DNA of 64,000 nucleotides from Platerodrilus igneus (Eukaryota > Arthropoda > Insecta > Coleoptera > Lycidae): positions 558,001 to 622,000 of the forward strand of contig JARFIW010001320.1 of assembly GCA_036346225.1 (NCBI GenBank), read 5' to 3'. The position numbers and the translations under genes were made by a program. Below are positions 1-64,000 of this stretch, piece after piece; positions within the stretch are counted from its first letter, which is position 1; every line of letters begins with the position of its first letter. The notes beneath the pieces are model-generated. The model was not told where the DNA came from, ran no database searches, and saw nothing but the letters and a program-made list of their open reading frames with translations.

Positions 1-1418
1 GGAGTATCTCACATTCATTATTTCGCACTTATCACCAATATTTACTTGTAAAAGCACTGAATATTTTCTAAATAAACGTATAAAGCATTTGAACAAATGT
101 GGGACATCAAATATGCTGTAGATTTTGGCACCGTTACATCCTATAAAAGGCCTTTCAATACTAGAATGTAATTGTTTCAACAATTTTACATTATTAGTAC
201 CCATATCGCAAATTGTTGCAACTACATCCAAACCAGCAAGTTTTGTGCAGCATCTGTAACTTCTAGAAGTGCAAGCTTTAATTCTGAAGCAGTCATTTGA
301 CCATTTGAAAAATAAAAAGCAAGTGGTTGTTTCCAACGACGTTCAATGCCTTGAGCCATAAAAACAAGAGCATGATTGGCAAATTTTGTCATACGGCGCT
401 TTGTTCCTAAGTCTTCTAAACCTCGTATGCAATCCACAGATGGATCAAACTGCAAATGTTCCTGAATAGCCATTTCATCAAATGCTAAGGTACATTTTCT
501 AGCTTCAGGACCACATGTTTTTAGTGCTTCATTTATGTAATAAAAAATGTGTTTATTTATACCAGCTTCAAATGAAATCTTTTCTAATATGGATACAACG
601 GTTTTACATGAAGGTAGAAAAAACAAATCGTCGCAATAAGTTGTAACATTTTGGACTGCGTTTCATCAGAGCCAAAGACATGATCTTTTCGTCCAAAGTC
701 CATCGCCTACCTTTAGGATTTCTCTTGGCACACCGCAATTGCGCGATTATAAAATCCACAGTTTGTGTAGGCAAATCTTTAAATAAATTCTTCACAGAAG
801 AAGAACTGTCAAAATCGTTACATAAACTTTTCAAATTGTGGCCCCTTTGTTTACACAGTCTCTTAACTTTCCTCAAGTGATCTTTAGTTCTGCGAACAAT
901 GCCAGTAAGTGTTTTCTCCCTGGGTGTAAGAAGTGGAATATCTTTTGAAAATATGTATTTTCTACGAGACGTAGACAAACCAGACGAAAGAAAGTGCCCT
1001 GATGTTGATCTCATATTAACAGTGGTAGATGATTCAGTAATAGGAGTAGAGAGTGAAGGAGTAAAGTCTTGATGAAGTGATGGTGATGCATGATTTGTAG
1101 TATCAAAAGACCAAGTTGTCTGTTTATTGTCAATAGCCGATACAAATTGCGATGGAACAGCGCTCTTTAACAAACGATGTGTTTGGAGATTCGCGTAACT
1201 TTCTACTTTGAAGTGTTGGCTACAAATAAAAGAGGTGTGCAATGAGTCCCCCTTATAGTGTATGCCTACTGCTTCCTGCCACAATTTAGATCTACAACAA
1301 AATTCAACTAGTTTTATATAGCAATTTAAATACAAAAACACTCACTTTTCGAGATTTTGAGGGAAATTATGCATGCCCTTGACTTCTGTGTCAGCATTTC
1401 CACACACCAAACAGAAAA
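1..1418 (-). pseudogene. P-element-type THAP transposase, 3' part beyond window, broken
   Basis: Minus-strand remnant of a P-type (THAP9-like) DNA transposase that runs off the left edge. The first visible exon (1418-1346) opens the THAP zinc finger with C-x2-C (CLVCGNADTEV) and the FP pair. A 54-bp GT-AG intron (1345-1292) joins it in phase to the exon with the conserved W (KLWQEA) and the closing C-x2-H (CSQHF). The transposase core follows: a basic linker, then the RNase H-like segment with FDEMAIQEHL near 477, and KIYSIFDVPHLFK near 100. Similar segments (CIDEMALKPHL, YIFDTPHLIK) occur in the transposase at 27431-30738, which supports the assignment. Two one-base frame breaks are visible, near 610 in a T run and near 230, so this copy is probably inactive unless they are assembly errors. 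The ATG exon upstream of 1418 was not identified. Confidence 0.85.
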
Positions 1419-2254
1419 CTATTATATAAAATTAATCTGTAAAAACATATACATATTTAAAAAATTATAGCATATTTGACAAATTTATATTTAAAAACAA
1501 GCAATACTTAGAATGAATAATATTATATGTTTATAGGTGTCTAACCGTTCACCAAAAATTCCAAATTTAATAAAGGGTTACAAACTTTTTAATAATGATG
1601 TAAAATCAATGATAATATATACTTACCAATTCAACTATAAAGGTAAAACGTTGTTAGTTCATATAAAATTTTAAATGGTCAAAAAATATAACAATTTACA
1701 GTTAAATTTAAACACACTTTTCTAGCGAAAATATTAAGGCACTAAAGAATAGACATACATAAACGAAACAATAACATAAACGAAAAATTAACATAAACAT
1801 TAAATAAAAACACAAAAACATAATAAACAGCAGGAAAAAGTTTGTTCATAAGCTGGTTTAAACACAGATAGCTGTCAACCTGAAAGTTGCGCGCCTTAAA
1901 TCATCTAGAAATCTGTAAAATTTCTGATTGCGTTTTGCGCCCTCTCAGTACACTTTACAGATTGATGGATAAAGATAGTATCATCCTTCAATCTATATAA
2001 TGAAGCGAGATAGATTTTTGTAGCGTCTGGACAAATTTTCCTATTAAGTTAACACTCTGAAGGTTACTCTATGGTATTTATCCACGTAAATGAGCTCGTT
2101 TTGAAAATATCTTTTCTGTTATTAATTTCTAACAGGCGTGGTAAAAATAGGGTTACATTTACATTAAAGTTGGGGCGGATTTTAACTTTTAGTGGGTAAA
2201 AATTTGACCGTTTGTGTAGAATATTATATTTCCCGAAAGGATGTCCTGAGCTCC
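1419..2254. other. Non-coding AT-rich stretch, probable 5' end of the P-type element
   Basis: No coding sequence seen. The motif GCGCCCTCTCA at 1937-1947 recurs at 32018-32028, close to the end of the short P-type element at 31220-32122. An ATAGATTGA-like stretch (reverse strand) near 1990-2003 resembles that element's CATAGATTA end. The right end of the P-type element therefore may lie near 2003, but the match is weak. Confidence 0.35.
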
Positions 2255-3284
2255 ATTATTAACTTGACCAATAATTATAAATTTGTTCATGAATAAAACT
2301 TTCTAAAAAGGCTTTGTATTTCGCAGTTTTGTGTTAAAATCTTATAGAATTTTTTTAATTTCCAAAAATTTATTCTTACTTATTATTAAACATTCCAAAT
2401 CCAGCTAGTGCATTAGTAGTTACAACAATTTTTGTAAATTATTATTAGTTCCAATTAAGATAGAGTAGATATTAAACCCCGGTAAAGTGCAAATCATTAT
2501 TGTTTATGTGTTTGGGTGCTTTTATTAACCTGACTTGATGGCTAAGGAATGCCCTAATATATAAATAGTAATGTTGTATCATTGATTGAAGCATAATTTT
2601 TTAATATTGATTAGATTACCTGCTTATAGTAGCTACTCATGTTCTTTTGCTGGTCAAGTAATCACTTTGTAAGATACTGTTTTAAACAAATCTATGTAAT
2701 TCTGGCTGTCTACCGCGAAATTCATATTACTTAACCCTTTGCTGCTCTTAATGTTGGTTTGGGTTTATTGACTAACTTATAAGGTAGTGATTTTTTTTAT
2801 TCGTCAGATATAACTTATTTTCAGCAATACAATTCTAGCGCATTTTGAATAAATCAATCAGATTATATAGGGACGTACAGTCAAGTAACTAAAATATCAA
2901 AAAAATCATATATTTTCACATATCATATTCAGGGTTTAAGTGCAAAACAGCATATCCCCGCAAAGCAAATATTTCAGGGCAGCAAAAAGCGATCAGGAAT
3001 GGATTTAGCTGCTTGGGTAACATTTTTTTTAATATAAAACTTGATTCATATCATGGAAAGATATTAATAAACTTTTACTTCAAAACACCTACTTTTGTTT
3101 TAACACAGTGGGTTACAACATATTGAAGCTACACTTATTGTGGTATACAACATTTTGAATGTGGTGAAATGAGTAGTGCACTATAGACACGATTTTTATT
3201 AAATACTATTTAAAACTACACCAAAGTATTTACTTTTAAAATAATAAAAAAGGATATCGAATAATATCATTAGCAAAATGGAAT

Positions 3285-3790
3285 TTCGTCTTAAAATGTT
3301 TTGACTTCAGTTGGAAGGACTTTTATAAGTTCTTGAAGATCATCATATTTTGTCTTACTTATTGGAATCCTATTTTTGTAAAGTGGCGGTATGTTAAAAG
3401 GAATTCCAGAGTATTTTGGTCGTATTGGGAGTGGTTCATAATTTTCCTGGTTATAGGAAGTTTTATAATAAATATTCCTCTCTAGTGTGTACTTGAAAAC
3501 ATTTGAGGTTGTTTACTGTTGGGTCGTGCTTTTTTCGCCCAGGACGAATTGACTGATATATAAACCCTTCTTTGGAATCATATTTGATAAAGAAGTCATG
3601 ATGAAGATACAATATCTCAAATGGTGATGGTTTTTTTCGGGCTTCTTGTATTAGAATTGGATATTAACTGGGAAGGTAGATTCTCATCTTTTCAATTTCC
3701 TTAGCACGTGAGCGGAATCTACTTGCATTTGTGTATGACCTTTTTCCAAAATCGTTTGGGAAGCGATCACACCATGTTCGCAACAAAATT
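3285..3790 (-). pseudogene. Unrecognised coding remnant inside the dispersed repeat
   Basis: On the minus strand the block reads, with a few frame changes, as one continuous protein-like sequence. It goes from FGKRSYTNASRFRSRAKEIE near 3720, through HHDFFIKYDSKEGFIYQ near 3580, RPGRKKHDPTVNNLKCFQVH near 3520, to RPKYSGIPFNIPPLYKNRIP and a terminal LIKVLPTEVKTF near 3300. The same reading is preserved in copy 2 (46052-46400 joined to 33350-33474 across the gypsy insertion), with substitutions. That is why I call it coding rather than chance. I do not recognise the family. The proline- and basic-rich C-terminal style suggests a transposon-encoded accessory protein, but that is a guess. Confidence 0.5.
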
Positions 3791-4706
3791 AAGAAATGCG
3801 TTTCCCATTACGATGTTTCTGTTTTGGTAACCACAACTGCCCGAAAACATTATAATCAGTTTCTTTTATTTAAGACAATATTGTTACAGAGAAGTTATTA
3901 TGCATGTGGCAAATATTGATGAAACTTCACCTTCTGTTTCGTTCCAACAATAATTGGCACAGTGATGATTGCTAAAATTCATCATCATTGTCTTCAGTCA
4001 ACTCATACTTCACCTTTACTCTCTTCTGTTTGCTGTTCACATATCAGTATGATGGTTTTGCTTATGAAGTTGTCAAATTCTGTTATTGAAATAATATTGC
4101 CAAAATTGTTATCCACACACAATTGGGATGTCATTAAACAGATGTTCGTCAGCAACGGGCATTGAAACGTTGAAAGGTGTAATAATTGAAGATGCACTCG
4201 GTGTATGAGATTCCAAAGAATCATTATTTTCTGCCCTACTTTGGGCACAGGCAAAAACCAAAGCCATCATTTTTTTCAGTTCGACTTGTCATTCTGAAAA
4301 AAAGCATAATTGAAATAGATAAAGTACCGTTAGTGATCGAGTGCATAAAATAAAAGAATTTTTTATAGCTAAATGATATATCAAATAAGCAAGTTTTATA
4401 AAAATTTATGGAGAGACTTTGTAGGACATTAAGCTTCCCTGCCTCTAGATTGTGATTGTAGTTTTATATTGTTTAAATAAAATAATATGCAGCTCTACTT
4501 TGTTCGCATATCCCATCCTAAAATTAGCCTTTATAAAGTACAAAATTTGTCGTATTTCACAAATGCAATTTGATTGATCAACATGATGCAAAATACCGTA
4601 TCACACAAAGCACGAGTTTGTAATATTAATAGATAATGAAATTTAAAATTTATTTAAAGGACATAAAACAAATCTAGAACCCTTAATACATACAACAAAC
4701 TAAGTG

Positions 4707-5168
4707 TAACCAAAAGACTACTTACCTAAATTAAAAATAACAGGCAGATCACTACACAATGCAGCATTCTAATGAATAATCCCTGTATGTATGTTGTGGT
4801 TTCTTTTATATTTTTCTTAATCTTCTTTGAGAATTAAAACACTCGGAGTTGTTAAAAAAAAGCATTCCAGTCAGTAAGGTATACAACGTCTTGATGATAC
4901 TGTTACAGAACTCTGTTGAAACGATGTTTTGTTTTCATGGGAAAAGTATATTTTATGCATTGCAGAGGTGTATGATAATTTGATATAGTATGGGATTATG
5001 GTTAAGGATATGAATGGCTCTAAAATCGATTTCTTAAAAGTATACAGGGATACGACATTTTGCACTTAAGCCATCGATATTTTGACTTTGCAATGCCGTT
5101 AGTATTAAGCAGTGTGTGTGCGTGCGTGTGTATGTTGTCACACACGTTAAAGATCTCTACTTTGCTTG
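4707..5168. other. Segment present only in repeat copy 1
   Basis: Copy 2 reads straight through at 47292 (CTAAGTG then GAACAGC), whereas copy 1 has about 462 extra bases between the same flanks. The segment is AT-rich, has a GT-rich simple stretch near 5112-5134, and contains no supported gene. It is either an insertion into copy 1 or a deletion from copy 2. No duplicated flank or inverted ends were obvious. Confidence 0.55.
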
Positions 5169-5329
5169 GAACAGCAAGAGTTCAGCAAAATTCTAAATTT
5201 TCTAGTAAAAAATACTGCTTCCTGGTCAGTGTAGTAACTTCGGATGGAGCATTGGAATATCAAATGTAAAGTTATCCCTTCGAGAAGTTGTTTCTGAGAT
5301 AATCGAATTTAAATTTTTTATTGCATACT

Positions 5330-6275
5330 AACATTTACCATAGCTCCCCTTCGTACTTTATCCAGGCTTATGACTGGTCCAAGAAGCTGGTTCGTGTTTA
5401 AAGACTAACAGGCCAAAAACAACAAAATTTTACACCTCAATTAACTAAATTGGCATGAAACAAAACGAATAACACACAAAATCAATTACAAACCAAACAG
5501 TAAACTTGTATTAAATTATAAATTGTTCAATAAAACTCTAAGCAAATGTTCAAAATGACTTCCATTTTTAGTACACAAAGATTAATTTTACAAAAAAAAT
5601 TGGACTGCACCTTTCACATAATCTTTACATCTATCCGTCAAATAACTACTAAATTTTGTATTCATGCCCACAATTCTTTTCAGTGTCTACAGGTCTAGAA
5701 TGTACCATGTCTTTAAGTGTTTCCCATAAAAGTAGTCCATAGGCATCAAATCCAGTGAATATGATGGCCAAATTGTAGGAGCATTATTTCCTCTAACAAT
5801 CCATCGATTCTAAAACTTCTCATTAAAATGATTCCTGATGTTTAACCTCAAGTGTGGTGGTGCACTGTCGTGGATGAACTACATAGCTTCTCTAATAGTC
5901 ATTGGAAGGCCATCAAATAATTTTTGGCAAATTTACTAAATATTCTAGGTAATTTACACCATATAAACAAGGTGGTAAGATGATGAGACCAATAATAAAA
6001 CTGTCAAACTGTCACACAATATTTTTTAATTCACATTGATAATGCACAACCTTCACTGCATGCAGATTTTTGTCAGCATAAACGAGTTCATTATGTAAAT
6101 TAGTAATGGCGCTTCTTGTAAAACAGAATTCATCCATAAATAAAATTTTTCTTTGAAAATATGAATCATATTTTTTCTCTGTTCATTAATAAAACAACAG
6201 AAGCCTAGTCGTGCTTTGACAGTCGTACTGTATGCTGAATTCAATTGGATCGTTAATCTGTTTGTATACAAACAC
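5330..6275 (-). pseudogene. Tc1/mariner-type transposase remnant
   Basis: Degenerate minus-strand transposase of the Tc1/mariner superfamily. Near 6130 it reads ILFMDEFCFTRSAITNLHNE and VYADKNLHAV, matching the family block around the first catalytic D. Near 5880 it reads HDSAPPHLRLNIRNHF, the second D block. Near 5770 it reads NNAPTIWPSYSLDLMPMDYF, the third block. The end near 5600 (GSHFEHLL style) and a 3' untranslated tail also occur in repeat copy 2 (47440-47810), so the mariner was present before the repeat was copied. Stops and frameshifts are frequent; no intact frame remains. A related but different mariner lies at 22953-24835. Confidence 0.8.
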
Positions 6276-6765
6276 TAGACAAGACATTGCAACTGCAACA
6301 TCAATATTAGCTAGACATATAATTGATCCTAGAATGTGTAGTAGGATGTGAAACGAGTGTTTCGATATTTAAAAGCAAGCAAGCACCTAAAATTAGGAAG
6401 CAAAAAAAGGCTGGAAATTTCGAATCTTATGTAGATGCTAATTGGACGGGTGATCGTATAAACATAAAATTAAATACAGATTATTGCTTCATATTTAATG
6501 GGGCATTGATTGTATGTAGTAGTCGAAAACAAACTTTAGTTTCATAATCTTCGACAGAAGCAGAATTTGTTCCATTCGCTGAGGCGTTACGTGAGCTTAT
6601 CTGGATCGAATAAGTATTAAACGATTTAGATAAAAAAATTGAGGCTCTAATCAAAATATATGGAATCAACAAAGATTGCATTAAATTACTTAACGAACGA
6701 ACCTATCACCAACGTGTAAAACATATTGACGTTAAATACAAGATCATACACCACCACATTAACAC
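6275..6765 (+). pseudogene. Ty1/copia retrotransposon fragment (RNase H end of Pol)
   Basis: Fragment of the C-terminal RNase H of a copia-type Pol. Readable blocks in order are VKRVFRYLKASKHLKLG near 6350, SYVDANWTGDR near 6430 (first catalytic D), SSRKQTLVS near 6525, STEAEFVPFAEALRELIWIE near 6560 (the STEAEY block with its catalytic E), and HQRVKHIDVKYKII near 6715. Frame changes near 6430 and 6547 and an in-frame stop near 6612 show it is dead. No LTR was found, so the element is truncated on both sides by mariner and LINE sequence. Confidence 0.88.
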
Positions 6766-7210
6766 ATAATCATCATTAGCTTTTCAGTCCTGGAACTGAT
6801 TAGACTCGTACCCTCATTGTTTCCTATTATGAGCTATCATACACATTTCTCTAAAATTTCCACAGTCTACATCTTTCACTATCTGCATGCAATAGTGTGA
6901 TCTCGATCTACTTCTATCTTCTCTTTTCCTATCTCTGCTTGTAATATATACCGTACTATTCCCCAAAACTGTCTTAGAACGTAACCTGCCTTTTTATTTC
7001 TCCATTTTTTTTTGTTTTCCACAGATATTTTTATTCCCCTACTATTTTTATAACCTCTTTTGTTATTAACTTTCTGTCCATGCTATTACATCTGAAACAC
7101 AACTTTCCAAAGGCTTATATCGTTTTTCTGTCTGTATCTCATACTGCCCCTATTTCATAGACATACTATGCTGTGCTCCACACATATGCTTTCAACAAAT
7201 TTCTCTATAG
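6766..7210 (-). pseudogene. Extra 3'-end copy of the RTE-like LINE
   Basis: Diverged second copy of the LINE 3' end on the minus strand, parallel to 16800-17270 in the plus-strand element. It begins with the CATCAT tract and reads backwards through the block that ends the LINE protein (REMCRLAQNRN style) to the VWSTA block near 7190. It lies downstream of the main 3' end (7440 onward) and is separated from it by about 230 bases of shared untranslated sequence. It is not open. Confidence 0.7.
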
Positions 7211-7439
7211 CCACTGCAATTTCTTGTTAGATGCAGTTCGGTTCCCCTTCTATTGTTTTAACAAATATATACCCTATTCCCTGATATTCAGTGGTATATG
7301 AAGGGGTTAAGCAGCTTGCCACTACCATGATTCCCCAACACATATATTTGCCGAATTAATACTTTTCCAATATATCCTTTTGCACAATCAACATTAGTTG
7401 AAAATATTTCAAAATCAACACCTGTAGATGTTTAATAAT

Positions 7440-8651
7440 AATTATCAGATTTAAGTACAATTAGGTTTTCCATCTTGGAACTGGTTGGACGTGTTCCTCC
7501 ATTGCTTTCTATTCTGGACTAACCTACACATTTCTCTGAAACTACCACAGCCTACATCTTTCACTACTTAGTGCAATAGTCTAACCTAGGTTTACCTTTA
7601 CCTCTTTTTTTTCCTATTTCTGCTTCTGATATATTCCGCACTATTCCCTCATGCCTTAGTATGAGGCCTATCATCTTATCTTTCCTATTTTTTACTGTTT
7701 TCCACATATTTCTTTCTTAGCCTACTATTTCTAGTACCTCTCTGTTCTTAACTTTGTCTGTCCATGATATTTTCATCATACGTCTAGCAACTCATTTCAA
7801 AGGCTTCTATTTTATTCCTGTCCACTTCTACTGTCCAGCCTTCACACCCGTATAGTGCTTTGCTCCACACGTATGTTCTAAATAATATTTCCATTGTTTC
7901 TGTTTTTGTCTTTGAACATAGTAGTTGCTTTTTCGTATTAAATGTAGTACAACAATCTTTGTTTTATATCTTTTGCGCCTTTCCCATCTTGCATTATTTG
8001 GCTTAGGAAGCAGAAATCCTTAATCTCTTGCAAGTTCTCGTTACCTATTTGTATTCTTGTTTTTGATTTATTTTCCCCTCCTTTGCATACTAGAACTTTA
8101 GCTTTATTTTTGTTAATTTTCATACCGTATCTCTCTGTTAGAACTCTTCATTACTAGATGCTAATACAGCTGTATCATCTGCAAACTTAAGCATATCGAT
8201 CTTTTGCTCCTGCATAATAATTCCAAATGTCTACCTGCATTTGACAGTATTCATTACCTTTTCTATGTACAAGTTAAAAATTATACAGGGACAGGGCACA
8301 TCCCTGTCTCACTACTTTCCTAATATCTACTTCTCTACGTTCCTGCTCTAATTTCATTACCACTATTTCCTCTTTGTATAAGCAATGTACTTTCTGTCTA
8401 TCCCTAAAACTAATTCGAATTTTTTGAGTATTTTGCACATTTTTTTCCATTTTACATTGTCAAATGCTTTTTCCAGATCTGCAAACCCTATATACACGCT
8501 TTCTCATTTTTCTATTGTTTTTTCCATTATCACCCTCGGAGCTAAAATAGCCTCCCATGTTCCCCAGTTTCGCCTAAACCCAAATTGATCTTCTCCTATT
8601 ATTTCTTCAGCATGTTTTCCATTGGTCTTTATACAATTCTAGTTAATATAT
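7440..8651 (-). pseudogene. RTE-like LINE: end of reverse transcriptase and C-terminal region
   Basis: Minus-strand homologue of about 15040-16230. Clear blocks are QFGFRRNWG near 8580, ADLEKAFDNVKW near 8470, and MKINKNKAKVLVCKGGENKS near 8100 followed by FCFLSQIMQDGKGAKDIKQR near 8000. Stops and frame changes occur throughout. The upstream part of the reverse transcriptase continues at 9410 on the far side of a solo LTR (8652-9409). Confidence 0.82.
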
Positions 8652-9409
8652 TGTTACATGCCATTTGGCACTTAAACATTGTTTTTAGTTTAATTTTGAT
8701 GTGCGGAAGTTTCGCGCCATAAATTAAAAAAACTAGGCGCGTATTTCCGTTACGTCACAGTGCGTTTGCGCCAGATCGCGCGACGCGAGGGGAGTAGGAA
8801 AAAAGTGGGGACAAGTGTTTCCGTGACTCTATGTAACGTGGCTTTTTTGCCAGAACCTTCGAGTGGAGTGGACGTTCTTCGGTAACGTATCGTTAGCTTT
8901 ATCTATGTAGATTCTCTTGCCTAAGTGTCTTTGTTGTCGCCCTTTACCATGCTTCCTGTCCATTCCCTACATAGGTAGGTAAGAATTTGCTGCCGTTGGC
9001 GAACCGTACTGCACGACCCTGGATGAACGAACCAACTTTAACTACCTAAAAAGGGCACTCCGTAGCCCTGATGGACTTTAATAGAGGCCAACTTTAGCTC
9101 AACCCCGCAGGACGTTCGGATTTCTGATGTAAGTAGTCCATTGTTTAATTTGTTCGCTGATCTGAACTATTGTTTTAAATTTATATTTCCGATTATTGCG
9201 TAATAAATTTGTACATTGCTGACGTCATTGACAGATGGGCGCGCAAAATCTGTACAAAGGTTAGCGTACCAACCGCCAGTGGCGTCGCTCGCTTTTTTAT
9301 ATCGCGCTTGCGCGATGCATTTATCGACTTTTTAACTGTAGATTATCGACGTTTATAAATGTAAGAATTCACGTTTTAAACTGTAAGAATTTGGGTTTAA
9401 AGCGTAAGA
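8652..9409 (+). mobile_element. Solo LTR of the TGTTACGTG gypsy family (copy A)
   Basis: One of six related LTRs in the window. It starts TGTTACATGCC and ends GCGTAAGA. It splits the LINE reverse transcriptase exactly at GTTAAT/TTTTGACAC. The flanks are ATAT on the left and ATTT on the right, i.e. a 4-bp target duplication ATTT with one later change. Length is 758 bp. The GTAAGAATT motif occurs three times near its 3' end. There is no internal region, so it is a recombination-derived solo LTR. Confidence 0.85.
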
Positions 9410-10027
9410 ATTTTTGACACGTGTGCTGTCAAACTTATTGTTCGAAAATTTTCACATCTATCCGAGCCTTTCTTTTTTGGTGTAGCGATTATGATGTTAC
9501 GTTTGAAATCTTTGGGTATCTGGCCTGTCTCATACATATAGCTTACAAGTTGGAAGAGATGCTCTGTTACTGCTTGTCCAGCGGCTTTTAGAGCTTCTGC
9601 TTGCACCTTATCTGTATCCGGCGCCTTTCCATTTTTCAGACCCTTTAATGCTAATTCAAACTCCTCTCTAAGTATAGGATATCCCAAGTCATCATTTTCA
9701 ATGTCTGATTCCTGTTCTAATGCTGTTAGTTCCTCTGCTGCATATAAATTCCCTATATATTCTTGCCATCTACCCACTTTATCTACGTTTTCTATAATGA
9801 CGTTTGCTTGTGCGTCAATTATGTTTTTGCTATACGATTTTATATCACTAAAATTCATTCTAATTAATTTGTATGCTTCGTCTGTCTTTCCTTTTTCCAT
9901 CTTAGTTTGTACCTCTTTGCACTTTTCATCAATCCATTGTTCTTTAGCTTTCCTGCATTTTCGAATAATTTCCCATTTTATGGCTTTGTATCTGTTTTCC
10001 TGTTTCGTCTCATCTATTTTTGTATTT
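9410..10027 (-). pseudogene. RTE-like LINE: start of reverse transcriptase
   Basis: Minus-strand open stretch matching 14450-14990 of the plus-strand copy almost residue for residue. It contains EAYKLIRMNF, then NDDLGYPILREEFELALKGL, NGKAPDTDKVQAEALKAAG (the reverse transcriptase N-terminal block), VSYMYETGQIPKDFKRNIII, and FRTISLTAHVSKIL before the solo LTR cuts it at 9410. Only a few differences separate the two copies, so they are close relatives. The 5' continuation is at 10761 beyond the second solo LTR. Confidence 0.85.
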
Positions 10028-10760
10028 TGTTACGTGTCAAAGTGGCACTAAACATTTTCTTAGTTTAATTTTTATGTGCGGAAGTTTCGCGCCACAAATT
10101 CAAAAGACTTGGCGTATATTTCCGTCACGTCAGAGTGCGTTTGCGCCAGATCGCGCGACGCGAGTGGCGGAGAAAAAGTGAGAAAAGTGTTTCCGTGAGA
10201 CTCTGTAACATGGCCGTTTGCCTTTGAACATAGAGAAGGGCGGTCGTGTCTGGTATCGTATCTTCATTTTTATTATGTAGATTTCCTTTTGCTTATCTTT
10301 GTTTGACCTTACCTGATTAACCTATTCCTTATCGTTCCGCTACATATAGGAATCTGATACGACCTTGGAGCAGTCCCACGGCCCTAGAACGAGCCGGATG
10401 TTCATGCTCCGCTAACAGCACCGGAGCAGTCACCATCTTTAACTATCTTAAAGGGGGCTCCAGCCATTTGGAAGGCGTACCCTCCGTTAATTGCCTTAAA
10501 GGGGCCATCAGTAGCCCTAATGGACGTCAACAGAAGCCAACTTTAACTCAGGGACATATTCATGTGCGTATTTCGCTGTTATAAACTATTGTTTCAAAAT
10601 TGGCTTATTTTCCGTCAATGGCGTATTTAATTTGTATATTGGTGACGTCATTGACAGATGGGCGCGCCAAAATCTGTACAAAGGTTAGCGTTACCAACTG
10701 CCCGTGGCGACGCTTATTCCGCGTTTGCGCGATGTAATTATGAACTTTTAAATTGTAAGA
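10028..10760 (+). mobile_element. Solo LTR of the TGTTACGTG gypsy family (copy B)
   Basis: Starts TGTTACGTGTC, ends AATTGTAAGA, 733 bp, no internal region. It interrupts the LINE at the position equal to about 14392 of the plus copy. The flanks are perfect ATTT duplications (10024-10027 and 10761-10764). Same orientation as copy A and same LINE target, but a separate insertion. Confidence 0.88.
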
Positions 10761-11083
10761 ATTTTGGTCTTTCTTCTATTAAATTTACGATATCCTTTGT
10801 TATCCATGGTTTCTTATTTTCTTTTTGTGTATACCCCAGAATATCTCTGGTCGCCTTGTCAAAGCTAGATTTAATGTTATTCCATTCTGTTTCTACTTTC
10901 TTAGTATCAGAAATTTTTCCGATATCTTTCAGCAATTGATTTGACTTTTTTTTCTAATCTTTTGTGGATATCTTTATCTTTTAATTTTTCAAAACCAAAG
11001 TGCCTTTTTCCATACCTTTTTTTCAAATTTTTAAATTTAAGAGCGGCCATCATAATTACGATATTGTGGTCAGTGTTTATATA
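10761..11083 (-). pseudogene. RTE-like LINE: linker between endonuclease and reverse transcriptase
   Basis: Minus-strand match to about 14070-14390 of the plus copy. It reads LLKDIGKISDTKKVETEWNN and DILGYTQKENKKPWITKDIV, with frame changes around 10940. The match ends at 11083, where the Jockey/CR1-like LINE begins with its A-rich 3' end. The missing 5' part resumes at 18120. Confidence 0.8.
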
Positions 11084-11164
11084 AAAAATAAAAAAAAATC
11101 AAAAATTTATTTATTGGTATATCCAAAAGGTAAGGAATTCAGCAAAGCTGATTTTAAATTCCTC

Positions 11165-12112
11165 CTAGAAATTATGAAATATAACAATTATAAATAAATT
11201 ATATAAGTAATAGGTAAACACAATGTGCATATGCCAAACTAAGTCAAAATTATAAACTAAGTTAAAATGATAAATAGAAGAAAGGATTCCAACGTTTCCT
11301 AGATTGCTCATATAGTAAGACATCATATAGCTTCTTGTGAAATTTGTCTTTTGAGGTTTCATAAACGATTATTTTATATTTGTTATACAATTGTGTAGCC
11401 ATGTAAGCAAAACAACTCTCATATTTAGCAGTTTTATGCTGCATGATACTGAGATCATTGTTATTTCTTAGATTTCGCAGGTGCATACTAGCTCTTGGTT
11501 TCATTATCTCATACAGATAAAGTGGGGTACGGGAGGTGATAATAGCATATATGAAGGTAGCTAACAATAAGGTTGCTCGTCGGTCGAATTTAAGCTAGCA
11601 GTGCAAGTTATAGAACGGTGTGATATGCTGTCTATAAGATACGCTATATGCAAATCTGAAGCATGTATTATGTAAGACTTGTATTCTACGTTTCATTCGT
11701 GCATTTAGATAGCTGTAGTATACTACGTTGCAGTAGTCCAGATGGCACAGAATTAGACTATTACATATTCTCCACTTTACTTTGGAGTTTAGAAATTGTT
11801 TATATCTGTATAAGGTGCACAATTTATAGTAACAAAGTCCGATTTTTTTATTGACATGACTTTTAAAGTTTAATTGCTTTTCCAATGATACTCTAAAATA
11901 TTTAACGGCACTTCTAATATTGATTGTTGCACCATTCATAGTAAGACTATCTGAGTTTCTTCTACTCTTGCACGATTTTCTTGAGAACAGATACATAGTG
12001 CTTCCGTTTTGGAAACGTTGAGAAGTAGTCCATTACGTTGGACCCATCTACTAACAGCAGCTAGCTTTTCATTTAATAGATTAATTGAAGAATTTACGGT
12101 TAGAGTATTACA

Positions 12113-12170
<58 letters not shown>

Positions 12171-13042
12171 GTACATCGTCTGCATACAAGTGGTATCTAC
12201 AAGTTGGCATTAAGACCTGCGGTAAATCTGCTGTGTAAAGCACAAATAACAAAGGTCCAAGGTTACTTCCTTGAGGAACACCTTAAGTTACATGTAGCGA
12301 TTGTGAGGTTTTAGTATTTAGTATGACATTCTGATATCTGCCATCTAAATAGCTAGTGAACCATTGTAGAGTAGTTTTATCAAATCCAAAGTAGTGCAGT
12401 TTCGCAATTAGTAGATCATGCACGATAATGTCAAATGCTTTACTGAAATCTATAAATGCGAGATATGTAACCTCTGATTTGTCTGCTGAATGTGATAGAT
12501 CATTTAACACCTTGGTCAATGCAGTAGCTGTGCTGTGCCCACTTCTAAATCCAGACTGGAGTTCAGGTAGGATGCCACATCTGTTAATATGTTCCAACGT
12601 TTGTGTATATACTATATACTCAATGACTTTTGACACCACAAGGCAGTATACTAATAGGCCGTAAATCGGAAGGTGAGCAAGATAGTGTGTTTTTCCCAAT
12701 AGGTACAACGACAGATCGTTTCCAAATATTTGGAAATATGCCCTCTTGCAGTGATACATTCACCAGGTATGTAATTATTTCAATACAATAAGACATTATT
12801 AGTAATAACATTTTAAGATTGATACTGTCAACACCACAGGCAATGGATTTTATGCGTTTTATGGATGCTTTAACTACATCCATCATCATTTACAGTTGCG
12901 AAACGAGTAAACTTATTTATGCTGGGTAGACAATTATGCATATACTGATTGATCTCAGCTTTTTCTACCTTTTGATGTGATATGGAATTAACAAAATAAT
13001 CATTTATAACATCAGGATTATTAATTTCTGGTGATATCTGCC
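11165..13042 (-). pseudogene. Jockey/CR1-like LINE reverse transcriptase and C-terminal region
   Basis: Broken minus-strand ORF2. In order from 13042 downward it reads DVINDYFVNSI, a linker with AEINQYMHNCLPSINKF, then GVDSINLKMLL near 12820 and SDLRPISILP near 12650 (both conserved reverse transcriptase blocks). Next come LQSGFRSGHSTATAL near 12560 and AFIDFSKAFDIIVHDLL near 12460, with the first catalytic Asp of the palm. The YADD region falls in the damaged stretch around 12000-12250, which also contains an (AT)n run. The C-terminal part from 11996 has SHVNKKIGLCYYKLCTLYRY and the block LDYCNVVYYSY. At least four frame changes are present. Confidence 0.82.
12116..12167. repeat. (AT)n microsatellite
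   Basis: Uninterrupted AT dinucleotide run inside the Jockey/CR1-like reverse transcriptase remnant. It creates spurious open frames encoding alternating I and Y. Confidence 0.95.
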
Positions 13043-13315
13043 ATTTCGACAGGACCTGCACCTTGCCGAAGTTCTAAATTACTAGAACAGGTGAAATGGC
13101 TTGCGCGTTCTAATGAGCTAAAGAGCCAAACTACAGGTCCAACCAAAGTAGTAAGACAGGTCCCCGAAAGAGGGCAGCGGCTCTTTCGGTACTTAGATTG
13201 GCAGAGACCATAGGGGTCGGTATGGCAGTCTAAGACACACTACCGCGACGTGGAAGGCAACGGGAAACCACCACATTATCTCCCAAGTACACAGCGTACT
13301 TAAATTGTTACAAAC

Positions 13316-13997
13316 ATGATGGCATTCTCTGGGGTAAAAGATTCCGGAGTTAAAATAGTCCCCCCATTCGGATCTCCGGGAGGGGACTACTTCGGAGGAT
13401 GCGATCGGAAAGTTAAAAATAAGGGTCGGGAACATTCTGCGAGTCGGAGCGTGGAATGTTAGAAGTATGAAGCAAGTAGGTAAGCTAGAGAACCTAAAAA
13501 TCGAAATGAATAGGTTATCACTAGACATAGTAGGGATTAGCGAAGTTCGGTGGCCAGAGGCGGGGGATTTTTGGTGTGGAGACTTTAGGGTAATTCATAC
13601 AGGAGCAGAGGAAGGAAATTTGGGTGTGGGGATAGTTATACGGAAAAAGATAGGATACTGTGTAGAAAATTACTTACAAAAGAACAAAAGACTACTCATG
13701 GTTAGATTAAAATCTAAACCGGTAAACACAGTAATAATACAAGTATACATGCCCACCTCTAGCTGCAGTGACGAAGAGGTAGAAACAATCTACAAAGATA
13801 TCGAAGACATATTAAGATACGTAAAAGGACATGAAAATTTAATAATTACGGGGGATTTTAATGCCGTGGTAGGTGAGGGTAGGGAAGGAGCGGTAGTAGG
13901 TTTATTTGGTCTAGGCACAAGAAACGACAGGGGAAATAGGCTGGTAGAATTTTGCGACAAGAACAATTTAATCATCACAAACAAAGATATCAAATAG
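13316..13997 (+). pseudogene. LINE endonuclease domain (EEP/APE type), damaged
   Basis: N-terminal endonuclease that nicks the target DNA for priming. Blocks seen are GAWNVRSMKQVG near 13450 (substrate-binding N), [17 protein letters not shown] near 13540 (catalytic E), VIIQVYMPTSS near 13740, and LIITGDFNAVVG near 13850 (catalytic D and N). The likely ATG is at 13316 or 13319, because the minus copy (about 18926) is open from there. In this copy a run of six C at about 13361 shifts the frame relative to five C in the minus copy. At about 13980 roughly 60 bases are missing compared with 18180-18250, removing the segment before QIDYILVRQRF and changing the frame into the reverse transcriptase. 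Confidence 0.85.
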
Positions 13998-16003
13998 ATT
14001 ACATTCTTGTTAGACAACGGTTTAGGAATCAAGTAAAAAACTGTAGAAGCTACCCAGAAGCGGATATAGATACTGACCACAACATCGTAATTATAAAGGC
14101 TGCACTTAAATTTAAGAAGGTGAAAAAAAGAAACGGAAAAAGGCAATTGGACTTAGAGAAACTAAAAGATAAAGATATTCAAGAAAGATTCGAAAAAAAG
14201 TCAAATGAATTGCTCAAAGATATCGGAAAAATATCTGATACTAAGGAAGTAGAAACAGAATGGAATAATATTAAATCCAGCTTAGACATGGCGGCCAGAG
14301 ATATTCTGGGGTATACACAAAAAGAAAATAAGAAACCATGGATAACAAAGGATATCCTGAATTTAATTGAAGAAAGACGAAAATACAAAAATAAATCAGA
14401 CGAAACAGGAAAACAGAGATACAAAGCTATAAAATGGGAAATTATTCGAAAATGCAGGAAAGCTAAAGAACAATGGATTGATGAAAAGTGCAAAGAGGTA
14501 CAAACTAAGATGGAAATAGGAAAGACAGACGAAGCATACAAATTAATTAGAATGAATTTTAGGGACATAAAACCGTATAGCAAAAATTTAAAGGACGCAC
14601 AAGGAAAGGTCATCATAGAAAACGTAGAGAAAGTGTGTAGACGGCAAGAATATATAGGGAATTTATATGCAGGAGAGGAACTAACTGCATTAGAACAGGA
14701 ATCAGACATTGAAAATGATGACTTGGGATATCCTATACTTAGAGAGGAGTTTGAATTAGCATTAAAGAGTCTGAAAAATGGTAAGGCGCCGGATACAGAT
14801 AAGGTGCAAGCAGAAACTCTAAAAGCCGCTGGACAAGCAGTAACAGAACGTCTCTTCCAACTTGTAAGCTATATGTATGAGACAGGCGAGATACCCAAAG
14901 ATTTCAAACGTAGCATCATAGTAACTATACCAAAAAAGAAAGGTGCGGATAGATGTGAAAATTTTCAAACAATAAGTTTGACAGCACACGTGTCAAAAAT
15001 ATTAACTAGAATTGTGCAAAGACGAGCTGAAGAAATACTAGGAGAAGACCAATTTGGGTTTAGGCGAAACAGGGGAACACGAGAGGCTATTTTAGCTCTG
15101 AGAGTGATAATGGAGAAAACAATAGAAAAAGAGGAAAGCGTGTATATAGGGTTTGTAGATCTGGAAAAAGCATTCGACAATGTAAAATGGAAAAAAATGT
15201 TTGAAATACTCAAAAAGATTGGAATGAGCTATAGGGATAGACGAATAGTACATAGCTTATACAAAGAGCAAACAGCAGTAATAGAATTAGAGCAGGAATG
15301 TAGAGAAGTAAACATTAGGAAAGGGGTGAGACAGGGATGTGCCCTATCCCCATTGATTTTTAACTTGTACATAGAAGACGCAATGAATACTGTCAAATGC
15401 AGGAAGACATTTGGAATTACTCTGCAGGGACAAAAAATTGATATGCTTAGATTTGCAGATGAAATAGCGGTATTAGCGGCTAGTAAGGAAGAGTTAGAAG
15501 CTGCTCTTAATGAAATGGAAACGGTTCTAACAGAAAGATACGGTATGAAAATTAACAAAACTAAAACTAAAGTTCTAGTATGCAAAGGTGGGGAAAATAA
15601 ATCAAAAACAAGAATACAAGTGTGTAACACGAACTTACAAGAGGTTAAGGATTTCTGCTACCTAGGAAGCCAAATAACGCAAGATGGGAAAAGCACAAAA
15701 GATATAAAACAAAGATTAGCACAAGGTCTTGCTACATTTAACAAGCAAAAGCAACTACTGTGCTCAAAGACCACAAACATAGAAACAAGGAAAAGATTGC
15801 TTAAAACATATGTGTGGAGCACAGCACTGTACGGCTGTGAAGCCTGGACAGTAGGAGAAGCGGACAAGAAAAAGGTAGAAGCCTTTGAAATGTGGTGCTA
15901 CAGACGTATGATGAAGATATCATGGACAGAAAAAGTTAAGAACGAAGAGATACTAAAAATGGTAGGGGAAGAAAGAAATATGTGGAAAACGGTAAAAAAA
16001 TAG
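13980..16003 (+). CDS. LINE reverse transcriptase (long open frame)
   Basis: About 675 codons open from the end of the endonuclease through the reverse transcriptase; the frame is open from 13952. Blocks in order are QIDYILVRQRFRNQVKN, DHNIVIIKAALKF (end of endonuclease with the catalytic DH), a basic linker, NGKAPDTDKVQAE, FKRSIIVTIPKKKG, EDQFGFRRNRGT, VYIGFVDLEKAFDNVKW (first palm Asp), GVRQGCALSPLIFNLYIED, and MLRFADEIAVLAASKEELE. The last reads F-A-D-E where active enzymes have F-A-D-D, so the second metal-binding Asp is changed. It ends in VWSTALYGCEAWTV and YRRMMKISWTE. Because the endonuclease is truncated and FADD is altered, activity is unlikely. Confidence 0.88.
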
Positions 16004-16013
16004 GAGAGATAAG

Positions 16014-16223
16014 ATGATAGGCCACATACTACGGCATGAGGGAATAGTGCGGAATATATTAGAAGCAGAGATAGGAAAAAAGAGAAAAAGAGGCAGACCT
16101 AGGTTAGACTACTGCACACAGATAGTAAAAGATGTAGGCTGTAGGGGTTTCAGGGAGATGTGTAGGCTAGCCCAGAATAGAAATGAATGGAGGTACGCAT
16201 CCAACCAATCCCAAGATGGATAA
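16014..16223 (+). pseudogene. LINE C-terminal region, one frame off from the reverse transcriptase
   Basis: Continues the LINE protein after a stop at 16001-16003 (NMWKTVKK, stop). It reads MIGHILRHEGIVRNILEAEI, then KKRKRGRPRLDYCTQIVKDV and REMCRLAQNRNEWRYASNQS before a stop. The basic GRPR motif followed by a DVGC helix is the usual end of this kind of LINE protein. A separate subfamily with the same architecture (MIGHQLRHEGLFSKV) occurs at 26398-26598 on the minus strand. The frame change is probably an A-run indel near 15998. Confidence 0.8.
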
Positions 16224-17280
16224 ACTAATGACGAAAAAATAACTGTGATGAGTATTATAAGTAACTACAAGAATTGGCTGAGCAATATTCTCGAATAATG
16301 TTAAGTGTGTGAAAGGATTTACTGGAAAACCATTACTTTGGCAAATGTCTAAGTGTTGGTGGATCTTGGTAGCCACAGGTTGCTTAACCCCCTTTACTGA
16401 ATCTTGCTGAAATAGGGCATAAAATTAGAAAACAATAGAAGGGGAACGAACTGTATACACATGCTGTGTGAGAATTTCAGGGAACTATGTAGGCTAGCTC
16501 AGAATATAAATAAGAGCAGGCACGTGTCCAACCAGTTTTGAGACGGAAAACTTAATGACGAAAAAATAAGCGCAGATAAATCTGATGATTAGTATAAACA
16601 ACTAGTTGTTGGTTCGAAATATCTGCAACTAATGAGGACTGTGCGAAAAGATATATTGGAAAATATATTAAATCAGTAAATGGTTAAGTGTTGGGGGAAC
16701 TTGGCAGCCACAGGCTGCTTACCTCCTTTCACAATCACTGAATGTCGGAGAAATAGGGTATATAATTGTAAAACAATAGAAGGTGACTGAACTGCATCTA
16801 ACAAGAAAGAACAGCGCTTATGAGAAAAGACAACAAACATAAAACAAGAAGAAAATTGTTGAAAGCATATGTGTGGAGCACAGCACAGTATGCCTATGAA
16901 ATACGGGCAGTCTGAAACGCAGACAGAAAAACGGTAGCAGCCTTTTGAAATGCTGTGCTTCAGATGTATGAGGACGATAGCATGGACAGACAAAGATAAT
17001 AACAAATAGGTTATAGAAATAGTAAGGGAACAAGGATATCTGGGGAAAAAGATAAGAGAAATAGAAGGGCAGAATACGTTCTAAGGCATTTTTGGGGAAT
17101 AGTATGGGATATATTACAAGCAGAGATAGGAAAAAAGAAGTAGATGTAGAACTAGATCAGATAGTTATAGATGCAGACTGTGCAAATTTCAGGGAAATAT
17201 GTAGGTTAGTTCAGAATAGGAAACAATGATGGTACGCGTCTAACCAGTTCCAGGACTGAAAACCTAATGATGATGATGAT
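16224..17280 (+). repeat. LINE 3' region with two diverged extra tails
   Basis: After the protein end, a spacer (16224-16470) leads to a second copy of the C-terminal tail (about 16470-16580, TAGGCTAGCTCAGAAT then TTAATGACGAAAAAATAA). A second spacer resembles the first (TAAGTGTTGG, GCCACAGG, AAACAATAGAAGG in both). A third, longer tail (16800-17270) starts at the block for KTTNIETRKRLLKAYVWSTA and ends in (GAT)n. The minus-strand LINE has the same kind of extra tail at 6766-7210, so tail duplication is a property of the family rather than a local accident. Confidence 0.7.
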
Positions 17281-18120
17281 ATCTGGTGTTTCAATGTAGA
17301 ATTAATTTTGCATCTATCGAATGCCTTCCAAAGTTTTTTTGGAGCATTGATGTTGTGTCTGCATTGATGTTCAAGGTAAGCTTTTTTCCCATTTTTGATG
17401 GCCTGGTCAAAATAATTCCTCAAAGTCTTATAATAGTTATATTTTGCCTCAATCCTTTCTTTTCTGTATCTGTTCTAAGGCACATCACGTAGTTTTATTA
17501 TTAGTCAAATTGTTGAAGTAATATATGGTAGAGTATTCTTTTTAATATTAACAGTATGCATCGGTGCATGTACATCATATAAGTTGATGATAGTTTCGTT
17601 AAACAAGTTGACCTTGCTGTTAGGTTCAGGTACAGTTTTGATGAATTGCCAGTATATGTGATGTACATCATACTCAAATTCGTTAATATCAAAAAGGTTA
17701 AAATCCCGATAAGTAATTGTTCTGTTTTGGAACTTTGGTAACGCTATGCTTAATTCACAGACAACCACTCTATGATCAGTTAGGTTATTTGAGTCAATAG
17801 TTTCACAATATGTAGTAGTGATACTTTTGGTTGTACACAAAATTTCGATAAGTGTAGAAGATGTAGCTGTAACTCGTGTAGGCTCTTTTACATGTTGCAG
17901 AAGATTAAAAGCATTGAACAATGAAATTATCTTGTTTTTATTAGTGCTATTTTGTAGGAAAACAATATTTACATCACCCTTGGGTATTATATTTTCACAT
18001 ATGATACTCACTTGAGAAAGTGCAGATTCAAGTTCATCTATTGAGGAGATAGTGGTATTTGGTGGCCTGTATATAATTCCAGTGGCAACATGCATTTTAC
18101 TCATTTTAATTTGTATCCTT
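17281..18120 (-). pseudogene. Jockey/CR1-like LINE endonuclease part
   Basis: 5'-proximal part of the LINE whose reverse transcriptase is at 11165-13042. Open on the minus strand from about 18104 to 17505, it reads VATGIIYRPPNTTIS, IIPKGDVNIVFLQN (the GDFN block, here with F to V), HVKEPTRVTATSSTLIEIL, and NLTDHRVVVCELSI (the SDH block, here TDH). All are conserved endonuclease segments of Jockey-superfamily LINEs. After a frame change the linker continues at 17423 (KAYLEHQCRHNINAPKKLWK) until the plus-strand LINE interrupts it at 17281. The N-terminal catalytic part is absent. Confidence 0.82.
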
Positions 18121-19226
18121 AATTGCTTCTGGATAGCTTCTACAGTCTTTTACTTGATTCCTAAACCGTTGTCTAACAAGAATGTAGTCTATTTGATATC
18201 TTCCTATGTCTCCTGGTATCTTCCACCTATATCATCTTCTAGCATGATGTTGAAATAATGTGTTTGTGATGATTAAATTGTTCTTGTCGCAAAATTCTAC
18301 CAGCCTATTTCCACTGTCGTTTCTTGTGCCTAAACCAAATAAACCTACTACCGCTCCTTCCCTACCCTCACCAACCACGGCATTAAAGTCCCCCGTAACT
18401 ATTAAATTTTCATGTCCTTTTACGTATCTTAGTATATCTTCGATATCTTTGTAGATGGCTTCTACCTCTTCGTCAATATAGCTAGAGGTGGGCATGTATA
18501 CTTGTATTATTACTGTGTTTACCTGTTTAGATTCTAATCTAACCATGAGTACTCTTTCGTTCTTTTGTAAATAATTTTCTACACAGTATCCTATCTTTTT
18601 CCGCATAACAATCCCCACTCCCAAATTTCCTTCCTATGCTCCTGTATGAATTATCCTGAAGTCTCCACTCCAAAAATCCCCCGCCTCTGGCCACTGGACT
18701 TCGATGATCCCTACTATGTCTAGTGATAACCTATTCATTTCGATTTTTAGGTTCTCTAGCTTATCTATTTGCTTCATACTTCTAACATTCTACGCTCCGA
18801 CTCGCAGAATGTTCCCGACCCTTATTTTTAACTTTCCGATCGCATCCTCTGAAGTAGTCCCCTCCCGGAGATCCGAATGGGGGACTATTTTAACTCCGCA
18901 ATCTTTTACCCCAGAGAATGCCATCATGTTTGTTACAATTTAAGTACGCTGTGTACTTGGAGGTAATGCGGTGGTTTCCGTTGCCTTCCACATCACGGTA
19001 GTGTGTCTTAGACTGCCATACCGACCCCTATGGTCTCTGCCAATCTAAGTACCGAAAGAGCCGCTGCCCTCTTTCGGGGACCTGTCTTAGTCTGGTTCTT
19101 CACTAACAACCCTACTACTTTGGTTGGACCTGTAGTTTGGCTCTTTAGCTCATTAGAACACGCAAGCCATTTCACCTGTTCTAGTAATCTAGAACTTCGG
19201 CAAGGTGCAGGTCCATTCGAAATGGG
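18120..19226 (-). pseudogene. RTE-like LINE 5' end and endonuclease
   Basis: 5' portion of the outer minus-strand LINE. The 5' untranslated sequence at 19000-19226 matches 13043-13310 of the plus copy. The endonuclease opens at an ATG near 18926; it has GAXNVRSMKQ with the W codon changed to TAG near 18795, then [13 protein letters not shown] frame change near 18630 is followed by GVGIVMRKKIGYCVENYLQK, VIIQVYMPTSS, LIVTGDFNAVVGEGREG and NLIITNTLFQHHARR. Unlike the plus copy, this one keeps the segment after NLIITN. The match stops near 18120, where the Jockey/CR1-like LINE starts. Confidence 0.82.
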
Positions 19227-19944
19227 AATTATGTATAATACGGAATAAATTGTTCTTTAATTTTTAAATGGCCTTTTTTTAATAATGGCCATATATAAAT
19301 AAAATGAGATACAGAAGCATGGGAACTAAATTACGCGCATATTCAGTAGCGCACAGAGGCGCTGCATTATCATGGAACTATATTTATTTAGTTTTCGTAT
19401 GTCTTTCACTTATATATGAAGAAGTTTAAACAACCTAACCTCTCTCTTCTATTTGTTTTGTTTGGGGAAGCCCTTCACCATCTTGAAGCTAATTCAAATG
19501 GTATTGTTGTTTATTACAAAATTCAAAGAATTGATGTTACAGGTATTCCATTTTTTGTCAGTGTTTAAAATACTAATTATATTACGGTTTTAGCATAGTT
19601 CTTCTTACAGTTTTAGTTGCTTTGTTCAGTAGCATTATTACTGGCAATTTATTAAATTATGATTGACTTAACAGGTACGGAATTTTTTATATCAGCGTTT
19701 AAAATTATTAATTAAATATTCTTGTAGTATACATCAGTGTAATAGTTTCCATTTAATAGAGGAAATTGATTTACCATTATGTTCCCAAAGGTTAAGTAAA
19801 TGCATATTATACCAATATGACTGATAACAAGTACAGAAACAAAAGAACAACTAGGCGTGTTTATCATATGCTCGTGAACTCTTACAATACGTGTTCTACA
19901 AGTGAAAAATATTTTTGCAGGAATATTATTAGTTTGATCTCAAT
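19227..19944. other. Unassigned AT-rich stretch
   Basis: No gene seen. A segment at 19253-19288 (AAATGGCCTTTTTTTAATAA) resembles the sequence that received the short P-type element at 31220. The last part is probably the 5' untranslated region of the LINE whose ORF1 starts at 19945. Confidence 0.4.
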
Positions 19945-20286
19945 ATGCAGGGAAGTGAACGTAATCTAAGATCTGCTGCTTCAGACAGTGATGAAAAAGA
20001 TTATGCTGTTGTACTACGCATTGTTGAAACTGTTTCACCTTCACCTACATTTATCGAAGATATTTGTAACAAAATAACTAAACGAATTTCTGATAAAATT
20101 GAAGACATGTTTAAAACTTTCGCTAATACAATTCAAAACTCGCAGTTAGAACTTTGTGTTGCACAAAAGGTTATCAGCATTCAAGAAGACAAATTTGACA
20201 ACTTTGAGCAATGTACAAGAGGTAATAGTTTGCGTATTTACAACCTGCCAGAATCTCCGGATGAAAATCTGATACAATACTTGTAA
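19945..20286 (+). CDS. LINE ORF1-like protein, probably truncated
   Basis: A 113-codon frame from ATG at 19945 (MQGSERNLRSAASDSDE). The middle is rich in charged and hydrophobic heptad-like residues (ICNKITKRISDKIEDMFKTF), suggesting a coiled coil. It ends with EQCTRGNSLRIYNLPESPDE, the start of the RRM-like module found in ORF1 proteins of insect LINEs. The frame stops at 20284-20286, but homologous reading (LVNMFQEKLGVVVSTCSIDR and SHRIFQKVEGKPKPIIIRF) continues in another frame to about 20400, so the RRM is broken by a frameshift. ORF1 proteins bind the element RNA. A LINE ORF2 remnant follows on the same strand. Confidence 0.65.
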   Translation: MQGSERNLRSAASDSDEKDYAVVLRIVETVSPSPTFIEDICNKITKRISDKIEDMFKTFANTIQNSQLELCVAQKVISIQEDKFDNFEQCTRGNSLRIYNLPESPDENLIQYL

Positions 20287-22030
20287 ATATGTTTCAGGAA
20301 AAATTAGGCGTTGTTGTATCCACGTGTTCCATTGATAGAAGTCATCGAATATTTCAAAAAGTCGAAGGTAAACCTAAGCCGATTATTATAAGATTTAATT
20401 CTTATAACATACAAAATGTTGTTTACAAACAAAGATTCAAGTAAAAGGATGTGGCATAATTATTAAAGAATTTGAATGTACACAAAAATTTTAATTATCA
20501 TAGTACTTGGATTAATTATGGTACTATTTTTCTTAAAGTTAATAATAAAAATCACAAATTAAACAATATAGCTGATTTCATTAACTTAACTAAAAATAAT
20601 ATAATTATTAATATTGTTGTTGATGATATCTTTTTAAATTAAATAAAAGTAACTTAAAACTAAATTTATATTCTAATATCATTCATAACAGTATAACCGA
20701 TCATTACTCTACGTCATTACATATGGTACCAGAACCATCTGAATTTGAACATGCTAATAATATTTTCAAACCTCGTATTCACACAAAGTTTTATACTCAA
20801 ATATAAATCGATCGATTGAAATGACTATTTCAATAATATTACTGATACTAATGAGGTGACAAATAAACTTAACTCTTTCGAAAGATTAGTTGAGATTAAT
20901 ACTGTTAAAATTATATTACCATCAGTTCCTAAAAAATCAAACCATGGGTTACAAACTGTCTTCTCAAATCAATTCGAATACGTAATAAATTAAAACATGC
21001 TACATCAAAAAATCCGAACACTTAAAACATTAAAACTTACAAACAATATAGAAATCAACTAACTTCATTAATACGTATTACTAAGGATACTTATTACCAA
21101 AATAAGCTTAATTATGTGTGTGGCGACATCAGAAAGACATGACGTATTATTAAAGACGCTACAGGTGATATATCTACCAAGCAAAATATATCAGTATTGA
21201 ATACTGAAACTGATGGTGTAGTTACTAATACAGAAATTATAGCTTCTTTGTTTAATAAGCATTTTAATTCTGTTGGAAAGAACTTCAATAAATTAAAAAA
21301 TACTTGCAAGAATGCTAATTCTAATAAAAATTCAGTATATTATTAATTAACTAAAACATCAGTCATTTACGATGTCTAGTATTTTAAATTCCAATTTAGT
21401 TAAACAAACAAAAAATCTAATTTTTGTGTTTTTGAATATAAAATTTAATATGTGTTTAAGTTCTAGTGTTTTTCTTACAATCTTCAAAAATTTGTTTGTA
21501 ATCCCACTATACAAAAATGGTGATAAAACTATTATCAACAACTATTATTCGATTTCTATAACTTCCGTTTTCGGTAGAATTCTCGAAAAATACATTAAAA
21601 TCCTCCTTTCATCTTTCTTCCAAAAATGTAACATTTTGACTAAGCAACAATTTCGCTTCAGAAAAAAATCATCCATGGAACGTGCTTTATATGAAGTAAC
21701 CAATGCGATCTACTCAAAAATGGAAAATAGTTCCAAGCAAGTAGCGGTTTTCCTTGATTTGTGTAAAGCATTTGATAGTTTCTCACAGCAAATTATTGCA
21801 GAAACTACATAACATAGGTATAAGGCGAACTGCATATCTACTTTTGGAGGACTGCCTTAAAGAAAAATGTCAACCTGTTTTTGTTTTACGGTAAACTGAG
21901 TAATTCTTTGACTAGAGCTTGGCGTTCTGCAAGGAATTGTATTAGGTCTGCTTTTATTTCTTGTATACATTAATGATCTAGCTTCCCGCGACACCGGTTT
22001 TGAAAATAAGTGTTTAGGTAAATTTTAAAG
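20287..22030 (+). pseudogene. LINE ORF2 remnant (reverse transcriptase)
   Basis: Follows the ORF1-like frame on the plus strand. The endonuclease is mostly missing; ITDHYSTSLHMVPEP near 20700 is its SDH-like end. The linker 20750-21300 is readable in pieces. The reverse transcriptase is open at 21460-21812: FVIPLYKNGDKTIINNYYSI, GRILEKYI, LTKQQFRFRKKSSMERALYE and VAVFLDLCKAFDS (first palm Asp). After a frame change it has LGLLLFLVYINDL near 21950. Stops and frameshifts are common. It appears to be a CR1/Jockey-like LINE distinct from the one at 11084-18120. Between 22031 and 22315 I see no gene. Confidence 0.75.
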
Positions 22031-22952
22031 TGTCACTATTTTGAATTTCCCGCTATTAGCTCTTGTTTTCATCAGTAGTCCCTAGCGGCGCTGCCGGTTT
22101 TAGCTGTCATTGTTTTTCAAACTCTCACATTGGAAATTGGATTGGTGACTCTCCTACTGTATGTTCTCTATGATAGTAACTCTCATAACCAAAGGTGGAT
22201 AGTAAACTTAAATATCAGTTACCTAGATAACTATTAGTTAAACCATCGGTTAAACTCTACAACGAAGTGTTGCAGAATAAGTCCTAAATGTACAATATGT
22301 ATTTCATACCAAAATCATAGAATAATAACACCCCTAAAAGAAGTGACACTCTTAAAAAATCCTTTGTTTTTCATGTACCAAAAATACATGACCTTCAGCC
22401 ATTATTCTGTAGGTTTAGAAATGCAGAGGGAAATTTAAAAAAGTTGGGTTAGAAATCGATTTAAAATTTAAATAGAGTAGTATTGTGTGCATAACTGTAT
22501 ACTTTATGCTCTAGTATTATGAAGTTAGTAGGAATGTTTGAATGAAATTCAACAAGTGCATTGCATTGCCAGAGTGATTATTTTTAGTCTCCTACAAAAG
22601 GTCAGACATTTGTAAGAGTAACTTTGAAAATAATATATTGAAGTACCAATAACCATTTACAATTATAATACAATCACACCAATGCATTAACATTACCGAA
22701 TCAATTTATTGAAAAGAAAATTTTATTTAACAGATTACAAATTAGAACATGCACAATAAATTAAACAATAAAATAAATGTGTGCACAATCAGAGAAGTTG
22801 AGGTCGTACACCCTAACGACAAGAATCACTTGCACACATTGGCTAAAAAATCAGTAGATTCTAATATCAAAATATGCTGTAGATATCCCAGCAAACACAA
22901 ATATGTAATAATTACATAATAAAAATATAATCGCAAAAATGTTGTACATATA

Positions 22953-24835
22953 CAGTGTGTCTACTTAAGTTGGCGGCATATGGAAAACTTTTTTATTTTT
23001 AGGTTTAGGAAAATAAGTTACTCTTTATAAAAAGTTCTGCTTGATATGAAACCTAAAATAAAACCTTAAAATTTCAAAATTTATTAGTCATATACGAAGT
23101 TTATCAATAGATGTGAATTTGGTGCAAAAGTACGTTTTTTGACAATTTCGAAAATTGTTATTATGAAATGTTCAAAATCAAAAACCAGGTTCAAATATGC
23201 AAAAATTAATCGATCATATAAATTTTTTTCAAACTTTTCTAAAATAAAAATTTATTTAAGCTAAGATGCACTGGGAAGAACTGTCCATGAAATATAATTT
23301 CTCAGCATTTCGAAAGACTTTTTTTTAATAACAATAGTTCAATAATAATGCAATAGTTTTTGTTACACATACGGATCTTATTATTCCGTCCCTCAAGTAA
23401 CTACCGCTTCAACATATCCGCCTTCTCTGTTAATACAGGTAATCGTTCGATCTCAAAACCATGTCAACACTATTCTAATCATAGTCGGTGTTATACTCTG
23501 AACGGTTTCTTTAATGGTTCGTTCTAAATGGACATCATCTGTGAATGGCCCTTGGAGATACAACTTCTCTTTCAAGTAGCCCCACAAGAAAAAGTCGAGT
23601 GGGGTCAAATCTGGAGAGCGAGGTGGTCAACGAATTTCCGAAAACCGATGCACAACTCTTCCATTAAAACAATTTTCAAGGTATTGTCTTACAAATAACC
23701 TGCTATGGCATGGGGCACCATCCTGCTGAAACCATATCTGTTGACGTTCAAGTAAGGGCAGATCATCAAGAAAATCATATAGTTCTTTTTGTAGAAAGAG
23801 TCTGCATTCAAGGATTCTCGAATAAAGAAAGGTCCAATTATTTCATTTTTAAAAATTCCACACTACACATTAGTTTTGAAAGCATACTGGTTGCGAGTTT
23901 TGATTGTAACATGTGGATTAGTCTCACTCCACCAACAGCAGTTTTGTAAAGAAACTGTTCCATTTGATGAAAATGTTGCTTCATCCGAAAAAAGACTATG
24001 TCTTGCCATAAATGGATTATCTTCCAACTTTTTTTGGATATCACAACAGAATTCGAAGTGTCTATCATGATCTCCCGACCTTAACGTATGAATAAATTGC
24101 GGCTTGTACGGGTGCAATTTGTTCTTTTTCAAAATTTTTAAAACCGTGTCTTTACTTACAGTATTTGGCATCAAAGATGCCCTTTTTTGCAAAGAATGTT
24201 TTGGATGTTCAATTGTTGAGAGCATTACTTCAAGCTCCATTTTATCATTAGTAACCAGTTTTTGACGTTTGTTGGTATATCTATTTTTTACATCTCCAGG
24301 ATTCTTAAATTTCATTAAATAGTTTTCTTACTGTTTCATTGTGAACCCTTTTTTCTGGATGCCGGTTTTTGAAAATGCCGGCAGCTTCACTAAATGCTTT
24401 ATAATTTTCACCCACAATTAACACAATTTCAATTTTTTCTTCCAAACTCAATGTTGCTGGCATTTACAAACTGAAGTCTTGAAGTTTACTGTCAAACAAT
24501 TTTAGTCAGTGTATCCTAGATTAAATGTATTAGAGAAAAGATTGAAAAAGTAAGAAAAAGTTTTTTACGATAGTATAATTGCATATTTTACCGTAGTTTT
24601 TAATTCTAAATAACTTTTTGTAATAACAATTTTCAAAATTCTCAAAAATAAAGGTACTTTACTCTTGTACCAAATTCATATTGATTGATAAATCTCGTAT
24701 ACGACTGATAAATTTAGCTTTTTGAATGTTTTATTTTAGGTTTCATACCAAGCAGAACTTTTTATAAAGAGTAACTTTTTTCCTAAAACTAAAAATAAAA
24801 AAGCTTTCCATATGCTGCCAACTTAAGTAGACACG
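22953..24835 (-). mobile_element. Tc1/mariner-type transposon with long TIRs
   Basis: Inserted at TA (22951-22952 and 24836-24837). The ends are imperfect inverted repeats of roughly 200 bp beginning CAGTGTGTCTACTTAAGTTG on the left and ending in the inverted GTGTCTACTTAAGTTGGC form on the right. The outermost bases differ by a few (CAGTGTGT versus CGTGT). It contains one transposase gene on the minus strand. Confidence 0.88.
23393..24463 (-). pseudogene. Tc1/mariner-type transposase, few frameshifts
   Basis: Starts at ATG 24463 (MPATLSLEEKIEIVLIVGEN), with a helix-turn-helix N-terminus up to RVHNETVRKLFNE. The DDE core follows: LFSDEATFSSNG near 24000 (first catalytic D), NPHVTIKTRNQYAFKTNVWC, FQQDGAPCHS near 23720 (second D), and PPRSPDLTPLDFFLWGYLKE near 23610 (the C-terminal block with the third acidic residue). 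It ends with GGYVEAVVT and a stop at 23393. Frame changes near 24313, 23860 and 23745 break it into pieces of up to 150 codons. The TIRs are still recognisable, so the copy is not very old. Confidence 0.87.
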
Positions 24836-25868
24836 TATATAAATACTAAGTTTTACAAATGATATTATAGATAATCTACATCTAAATGTCAGCTATATTG
24901 ACTATGTATACTTGTATAAGATAGCTAAATAAATGTATATATAGATTTTATATAATTTAATATATGCTACCTACATAATTACTATGTCGTATGGATATAT
25001 AGCATTACATAGTATTAATGAAAACATTATATTTATTTTACATAGTAAATATAATATACAAAAGGTGAGTATTTTTCAATCGCGTTTCAGCATGCCAAGA
25101 AATGAATTTTCATATTTGCACCTCAAAATACGAGGAAATCATGATGAGGATTCTTAATCTCGAATGCTACTATTAGAAATTTTGTTCCATGTAAACAAAG
25201 TGAAGAGAATCATATTTATTAAAACTGAAATCATTTACTACATTTTATTTTTATAAACAGGACTATTTAGGTCGATGTCTGAAAAATCATTAGAGGTAAT
25301 ATAGAAAGTTTTAATGATAATACAATTTTTTCGATCATTATTCAGGCAGTTTCGAGCTAGTCGCAACCATTCACTCACTTCGGTTACAAAACCTTATTCT
25401 TTTATGTTATACTAGCTGCACAAGTCGGCTTCGACGACAACTCTTGCGAAGAAAACATTCTCAAAAGTAAGGTTTCTATCCTTGTGGGTGATAGTTGATA
25501 TAATTGTATACATTTTGCTTTTGGTGCATGCCAAAAAATGTAAATTGTGTTGTGTAAAATTTAGTCCACTATTTTATAGCATCTACATAAAATGTTGTAC
25601 AACAATTACATAAACCATGGTACTTAAAAATTATGTTAAAATTATATAGCATTTACATAATGTGTTTCGCTTTGCTGGGTTATTAATAATGAGCGTTCAT
25701 TTAAGTGAATAAAATACATTTGTCTAATACTGCCAAGACTATATTTATTTTCAATTGACACAAACACAATTGTGGAGTTAAAAAAGCACAATTCAAAATA
25801 ATTTTCAAAGTACTTTTCAAAGTTTGTTACTGTTTAATTATATAAAAACGTAGGTAATATAGGTAGAT

Positions 25869-26061
25869 CATCATCATCATTTTGTTTTCGACCTTACTTA
25901 AGGTCGGTTTGACGCAGCTCTAACTTCTTTTCTATTCTGTGCTAATCTAAAAAGCTCTACATACCCTTCACAACCTAAATTTCTAATAATTTGACTAATA
26001 TAGTTTGGTCTAGGTTTTCCTATATCCTTCTATCTTTTTCCTATCCAGCTGGCTCTACATA
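25869..26061 (-). pseudogene. RTE-like LINE tail, second subfamily (copy 1)
   Basis: Begins with CATCATCATCAT, i.e. the (GAT)n tail of the element strand. It reads backwards through the FRAASN, LFRLAQNR, GCEGY and LGRPR-type block of a LINE C-terminus. It is diverged from the copy at 26385-26610 (frame broken) and stops abruptly at about 26061. Confidence 0.65.
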
Positions 26062-26169
26062 GATATTAGCAACCTGATGGTTGTTAAAGAACTCTAACAT
26101 GTTTACATGATTACCATTTATAAGGAAATGAAATATAACCTGGTTATCCGCTTCAAAAAAAGGAAAAGT

Positions 26170-26363
26170 GTTAAATTATATGTTATGGTAAGGCTTAAGC
26201 AACGAAACGCTACCAACATGCCAGACCGCTAACTAATTGTGAGTTATGTCATGGTGACGTTTATTAAATTATATGTTATGGTAAGACTTAAGCAACGAAA
26301 CGTTACCAACATGCCAGACCGCTAACTAATTGCGAGTTGTCATGGTGACATTTAGTTAACTGA
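26170..26363. repeat. Tandem duplication, unit about 95-100 bp, two copies
   Basis: TTAAATTATATGTTATGGTA starts at about 26171 and again at about 26268. Both units carry AAGCAACGAAACG, ACCAACATGCCAGACCGC and GTCATGGTGAC, with a handful of differences. It has no coding content and lies between the two LINE tails. Confidence 0.9.
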
Positions 26364-26384
26364 TTTTTATTTTTTTTTGTTTTG

Positions 26385-26610
26385 TTTTCAAACTTACTTA
26401 AAGTCGGTTTGACGCAGCTCTAAATTCTTGTCTATTCTGAGCTAGTCTAAAAAGGTCTGCATACCCTTCACAACCTAAATCTCTAATAATTTGACTAATA
26501 TAGCTTTGTCTAGGCCTTCCTACTCTATTTTTATTTGGTAGTCTATAATCTAAGACTTTACTAAATAGTCCCTCATGTCTTAACTGGTGCCCTATCATTC
26601 AATCTCTCCT
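26385..26610 (-). pseudogene. RTE-like LINE tail, second subfamily (copy 2)
   Basis: Open on the minus strand from 26598: MIGHQLRHEGLFSKVLDYRL, then NRVGRPRQSYISQIIRDLGC and LFRLAQNRQEFRAASNRL, stop. This is the same C-terminal architecture as 16014-16223 but clearly a different subfamily. Only the 3' end of the LINE is present, as expected from 5' truncation during target-primed insertion. Confidence 0.75.
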
Positions 26611-26639
26611 GACCTTTAATTGTTTCCACACACAGGGTA

Positions 26640-27430
26640 GATAGGTAATAATAATAGGGGGACAAACTCCAAATATCCCGTTTCGAAACATGTGATTTCT
26701 AAAGTATCTTTTTTATCTAATGTAGTTGAAGTGCTAAAAGAACTCCTAGTGTATTTTCAGAAAATTGCATGATGAAACTTTTTGGAGATTTTTGCTAATT
26801 TGTAAACTGCGACTGGCTTTAAAGTTGATTGGATTTATTGCATCAACATCAGGCCCTCTATTATTATTGAAATCACTAGAATTAGGTTTTAATGTAAAGC
26901 TAACTACAATTACTTTTAAAGAATGTGTAGTTTGTTCCAATAAACTTCTTTGTTTAAGTGTTAACTTTTGAGATGCAGTGTAACCACTTATTGTATCCAA
27001 AGATATTATGGTTGATTTTAGTTTCTCTTCAGATTTAAGAATTAGAGGTTCTGGAAATTTGACTGGTTTGACAATCAATTAAGGAGAAACATTAACATTT
27101 TTACGATTTTTGTAGCAGATACTGAATTTACTATATTTGCACTATCTGTACTTACACAATCAACCTGATATAATATGATTAGTACTTGCATTAGATTCTA
27201 TTGCAGTTTGTTAAACCCTATGATCAAATAAGTCCCTTTCAAATGGATTAATAGCTTCAAAGCGATCACTAACTGAGTACTCTATAATACCTTTCAGCAA
27301 AGTGTTTAAGTCCAAAATAATTTCGTGGTTTGTTACTGGTAAACTATTTGTACATATAATATAATCACACCATACGCCAGAGCTGTAAGTAAGCAATAAT
27401 AAACATGCAACCACATGATATAAAAAATTA
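26640..27430 (-). other. 3' flank of the P-type transposase, unassigned short frames
   Basis: Two minus-strand frames of 80 and 110 codons are present, at 27453-27211 and 27078-26746. The first has a hydrophobic start and then NHEIILDLNTLLKGIIEYSV; the second is serine- and lysine-rich. I recognise neither and cannot tell whether they are extra exons of the transposase or chance frames in AT-rich DNA. Confidence 0.3.
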
Positions 27431-30400
27431 TCAAATATGAGATACAATTGCAATTTTTGTATTTTTCTTTATACCCTTATTCTTATTTGTTCTTAAAGTC
27501 CTATTTGAAAATTTAAGGGCATAAAATATTCTTAATCTTATAAATAATTGTAAAACATATGTAACAGGAAAATCTGAACATTCATGTGCTAATGCAATAT
27601 CTTTCATTTCTTGAAAATAATTAAATGCTACTTGATCACAAATACTACTTGATTCAAATGTCGATACAAATATAGTTTCTAATTTGTAAACATATTGTAA
27701 AAAGTTTTCATGGGGAACGTGGAGAGCTCCAAATGTATTTATACTATTATCGAAAGCTTTAAAGTATGTAAATAATCTATCGGTTGATTGTTGGGGTTGG
27801 TGAGAAAACTGCTTGCAAATTTCACAGTTATGAATTCTTAATGCCTTTTTAATAAGATAGCCACAAACATATATAAAAGCATTTTGAGCTAATAATGACT
27901 CATCTCGATAGTCTGTATCGATAGTAATCAACCGAGGATTGGCTTTTTGTTGGCCATTCACAAAACATTCCATATTTTGATTAAAGTTTGTCAATTTTGT
28001 AATAATTTGATCAAAATCATTAGCACAGTTTGAATTTGTGATGTGAAAATAATTTTGGCAAATAATTTCTTGAAAGCCCGTTCAAATTGTATAGGAGTTG
28101 AATTTCTACAATTTCCACCTTGTTGGCATATACTACCAAAAAAATGTTCCAACGGATCCTGATTTACTCGTCTAGTAATAAGGTATTTAATACCAACTTT
28201 CTTCAATTGCTCCCACAGCTTAATTATTCCACTGATTGTTATGAGCCACGACTTGAAGCACTTAGCCTTAGAAGTAACATTTTTACCATTGTTCTTAAAA
28301 ACTTGTAATTGTTTGATAAAGATGGACAATTCATTTAAAACACTCAACTGAAACTGATCACCTTTGAACACTTTTTGATACACTGTAAATGACCTTTTAG
28401 GAGTTGAATTTAGCATATCAAATAATTTATTAAAGTTTTCAATAACTTTGACCGTAAACATAGCTTCTGCAGGTAGAGCCCCTAAACAAACGTAAGTATT
28501 CATACCGCTTGCAACTGTATGAGATAGAACTTGAACAGCAAGTTTAAGTTTCATCTTTTGAAAATTATTGGGATTGATATGGGAATCGGTTAGCTTTGGT
28601 GCACATCTATTGGGCAAGGTTTTATCTTTATCATAAAATTGTTGTACGTATGACCATGAGGTTTTATTCTCGCCAGACTGCAAAGTGTTTCTTAATAAAT
28701 GGTTGCGTGTTGCTTTTATCAAATGAGGAGTATCAAAAATATATATAATTTTTTTCTCTCCTACATAAAACTCTGGATGGTCAGCAGTCACTCCTAAATT
28801 ATTTGCCAGATTGATAAAATTTGATCCCATATCAGTTACTACTGCTTCGACAATTAATCCAATTTCAGATAACTTTTCAACACATTCTTCTAACACTGTT
28901 TGCAATTGCTCAGCAGGAAAGCTGGAATTTACAAAAAAATACGATACTGATTGTTTCCACTGTGTACACAGTCCTCTGATCATTATTACAGTGGCATTGC
29001 TAGCATGTTCAAACTTTTTTATTCCACTTTGTAGTTCAGTAAACCCAACAATTTCATCCCTTCCAATGTGATAAAAAAGATGTGGTTTTAATGCCATTTC
29101 ATCTATACACAAAATGCAGTGTCTATCCTTTTCTTGCATTTGTTCTACTTTAATTTTTAAAGCTTTAAAAAGAGGCTCATTATAAACACCCGGTTTGTGG
29201 ACTAATTTTTCCGTCATACGTTGTAGAACACGTTTTGATGGGAACACAAAAATGCTTCTTAAATAATTATAAGCTCGTGGACCAAAAAAATATAAAGTCA
29301 AGGCAAATTCTTTATATTGCGTGCTGTATCGTTGCCCATTAGGTTTTTTTCTACAGCTACGAGCTTGAAACTTTACAAAGTCCGCTATTTTCTTAGGTAA
29401 AAACTTATCACATAACTGCTCGAAATCATTTAATGTTGCTGCTTGCTCTTTCACATGCAACATTGTCTGGAAAGAAAGATTCTGTCTCAATCGTCTAATT
29501 TTCTTTTTTAATTTCAATTTACGAGGAGTATGACTACTTAAGACAATTGATGTTTGTGTAGATGTTGTTGGTCTTAAAGGTGATCGAGAGATGGGAAATG
29601 CTGAAGTGGTAACAGTCATATCTACAAATGTATGCATTATTATAATATAAATATCTTTTAGTTTACCTAATTGTGCTGATGTAGAAGGCGCTACATTTTC
29701 CACTGTAGTTAGATGTTCGTTTAAGTCGTATGCAAAACCTTTAGGGGCAAATGGGGCATCAGCTAGGGTTGTGGTGTTATCAATCTTGGGTAAAATAGTA
29801 ACATCTGTAATAATATTTATTTAAAAAAAATTAAATTGCATTTGATATACATTATGCAAAAGAGAGAATACACATTCAATGAAAGCATCATAAGGATATA
29901 GTTAGTATTTTTTTACTTATAAGCAGTCTAACTACATAAATTCTTACTCAGAATGTAACTAAGGGCGCATTATTTGCATACAGAGTTTACATTAAACGGC
30001 TATTGTTTATTACAAACAATGCACAAAAACAACTTCAAGTAGACTACTATGTATTCAGAATGCATACAGTATAATTGCCAAAAAATAGTACCCTAACATC
30101 CCTAGTTTTAACTATAACAATCGAGGCATAATAATAATCCTTTCAATAATATTATATATACCTTTATTTATTTTCTTACCAGGCATGCGAATTTTCTTAG
30201 TAGGCACATTTTCATCTGCAGCAGGCACCAGTTCTCTTTTTATTCCTGCAGATGGTAATTTTTGAATAAACAGAACTGGATATGCTGAGGGTAGCAGTTT
30301 ATTTGCTAGATGGTTTGTGAACATTTTACGGTCAAAGTGTCGAGAACATACCTTGTAGTTATTATACAATGCAGCGGGGGTTTTATCAATTAAATATTTA

Positions 30401-30738
30401 CGATTGCAAGCTTCCATCCATTGTTTTGCTCTAAAACATAACTAATTTATGTATTTGCAAAACGGAAAACTTACATAGTCTTAGCTACATTTAGACAACT
30501 ATAACTAATTATTGAAAAGGAACCCAGGAAGTACTTTGATATTTGGATTCCAAAACACTCTACTTATACCATAGAATAACACTAGCATGCATATTATTAT
30601 TCAATGCCTAATCCATAAAATTTGCAGAATAACTTACCTTTCAAAATCTTTTGGAAATCTGAATAAAATAATGTCTTTTGTAATTGTTCTGCTTGAACAC
30701 TCACGCACTGCACAAAAAGTTCCACCACTTCTATTCAT
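27431..30738 (-). pseudogene. P-type THAP transposase, nearly complete, one clear frameshift
   Basis: THAP9/P-element-like transposase. Exon 1 (30738-30638) starts at an ATG and opens the THAP finger (FCAVRECSSRT, then FRFPKDF). It ends at a GTAAG donor and joins in phase to 30430, where AKQWMEACNRKY and VCSRHFDRKMF complete the C2CH finger. A donor near 30183 and an acceptor near 29807 lead to a linker and the large open segment 29703-27991: LKLKKKIRRLRQNLSF, RSIFVFPSKRVLQRM, CILCIDEMALKPHLFY (RNase H-like core, catalytic D), VVTDMGSNFINLANNLG (second D), KIIYIFDTPHLIKATRNHL, and DPLEHFFGSICQQGGNCRN (the conserved block with the terminal acidic residue). Near 28030 a one-base change shifts into the frame 27994-27431 (FIYVCGYLIKKALRIHNCEI), which ends the protein. 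Apart from that break, all core blocks look intact. Confidence 0.88.
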
Positions 30739-30987
30739 TATACACAGTGTATGAACTTTCAAACAAAAATTTAATAATAATATAAGATTATAATACTAAT
30801 AATATTCAGTCTCTAACAATAAAATATTACTTATTTACAAACACTATAAACATTTAATTATAAATCGCAAAAAGCGAGGTTGAAGCATAAAGCTACAAAG
30901 TAATGGCGGATTTCAAACATGCGCAAAGAAATTTGGTTCTTCTAAATACACCGAGTGTCACTTCTTTGGCGGTGTTATTATTCTATG

Positions 30988-31219
30988 CCAAAATACACAG
31001 GAGCATTAGCCATCTAATGGGTAGTCGTAGAACTATGCTACAAGGTAACTGAGTATTCTATTTCTAATATAAAATAATTCTCGTTAGAGGTTCTAGAGGA
31101 TATGTTCACTTTCAAAGATATTAGAATTTGCTTAAATAAATAGTTTTCCTTGATGTAACTATAATTACCGAAGTAGTATTTAAACTTATTTTATTTTAAT
31201 TTTTGAATGACCTTTTTTT
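30988..31219. other. Unassigned spacer between two P-type elements
   Basis: Runs from the CCAAAAT flank of the large P-type element to the CTTTTTTT flank of the short one. No feature seen. Confidence 0.5.
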
Positions 31220-32122
31220 CATAGATTAGTGAGAAGAAGATAGGAAACGAAGCGACCGAATTTTTTTAGCGGTATCTGTCGTCTCAAATGTTAACTAAAG
31301 CGGTATTACAGAATGACTTGCTTACCGATGGCGTGCTTATTATAATACCTATTTATAACCTAAAATCATAAGTTTTCCTAAAATTTTATTTTGTTTCCGT
31401 TCTTCTTAAAGTGTTTGCGTTTATTCAAGCTCCACTTAATTGAATATTTATTAGAATCAACTTTAATTTAAATGTGAAAATGAGTCGCGGTGCATATTGT
31501 ATTGGTAACTTCTGTTACAATAATAAATTTGAAAATCCAGATATAGCGTTTTTAATTGTCCTAAAGACCGTATGATGTAAGTGGAATCCTTTAAACTTGA
31601 AAAATTATATAATTAAATTTGTACTTTCATTATAGCGCTATGCAATGGATTGAGTTAATGGACAGAAATGACTTGATAATTAATAATAAATATTTGACTG
31701 GTCACTACCAGGTGTGCAGTAAGCATTTCTCCTGGAATCAATTTAAAAAAAACCTACCCTAGAATTATTCTTAAACCAGGAGCTGTGCCATTTAACTACA
31801 ATAATATTACAGAGATTAGAAATCTAATTAGTAGTGAACATAATTATTGTAGAAAGTTATCAACAAATAAAAATATTGTTAATTGATAGTTATAGACTTT
31901 AAATGTGTTTTTGAAAATTACACGAAATTATTAGCAAAAACATTCTTATAACTTTTGCTTGTTTTAAGTTTAAATTTGCCGCAAAATAACCGGTCACTTC
32001 TTTAAACATTTTTTGTAGCGCCCTCTCAACGGGTCAAATGTTAACTTAACATTGTAAAAGCTGGTCGTTTTAATACATAGGTCCCTTATGCACGTTTCCT
32101 ATCTTCTTCTCATTAATCTATG
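31220..32122 (+). mobile_element. Short P-type element with perfect 8-bp target duplication
   Basis: Terminal inverted repeats of 30 bp with one mismatch: CATAGATTAGTGAGAAGAAG at 31220 and the inverted form ending AATCTATG at 32122. They are flanked by CTTTTTTT at 31212-31219 and 32123-32130, a perfect 8-bp duplication. TIR length, CAT start and 8-bp duplication are the P-element signature. At 903 bp it is an internally deleted derivative that keeps only a THAP-coding segment. Confidence 0.9.
31480..31880 (+). pseudogene. THAP domain remnant of the short P-type element
   Basis: Exon 1 (31480-31576) starts MSRGAYCIGNFCYNNKFENP, with a C-x4-C pair, and ends at the donor GTAAGTGG. An acceptor at 31634-31635 joins it in phase to AMQWIELMDRND and YQVCSKHFSWNQF, giving the W and C-x2-H of a THAP finger. 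A missing T near 31545 shifts exon 1, and a stop follows near 31760. No transposase core is present. If it were intact it would be a DNA-binding domain without catalytic activity. Confidence 0.75.
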
Positions 32123-32334
32123 CTTTTTTTATTAATGGCCTGATTTTCAGAAGTTATTATTGGGTGGGCGTGTGTAATATTCTTTCTGTGCGGAGGAGAG
32201 GTGTTAATTCCAATGGGTAAAAATGCGGAGAATAAATTAAAAGAAGATAGGAGTTTGCCTTTAACTTTTTTTGGTCTGTAAATTAATAGACCATTTGTTT
32301 AGCAATTTATCATCATATTGCGGTTTGCTGCCTC

Positions 32335-33474
32335 TAACCTCATTATCATTCGACCAATAATTATAACTTGTAAAAAAAGGGTTGTATTTTAGGATTTTGT
32401 GTTAAATAATAGACATTTTTTATTTTCCAAAAATTTATTCTTACTTATTATCCAACATTTCCAAATCCAATTAGTTAGTGCATTAGTAGTTACAACAATT
32501 TTTGTAAATTATTATTAGTTCCAATTCATACAGTAAATATTTAACCCAGCTAAAGTGCAAATCATTTTTGTTTATGAGTTTGGGGCTTTTTATTAACCTG
32601 ACTGATGGCTAAGGGATGCTCTGATATATGAATAGTAATGTTGTATCATTGATTGAAACGTAATTTTTTAATATTGATTAGATAACCTGCTTATTAGTAG
32701 CTACCCATATTCTGTTACTGGTCTAGTGATCACTTTGTAAGATTCTGTTTTAAACAAATCTATGTAATTCTGGTTGTCTACCGCGAAATTCATATTACTT
32801 AACACTTTGCTGCTCCTAGTGTTGGTTTGGTTTTATTGACTTTCTTATAAGATATTGATTTTTTTATACCTCAGATATAACTTATTTTCAGCAATGCAAT
32901 TTTAGCACATTTTGAATAACCCAATCTGATTTTATAGGGACGTACAGTCAAATAACTAAAATATCTAAAAATCATACATTTTCACATAGCATATACATGG
33001 CTTAAGTGCAAAATAGCCTTTCCCTGCAAAACAAATATTACAGGGCAAACAAAAAACGATCAGGAATGGATTTAGCAGCTTGGGTTACATTTTTTTTTGT
33101 TATAAAACTTGATTTATATTATGAAGACAGTAATAAATTGTTTCTTCAAGATATTTTTGTTTTAACACACTCAGTTATGACATATTGCAGCTACACTTAT
33201 TGTGGTATACGCAATTTTGAATGTGGTGAAATGAGTAGTGCACTTTAGACGTGATTTTTATTAAACAATATTTAACTACATGAAAGTATTTACTTTTAAA
33301 ATAATAAAAAGAAATATCGAATAATATTATTAACAAAATGGAATTTCGTCATAAAATGTTTTCACTTCAGTTGGAAGGACTTTTATAAGTTCTTGAAGAT
33401 CATCATATTTTGTCTTACTTATTGGAATACTATTTTTGTAAAGTGGCGGTATGTTGAAAGGAATTCCAGAGTAT
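32335..33474. repeat. Dispersed repeat, copy 2, left part
   Basis: Same orientation as 2255-3415. It ends in CCAGAGTAT at the insertion point of the gypsy element. The corresponding uninterrupted sequence is at about 3410-3425. It holds the C-terminal end of the unrecognised minus-strand coding remnant (PPLYKN to VKTF) and no other gene. The preceding stretch 32123-32334 is only weakly similar to copy 1. Confidence 0.88.
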
Positions 33475-34186
33475 TGTAACAAATGGCTTATCACAATATT
33501 TTTGTATCAAAAGTTTTTAGTATAAATATTTTAGCCAATGTAGCAATTTGAGTTTTGAAATCTTATTTCAACTATTTGCACAATTCAAAACTTACAATAA
33601 ATTTCTCATAAATTATTAATAATAAAATTTGCTAATTATTTCCTAAGAATTTAACTACATTGTTGCAATCATGCATGGCATGGAAGTTGGTCAACCCAAA
33701 CACTCATAATTCAGGATGTGCAGTGTCATAATTGCATCACCTTGTACTTTCCATGAAGAAAACATGATTGAATTTGAGCATCATAGAGGGTGATCCAAAA
33801 GGACCACTCTTGGCAGTAGTTAGTGTACTTTAGTCGCGAGTGGTTGGGCACTGATCAGCTCTCTTGACATGATGTAAGTACTTGCTTGTATTTTTTATTT
33901 AAATGTAACTTTATGTATTATTTCATATGTAACAATGTAATCTTTATACTTCTTTCTTGTGTAACACTTGATATGCCGCTCACATGCTTAGAATATAATA
34001 AATTGGATAAATTTGATTGTTTAGTCATTATTGTGCTGTCTGCTCTGATTTTGATGTATACAATGGCAATAGTAGCATATGCTTTAAGATCCCATGATTA
34101 GGACATTTTATCGTCCCTGGTCTCAGCACGTAGGTCCTCTCGTTCTACGCTACCTCCTTCTTTACCTAAAAAACCCCTACGTTGCA
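33475..34186 (+). repeat. 5' LTR of the two-envelope gypsy element
   Basis: 712 bp, TGTAAC to GTTGCA. AATAAA hexamers occur near 33596 and 34001. The sequence GACATGATGTAAGTAC at 33866-33881 combines an ATG with a consensus splice donor (see separate entry). Confidence 0.95.
33869..33881 (+). promoter_or_regulatory. Start codon overlapping a splice donor in the LTR
   Basis: ATGATGTAAGTAC: an ATG (33869-33871), two more bases, then the donor GTAAGTA (GT at 33874-33875). Unspliced, the ATG is followed by ATG TAA, a two-codon upstream frame that stops at once. Spliced, it supplies the first five bases of a coding exon. The acceptor at 40348-40349 is in phase with it. The same 13 bases are kept in the 3' LTR. 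Use of the site is inferred. Confidence 0.6.
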
Positions 34187-34836
34187 TGTGGTGGATTAGT
34201 GCACGGAACCTATAATTTCTTTATATCTTCATATATAAAGAACAAAATCGTCGAAGAAACATAAAGCCTTTCAAAATAAGTATTAAAAAATGTTTTATCA
34301 CATCAAGCTTTCATACTAGCTACTTATTGCTGTTGAACTGCATCGAACTCATGTTTTACATTCAGTGCATTAGTAACTGCATATTTAGAACAATTCATTT
34401 ACTCGTCACAGAATTTTAAAAGTAATTTTGACAATTTTGAATATTAATTATTGATGTAAAAAGCTACTTAATTATTCATGCAGTTTACCTATAAATAACA
34501 TGTCTTACTACATATTACTGTCATTCTGATAAGAAATTGCAAAACCACAAAGATGATGCACTTTAAGCCAAATATAAAACAGCATTGCATTCTTCCATCA
34601 TAATTCTGTTTTCAACATGAAATATTACTATTTTTATTTAACAATTTCCCAAAAATCTTTAAGATACACATGTATGGATCTGAATAGGTTTTAAGATCAT
34701 TGCAATATAAATAATACATAAATTTGTTAAATGAACCCTTCTGTTAACAAAAATGCATGATTAATTGCATTACACAGCTGACGGAAATGAGCACAATAAC
34801 CTACACGTTATATTTAGAAACTAGGAAATATTATTG
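34187..34836 (+). other. Primer-binding region and untranslated leader
   Basis: The sequence directly after the 5' LTR, TGTGGTGGATTAGTGC at 34187, is where a tRNA primer-binding site is expected; I could not assign the tRNA. The remainder is AT-rich leader up to the gag start, with no supported coding sequence. Confidence 0.5.
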
Positions 34837-36141
34837 ATGGAAAATAGCACGCCGGTACATAGGTATAATACACGACAGGCTACTTTTAAACCGTCGATAA
34901 GTTCGATTAATTTTAATGAAAATCCAATCAGTACTCAGTCTAAAGAAAGTTTATTTAAACCTAGGACTTCTCTTAGTAGATCCCCTACCAATTCGAATTC
35001 TTCACTAGTAGACTATCCTACAGAAGTGCAAGAACTTATTTTTCTCGATAGTGCATCGGACATTGACGTTACAATTCAGGTAAACACAAATACTGAAACC
35101 CAAATAAACTTGGCACCACAAGACTTACCAATTATTACACAGGTTACCGAAATGGCTACTGTGAATAACACTATAGCCGACGCTGACAATTTACAGACGT
35201 CGCCAATATTACCAAAATTTATAGAACCGGAAAGCTTCACGCCTGGAAAAAGTAATTGTATAACATTCATACAAGACTTTGAAAAGTGTGCTAGGCACAA
35301 CAACTGGCTTGAAACTACCCAAATAAAATATTTTGGTAGATTCCTTAAAGATAGTTCCAACTTATGGTACGAAAAATATAAGGAGGAACCAACTAATAGA
35401 AATAAGACTTGGACACAAATCAAAAACGATTTCGTTAAATACTATGGAGGGCCGTGTGCTCATCGCTCTGTGCGTATTAAATTACGTAACAGAAAACAAT
35501 TGCAGAATGAATCTGTAATTAATTATTACTTTGACTTGTTAAATATCGCAATTCAATTAACCCCAGCGTTAACGATTACAGAGCTTCGAGAATATTTTGA
35601 AGCAGGCATTTTGCCACAACTCCGCAACAATTTTTTAATGTTAGCGGCTAACACAGACATAACTGAAGAAAGGCTGAAGGACATCTCGTATCACTTGGCC
35701 GACATGCAAAACAATGCCTTATTGGACGCTCTTACAATGCAAACTTCAACACCTTTGTCAATAACGTCCACAACAAATCAGACTGGCACGTATTCCAAAA
35801 CTAATTATTTTAAAAATAGAGACCGTAATAAGCAAAATTATCAGAACCAACCCAAAAATTATTACAACCGCCAAAAATACCCACATCGATGCCCAAATAA
35901 TTTTTTCCAAAATGCTAGAAATAAAGACACTCGAATTAAATGCCTTCAATGTGGTAGAACAGGTCATTTCTATTCATCGTGTACAGAAATCACTATAGAA
36001 CAACGGGACGAAGCACCAATTCGAAACTTAGGACATACAAGACGCACTCCCACGCCAACAAGAGAAAGACGAGTTAGCTTTTCTAGATCGGAATCGCCTA
36101 ACCCAAACGGCATAGCGCGACACGATGCACAAACAAACTAA
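34837..36141 (+). CDS. gag: Gag of the two-envelope gypsy element
   Basis: 434 codons from ATG at 34837 to TAA at 36139-36141. The N-terminus is polar and low-complexity. The middle carries a Ty3-type capsid pattern: FIQDFEKCARHNNW, KYFGRFLKDSSNLWYEKY, KTWTQIKNDFVKYYGG and LRNRKQLQNESVINYYFDLL. The C-terminal nucleocapsid has one CCHC zinc knuckle, CLQCGRTGHFYSSC (about residue 368), in a basic, N- and Q-rich context. Gag forms the particle and binds RNA. Classical insect errantiviruses usually lack such a knuckle, so its presence with envelope genes is of note. The last 40 bases overlap pol, which is in the -1 frame. Confidence 0.92.
   Translation: MENSTPVHRYNTRQATFKPSISSINFNENPISTQSKESLFKPRTSLSRSPTNSNSSLVDYPTEVQELIFLDSASDIDVTIQVNTNTETQINLAPQDLPIITQVTEMATVNNTIADADNLQTSPILPKFIEPESFTPGKSNCITFIQDFEKCARHNNWLETTQIKYFGRFLKDSSNLWYEKYKEEPTNRNKTWTQIKNDFVKYYGGPCAHRSVRIKLRNRKQLQNESVINYYFDLLNIAIQLTPALTITELREYFEAGILPQLRNNFLMLAANTDITEERLKDISYHLADMQNNALLDALTMQTSTPLSITSTTNQTGTYSKTNYFKNRDRNKQNYQNQPKNYYNRQKYPHRCPNNFFQNARNKDTRIKCLQCGRTGHFYSSCTEITIEQRDEAPIRNLGHTRRTPTPTRERRVSFSRSESPNPNGIARHDAQTN
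36102..36108 (+). promoter_or_regulatory. -1 ribosomal frameshift heptamer CCCAAAC
   Basis: The heptamer is read C CCA AAC in the gag frame, the canonical X XXY YYZ arrangement. The -1 frame has a stop at 36099-36101 immediately before it and is open from 36102 into the protease. Pol can therefore be reached only by a slip at or after this site and before the gag stop at 36139. A stimulatory stem or pseudoknot downstream was not assessed. Confidence 0.82.
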
Positions 36142-38540
36142 GTGCCCGTGTCGCCTTATCAAATACAGAACAATTTTTTTATAATACACAACCACAACCT
36201 GACACAAGACGTAAAACGCTGACGATTAAAGGAGAAATAAACAACACCTCTTCAGATATAATTGTGGATACAGGAAGCTATTACAATATAGTACCAGTGT
36301 CAACTACGAACAATCACTACGAAACAAAACGTACAAATGTCAATCTAGTCACTGCAAATAATGTTCGAATACCAATTCTGGGTCAGAAAGAAATTGTAGT
36401 TACTTTTTTAAACCAGAAATTTATTGTAAATGCATTTGTAATAGAAAACCTGCCTGTACCTTTAATTTTGGGTCTTGCCTTTTTGCGATCACACTTTGCT
36501 GTACTTGATTTTGCAAAAAGCGAAATCCTCTTGAAACAGAATGAAAACCTTATTCCGATTCCTTTCACACACGCACACACTGTTAAAGACACCATTTTCA
36601 TTACTTTAGAAAACAGTACAGTAAATGCAGATAGTACACAACAACGCACAAACAAAGTCACTTTAACCACAGACACAATATTATATCGTAATAAAATTTC
36701 AGTGTTAGTAGTAGATATTCAAGATGTATTTGAGAACCCGATGTTATCAAATTGTTTGATAATAGATAATCAGGGTGCATTTGACTACAACACATTTCAA
36801 AAATTTATACAGTTTTTTAAGTTTGTTCCACATGAAGTTTTTCTTTTTTCAAGATTTATTACAGTAACCAAAACTCCTTACGTTTCAAATAACCTGTTGC
36901 ACATCGAAGTTTTGTTGACTGTATATGAACAATTAAAGTTATTTAAATGCACTTGCTTAGGCACATTTTATGAAAGTTCAATTAGTTTAGATGGTAATTT
37001 ATTAACTATAGTGGACAATACAGTCAAATTAAAATTTCAACATAACATAAATCAAAACCTTACTACGTCACAAATGCAACAACTAACTGCCCTATTAGAC
37101 AGTTTTTCCGATATTTTTGCTGACAATACAGCCAGTATGGGTCATACAAATTTGGTAGAGCACAAAATTGATACGGGCCAATCTATACCAATTAAAAGTA
37201 GGGCCTATCGCGTTTCACAGTCTGAACGTGAGGTCATCCAAGAGCAAATAAACGAAATGCTTACGCATGGAGTTATCACACCTTCAACTTCGCCTTGGAG
37301 TTCTCCCATTCTTTTGGTACGCAAAAAGGATGGAGATTTTCGTTTTGCGTAGATTACCGAAAGTTAAATAGTGTAACAAAAAAGAATAACTATCCACTGC
37401 CAAGGATAGATGACACCTTCCTTTATCTGAAAGACGCCAAATTCTTTTCTTGCCTGGATTTATTTTCAGGATTTTGGCAAATTAGTGTCGATAAGGACAG
37501 CAAAGAAAAAACAGCTTTCATCACTACAGATGGTTTATTTCAATTCGAAAAAATGCCTTTTGGGCTTTGCAACGCTCCTGCGTCATTTCAAAACTTAGCT
37601 GACATAGTTTTCGAGAACCTCAAGTGGAGAGAATTGATACTATATTTAGATGACGTCATGGTATTTTCGAGCACGTTTGACGAACACATTCAACGCCTAG
37701 GTCGCGCTTTTGAACGCTTGCGTGCTGCTGGCTTAACACTGAAACCGAGCAAATGCACTTTTGCTTCTGAACAGGTAAAACTTCTCTCGGATACATAGTG
37801 TCCAGTCGTGGTATCGAACCTGACCCAGACAAAATTGCTGCTGTTTTAAAATTTCCTATTCCTAGAACAGTTCGAAACATTCAGAGTTTTTAGGTCTTGC
37901 AAGTTTTTATAGAAAATTTATCCCAAACTTTTCCACTATTGCACACCCATTATATTGCCTAACAAAGAAAGACGTGCGATTTCACTGGAAGGAGGAACAC
38001 GAAATAGCTTTTCAAACACTGAAAAATAAACTCATTTCTCCTCCTACTTTAATTCATTTTGATCCAGACGCGGCAAAAGAGTTACGTGTCGACGCATCCA
38101 GGTGTGGACTTGGAGCCGTCCTGCTACAGAAACAGGACAATGTTTTTCACCCTGTAGGATATATCTCCCGTAGTCTAACCAAATCCGAAATTAATTACAC
38201 CATATCTGAACTAGAAACGCTAGCAGTTATCTGGGGATTAACGTATTTACGCCACTTAGTATATGGCCGTCCAATTACCATAGTAACGGACCATAGCGCT
38301 ATTTGCTTTTTAAAATCCTTAAAGGACCCGACGGGAAAATTAGCACGTTGGTCAATTAAACTTTCCGAATTTGATCACACAATCGTACATAAACAGGGTG
38401 CGGCCCATAGGCATGCGGACTGCTTATCGAGACACCCTGTACTAGAAGCTACACCACAGGACGAAGAACAGGTGTTAATGAATAACTATAGAAATTGTTT
38501 GAAAACCGCACGAAATGTGAGTACAAAATGTTTAACCTAA
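36102..38540 (+). pseudogene. pol: Pol: protease, reverse transcriptase and RNase H, three one-base breaks
   Basis: The -1 frame opens at 36102. Protease: IIVDTGSYYNIVP at 36252-36290 (catalytic DTG) and PVPLILGLAFLRSHF downstream (the I-L-G block). Reverse transcriptase: VEHKIDTGQSIPIKSRAYRV, VITPSTSPWSSPILLVRKKD, then after a break near 37345 VDYRKLNSVTKKNNYPLPRI, FSCLDLFSGFWQI (first palm Asp), MPFGLCNAPASFQ and ELILYLDDVMVFSS (YLDD intact). Further breaks lie near 37790 and 37888. RNase H: ELRVDASRCGLGAVLLQ, ISELETLAVIWGL and VTDHSAICFLKSL, with the acidic residues present. All three breaks are single-base losses in or next to short T or CT runs. The frame stops at 38540 before an odd spacer. 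Confidence 0.9.
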
Positions 38541-38819
38541 TATCACGAAAATTGGTGTTGTTAAAACGAAAATACACTCACCTGAGGAACTGTTTCACTT
38601 TCAACACAAGCGACTTTCTGCCATTAGTCACCACATAGATTGAAAATTGATGGCAGCATTCCATGAATTTTACAAGGCAGCACCTTTTATGTCCACCATG
38701 TTGTACACCGAAATAACAAGTGATAAGATGCACTTGTTTTTGACAAAATATGTTGGCGGGAGTGATAACGTCCCAACACACCAATTTTATAAACACGAAA
38801 AAATATTTGTATTTGAATA
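38541..38819 (+). other. Unexplained 279-bp spacer inside pol
   Basis: RNase H and integrase are normally continuous in gypsy Pol, but here about 280 non-coding bases separate them. Near its ends are AAAATTGGTGTTG (38549) and the near-inverted CAACACACCAATTTT (38773-38788), so it may be a small inverted-repeat insertion. Alternatively, GTGAGTAC at 38517 looks like a splice donor, but no good acceptor is seen. The rest has no recognisable content. Confidence 0.5.
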
Positions 38820-40127
38820 ATGAAATTAATCAATCCCGAACAACAGGCTATAGACATTCCTACTTATTTAATAGAGCCTGCGGACATCACACAATCACAG
38901 TCATTAGACTCTAAGATTGTTAAAGTTATCAACATGATTAAGTACCCAGAAAACAACACCATTGCAGATAATCGTAGAATAAAAAATTTTGTTTTAGACA
39001 ACGATATTTTATATCGCAAAAATTCAAACCCTACAGGTAACCCTAACCTTTTGGTAATGCCGTCTCAGCTAATAGGAGAAATCCTATACACTCATCATGC
39101 AGATCCTCTGTCAGGGCACCTTGGAGTTACTAAGACTTATTACAAAATTAAAGATCGCTACTACTGGGACGGAATGCAAAAAGACGTAATACGATTTGTT
39201 AGAGGTTGCGTGGATTGCCAGTCCCGGAAAGGACATAACCATTTAAAAGCAGCAGGGCAACTGCAGCCAATCTCAGTGTCACTTCCTTTTGACAAAATAG
39301 GAATAGACCTCTTAGGCCCTTTTAGGCGAAGTAGAGGCGGACATAGTATGATCGCAGTTGTGACAGACTATGCAACACGGTGGGCGGAAACAAGGGCATT
39401 GAAAGACGGGAAAGCTCCGCAAGTAGCAAAATTCATTCTAGAACAAATAATAACTAGGCACGGATCGCCACGTGTGATACTTAGCGACAGGGGAAAGGTA
39501 TTTCAATCTGATTTAGTACGAGAGCTACTAAAAATTATGGGCATTAGAAGTTCATTCACAACTTCCTATCATCCACAATGTAACGGCTTGACCGAAAGGT
39601 TGAACCGAACATTGGCCGATATGCTATCATTGTATACAAATACCCAGCAAACTGACTGGAACGAATACCTATCACAGGTAACATTCGCTTACAACACCTC
39701 CCGCCAAGACACCACCAAGGTGTTGCCATTCTTTCTAGTATATGCGCGTGAACCAATATTACCGACAGAGGCCACTCTAAAACAAGACGTTACCGTGGAA
39801 GACGTTCGAATAATTAGAGACAGGGCCTTGCACATTCAAAGTCAAGCCGTGATGAACATTTATGACAAACAGAAAAAATTAAAAGACGCCTACGATAGCA
39901 AGCATAGGCCCTTACATTTTAATATTGGAGATAAAGTTAAGATATACACTCCAAAGCGCATAGTAGGTAAGAGCGAAAAACTACTCTTACGTCAAAAAGG
40001 CGAAGTCGACTATCTTGTAAAAATGGGTTCCTCATCAAACGCAAAAATTGATACGGTGCACGTTAGCCGTATACTTCCATACTACGATCCGTGGGAACCC
40101 GAAGAACCAAACACTTCAAATATATAA
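38820..40127 (+). CDS. pol: Pol: integrase of the two-envelope gypsy element
   Basis: 435 codons open from ATG 38820, but in an intact element it would be part of the polyprotein. HHCC zinc domain: HADPLSGHLG with CVDCQSRK. DDE core: FDKIGIDLLGPF (D1), VILSDRGKVFQ (D2) and HPQCNGLTERLNR (E, 35 residues on). C-terminal domain: LHFNIGDKVKIYTPKR, followed by VDYLVKMG and DTVHVSRILPYYDP. The catalytic triad is complete. Integrase inserts the cDNA with the 4-bp stagger seen as GTAT at the flanks. The frame ends 220 bp before the env1 acceptor. Confidence 0.93.
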   Translation: MKLINPEQQAIDIPTYLIEPADITQSQSLDSKIVKVINMIKYPENNTIADNRRIKNFVLDNDILYRKNSNPTGNPNLLVMPSQLIGEILYTHHADPLSGHLGVTKTYYKIKDRYYWDGMQKDVIRFVRGCVDCQSRKGHNHLKAAGQLQPISVSLPFDKIGIDLLGPFRRSRGGHSMIAVVTDYATRWAETRALKDGKAPQVAKFILEQIITRHGSPRVILSDRGKVFQSDLVRELLKIMGIRSSFTTSYHPQCNGLTERLNRTLADMLSLYTNTQQTDWNEYLSQVTFAYNTSRQDTTKVLPFFLVYAREPILPTEATLKQDVTVEDVRIIRDRALHIQSQAVMNIYDKQKKLKDAYDSKHRPLHFNIGDKVKIYTPKRIVGKSEKLLLRQKGEVDYLVKMGSSSNAKIDTVHVSRILPYYDPWEPEEPNTSNI

Positions 40128-40334
40128 ATGTGAACAAAAAAAAATATATGTATATATATTTAGAATTATAATGAATACATAAATAACTAGATAAATCTTA
40201 CCAGGTTGTCTTATGACACACATTGAAATTGATATTTGAACCATTTTCTATTTTTTTTTAACTCCCGAATCAAATTAATATTGATGACGCGATGTAATTT
40301 TTCTCAACAATTTTTTTTTATAACACATCCACAA

Positions 40335-40350
40335 AGCAATTTATTTTAGG
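40335..40350 (+). promoter_or_regulatory. Candidate splice acceptor for env1
   Basis: AATTTATTTTAG with AG at 40348-40349. The exon would start at G40350, which completes the codon begun by the five bases from the LTR donor exon (33869-33873) and enters the env1 frame at 40351. Spliced envelope mRNA is the rule for insect gypsy-type retroviruses; this junction is predicted from sequence only. Confidence 0.6.
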
Positions 40351-42606
40351 GTACCAATATTCTTGGTGCTGTGCACGAAGTTCATGACAACTCGGGGAGC
40401 TTTGCCAGTTGTCGTGACCACGGGAGCATTCTGGAAGCAACTACCAGGTACTATAGTATATTCAGCAACAATTCCAGTCACCTACCAGACCACGTTGCAA
40501 CAGGATGGAGTATTAGAAGTTAACCCTGATACATATGATCATCTATGTAAGAGTGGGAATTCTCATGTGTGTCGCATGAGTGCTGACTTAGACGATTTGG
40601 GCAAGTTGTTTGACAGAGAACTAGAACTTTTTGCAAACTCTATCAACCCACAATATTGGAATACAGTAACAAGTGATCCATTCGACACAGAGGACACACA
40701 ACCGACAAACACAACACGCTGACGAAAGCGTGCCTTAGATTTTATTGGCGACTTTTTCTCGTTCTGTTGTGGTGTCGCAACAGAGCACAAATTAGATAGT
40801 TTGCATTCGGAAGAACACGAACTAAAAACATTATTATTTAGAATAGATTCCGGACTTCGAAAAAACCTTAGAGAAATTGCTAATACCTCTGAAAACTTTC
40901 AAAATTATCAGAAACAAATTTTAAACAATTTTTTAGAAACCAGACAAAAAATCAAGCAAATCGCTGATTTTGATCAAAACCTTAGAAACACAATCGATCG
41001 TACAATTGACGGTATTGACTTTAAAATTCAACGCTCAATGTACCACATACATACTACTATGGTCAGATTATTAAATTTTGAAAGGTCAATTAATAATATG
41101 GAGATCATAAACACATGTAAGGATCATAAGATCCCACCTGCCGTAATAAGCCCTTCAGTGTTACAACACGATCTAACTAGACTCTCCAGTGTAATAGCTC
41201 AAAACGGTTACGGCCTAGAGATCCCAATACGCGATATTTCTAAGTACTATAAATAACCTATTTCTGATTGTACATTAAGCAGTAATAAAATTTATGTTCA
41301 CGTTCGGGTACCGATTGTAAAATTAGGACAGAAGTGGAACCTTTATGAACTGATAACAACCCCTTTCGCTTGGGAAAATGACACCTGCTTGTTAATGCAT
41401 GATACTCTTTATCTGGCAGTATCACAATCGGAACAAGTAGAAACAAGAGCCACTGTTTTAAAACCCATTTCTGGAACTTCTCTCCACCACTGTCGACCGT
41501 ACCACGATAAACTCTGTTTCATTCCACGTTTTGCTTCTAATGAAACTTATGGCCACCAGTGTGCTTACAAAATGTTTTTAGGTACAACAGTCGAGGACCT
41601 TGCAAAACATTGTTCATTCCGCTGTCATTCATCGACTGCAACAGTAATTTCTGAAATACGAGACGACACATTTGTTATTACTCATCCAAAACCACTCATC
41701 GTTATTCACTGTCCGGTAAATCAACTAAATTGGACGACTCGGTCTACGGTCATCCAGGTTCATTAAAAATACATTTACCCTGTAGTTGCTCTCTATCAGT
41801 CAACAACGACGAAGTGATCTCACCTAGATTTCCTTGTGGAACTAAAACAAATACTCATTTTTCAGCCACACGTACTACCAGCAGTGTGGAGCAATCTCAA
41901 AACATTTGTACTTCAGAAATCCAATATTGAACCTATTTTCAACAACGTCTCTGAATGTCTAAACGATGAATGGGTTTCAACAATCCCACATCTTAATCTT
42001 AGTTCTTCTTCTACGATAAGTAGAATAGAAGATAACATTGAAGATTTACTTCACAAAAATTATGACGATTTATACGCTTCACCCAGTGATGGCATATATT
42101 TAATTTGGAACATTGTTTTATCAATGCTTGTTTTCTACTTACTCTTTCGGCAAGTGCCGATAGTACCGCAGTTTATCCGACCTGCAGCTGCACAAATGTC
42201 GACTAGCACTCAGGACGGAGCGGACACTCAATTTTATACGATAACAACATTTTTCGTAATCTTTTTGTTAGTTTTCTTATATTTACTATACTACTACCTC
42301 AAGAATTGGTGGAAAACTGATCCACGAAATCACTTGTCTAAAAGTGTACAATTTTCCTCAGTAAAGACAGGCCTATCTTCAATTAATAGCCTAGAAACAG
42401 GAAATTGCGAGGGTACCTTCTCGGAAGTCCAGTTGTCTAAAAGAGTGGCACTTTCAGCTCCTGGAACGAAATCCAAGATACCCGATACTAAGGAATTCAC
42501 CAACTGTGAAGAATCATCAGCCAACGTAAATACAGCTACTGCCATACCTTACAGCAAAAACATCAAACTTACCATTGTGTCCGGAACGGTTTCCCAACCT
42601 TGCTAG
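40351..42606 (+). pseudogene. env: Envelope gene 1 (F-type), broken
   Basis: Envelope-type glycoprotein gene in one frame apart from damage. It begins with a hydrophobic signal-like stretch (40351-40420). A cysteine-containing surface part follows (HLCKSGNSHVCRMSADLDDL). A TGA at 40720-40722 falls right beside a dibasic RKR motif at 40723-40731, which is followed by a hydrophobic FIGDFFSFCCGVAT-type segment, as in the baculovirus F/errantivirus Env family. A long helical, heptad-like region follows (40800-41060). A TAA interrupts at 41254-41256. Compensating frame changes lie near 41750 and 41850. Two hydrophobic segments lie at about 42103-42150 and 42232-42300, the second a likely membrane anchor. 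The product would act at the membrane in entry, but this copy cannot encode it whole. A related gene follows at 43069. Confidence 0.85.
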
Positions 42607-43068
42607 TTGGTGGGAATTGGGATTCAACCTACCGATGTTGGATCACATGTACAGAAATACATACTTTTTGAGGCCAATGTAGAATAATGCATGCATAATT
42701 CCGGTCTGTATCTGCCGTTTATATTATATTTATATTTTTATATTGTTTTGAACCTAATGTATAATGATTAGGGAGTCTTTCTGACTGCAGTCAACGTATC
42801 GAGTCTGAAATCTCTGAAAGTAGACCTACATACTTTAATTTTATTTGTTTTGTAGTACGGCCGTCTACAGTAGTCCTCATAGCATTTTTACCTAAACTAC
42901 AAGTATGAGATTTCAAACTTAGCCTTTATGCTTATTCTGTTTACAGCAATGCTTGCAGGATCGATATGCATCCGTTGAGGAAGCACTTATTTGTTTACAT
43001 GGTAAGACAAGGTATGAATAAATTTTAAGAGGCATCAATCATCCTAACATTTTATGTGAACATTTTAG
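42607..43068 (+). other. Interval between the two envelope genes, with a candidate 55-nt mini-exon
   Basis: It is non-coding except for a candidate exon at 42947-43001. That exon is preceded by TTATTCTGTTTACAG (AG at 42945-42946) and followed by the donor GTAAGAC (GT at 43002-43003). A second acceptor, ACATTTTAG (AG at 43067-43068), precedes the env2 frame. Five bases from the LTR exon plus 55 from the mini-exon make 20 whole codons, and env2 begins in phase 0 at 43069, so all three join in frame without a stop. Confidence 0.55.
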
Positions 43069-44904
43069 TTGTTGGCCAAAAACTTAATAGTCTTATTATC
43101 GTCCGCAATTACCATGGCTACCAAACACACACTTACAATTTTTATTTACCTTCTATACAGGTACTCCTATGGAATTACGATTAATCGGGGCATCTACTTG
43201 CAAAGATTGCCTAACATAACATTTTATGAGGCATCTTGTCAAATTTTGTTTAAATTTAATAACCCTTATCCTGTGCTTTTAAATCATAAATGCATGGACG
43301 ACATTTGTAAGTCAAACACTAAATTTTGCGAAATGATACAAAGTTTTACTTCATATTTTAAAAATATTTATCCACATTTAAACGTCGAGCACATATCGGA
43401 AAATGAATTACTATTAGCAGATGACGGAGAAGTACACGACTTCCAGTACATCACACGTAATCACGTCCCGCGACTCTTTACTACCCAATACGAAGTTAAC
43501 CTTCTAATAAAGCGAATTACAAATATTCGAAACATTCCAATATATAGTTTAGGGTACAAAGACCCATTGTACTTGCTTAGAGAACACAGTAACTGCTCTG
43601 ACCAAACTATTCTACTAGCGGTCATGGCAGAGTTGATTGATATCCACGAATGGACCCGTTCATTTTCTGAGATGTGCCAGACTCGCAAACTAACATTAGA
43701 TATAGTCCCTATGCAGGACCTAACCAATGCTTTAGATAGAATTAAGAATGAAATTCAAACTTATGACCATATCTTATCTTTAGATTCTATATCTTCATAT
43801 TATTCATTACTTGTCACGGAATGCACCATGTCACAACATACAGCATTAGTTGGCATTCATGTTTCACTGCTGAGGCGATCCTTAAAAGGTTTAACAATGA
43901 GAAGGTTTATAACACCACCTTTTGCTTGGGAGTTGCACACCTGCTCAGTCACGATTCCAACATCAGACATTGGGATAGCAAAATCCTCTAACGGTTGGAT
44001 TGTTCTTACACCTACGTGTGATCCTTTTCTTGAGGATCTATGCTTCATTAATCATCAATACGATGGTAATGCACTAACTATATCTTGTGCTAAGCATCTT
44101 CTTCAGGAAGGTACTGCCAATCAACTAGGCAACGTGTGTCCAATTCAGTGTAGAGAGACTGGTGGTGAGACTGAATTTATTACTCGCCTAGATGCTAATA
44201 CATATTTAATCACCCACCCACGTAACACAACTGTGGTCAGGTGTAACAACTCAGTTTATCATTTAAGTGAATTTCCAAACATTGGGGCAATTGCAGTTCA
44301 GTTGCCATGTAATTGTCGAATACAAGGAGAGCAAATAGCTATTATTGGCACCGGAATAACATGTGTCACACAGGACACTATGGTAACACTTACGCATTAT
44401 TTACCGGCCGAATGGATAAAGTTTCAGGGCCTAACAATTCCAACTCAAGAAAAACCACCTTTGAGATTCGACAAGTTACAGGATTGCTTGAACGATCAAT
44501 GGCTCTCACAGACACTCAGCCATTCAAGCATTACAACTAGAGATTATCTTCTGGGCGTTATCTTTTTATTCATTACTTTCCTATTCCTATTTATGTTACT
44601 CCTTTATTACAAAATCAGTAGGGTATCAAAAATGAACACGCAAATTACTTCCTGCCAAGCCCGTCAAACATTTTCCACCAGACAACACACCCCTGATCCA
44701 ATTCCTTTAGACCATTTTCCTTCATCGATAGAAACGCCACGATCGACATTTAAAGTGGATGATTACTTAGTGCCATCTCCACCTACACAACACGCATACG
44801 GACCTTTGCTACCAACGCTTCCGGCTAGGTCACAAATATTATTGACAGGAGGCAAATGCAAAAGAGGTCCAATTCTTTCTACTAACTTTACTAAGCAGTG
44901 CTGA
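43069..44904 (+). CDS. env: Envelope gene 2, intact open frame
   Basis: Open for 611 codons plus a stop; the first ATG in frame is 43114, followed by a hydrophobic signal-like stretch. It is related to env1 along its length. Both have a C-x(n)-C surface block (DDICKSNTKFCEM here), the sequence SYYSLLVTECTMS, the block PPFAWELHTCSV (TPFAWENDTC in env1), YLITHPRNTTVVRC (FVITHPKPLIVIHC in env1), and VQLPCNCRI (LPCSCSL in env1). A strong membrane anchor (GVIFLFITFLFLFMLLLYY) lies near residues 492-514, followed by a proline-rich tail of about 95 residues. Unlike env1, I see no dibasic cleavage motif followed by a hydrophobic segment. It may thus be an uncleaved companion glycoprotein. The role is inferred. 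Confidence 0.82.
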   Translation: MLAKNLIVLLSSAITMATKHTLTIFIYLLYRYSYGITINRGIYLQRLPNITFYEASCQILFKFNNPYPVLLNHKCMDDICKSNTKFCEMIQSFTSYFKNIYPHLNVEHISENELLLADDGEVHDFQYITRNHVPRLFTTQYEVNLLIKRITNIRNIPIYSLGYKDPLYLLREHSNCSDQTILLAVMAELIDIHEWTRSFSEMCQTRKLTLDIVPMQDLTNALDRIKNEIQTYDHILSLDSISSYYSLLVTECTMSQHTALVGIHVSLLRRSLKGLTMRRFITPPFAWELHTCSVTIPTSDIGIAKSSNGWIVLTPTCDPFLEDLCFINHQYDGNALTISCAKHLLQEGTANQLGNVCPIQCRETGGETEFITRLDANTYLITHPRNTTVVRCNNSVYHLSEFPNIGAIAVQLPCNCRIQGEQIAIIGTGITCVTQDTMVTLTHYLPAEWIKFQGLTIPTQEKPPLRFDKLQDCLNDQWLSQTLSHSSITTRDYLLGVIFLFITFLFLFMLLLYYKISRVSKMNTQITSCQARQTFSTRQHTPDPIPLDHFPSSIETPRSTFKVDDYLVPSPPTQHAYGPLLPTLPARSQILLTGGKCKRGPILSTNFTKQC

Positions 44905-45336
44905 GCAGACCAACCTCCCAATACCGAAATCAGCAACTTACGTCAGCATGTAAAAGTCAAGCCAGCTATAACAACAATAGTGCTTCAATTTAGTGACGTG
45001 ACGAGTGCCGATAACACTAAATGCCAATGCATTTCCGTGAGTGGACAATCTTGCATATGACAAATTTTATACATTGTTTTTCTATGTAACTTTTATTATT
45101 GTATTAGTCTTAAGAAGTACTAACACTCCATATAGATTTATTATGTAACTTTTGTATTCGTATTACCTATTACTTACCTGTTAACCAAAATCTAAAGATT
45201 ATATAATTTACTTGTCAACGCTGTTGCTTATACTAACGACAAATTTTCAGTAACTAATGTTTCAACTTTTTTTATGTTTAATTCAAGATTAAGGTAACTC
45301 AAACTTGGGGACCAAGTTTCCCTGAGGGCAGGCATA
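44905..45336 (+). other. 3' untranslated region and polypurine tract
   Basis: Non-coding AT-rich tail of the element. The purine-rich GAGGGCAGGCA at 45324-45334 lies two bases before the 3' LTR, where the plus-strand primer is expected. It is short and broken by a C. Confidence 0.5.
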
Positions 45337-46047
45337 TGTAACAAATGGCTTATCACAATATTTTTTTATCAAAAGTTTTTAGTATAAATATTTTAGCCAA
45401 TGTAGCAATTTGAGTTTTGAAATCTTATTTCAACTATTTGCACAATTCAAAACTTACAATAAATTTCTCATAAATTATTAATAATAAAATTTGCTAATTA
45501 TTTCTTAAGAATTTAACTACATTGTTGCAATCATGCATGGCAAGGAAGTTGGTCAACCCAAACACTCATAATGCAGGATGTGCAGTATCATAATTGCATC
45601 ACCTTGTACTTTCCATGAAGGAAACATGATTGAATTTGAGCATCATAGAGGGTGATCCAAAAGGACCACTCTTGGCAGTAGTTAGTGTACTTTAGTCGCG
45701 AGTGGTTGGGCACTGATCAGCTCCCTTGACATGATGTAAGTACTTGCTTGTATTTTTTATTTAAATGTAACTTTAAGTATTATTTCATATGTAACAATGT
45801 AATCTTTATACTTCTTTCTTATGTAACACTTGATATGCCGCTCACATGCTTAGAATATAATAAATTGGATAAATTTGATTGTGTAGTCATTATTGTGCGG
45901 TCTGCTCTGATTTTTATGTATACAATGGCAATAGTAGCATATGCTTTAAGATCCCATGACTAGGACATTTTATCGTCCCTGGTCTCAGCAAGTAGGTCCT
46001 CTCGTTCTACGCTACCCCTTCTTTACCTAAAAAACCCCTACGTTGCA
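45337..46047 (+). repeat. 3' LTR of the two-envelope gypsy element
   Basis: 711 bp, TGTAAC to GTTGCA, followed by the target duplication GTAT at 46048-46051. About 14 substitutions and one missing base separate it from the 5' LTR. The ATG/donor motif is unchanged. Confidence 0.95.
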
Positions 46048-46051
46048 GTAT

Positions 46052-47810
46052 TTTGGTCGTATTGGGAGTGGTTCATAATTTTCCTGGTTATAGGAAGTTT
46101 TTTAATAAATATTCCTCTCTAGTGTGTACTTTAAACATTTGAGGTTGTTTACTGTTGGGTCGTACTTTTTTCGCCCAGGACGAATTGACTGATATATAAA
46201 CCCTTCTTTGGAATCATATTTGATAAAGAAGTCATAATGAAGATACAATATCTCAAATGGTGATGGTTTTTATCGGGCTTCTTGTAATAGAATTGGATAT
46301 TAACTGGGAAGGTGGATCTCTCATCTTTTCAATTTCCTTAGCATGTGAGCGGAATATACTTGCATTTGTGTATGACCTTTTTCCAAAAACGTTTGGGAAA
46401 CGATCACACCATGTTCCACAGCAAGATTAAGAAACGCGTTTCCCATTACGATGTTTCTGCTTTGGTAACCTCAACTGCCCGAAAACATTATAATCAGTTT
46501 CTTTTCTTTAAGACAATATTGTTACAGTGAAGTTATTATGCATGTGGCAAATATTGATGAAACTTCACCTTCTGTTTCGTTCCAACAATAATTGGCACAG
46601 TGATGATTGCGCAAATTCATCATCATTAAGTCTTCAGTCAACTCATACTTCACCTTTACTCTCTTCTGTTTGCTGTTCACATATCAGTATGATAGCTTTG
46701 CTTATAAAGTAAAATTCTGTTATTGAAATATTATTGCCAAAATTATTATCCACACACACAATTGGGACGTCATCAAACAGATGTTCGTCAGCAATGGGCA
46801 TTGAAACGTTGAGAGGTGTAATAATTGAAGATGCATTCAATGTATTAGATTCCAAAGAGTCATTATTTTCTGCCCTACTTTGAGCACAGGCAAAAACCAA
46901 AGCCATAATTTTTTTCAGTTCGACTTGCCATTCTGAAAAAAAGCATAGTTGAAACAGATAAAGTGTTGATAGTGATCGAGTGCATAAAATAAAAGAATTT
47001 TTTAAAGCTAAATGATATATCAAATAAGCAAGCTTTCGAAAATTTATGGAAAGATTTTGTAGCACAATAATATACAGCTCTACTTTGTTCACATATCCCA
47101 TCCTAAAATTAGCCTTTATAAACTACAAAATTTGTCGTATTTCACAAATGCAATTTGATTGATCAGCACAATGCAAAATGCCGTATCACACAAAGCATGA
47201 GTTTGTAATATTAATAGATAATGAAATTTAAAATTTATTTAAAGGACATAAAACAAATCTACAATCCTTAATACATACAACAAACTAAGTGAACAGCAAG
47301 AGTTGAGCAAAATTCTTAATTTTCCATGTAAAAAAAAACTTACATCCTGGTCAGTGTAGTAACTTTGGTTGGAGCATTGGAAAATCAAATGTAAAGTTAT
47401 CCCTTCGAGAAACCGTTTCTAAGATAATCGAATTTAAATGTTTCATGGCATACTAACATTTATCATAGCGCCCCCCGCCCCCCTCATACTTTATCCAGGC
47501 TTGCGACTGGCCCAAAAAGCTGGTTCATGTTTAAGGACCAACAGGCCAAAAATAACAAAGTTTTACACCTCAATGAACTAATAATTATAAGTATGTAAGA
47601 ATGAACTGGCAAAAAACAAAAAGAATAACACAAAATCAATAACAAACCAAACAGCAAACATGTATTAAATTAAAATTGTTCAATAAAACTTTAAGTAAAT
47701 GTTCAAAATGACTTCTATTCTTAGTACACAAAGATTAATTCTGCAAATAAAATGGGACTATACACCCTTTACACAATCTCTGCATCTACCCATAAAATAA
47801 GTACAAAGCA
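46052..47810. repeat. Dispersed repeat, copy 2, right part
   Basis: Continues copy 2 from TTTTGGTCG, matching about 3417-5650 of copy 1. It contains the N-terminal part of the unrecognised coding remnant (minus strand, 46052-46400) and the mariner 3' tail (47440-47810). The 462-bp segment of copy 1 is absent at 47292. It ends where the BEL/Pao remnant begins. Confidence 0.87.
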
Positions 47811-49394
47811 AACGTTGTTAAGATTGATGTTCTGAACATATTTTGATTTGTCGAAACATCTGACGAATGCCACAAATAAAGGCATATTCCATTAAGCGAA
47901 AATTAATTAATATACAAAATACATCAGTTTGCAATTTTGGATCTGCATAAAGACGGTCATTTAATGATTTATTAAATTCATCTTTAGACAACACATCAAA
48001 AACGATATGTAGAGGAGTAGAAAGCAATTCTTCTTTAAGCAGAGGTTCTATTGCCTTTAACCCTTCAACACAACAATAAACCTGTAAATTGGTCGTGGCA
48101 TTTTGAATTGCAGTTTGATCCATAATAATAAATCTTAAAGTGGAATTTATTGCAACGAGTAAATCAGGACCTGAATATTTTAATGATTCCAAAATATAAG
48201 GTACAGGTTCAGCAACTATAACATCGTGAATTTTTCCACAGTGGTAGAACGTTTCATCGGTTAAGCGTAGATTGCTGAAATTTTTACAAACTGCTGGGTC
48301 AACAGCACAAAATGACAAACGATCTGTGATTTTGTCAAATACGAAAGCTTACATTTTGTATTCAACATCTTCATTATGTTAAGATGTAAATGATAATTGA
48401 GTTTGACCACGAACAGGTCTGAAAGATGATCCCTGAAATAGACGTGTAGGTTTTATTTAAAGGTAATCGAAGCAATTGACAACATATAAATGAAATCAAA
48501 TTACATTGACTAGCGCTATCGATTAGGAATCTCAACCGCTGGTGAATACTCATTGTTGATTCAATTTTAACGATCGCTGTCTCTAAAAGAATGGTGTAAT
48601 TTTTATCTGAACCTTCCTTAGTTGACGTTGAACAAAAATTTACATTTGCTTAATTTATATTTATAGGATTAGATAATAATTGATTATTTGTATCAATACT
48701 CAGTCGGACTAGGAATATGTAATGCTGAATGTTGGATTCCGCACAACGACATAAAAATTTTGAAGGATATAAAGACCAAGTGAGCTTATGATTGAGACAG
48801 TTAATACACAATGTTTTATCTTCAACAAAAGAGATGCGTCTTTGCAGAGAAAATTCAAGAAATTTGAAACACTTGGCTAATCTACGATTTCCGCCTTTAC
48901 ATAAAGCACATTTCAAATCGTCATTATTATTTACTTCTTTTGTGGCAAAGGCTACTGCTACTGCTGGTTTGATCTAAAATTTTGACTTCCTCTTTTACGA
49001 ACGTGGCTAGCTCATCCTCCCTTCAACCTCCCTTCAACAATTGTTTAAAAAAACATTGGGTATGATTGTCTAGCTTTGATGAAACGATAGAAGCGAGAAT
49101 AAAATCAGACAAGTTTGTAATGTTTAATTTACGAACAGCATTGATTGCAGAATCAACTTTTTCGATAAATGAATTTATACTAATAACACCCGTTTGAAGC
49201 GCTTTAAAATTAATGATCTAAGAAAGATAAGTGTCAGGTAAAGTGCGTTTATTTTCGTATTTTTCAATTAAAGCGACTTGTAGTATAGAACAATTTTTTG
49301 CCATCGGAAACATACCAGAGCCTAATGTCAGTGCACTATTCTGTAATTTTCCCAATAAATAATGTATTTTGCAAGTATTGTCCAAATCAGAATT
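47811..49394 (-). pseudogene. BEL/Pao retrotransposon: gag end, protease, start of reverse transcriptase
   Basis: Minus-strand continuation of the BEL/Pao polyprotein that starts at 56061. In order: SDLDNTCKIHYLLGKLQNSA and MFPMAKNCSILQVALIEKYE (Gag core, 49394-49220), then the zinc-binding region CALCKGGNRRLAKC and TLCINCLNHKLT (48910-48780). An aspartic protease follows with RLRFLIDSASQCNLISF near 48530 (active-site D-S-A). The region LTDETFYHCGKIHDVIVAEP typical of BEL/Pao comes after it, and the start of reverse transcriptase (GIRQMFRQIKICSEHQ) is near 47830. Several stops and shifts are present. The element is cut off at 47811 by the dispersed repeat, so most of reverse transcriptase, RNase H and integrase are missing. 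Confidence 0.85.
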
Positions 49395-50137
49395 TGTTAC
49401 GTGCCAAATTGGCACTAAACATTGTTTTAGGTTAATTTTGATGTGCGGAAGTTTCGCGCCATAATTTCAAAAAACTCGGGGCGCGTATTTCCGTCACGTC
49501 AGAGTGCGTTTGCGCCAGATCGCGCGACGCGAGTGGAGTAGGGACAAAGTGGAGGGAAGTTTCCGTTAGACGCTTTAACGTGGCCGTTTGCCTTTGAACA
49601 TCGAGAAGGGCGGTCGTGTCAGGCCGTGTTGCCTTTGAACACCGATAAGGGCGGTCGTGACTGGTATCGTATCTTTATTTTATTATGTAGATTCCTTTGC
49701 TTATCTGTGTTTGTCTTTTCCTAATTAACCTATTCCTTAATCGTTCCGCTACATATAGAAGTCTGATACGACCTTGGAGTAATCTACGACCCTAGAACGA
49801 GCCGGATGTCCATGCTCCGCCAACAGCACCGGAGCAGTCACCATCTTTAATTGCCTTAAAAAGGGCCCTCCGTAGCCCTGGTGGATTTCAACAGAAGCCA
49901 ACTTTAAACCAGGGACATATTCATGTGAGTATTTGCCGTATAACGATTGTCTTAAATTTATATTTTTCCGATAATTACGTATTAAATTTGTGCATTGGTG
50001 ACGTCATTGATAGATGGGCGCGCCGAAATCTGTACAAGATTAGCGTTACCAACCGCCCGTGGCGTCGCTTATTCCGCGCTTGCGCGATGTATTTATCGAC
50101 GTTTTAAACGTAAGAATTCGTTTTTTAAACCGTAAGA
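49395..50137 (+). repeat. 5' LTR (copy C) of the TGTTACGTG family
   Basis: 743 bp, TGTTACGTGCC to CCGTAAGA. It carries a tandem duplication of about 40 bp near 49580-49665 (GCCTTTGAACA followed by AAGGGCGGTCGTG, twice) that the 3' copy lacks. TGGCGCC at 50140-50146, two bases after the LTR, is the start of a lysine-tRNA-type primer-binding site, but the match does not continue. Confidence 0.9.
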
Positions 50138-52015
50138 ATTGGCGCCTTAATGTGTGAGGTTATGATACATACTTTCTTTATAACCATACAATGTATTAAC
50201 TAATGTTATTTAAAAAGCTATTTCATTTAAAAAAAATTAACAAACGTAATTAACTATATTATCTAATATCTGTTGACCTTAAAACCGTATATCCGTGTTT
50301 TGGAACACTCCACATTCCTAGATGTCAAAAATAATTGCTATGGTAATTAAAGGTGAATACCGCCATTTTGAAATTACAATTTAGCTGTGTTATAAAATAT
50401 TTTTTAAATATAATGTTAGTTTAATTTTTAATGTTGGATGTGGTTGTGGACTCCAGTTATATTGTTGAGTGATAGTTTGTTTTTAGATGCAGGTGTGAGC
50501 TTTTAGGAAACATTAATCACTTAACCCTATTTTTTTCCACGTAAGTACACAAAATAAATAAGCATTTAACTAATTTTATGCCTTTAAACACGGTTTATTA
50601 CAAAATTATCTACTTTATATCAAATTAAAACATAACCCTTCGTGTTTTTTTTTTAAAAACCGTACATAAATAATCTTGTGTGTTTACATTTTCTAAAAAA
50701 AGTGCCTTAGGCATTTACCTGTTTGATTATGATATTCGAGTTATCTTTACAAGAAACCTTATGTTTAAAAACGTTTATTGTAGTGAATTGCCCCTTTAGA
50801 ATATCTTTTAAAAATGCTAGATTAACAGTTCTTGTTGTATTTGTTAAATAACATATTACCTACGTGTTTTTTTAGTTTTTTGGATACTTAGCGTGATTAA
50901 ATTTGTATATTATACCTTACGAATGCTTTCCTAAGAAGTTTTTACCTTTAAATATCTTTATCGTATTGACTTGAAGTAGCGGTACCGTTTTTTACTTTCT
51001 GATTTACCTCAGTATTGTATACCTGATATATCGTGTCTCAAATATAAATTCAAAATGAATATTTCACACCTTAAGTGTTTTCTATAACCGAAATCATTTA
51101 GTATTATTCACAATTACATATATATAACAAAATTGTTTGTCCAAATATAGATTTCCTACTTACCTGAGTTTTTAGTGTCTTTTAAACCGTTATTTTGACT
51201 TAATCGGATGTATTTTTTTTTCTTAGACATTATCTTGCTTTGATATAGTTTTAAAAGTTGTTCCCTTGAATGTTTTAAACAGTATAACCTATAAATGCGT
51301 TTTATAGAGGTTCTTGCTTTATATATAGTAACGAAATATACCTAACCACATCTTTTACTTTCCAAAATGTTGTAATAAACTGGATCTCTTTATATCTGCT
51401 CCTTTGAATACTGAAATAAAGAAATTTCCGTTAACGTTTTATTATTTAAACTCATTTACGATAGTTGTTGATAACTCCCGCAATATCGAATCAACATTCC
51501 AATAATTTGGAATACTAACTTTTTGTATATGTATCGTGGAATTTTTCTTTTGTATAGCGAGTATGAGTTTGTCTTGATAGCATATTTTTTTTAGATATTG
51601 ATATTTCAACGTACTTTAACATTCATTAAGCGGAATTTACTGTCGAATTTGGTCGTCCACTGTCTATAAGTCTAGAAGAGACCCCATTATAGGGCCGGTC
51701 GCTCAGCGTTACGTAACTCTAGACGAGAATTTGGTTGGTAAGTTTGTCGTTTTAGAATTTGTGAATCATTTTTTTTAATGATGATGTTCAAATTTTTCCT
51801 TATTGGTTTGGGTAGAACTCAAATGAGAGCTTCCCATCCCCGTAAATATATGCTTTATAAAATATCTTTTTGTTTTTCAACAATTTTATTAGTGAATCGA
51901 GTTTTAATTACTCTTATCTCTTCACATATTGATTTAAACCTCATTAAATGCCTTAAAATTATCTTTAAAATCGTTTAACCCTACGTATATCTAAGAGCTT
52001 TTCACGTTTATTTCT
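50138..52015. other. Decayed internal region, no gene seen
   Basis: T-rich sequence after the 5' LTR with only short frames. Nothing resembling gag, protease or reverse transcriptase could be read on either strand. Confidence 0.6.
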
Positions 52016-52203
52016 TTGACAATGTACCTAATGTTTTCTGCTCTCACTTGGCTTAATAACTTAAAACAACCCGCAGGTCGTTTGGCAAGATGGAACTTGC
52101 GTATCTCTCAATTCACTTTTGATGTTAGGCATAGGCCTGGCAAATTAAATATCGTACCTGATGCCTTATCTCGTGATGTTGTCTCTCTTAACATTCCAAT
52201 TTA
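52016..52203 (+). pseudogene. gypsy RNase H fragment
   Basis: Sixty-one codons reading SALTWLNNLKQPAGRLARWN and VRHRPGKLNIVPDALSRDV. This is the end of the Ty3/gypsy RNase H domain with the conserved HRPGK...NxVPDALSR block (catalytic D). The upstream DAS and E blocks are not recognisable. It is the only coding evidence that the element is Ty3/gypsy. Confidence 0.85.
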
Positions 52204-53877
52204 ATTCCTGATACCTGGTATCTTAATATTGATTAAACCCTTACGATTTACCTAATATTTTTTTGTTCTCACCATCAATTAGTTAACTTTAATTACTTAT
52301 TCCCTCTCTCATACAGTATATAATCTCTTACACGTTTAACTTTACTTACCCTAAATTAGCTATCTTTTTCCTTTTGGTTGACTTTTCCTTGACCGTACCG
52401 TTACTTATATATCACTTCATTCTCTACACCCCCCAATATAACTCTGTTGTTTCATTTAATTAATCCTCGAACATTTCTTACAGCATATTATTTGGTTTTT
52501 AGTATTTTTCTTATGTCATTTAATTTTGTGTGGTAATTGTCGTAACTTTGGTTGAAATAACTCATTGAATTTTTATGATTGGTTTTAGCTGATGTTGAGT
52601 GGATGATTTTTTTCTTTGGGCCCACATAGGAGTCGCGACCTATGCCATTGAAAGAAATAGTTCATATTCGCAGTTGCAAAAAGCTAGGATTGTCTATTCC
52701 ATGTGTTTTTCCTCTGAATTATTACAGTCGCTCACATTATACTATAGCATTATTTGTTTCTTTTTCTACCAAATCAACATAACTTATAAACATTTTTTTT
52801 CATTGTTTTTTATTGAACTTCGTGGTGAGACGCTATCGCTTCTTATTGATATCTTATTAAATTCTCGGTTGTTTTAGCATATTGGAACAGTGTACCTGTA
52901 TTTAACTGCTTGTAATTGGGCATTTTTGTGTGTCTAGGCTGCTACCGTTTTGAAAAACTACCTAAAACAGTTTGTTTTTGTGTGAATGAATCTGTAATGA
53001 TACTTTTAAGTTGTTGTGTCAACTTTTGTCTGATTTTCTTATCGTAGTGGATGCACTCGTTAGGAAAATGATCGTACTAGTTCTCTTAAGAGTCTAGTGA
53101 ATTGTGACCATATGTTATACCTATCTTGTCGGATTAATATCGCAGGTGGTCCTTCAGACTGCGCTGTGTTTTAACAGGGACAACTCTCTACCTTCTCTCG
53201 GACGATTGTCCAAAAACTCTACTTTTTCTTATCCTGCTGTCTCCGTTTATGCCTTATTCTTCTTTCGGTGGACCTGTTCTTGTCCCGGAACACCCGTCTG
53301 CCACATAAGAGTGATGTTCCCTCACTCCGAGCTACTGGCCACATTGGCTGGTTGAGTAGCGCTTTGCTATCCACCTTTCTGTCTCTTTTGCTCAATGCGA
53401 GCCCTTTCTCTACTTTCTTCTACCTGGAAGTGCCTCTTATGCATTCCAAATAACCTACCTCTTTCTTTTTACCGTTCCTGTTTCTCTGCCTTTTCATTTC
53501 CGTTAGTCACCGTGTGGTTGCGCGGGAGGTTTTCACAGACACCTGGACCCCGTCTCTGGGAATCTTTCGTGAGGTCATGCGGTGCCGCTGTCAGCGCATG
53601 GGCACTGGCAGTGAAGGTATGTATGAGTGTGTGAATGTGTGAGTGCATGTGTTTATATCTATGAATCGATATATCGTGTGGGTATTGGGTGATTATATCA
53701 CCGATATCGATTAACGCCGGGTGCAGGGATGCACCCAAATGCCTTTGCCGGTCCCCCGTGCCGTTTATTGTAAACGGACCTGCTTTACAGGTCGCTCTTT
53801 TTAGAGGGTACGAGAAAATCCCTATTCAACGGCTCCACGGAGCCACTCTATCTTTACCTTTATCTATTGTCTTTGGT
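52204..53877. other. Decayed internal region, no gene seen
   Basis: T-rich stretch up to about 53100, then a more GC-balanced part (53100-53830) with short frames of 60-90 codons on both strands. I recognise none of them. Integrase blocks were not found. Confidence 0.55.
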
Positions 53878-54245
53878 AATAACTAAGCTAATATCTTTAT
53901 CTTATTTATTATCTTAGATAATACCCTTAGTTTAATATCGTTATCTTACCAATTACCTATAATAATAACCTTAGTTTAGTATCGTTATCTTACCGACTAC
54001 CGTTAGTAATAACTTTAGTTAAATTCGCGTTATCTTACCTGGTTATCTTTAGTAATAACTTTTGTTTAATATCGCGTTACCTTACGTACTATCTCTAATA
54101 ATAACTTTAGCTTAATATCGCGTTATCTTACCTAGTATCTCAAATAAGAACTAAAGCTTAATATCGTTATCTTATCCATTACCTTTGAGGATAACAATTT
54201 AAGCTCATTATCGTTATGTTATCTATTATCTTTAACAACAATTTG
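53878..54245. repeat. Minisatellite, unit about 43-48 bp, about 8 units
   Basis: Imperfect tandem repeats of the form TAATAACTTTAG, TTTAATATCG, CGTTATCTTACC, then a variable stretch. Units start near 53882, 53930, 53975, 54018, 54062, 54107, 54150 and 54195. It lies inside the decayed gypsy element, near its 3' end. Confidence 0.85.
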
Positions 54246-54905
54246 AGATCTTGTCTTATCTTTTTATCGTCCTAACGTTTGGTATTTATGACCAGACGTG
54301 GGAATTATTTTTCTTGAAATTTGAGTGAAAAAGCTAGCCTGATATAGAAATGTAATTTGTTAGGTTAGCCACATAAGGATTTAGTAGGGTGGTACTTTTG
54401 GTAAATTTGTTGATTCACAACTATGTCATGGACAAGTTTTAATGTGTATCGTTAGTAAGCCAAAGTACCAGTAACAAAATTTGCTAGAGTGTAGAGTGAC
54501 TCACTCTATGAACATTTTTAAATTTGGTCACTTCTTGCCAACAAAGAACAGTTTTGATGCAGCGCTAATGTGTGTTTGCACGTAAAAACTTTAATGTTAG
54601 CTTTAGTTTAGATAGGTTAGGCGACTTGTCGCATTTGTTTTAATTTAAGTAGTGTTTCATGCTCCCCGACAAATTTGTGCTGTCGATTATTAGTGTAGTC
54701 AAAAACAATTGGGCTACATATTCCGTTTCCTGGTAATTCGGTAGACGTGTTATCGGTCAAAAAACCAGGTGGCGCCTTATATAAACATTTTGTAGGTTTT
54801 AAGTTAGGTTTTATGTAGGGTAGTTAGGACTTAGATTTTAAGCTGTTACTGTGCTAAAAGACTTATTCTTTTTTTAAGTTTTTTCTTTTGTGGCTTTGTC
54901 GCAAT
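54246..54905. other. 3' internal region of the decayed gypsy element
   Basis: No coding sequence. A polypurine tract is not evident before the 3' LTR; the last bases are CTTTGTCGCAAT. Confidence 0.5.
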
Positions 54906-55608
54906 TGTTAAGTGCCAAATTGGCATTAAACATTGATTTAGGTTAATTTTGATGTGCGGAAGTTTCGCGCCATAATTTCAAAAGACTCGGGGCGCGTATT
55001 TCCGTCACGTTAGAGTGCGTTTGCGCCAGATCGTGCGACGCGAGTGGAGTAGGGACAAAGTGGGGGGAAGTTTTCGTTAGACGCTTTAACGTGGCCGTTT
55101 GCCTTTGAACATCGAGAAGGGCGGTCGTGACTGGTATCGTATCTTTATTTTATTATGTAGATTTCCCTTGCTTATCTGTGTTTGTCTTTTCCTAATTAAC
55201 TATTCCTTAATCGTTCCGCTACATATAGAAATCTGATACGACCTTGGAGTAATCCACGACCCTAGAACGAGCCGGATGTCCATGCTCCGCCAACAGTACC
55301 GGAACAGTCACCATCTTTAATTGCCTTAAAAAGGGCCCTCCGTAGCCCTGGTGGATTTCAACAGAAGCCAACTTTAAACCAGGGACATATTCATGTGAGT
55401 ATTTGCCGTATAACGAGCGTCTTAAATTTATATTTTTCCAATAATTACGTATTAAATTTGTACATTGGTGACGTCATTGATAGATGGGCGCGCCGAAATC
55501 TGTACAAGATTAGCGTTACCAACCGCCCGTGGCGTCGCTTATTCCGCGCTTGCGCGATGTATTTATCGACTGTTTTAAACGTAAGAATTCGTTTTTTAAA
55601 CCGTAAGA
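54906..55608 (+). repeat. 3' LTR (copy D) of the TGTTACGTG family
   Basis: 703 bp, TGTTAAGTGCC to CCGTAAGA. Very similar to copy C apart from the 40-bp duplication there. Followed by AATT, the target duplication. Confidence 0.92.
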
Positions 55609-56061
55609 AATTATTGTGGATAATGCATTTAAATGTTTCGTAAAACAGAGGCCATTTTAGAAAATCGCCGTTAAAATCAATTAACTCAATTTTTGGGAGA
55701 CAAACAGTGGCTTCAGCTGCTGGCATTGTAGTTTGATTTTGAGAAGATTGATTGATACTTTTCGAAGTGATTAGACTTTTAGCAACATCCTGAATGTGAC
55801 AATAAATTTCATTGATAGCGTTTAATTCACTGTAGTTCAGTTTAAATTCCAGATCTGTTTCAAACTTTATCTTATTAATTTCTTCTATAATTTCATCTAA
55901 TTTACGCTTTGTATCATCTTGGATTGCGTGCCTAATTTAAAACTCTTTTAAAATTACCGGATGCTGAATATTTTACTTTTATCGTAAAGAATTTGAATTC
56001 TTTGAAAATAAGTTTCCTTTTTGGATTGAAGTGCCTTTAATCTATTAACCACTTTACTCAT
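55609..56061 (-). pseudogene. BEL/Pao retrotransposon: start of gag
   Basis: The minus-strand frame starts at ATG 56061: MSKVVNRLKALQSKKETYFQ, then a broken helical stretch. From 55726 it is open: EATVCLPKIELIDFNGDFLK and WPLFYETFKCIIHNN, the conserved LPKIELPxFxG block of BEL/Pao Gag. The gypsy element at 49395-55608 interrupts it after IHNN, and the gene resumes at 49394 with SDLDNTCKIHYLL. Stops near 55930 and a frame change mark decay. The LTR and 5' leader were not identified in 56062-56462. Confidence 0.85.
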
Positions 56062-56462
56062 TGTGATAAGTGCGCCGTGATATCGATAATTAGGTGATTA
56101 CCAACAAATTGCTATTATGTATATATGTAAATTTTTAATGAATGGTTTGCATTGTTTACGTTTTCAAATGTACTTATTATTGCAAAGATAGATAAGTGAA
56201 TTTGAAATATAAAGGCATATGTGACAACAAAGCGCGATACGTCTGTTTAACATACACCTGTTTAAGTTATCTGTATTGAACGATTCTTGCAAATGAACTG
56301 TGGCATGAACGAGCAAAATAACCCCCACAGCTCGATTTTTACTATAGTGCTAAATTCGAGCTACTGACAATCCATGTTCGAAGGTAACCAAGAATTATCA
56401 ACGCTATATATATTTTGTTCAGCTCTAACCTGTTTTAGAATAAATCATAGGCATACCTGATA
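56062..56462. other. Junction between BEL/Pao and Harbinger sequences, no gene
   Basis: AT-rich. It should contain the BEL/Pao 5' leader or LTR edge and the left end of the outer Harbinger. I found no terminal inverted repeat that I could pair with the right side. Confidence 0.4.
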
Positions 56463-58803
56463 ATGGAAAATGAAAAGAAACGAGCCCCTAATTTTACTAA
56501 TGATGAGAAGATGCTTCTATTAAGTCTGGTTGCTGCTAGAAAGAATGTTATTGAAAATAAGAAGACCGATGCTACTACGTGGCGTGACAAAGATATTGCG
56601 TGGGAAAAGATCACAAATGAATTTAATTCCCAAAATAATGTTCAAAGAAATAAGCTTAATTTGAGAACTTATTATGATAATACAAAGAAAAAGGTGCGAA
56701 AAGTAGCCGCACTAGAAAGAGAGGAAGCTAAAGCCACAGGTGGAGGGAAAGTCCTTAAGTTAGATGATCCAACTTTAGACTTTGCTTTAAGTCTTATGAA
56801 TAAGAAGACCGTTATTGGATTTCACAATCAATTTGACAATGACAATGATTTGGAAGATAGTTCTAAAACATATAACGTTAGTTGCTTTAACATTGGTTAG
56901 TTTGTCTGTTGATAAATACTTTAGATGAACATTAACATGGACGTCATTGATCACGAATCGAGTACCTTACAAGACGAAACTAACGTTCTAGTAAGTATTT
57001 AAAAGCTATATTAATGTCATGCTATTGCCTTTTTTTACAGGAAAACTATATGAAGGACTCTTCGTTAAGCAAAACTATAATCGTAGAAAGAGGGACTTCA
57101 AACCACGACAATTGTCAAGCAGGCCCTTCGTTAGTAACAGAAAAGCAGAATAGCCCACGCAAAGAATCACGAATGCAACGACGAAGACCACCTTTAACAT
57201 TAAATTCTTCACATATATCCAAGCAGTTGTTACGTGCTAAAATTTGGCACTAGACATCTTTTTAGTTTAGTTTTGATATGCGTGAGATTCGCGCCATAAA
57301 TTTGAAAGACTTGGCGCGTATATTTCCGTCACGTCAGAAGTGCATTGGACGAACTTCGCGCCGACGCGTGTGGGGAGAAGAAAAAGTGGGGAAGTTTCCG
57401 GAAGACGCTGAGAAAACGGGGAACTTTGCGGCTGAACATCGAGAAGAGTGGTCGGGTCTGGTATCGTATCTTTATTTTAATTATGTAGATTCCCTTCTTG
57501 CTTATCTTTGATTGTCGACCCTATAAACCTGTTCCTTATCGTTCCGCTACATAGGTAAAAGAAGATAATTTGGATACAACCTGGTAGCAGCCCACGCCTG
57601 CAGTAGCTAGCCGGAGCAATCCTGATGGAGGTCGCAGCCACCATCTTTAAATAATTTGGAAAGGGGCCACGAGCAACCCTGACAGAAATGATTCTGTAGG
57701 AAGCTGTACCTATCTATGTAAGTACTCCATTTTTTATAAAACCCTTTATGCATTTTACATATTTCTCGTCATTTCCGTGTAATAATTTGCATATTGTGTG
57801 ACGTCATTGACAGATGGGCGCGTTAATTTCCACTTTATGGATTAGCGTTACCAACTGCCGTTGTGTCGCATATACTGCGTCGACGGTAATGTAAAAATCA
57901 CGTGTAAATGTAAGAATTGGCGCCCCACGTTGGGTCGTTGGTCGACGCGGTATACGCGACACAACGGCAGTTGGTAACACTAATCTATAATATGGAAATT
58001 AGCGCGCTCATCTGTCAATGACGTTACACAATATGCAAATTATTACACGTAATGACGAAATATATCAATTTCATAAAAGGTATTATAAACAAAATCCCAC
58101 GCACGGGGTACTCACATGAATAGGTCCAGCTTCCTACAGAATCACTTCCGTCAAGGTTGCTCGTGGCTCCTTTCCAAATTATTTAAAGATGGTGGCTGCA
58201 ACCTCCATCAGCATTGCTCCGGCTAGCTACTGCAGGGCTCCCTGGACTCGTTCATTCTAGGGTCGTGGACTGCTGCCAGGTTGAATCCAAAATATCTTCT
58301 TTTACCTATGTAGCGGAACGATAAGGAACGGGTTTATAGGATCGACAATCAAAGATAAGCAAGAAAGGAATCTATATAATTAAAATAAAGATACGATACC
58401 AGACCCGACCACTCTTCTCGATGTTCAGCAGCAAAGTTCCCGCGTCTCCCGGAAACTTCCCTACTTTTCTCCCGCCACTCGCATCGGCACGAAGTCTCGT
58501 GCAAGCACTTCTGACGTAACGGAAATACGCGCACCAAGTCTTTCAAATTTGTGGCGCGAAATTCCCGCATATCAAAACTAAACTAAAAAGATGTCTAGTG
58601 CCAAATTTTGGCACGTAACACAGTATTCATATTTTACAAAAATAAAAATAGAAATTGCAGAGTTGCAAAAGAAACAACTGAACATGCAAATTTAACATTT
58701 GGAAAAAGAGCAAGAATTGCGTCTTCAAATTCTTGAAGTTGAACTTAAGGTTAAAAAAGCACAATTGGGGTTGGTTTTAGGAAATAAAAATACCTTTTTG
58801 TAA
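56463..58803 (+). pseudogene. Harbinger Myb/SANT-like DNA-binding protein, split by inverted LTRs
   Basis: Second gene of the outer PIF/Harbinger transposon. Exon 1 from ATG 56463: RAPNFTNDEKMLLLSLVAAR and NVIENKKTDATTWRDKDIAW, then RTYYDNTKKKVRKVAALE, a Myb/SANT-like (MSANTD-type) trihelix. Donors and acceptors near 56880, 56992 and 57040 suggest small exons; the exon at 57041 reads ENYMKDSSLSKTIIVERGTS. The gene is interrupted at 57228 by the inverted LTR pair and resumes at 58625 with IAELQKKQLNMQI and LEKEQELRLQILEVELKVKK, a coiled coil, stopping at 58801-58803. One in-frame TAA follows MQI. Such proteins bind the transposon ends and help import the Harbinger transposase. Confidence 0.8.
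57228..58620. mobile_element. Inverted pair of TGTTACGTG-family LTRs with one shared target duplication
   Basis: The left LTR (57228-57915, plus orientation, TGTTACGTGC to TGTAAGA) is followed by about 25 bp with a primer-binding-like TGGCGCCCCACGTTGGG. A right LTR in the opposite orientation follows (58620 back to about 57941, lacking its last 40 bp or so). CAGT flanks both sides (57224-57227 and 58621-58624). Both outer ends are therefore true LTR 5' ends (U3), and the unit inserted as one piece. No internal coding DNA remains. It interrupts the Harbinger Myb gene. Confidence 0.88.
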
Positions 58804-60291
58804 TTGTTTACTGAAATCATTGAAGTGAAGTATAGTGGTATATTTTTTTATCACATTGTAATAATCAAAAATTAGTGTATTTTATTAAGTAGGGTTGCAA
58901 TTAATTAGTTAATAAAACAATATCCACAATAAAAACTTCTAAATATAATTTTAACATAATTTTACAATGTAGTAAAGTGGTTTGTTACAAACTTTCTTCT
59001 AATCAAATTGCCAAGATTATCGTCATTAGTAATATTGTTTATTTGACCATCCTCGAGCAATTTTTCAAATAACTGCAAGTTTCCTTCGGGCTGCGGAGGC
59101 TCAACATTGCCAAATTTTATTGCAATGTTGTGTAACACTGCATATGCTATCACAATTCCCATTGTTGTCTCTAATTTAAGGCGACAGCCATACGCCAAGA
59201 TTGGAAATCTTCTTTTCAAAACCCCAATCATTCTTTCAACGATTATCCTTGTTTGCTTTAGAGCTTTATTATACCGACATTCGCCTATTGTTGTGGGATC
59301 TAAAAAGGGCGTAAAAACATATTGTTTTAATTGATATCCATTATCTCCTACAATATTTAATTAAATTTATAAAATTTAATAAGCTGTTAATTTACCAAGC
59401 AGTAAGTACTTAGTAAAGGTGCCATCATCAAACAGTTTTTTAATCTTGTTATTATTAAAAATAGTCATGTCATGGGCAGAACCAGACCATCTGGATACAA
59501 TATCTATTACTTCTAACTTCGAGTTACATATTACTTGAGTATTCAGCGAAAAATAATTTTTACGATTCCGAAAAATTTCAGCATCAGCATCATCTCCACC
59601 TAAAATTATACAAATGCATTAACCATTATTGATTAAAGTTTATCCTACCTGGAGATAGTAGTCGAATATGCGTCCCGTCGACTACTCCAATCACTCTAGG
59701 AAAACCAGCAATATTGTAAAAACTTATTATTGCATTGGTTTTTTCCTGTTCTGTTTGTGGAAACCTTATGTATTCATTTCTTAGTGATGCTAGAACTGTC
59801 GTTACTCTGACTATAATTCTTGAAATGGTAAAATAGTGCATTCCCACAAAATCAGCAATGGACATCAGATGGCCACCAGTTGCATACACTCGCAATGTGG
59901 CTAACAGCTAATTAATCGGAGATACACAATTATTCCTAAAATTATATGGTGCCCCAGAAACAAAAGCACTGAAGTTTACACTTACATATTACAAGTACTC
60001 CAAGTGATGGTCTATAAGAGACAATAATTCCATAACTGTTTCTTTTGTTAGACTAAGACTCGGTTTTTCAATTGACGTTTAAACCGAGTTCATAGTTTAA
60101 ACTACGTTCTGGGTTTAATTAAATTTTTTAATATCAGTTCAGCGGTTAAACTTGGTTTAAACTTGATCCACCCTACTCTGATCAAATTAAATCTGAAGAT
60201 GTAAACCAATGAACCTAACCTCAATAATTATTCTGAATTGCGAGTAGGTGTTGTTTACTTTTAAATAATAGAATTGGCTTTAGTTAATGTT

Positions 60292-60502
60292 ATGTTAGAC
60301 GATGAGGATGAAGATATAATGGAGTATTTAAACTATTTGAATAGGCCAAGGATGTTACTTGCCATTAGGAAAAGAGCAGATCATTTTGATAGGCGGAATA
60401 ATTATGATTTCTTTTTGAGGTTTCGTCTGTCCAAAGAAACTGTTTACACTTTACAGGATTGTAAATGAAATCTGTGGTACAATTAGCTCCAATACCAATA
60501 GG

Positions 60503-60560
<58 letters not shown>

Positions 60561-61462
60561 CATTTAAAATGTATAGGTTTATCAAAGATATTTGTTTTTA
60601 TGAATCATGCAATTTCGCCTGTTATAATGGTGCTCTTAACCATCAGATTTTATGCTACAGGGTCCTTTCTAATTGCTGTTGGTGATTGTATGGGGATTCT
60701 TAGGAGTACTGCTAGTAAGGCAATATATAAAGTGTCTCGTCCTTTAGCACAACTGCGTCCACGCTATATCAAGATGCCAAACACGGATCAGGAAGTTTTG
60801 AATGTTCGTCAAACATTCTTTAACATAGCTAGATTTCCTAGGTGTATAGGTGCTCATGACTGTTCCCACGTTAAAATTCAATCACCCGGCGCCAATAATG
60901 CGGAAACATTCAGAAATAGAAAAAATTTCTTTTCTATTAATGTTCAAACAATTGCTGAACCGGATTTAAAAATACAAAACATAGTGGCACGTTGGCCAGG
61001 TTCTGCGCACGATGCAACTATTTTTAACAATTCTCTTCTCAGAGGTAAATTTGAAAGGAGAGAAATGCAGGACAACTTAATTGTAGCAGATAGTGGATAT
61101 CCTATTAAAAACTATTTAATAACGCCACTAGCAAATCCAGTTACTGCAGCAGAACAACTTTTTAATGAATCCTTGACAAGGACTAGAAATTCTGTGGAGC
61201 GTAGCTATGGTGTATGGAAAAGGAGATTTCCGGTTCTTGCCTTGGGGATCCGCCAACAACTTGATCGAGTTGAAGCGATTATTGTTTCTACAGCAGTGTT
61301 GCATAATATTGCATGTGATATATGAGGGAACGAGATCCTCCTTTCGACCCTGATGTTGAAGCTGCTGTAGAACTTCTGGATGTACCAAATAGGAATAATA
61401 TACAATTTAATAATTTCACAAGAAATAATTTAATTAATGAGTACTTTCAAAGATTAGTTTAA
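60292..61462 (+). pseudogene. Inner Harbinger transposase (HARBI1-like), near complete
   Basis: DDE nuclease. Exon 1 from ATG 60292: MLDDEDEDIMEYLNYLNRPR, then RKRADHFDRRNNYDFFLRFR. It ends near 60501 before an intron that contains an (AT)n run. Exon 2 from about 60600: SPVIMVLLTIRFYATGSFLI, RFPRCIGAHDCSHVKIQSPG (first D), FFSINVQTIAEPDLKIQNIV, RWPGSAHDATIFNNSLLRGK, LIVADSGYPIKNYL (second D), and RTRNSVERSYGVWKRRFPVL (E). At 61318 an extra AT dinucleotide turns the frame into a stop at 61323-61325. In the next frame the expected C-terminus continues (RERDPPFDPDVEAAVELLDV) to 61462. There is also a TGA after LQDCK near 60471, at the exon edge. It cuts and joins at TWA targets together with the Myb partner. 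Confidence 0.85.
60504..60558. repeat. (AT)n microsatellite in the Harbinger transposase intron
   Basis: Pure AT run directly after the donor-like GTAATATAT. It keeps a frame open by chance (alternating I and Y). Confidence 0.95.
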
Positions 61463-61531
61463 TTAACATTTCATTCAGGGTTGGCAGATATATATCATTG
61501 ATATTGTACATAAATAAATATCAATTTTTAT

Positions 61532-61584
<53 letters not shown>

Positions 61585-61942
61585 CATATCCTAAAATCTC
61601 TATAAACCGATAATGTAAGAATTAAGTAACTGTAGTTCACTACCTTACTAAAAAGGCTAAGAAATTTTCATAGTCCAGGAGTAAAGTGAGAAATCGCTCC
61701 CTTTTAGGCTTGTGAATTTCTGAGTTCTAGGGTGGTATTTAATTTTAGTATCACTTCTGTTGTAATGAAATAGAATTCAAAGGTCGCATGTAATTTATTA
61801 AGTATTAAGTACTGGATATTTTTGTTTTATATAATTTTTTGACGCACTCAAATATTGTAAAAATTAAAAACTGATAACCTTTTATTAATAAATGAACATT
61901 GAAAACCAAAATAAAATATGTACATAAAATAAATAAAAATGT
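61463..61942. other. Intergenic interval of the inner Harbinger, with (TA)n at 61533-61582
   Basis: Non-coding region between the convergent transposase and Myb-like genes. A pure TA run of about 50 bp lies at 61533-61582. Confidence 0.85.
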
Positions 61943-63172
61943 TTAGTCTTTAAGTTGCTTCTCTTTGATCTTAATATCTAGGCGGAGCGATTTTAATTCA
62001 TGTTCTAATTTTAAGTACTGCACCTTCGGTGCATGTACCACTTGTTTATGCTCCATATCCATTTTCAAACTTCGCTTCTGGATTTCTATTAATTCTAATT
62101 TTCTTTCTGCGACAGAATTCCAGGCAACCACTGTACTATTGCGCATATTTCTTGTGGAATCTGTATACAGTAAATACAGTTAAATATTAAAGTAGAAAAT
62201 TGTTTTACATACTTGTCCTTGGCTTATTACACATATCCTGTTTTGCAGAATGTTATTTATTTTCGTTTGTCCCATGCCAAATATCTTCAATTGCTTAAAA
62301 AAATTATATAAGAAAATTTGAACCATAAATTGAGAACGTTTACTCATTGTGTTGTAATGGTGTTGGCATCAACTGCACACTCCTAGGTGTTTGTAACATA
62401 CTGGGTGTGTAAGTTGCCCATGTATTTCTAAGTGCTCCTGTACTAGCTACAGAAAATATTTTATTTGTAAATACAGATACATTTTTATAAAATATCTTAC
62501 AAACTGAAACACTACTGCATTCAACGACTTCATTGGTTTTGGAAAACTGTGATTCATAAGTGAATTCCATTTCTTCATTTTCGTCTTCATCTTCAATACA
62601 TTTTATTATTTCCTCTATGGGATACAAAACAGTTATTAAAACTTTTTTTGCGTAACAAAATGTAATTCAAACCTTCAATCACATTAACTTCCACATCATC
62701 ATCATCAAATTCTGATTGTAGACCTGTCACTTGTGTACCCAACATTTCCTTAATGTACAGATGTTTCAGTAATTTTAACGTCCAACGATGGGCCACCTCC
62801 TGTACCTAGAGAGTAACATTTTTCATCAGAAAATGCTTTTTTAGATCGTTTTTTAAGTTTTCGTATTTTTGACGAAGCGTTTGATGGTTCCGAAAAGTAT
62901 TGCTATGAACTTTAAATTCCTCAGCAAGCAATTTCCACTCTGCTTCTTTGGCTTGTGATGAAACAGCATCAGTTTTCTTAAATTCCAATACTTTTTGGTG
63001 TTTTGCCACTAACGATATCTACAATTATTGAAATTGGATAATTTCAGCAAAATAATTAATTGAAATATAATATGAAAATAGGAATGATATTTTACTAAAA
63101 TATGTCCTTATACTCGCCAATAGTTGCTCCTCTGCTTTACTAGAATTTGCTGCCCTTTTAGCATTATCCATT
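61943..63172 (-). CDS. Inner Harbinger Myb/SANT-like DNA-binding protein, multi-exon
   Basis: Partner gene of the Harbinger transposase on the minus strand. Exon 1 from ATG 63172 (MDNAKRAANSSKAEEQLLAS) ends at a donor near 63115. Exon 2 from about 63021 reads LVAKHQKVLEFKKTDAVSSQ, EAEWKLLAEEFKVHSNTFRN and LRQKYENLKNDLKKHF, the Myb/SANT-like trihelix with the V-L-E-x-K-K-T-D-A motif. Later pieces include LQSEFDDDDVEVNVIEG (62700), IIKCIEDEDENEEMEFTYES (62610), and a C-terminal coiled coil KLELIEIQKRSLKMDMEHKQ to LRLDIKIKEKQLKD ending at 61943. Exon junctions after exon 2 were not all resolved, and a TAG-containing segment near 62810 suggests an intron there. No clear disabling change was found. 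Confidence 0.75.
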
Positions 63173-63557
63173 TTCAAAAATAGTTAATTAAATAAAATAA
63201 TTTGCAATTCACTATAACAGCAATGAAATTATACGCAAACTATTTACGCAGCCGTGTTAGGAAAATCTACTACCAACCTAACTTTAATAAAACGATATTT
63301 TGGTTCAGCTAAACTGGTGTTTGAAATATTGACAACAGGCTAAACTGAGATCAGAAAATGAACTAAGTTCATTAGAACTCGGTTTAAACGTCAGTTGAAA
63401 AACCGGCCCTAAATCTTTTATAAAAACCAAGATCATCCAAACTTAAATAATGTGCTGCTCTTTGGTACACATGCCTTGGAATGCCGTAGGCAATTAGATC
63501 TACAACCTCCAAGTCATCGTCATCATCAATAATATTGATATCGAGGTTGAAATCCAT

Positions 63558-64000
63558 TTGAATGAAATACAGAAAAAATGAAAATATAGATCACTCATAA
63601 GTTTACCCACAGCACAGACCAATCAAGTTTACCACAAAAATACAAAAGTACTTGGAGGTTAAGATTTAGGTTAGAGAGGTTAGGTGAAAAATGTGGTTTA
63701 TACATTTATTCAAAATCTATTCTTAAATTTTTTATCAACATTTATTTATAATCCAATAAGTTTAAGGTTAGACTTTTTCAACTCCAAGATAGTTGATTGG
63801 AGCTGGGACTGTGTGTTTGTGTAAGTGGAATTGTGAGGAACACGAACGCGAGTAAAAAACAATCTTTATCGCTGCTTGCCTGCTTGCTTATCAATTATTT
63901 AATCCTTTAACCTGTTTTCCTACACATACATATAGGGTAAAAGTATATCATGTTAACGGGGACTGGGGGCCCAGGTGGCCCCCAGGATCATCCGCCAGAA
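63558..64000. other. Right flank, no gene
   Basis: Upstream region of the outer Harbinger transposase. It has a GC-rich imperfect palindrome at the very end (GGGGGCCCAGGTGGCCCCC near 63966). The right end of the outer Harbinger was not located. Confidence 0.45.

What the first reader, a model, noticed from the sequence alone, without database searches (positions are those of the whole stretch)
40351..44904. One gypsy element with two tandem, related envelope genes
Seen: two non-overlapping frames downstream of integrase share a series of blocks in the same order (CKS..C surface block, YY..C, PFAWE..TC, T/VITHP...C, LPC.C) and both end in a membrane anchor. Known: insect gypsy-type retroviruses normally carry one F-type envelope. 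Inference: an envelope duplication followed by divergence. This is the most unusual gene layout in the window and I do not know of a described family with it.
Basis: partly seen in the sequence, partly recalled or inferred. Interest (0 to 1): 0.88.

Follow-up and report, generated by a model that had tools for sequence, protein, structure and literature searches.

The report
Insect retroelement with two envelope genes
A beetle retrovirus-like element carries two related envelope genes side by side, one built like a normal membrane-fusing envelope and one that lacks the fusion parts, and many related copies keep the same pair.

Summary
The pair is real and not a local accident. One Ty3/gypsy-type provirus (33475-46047; LTRs 97.9% alike, flanked by GTAT) holds env1 (40324-42606, broken) and env2 (43114-44904, open). 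env1 is F-type, with basic cleavage residues and a fusion peptide. env2 is a distant homologue (profile match E 2.2e-35) with an F-like predicted fold, but at the matching place it has an acidic DDG-type block and no dibasic site, in every env2 sequence seen that covers it. In the host genome env1 was found just upstream in 40 of 66 env2 loci, mostly at near-constant spacing, and downstream in none. Gene models and adjacent locus tags show the same env1-env2 order in the fireflies Abscondita and Lamprigera. Both genes show purifying selection, and env1 and env2 identities co-vary across 33 loci (r 0.85). Rooted on another F-envelope family of the host, env1 and env2 are sister clades that split before the sampled beetle env1 genes diverged. 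Best reading: a lineage with a paired envelope, env1 the fusogen and env2 an uncleaved accessory glycoprotein. The role of env2 is inferred. Nine paper searches of an incomplete library listed no description.

The parts
33471..33474 (.). target-site duplication GTAT, left copy
   Evidence: Flanking bases
33475..34186 (+). 5' LTR (712 bp, TG...CA)
   Evidence: 697 of 712 alignment columns identical with the 3' LTR; only two LTR copies in the window
34837..36141 (+). gag, open; Retrotrans_gag E 2.6e-6; CCHC-like motif near 35938-35988
   Evidence: zf-CCHC itself E 0.35, below its cut-off
36102..40127 (+). pol, broken into pieces in several frames (protease/RT start 36102-37352, RT 37232-37798, RT end-RNaseH 37866-38540, integrase 38817-40127)
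   Evidence: RNaseH and integrase over cut-off, protease below cut-off; RVT_1 E 6.1e-30
40342..40349 (+). candidate 3' splice site (TATTTTAG) before env1; by sequence only
40324..42606 (+). env1, F-type envelope, broken: stops at 40720, 41254, 41764 and a frame change before 41818
   Evidence: Baculo_F E 3.5e-8 (over cut-off) on 41257-41763 and E 1.2e-3 (below cut-off) on 40723-41253
40723..40779 (+). env1 basic residues RKR followed by fusion-peptide-type stretch ALDFIGDFFSFCCGVA
   Evidence: similar in beetle relatives and in 9 of 12 host env1 loci scanned
42091..42288 (+). env1 two C-terminal hydrophobic segments (42091-42147 and 42232-42288)
   Evidence: also two in Abscondita env1 P0030
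42940..42946 (+). candidate 3' splice site (TTTACAG) before env2; by sequence only
43114..44904 (+). env2, 596 aa, open frame; F-like predicted fold; no credible Pfam match
43420..43431 (+). env2 acidic block DDGE at the place of the cleavage site and fusion peptide
44548..44604 (+). env2 membrane anchor
45337..46047 (+). 3' LTR (711 bp)
46048..46051 (.). target-site duplication GTAT, right copy

Best explanation
This is one provirus of a Ty3/gypsy lineage that carries two paralogous F-family envelope genes as a stable pair. Shown: both genes lie in one LTR-bounded insertion; the order integrase-env1-env2 recurs in the host genome, and env1-env2 in two firefly genera; both genes evolve under purifying selection and their identities co-vary across loci; env1 has basic cleavage residues and a fusion peptide; env2 has an F-like predicted fold and a membrane anchor but an acidic block where the cleavage site and fusion peptide would be. 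Inferred: env1 is the cleaved fusogen. env2 is made from its own spliced mRNA, sits in the same membranes uncleaved, and serves as an accessory glycoprotein. It may bind receptor, restrain or assist env1, or block re-entry into cells already carrying the element.
Against: No expression, splicing or protein data for this element. env1 was not detected in 26 of 66 env2 loci, and in L022 and L040 integrase is followed by env2 with no env1 detected; these may be deletions or truncated views, but env2-only elements are possible. 66 of 118 env1 rows had no listed env2 within 6 kb downstream, though the tool scores only its best candidates. The env2 model is only moderate (mean pLDDT 57), so the fold rests on its core. 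Several env2 sequences keep a single basic residue at the old site (NER, DDK), and firefly env2 has a TRNHVKR stretch further on that might be cut by some protease; the window copy lacks the KR. Within-subfamily dN/dS is 0.25-1.12 over 10 pairs and median 0.54 for env1 (46 pairs), partly neutral decay.
Confidence: 0.6

Rival explanations
1. env2 was acquired from another F-envelope element by recombination rather than by duplication inside this lineage, and kept as a second, differently specific envelope.
For: The env1/env2 split is deeper than the split among beetle env1 genes. env2-type proteins with an organism name were found only in fireflies (family checked), while env1-type proteins also occur in Leptinotarsa and Hypothenemus.
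Against: env1 and env2 are nearest relatives in the sampled set, which has one other F-envelope family as outgroup. No donor element was identified. The protein search only sees relatives that share short exact words.
Confidence: 0.3
2. env2 is an interference protein: it occupies the receptor or mixes into env1 trimers and so prevents reinfection of cells that carry the element, much like a fusion-dead envelope kept as a restriction factor.
For: Lack of the cleavage site and fusion peptide with an F-like fold; purifying selection. Fusion-dead F homologues exist: baculovirus group I F-like proteins lack the furin site and lost fusion (PMC4864199, passages read).
Against: No data on expression, trimer mixing or interference. 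A negative regulator would not by itself explain such regular pairing with env1.
Confidence: 0.2
3. The second gene is the remnant of a neighbouring element inserted or joined by chance; the layout is an accident of this locus.
For: env1 is decayed and env2 open in this copy. Copies with gag or integrase next to env2 exist (L022, L023, L040).
Against: Single LTR pair with target duplication and no internal LTR. The same order in 40 of 66 host env2 loci and in two firefly genera.
Confidence: 0.02
4. env2 is a co-opted host gene that the element merely flanks.
For: Open frame and purifying selection.
Against: At least 89 dispersed env2 loci, many beside env1 and some also beside integrase. Eight A. 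leii gene models lie on contigs of four different lengths.
Confidence: 0.03

Closest known systems
Insect endogenous retroviruses (errantiviruses) with one env-F gene, such as ZAM and gypsy
   Same: LTRs, gag, pol, and an F-type envelope with furin site, fusion peptide and anchor (env1); env known to be made from a spliced mRNA (PMC12992720 and PMC4276936, passages read)
   Different: A second paralogue without the fusion parts follows env1. The gag has a CCHC-like motif, which errantivirus gags lack as far as I recall. Pol phylogeny not tested.
Baculovirus group I F-like protein (Ac23 type)
   Same: F homologue without furin site that lost fusion while staying on the virion; kept beside another fusogen (PMC4864199, passages read)
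   Different: There the partner fusogen is GP64, unrelated to F (recalled). Here the partner is a paralogue of the same fold in a retroelement.
Paramyxovirus two-glycoprotein entry (attachment protein plus F)
   Same: Two surface proteins, one of them an F-type fusogen (recalled)
   Different: The attachment proteins are not F paralogues (recalled). An attachment role for env2 is only a hypothesis.
Iris, an env-derived Drosophila host gene
   Same: F-type envelope retained under selection in the host (reference title seen; details recalled)
   Different: A host gene, not part of a mobile element.
Lampyris noctiluca errantivirus 1
   Same: Errantivirus of a firefly-family beetle with an envelope of 508 aa that HHpred likened to a paramyxovirus F (PMC7093385, passages read)
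   Different: Three open frames, one envelope.

Membership tests
F-type (Baculo_F) envelope: env1 | Pfam Baculo_F match over its cut-off | tested here: met
   41257-41763: 32.9 bits against cut-off 24.1; 40723-41253 only 18 bits
F-type (Baculo_F) envelope: env1 | basic cleavage site followed by a fusion peptide | tested here: met
   RKR then ALDFIGDFF in the window, just after the stop at 40720; 8 env1 sequences picked by the peptide's pattern, 7 with a dibasic end and P0029 reading HPR; 9 of 12 host loci scanned show it
F-type (Baculo_F) envelope: env2 | Pfam Baculo_F match | tested here: not met
   No Baculo_F match listed up to E 10
F-type (Baculo_F) envelope: env2 | class I F fold | tested here: met
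   Predicted model only; confidence moderate
F-type (Baculo_F) envelope: env2 | cleavage site and fusion peptide | tested here: not met
   17 env2 sequences picked by the acidic block, upstream part judged in 15; 10 further host frames picked for being open
Errantivirus / insect ERV clade | Pol falls in the errantivirus clade | not tested
   No errantivirus Pol set was at hand
Errantivirus / insect ERV clade | env from a spliced subgenomic mRNA | not testable with these tools
   Only candidate acceptors by sequence
Errantivirus / insect ERV clade | gag without CCHC zinc knuckle (recalled) | tested here: inconclusive
   CX2CX4HX4C pattern visible in gag, zf-CCHC below cut-off
LTR retrotransposon, Ty3/gypsy type | LTRs, target duplication, order protease-RT-RNaseH-integrase | tested here: met
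   protease match below its cut-off

The most novel reading that the evidence does not exclude
A retrovirus-like lineage has split entry between two proteins of one fold: env1 kept fusion, while env2, a former fusogen, lost cleavage and fusion and became the dedicated receptor-binding or triggering partner. This would be a two-protein entry machine evolved by envelope duplication.
Probability: 0.3. Interest if true: 0.88.

Novelty: new variant of a known kind. Interest (0 to 1): 0.74.

Why it matters
Retroviruses and insect endogenous retroviruses are generally taken to use a single envelope protein. A lineage with many copies that keeps two paralogous ones, one of them without its fusion parts and under selection, gives a natural case of possible division of labour in a class I fusion system. 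It makes a general question testable: how attachment and fusion functions become separated. It also provides a large set of natural pairs for studying co-evolution of two surface proteins, and a marker for what appears to be an undescribed group of beetle elements.

Tried and rejected
Chance insertion of a neighbouring element: rejected by the LTR and target-duplication evidence and by the recurring pair. Host gene: unlikely with dozens of dispersed copies. Recent in-element tandem duplication: rejected, as the best nucleotide match left between env1 and env2 is 38 bases at 82% (E 0.004) and the tree split is deep. A retro-copied spliced env2 message as explanation of L026/L030, whose sequence upstream of a TTTTTTTAG boundary differs from their relatives: the upstream part matches neither their own downstream flank nor the window element; left unexplained. 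L023 looks like a gag-to-env2 deletion, since its junction shows no acceptor. Viral-contig search with env2: no relative confirmed. Structure of env1 relative P0030: too poor to use (mean pLDDT 46.6); its viral fold search listed two baculovirus F proteins at E 1.6e-6 and 1.8e-4 but was not relied on. No sequence match of env2 in PDB up to E 10. Intactness of env2 in this copy is not used as evidence of selection: with about 2% LTR divergence it may be luck.
Full report
The element. Two direct repeats of 712 and 711 bp (33475-34186, 45337-46047) align with 697 of 712 columns identical. They begin TG, end CA, and are flanked by GTAT on both sides. No third LTR copy lies in the window. Between them are an open gag (34837-36141), pol in pieces (RT E 6.1e-30; RNaseH and integrase over cut-off, protease below it), env1 in pieces and env2. 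Thus both envelope genes arrived in one insertion. The window lies at C1248:558001-622000 of a 2.71-Gb assembly of unnamed origin. The nearest named relatives of env2 are from fireflies (family checked), so the host is probably a related beetle; this is inference.

The observation. The env1 piece 41257-41763 matches env2 with E 2e-14, piece 41818-42603 with 3e-6 and piece 40324-40719 with 7e-4; piece 40723-41253 does not match pairwise. Against 500 shuffles of env2, none of those that aligned reached the real score for the first two pieces (0 of 358 and 0 of 276); three of 301 did for the third. With relatives added, the env2 alignment (20 rows, of which the program used 14) and the env1 alignment (5 rows) match over 456 columns with probability 99.9 and E 2.2e-35.

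The pair is general. A search with env2 gave 76 rows, which I merged into 66 places; 12 of these match over more than 490 residues without a stop in a frame of 597 aa or more. A search with one env1 piece gave 150 rows, of which I count 17 as env2-type cross-hits (30-32% identity). env1 lies upstream on the same strand within 5 kb in 36 of 66, in 31 of them at 1351-1725 bases from the env1 match to the projected env2 start; none lies downstream within 5 kb and none on the opposite strand within 8 kb. Reading the loci held adds four more (L012, L013, L017, L051), so 40 of 66. Of 50 loci read (48 places), 33 have env1 before env2; of the 20 fetched with longer flank, 11 show integrase, env1 and env2 in order; L022 and L040 show integrase and env2 without env1. 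Adding 23 env2 places found with an env2 of another subfamily gives 49 of 89 within 6 kb, with 1 on the opposite strand upstream and 0 downstream; 38 of the 50 best env1 rows and 52 of all 118 rows used have env2 within 6 kb downstream. The tool scores only its best candidates, so missing partners are partly a limit of the lists. By the tables, five places have an env1 frame of 635 aa or more and an env2 frame of 597 aa or more with no stop in the matched parts.

Other species. Gene models with env1 parts followed by env2 parts: P0029 and P0008 (env1 tail only) in Abscondita; P0007, P0010, P0014 and P0015 in Lamprigera. These are automatic gene models, which can join neighbours, and P0029 also has an env2 piece before its env1; but each has env1 followed by env2. 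Env1-type proteins also occur in Leptinotarsa and Hypothenemus. No env2 from these turned up, whose reach is limited; nor did an Aquatica env1.

History and selection. Unrooted, env1 (8 rows) and env2 (9 rows) separate with support 100/100. Rooted on five copies of another F-envelope family of the same host, env1 (95/94) and env2 (100/96) are sister groups; the program warns of long branches. The eight loci of that family held with 1.5-kb flanks (L001-L008) show no match to the env1 or env2 queries of this pair, only a weak match to the Hypothenemus F protein in seven of them. env2 frames from different subfamilies differ at 23-42% of nonsynonymous but 69-82% of synonymous sites; within subfamilies dN/dS is 0.25-1.12 in 10 pairs, printed median 0.48. 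env1, from local matches that include broken copies: median pN 0.31 and pS 0.78 over the 175 of 237 pairs with pS above 0.55; median dN/dS 0.54 over 46 close pairs. Across 33 loci with both genes, env1 and env2 identities correlate with r 0.846 over 259 pairs, and 0 of 999 permutations reach it. So the two genes are mostly inherited together and both are constrained.

How it may work. From established knowledge, F-type envelopes are cut at a basic site and insert the exposed peptide into the target membrane. env1 has the parts for this. env2 has an F-like fold and anchor but lacks both parts in every subfamily seen, while remaining under selection. I therefore infer an accessory surface glycoprotein that works with env1. 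Baculoviruses offer a parallel: group I F-like proteins lack the furin site, lost fusion, and remain on the virion beside GP64 (PMC4864199, passages read). Whether env2 binds receptor, controls env1 or blocks reinfection cannot be told from sequence. The cytoplasmic tails of the host env2 frames printed share short motifs such as SLLP in most and a tyrosine-proline element, and none of the late-domain patterns searched; their meaning is open.

In print. Nine searches listed no paper that I recognised as describing an insect element with two paralogous envelopes; only titles and abstract starts were seen for most. Of the papers opened, only passages were read: PMC12992720, PMC13172572, PMC8672886, PMC10536682, PMC4864199, PMC7093385, PMC4276936, PMC11952523. 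The library lacks most subscription journals, so it may have been described there or in a preprint.

Verdict. The layout is real, common in this host, shared with fireflies and, as far as these searches go, undescribed. It is a new variant of the insect endogenous retrovirus kind; a claim of a split entry machine is attractive but unproven.

Noticed in passing
G000, 72 places (L001-L008 held): A separate, abundant Baculo_F envelope family in the same genome, many with open frames; RRKR-GLING site printed for 7 of the 8 loci held; no env1 or env2 of the pair found within their 1.5-kb flanks.
   Followed up: partly
L026, L030 (upstream of about position 973, oriented): Two env2 copies that are 95.5% alike upstream, yet show no blastn match to four relatives beyond a boundary that in two relatives ends a T-rich tract with AG; no open frame of 60 codons or more was found there.
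   Followed up: partly
L022, L040: Integrase followed by env2 with no env1 detected between; loss of env1, or an env2-only form.
   Followed up: partly
L023: LTR part, then a stretch like window gag residues 109-200, joined to the region before env2; internal deletion with env2 still open.
   Followed up: partly
G000:C1199:4508113-4516821: Cluster of several env2 fragments in a row.
   Followed up: no
window 13952-16003: LINE-type (recalled name) reverse transcriptase frame of 683 aa, RVT_1 E 1e-36.
   Followed up: no
window 27991-29703 (-): P-element-like transposase frame of 570 aa; a THAP domain frame lies at 604-1341 (-).
   Followed up: no
window 56463-56900 and 60465-61325: Myb/SANT-like protein and DDE_Tnp_4 transposase, together resembling a PIF/Harbinger element (name recalled).
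   Followed up: no
P0018, P0019, P0024: Public firefly gene models in which env2 pieces are fused to other genes (matrixin and MADF by Pfam; an unidentified multi-pass-looking protein in P0024, by eye): likely annotation artefacts.
   Followed up: no
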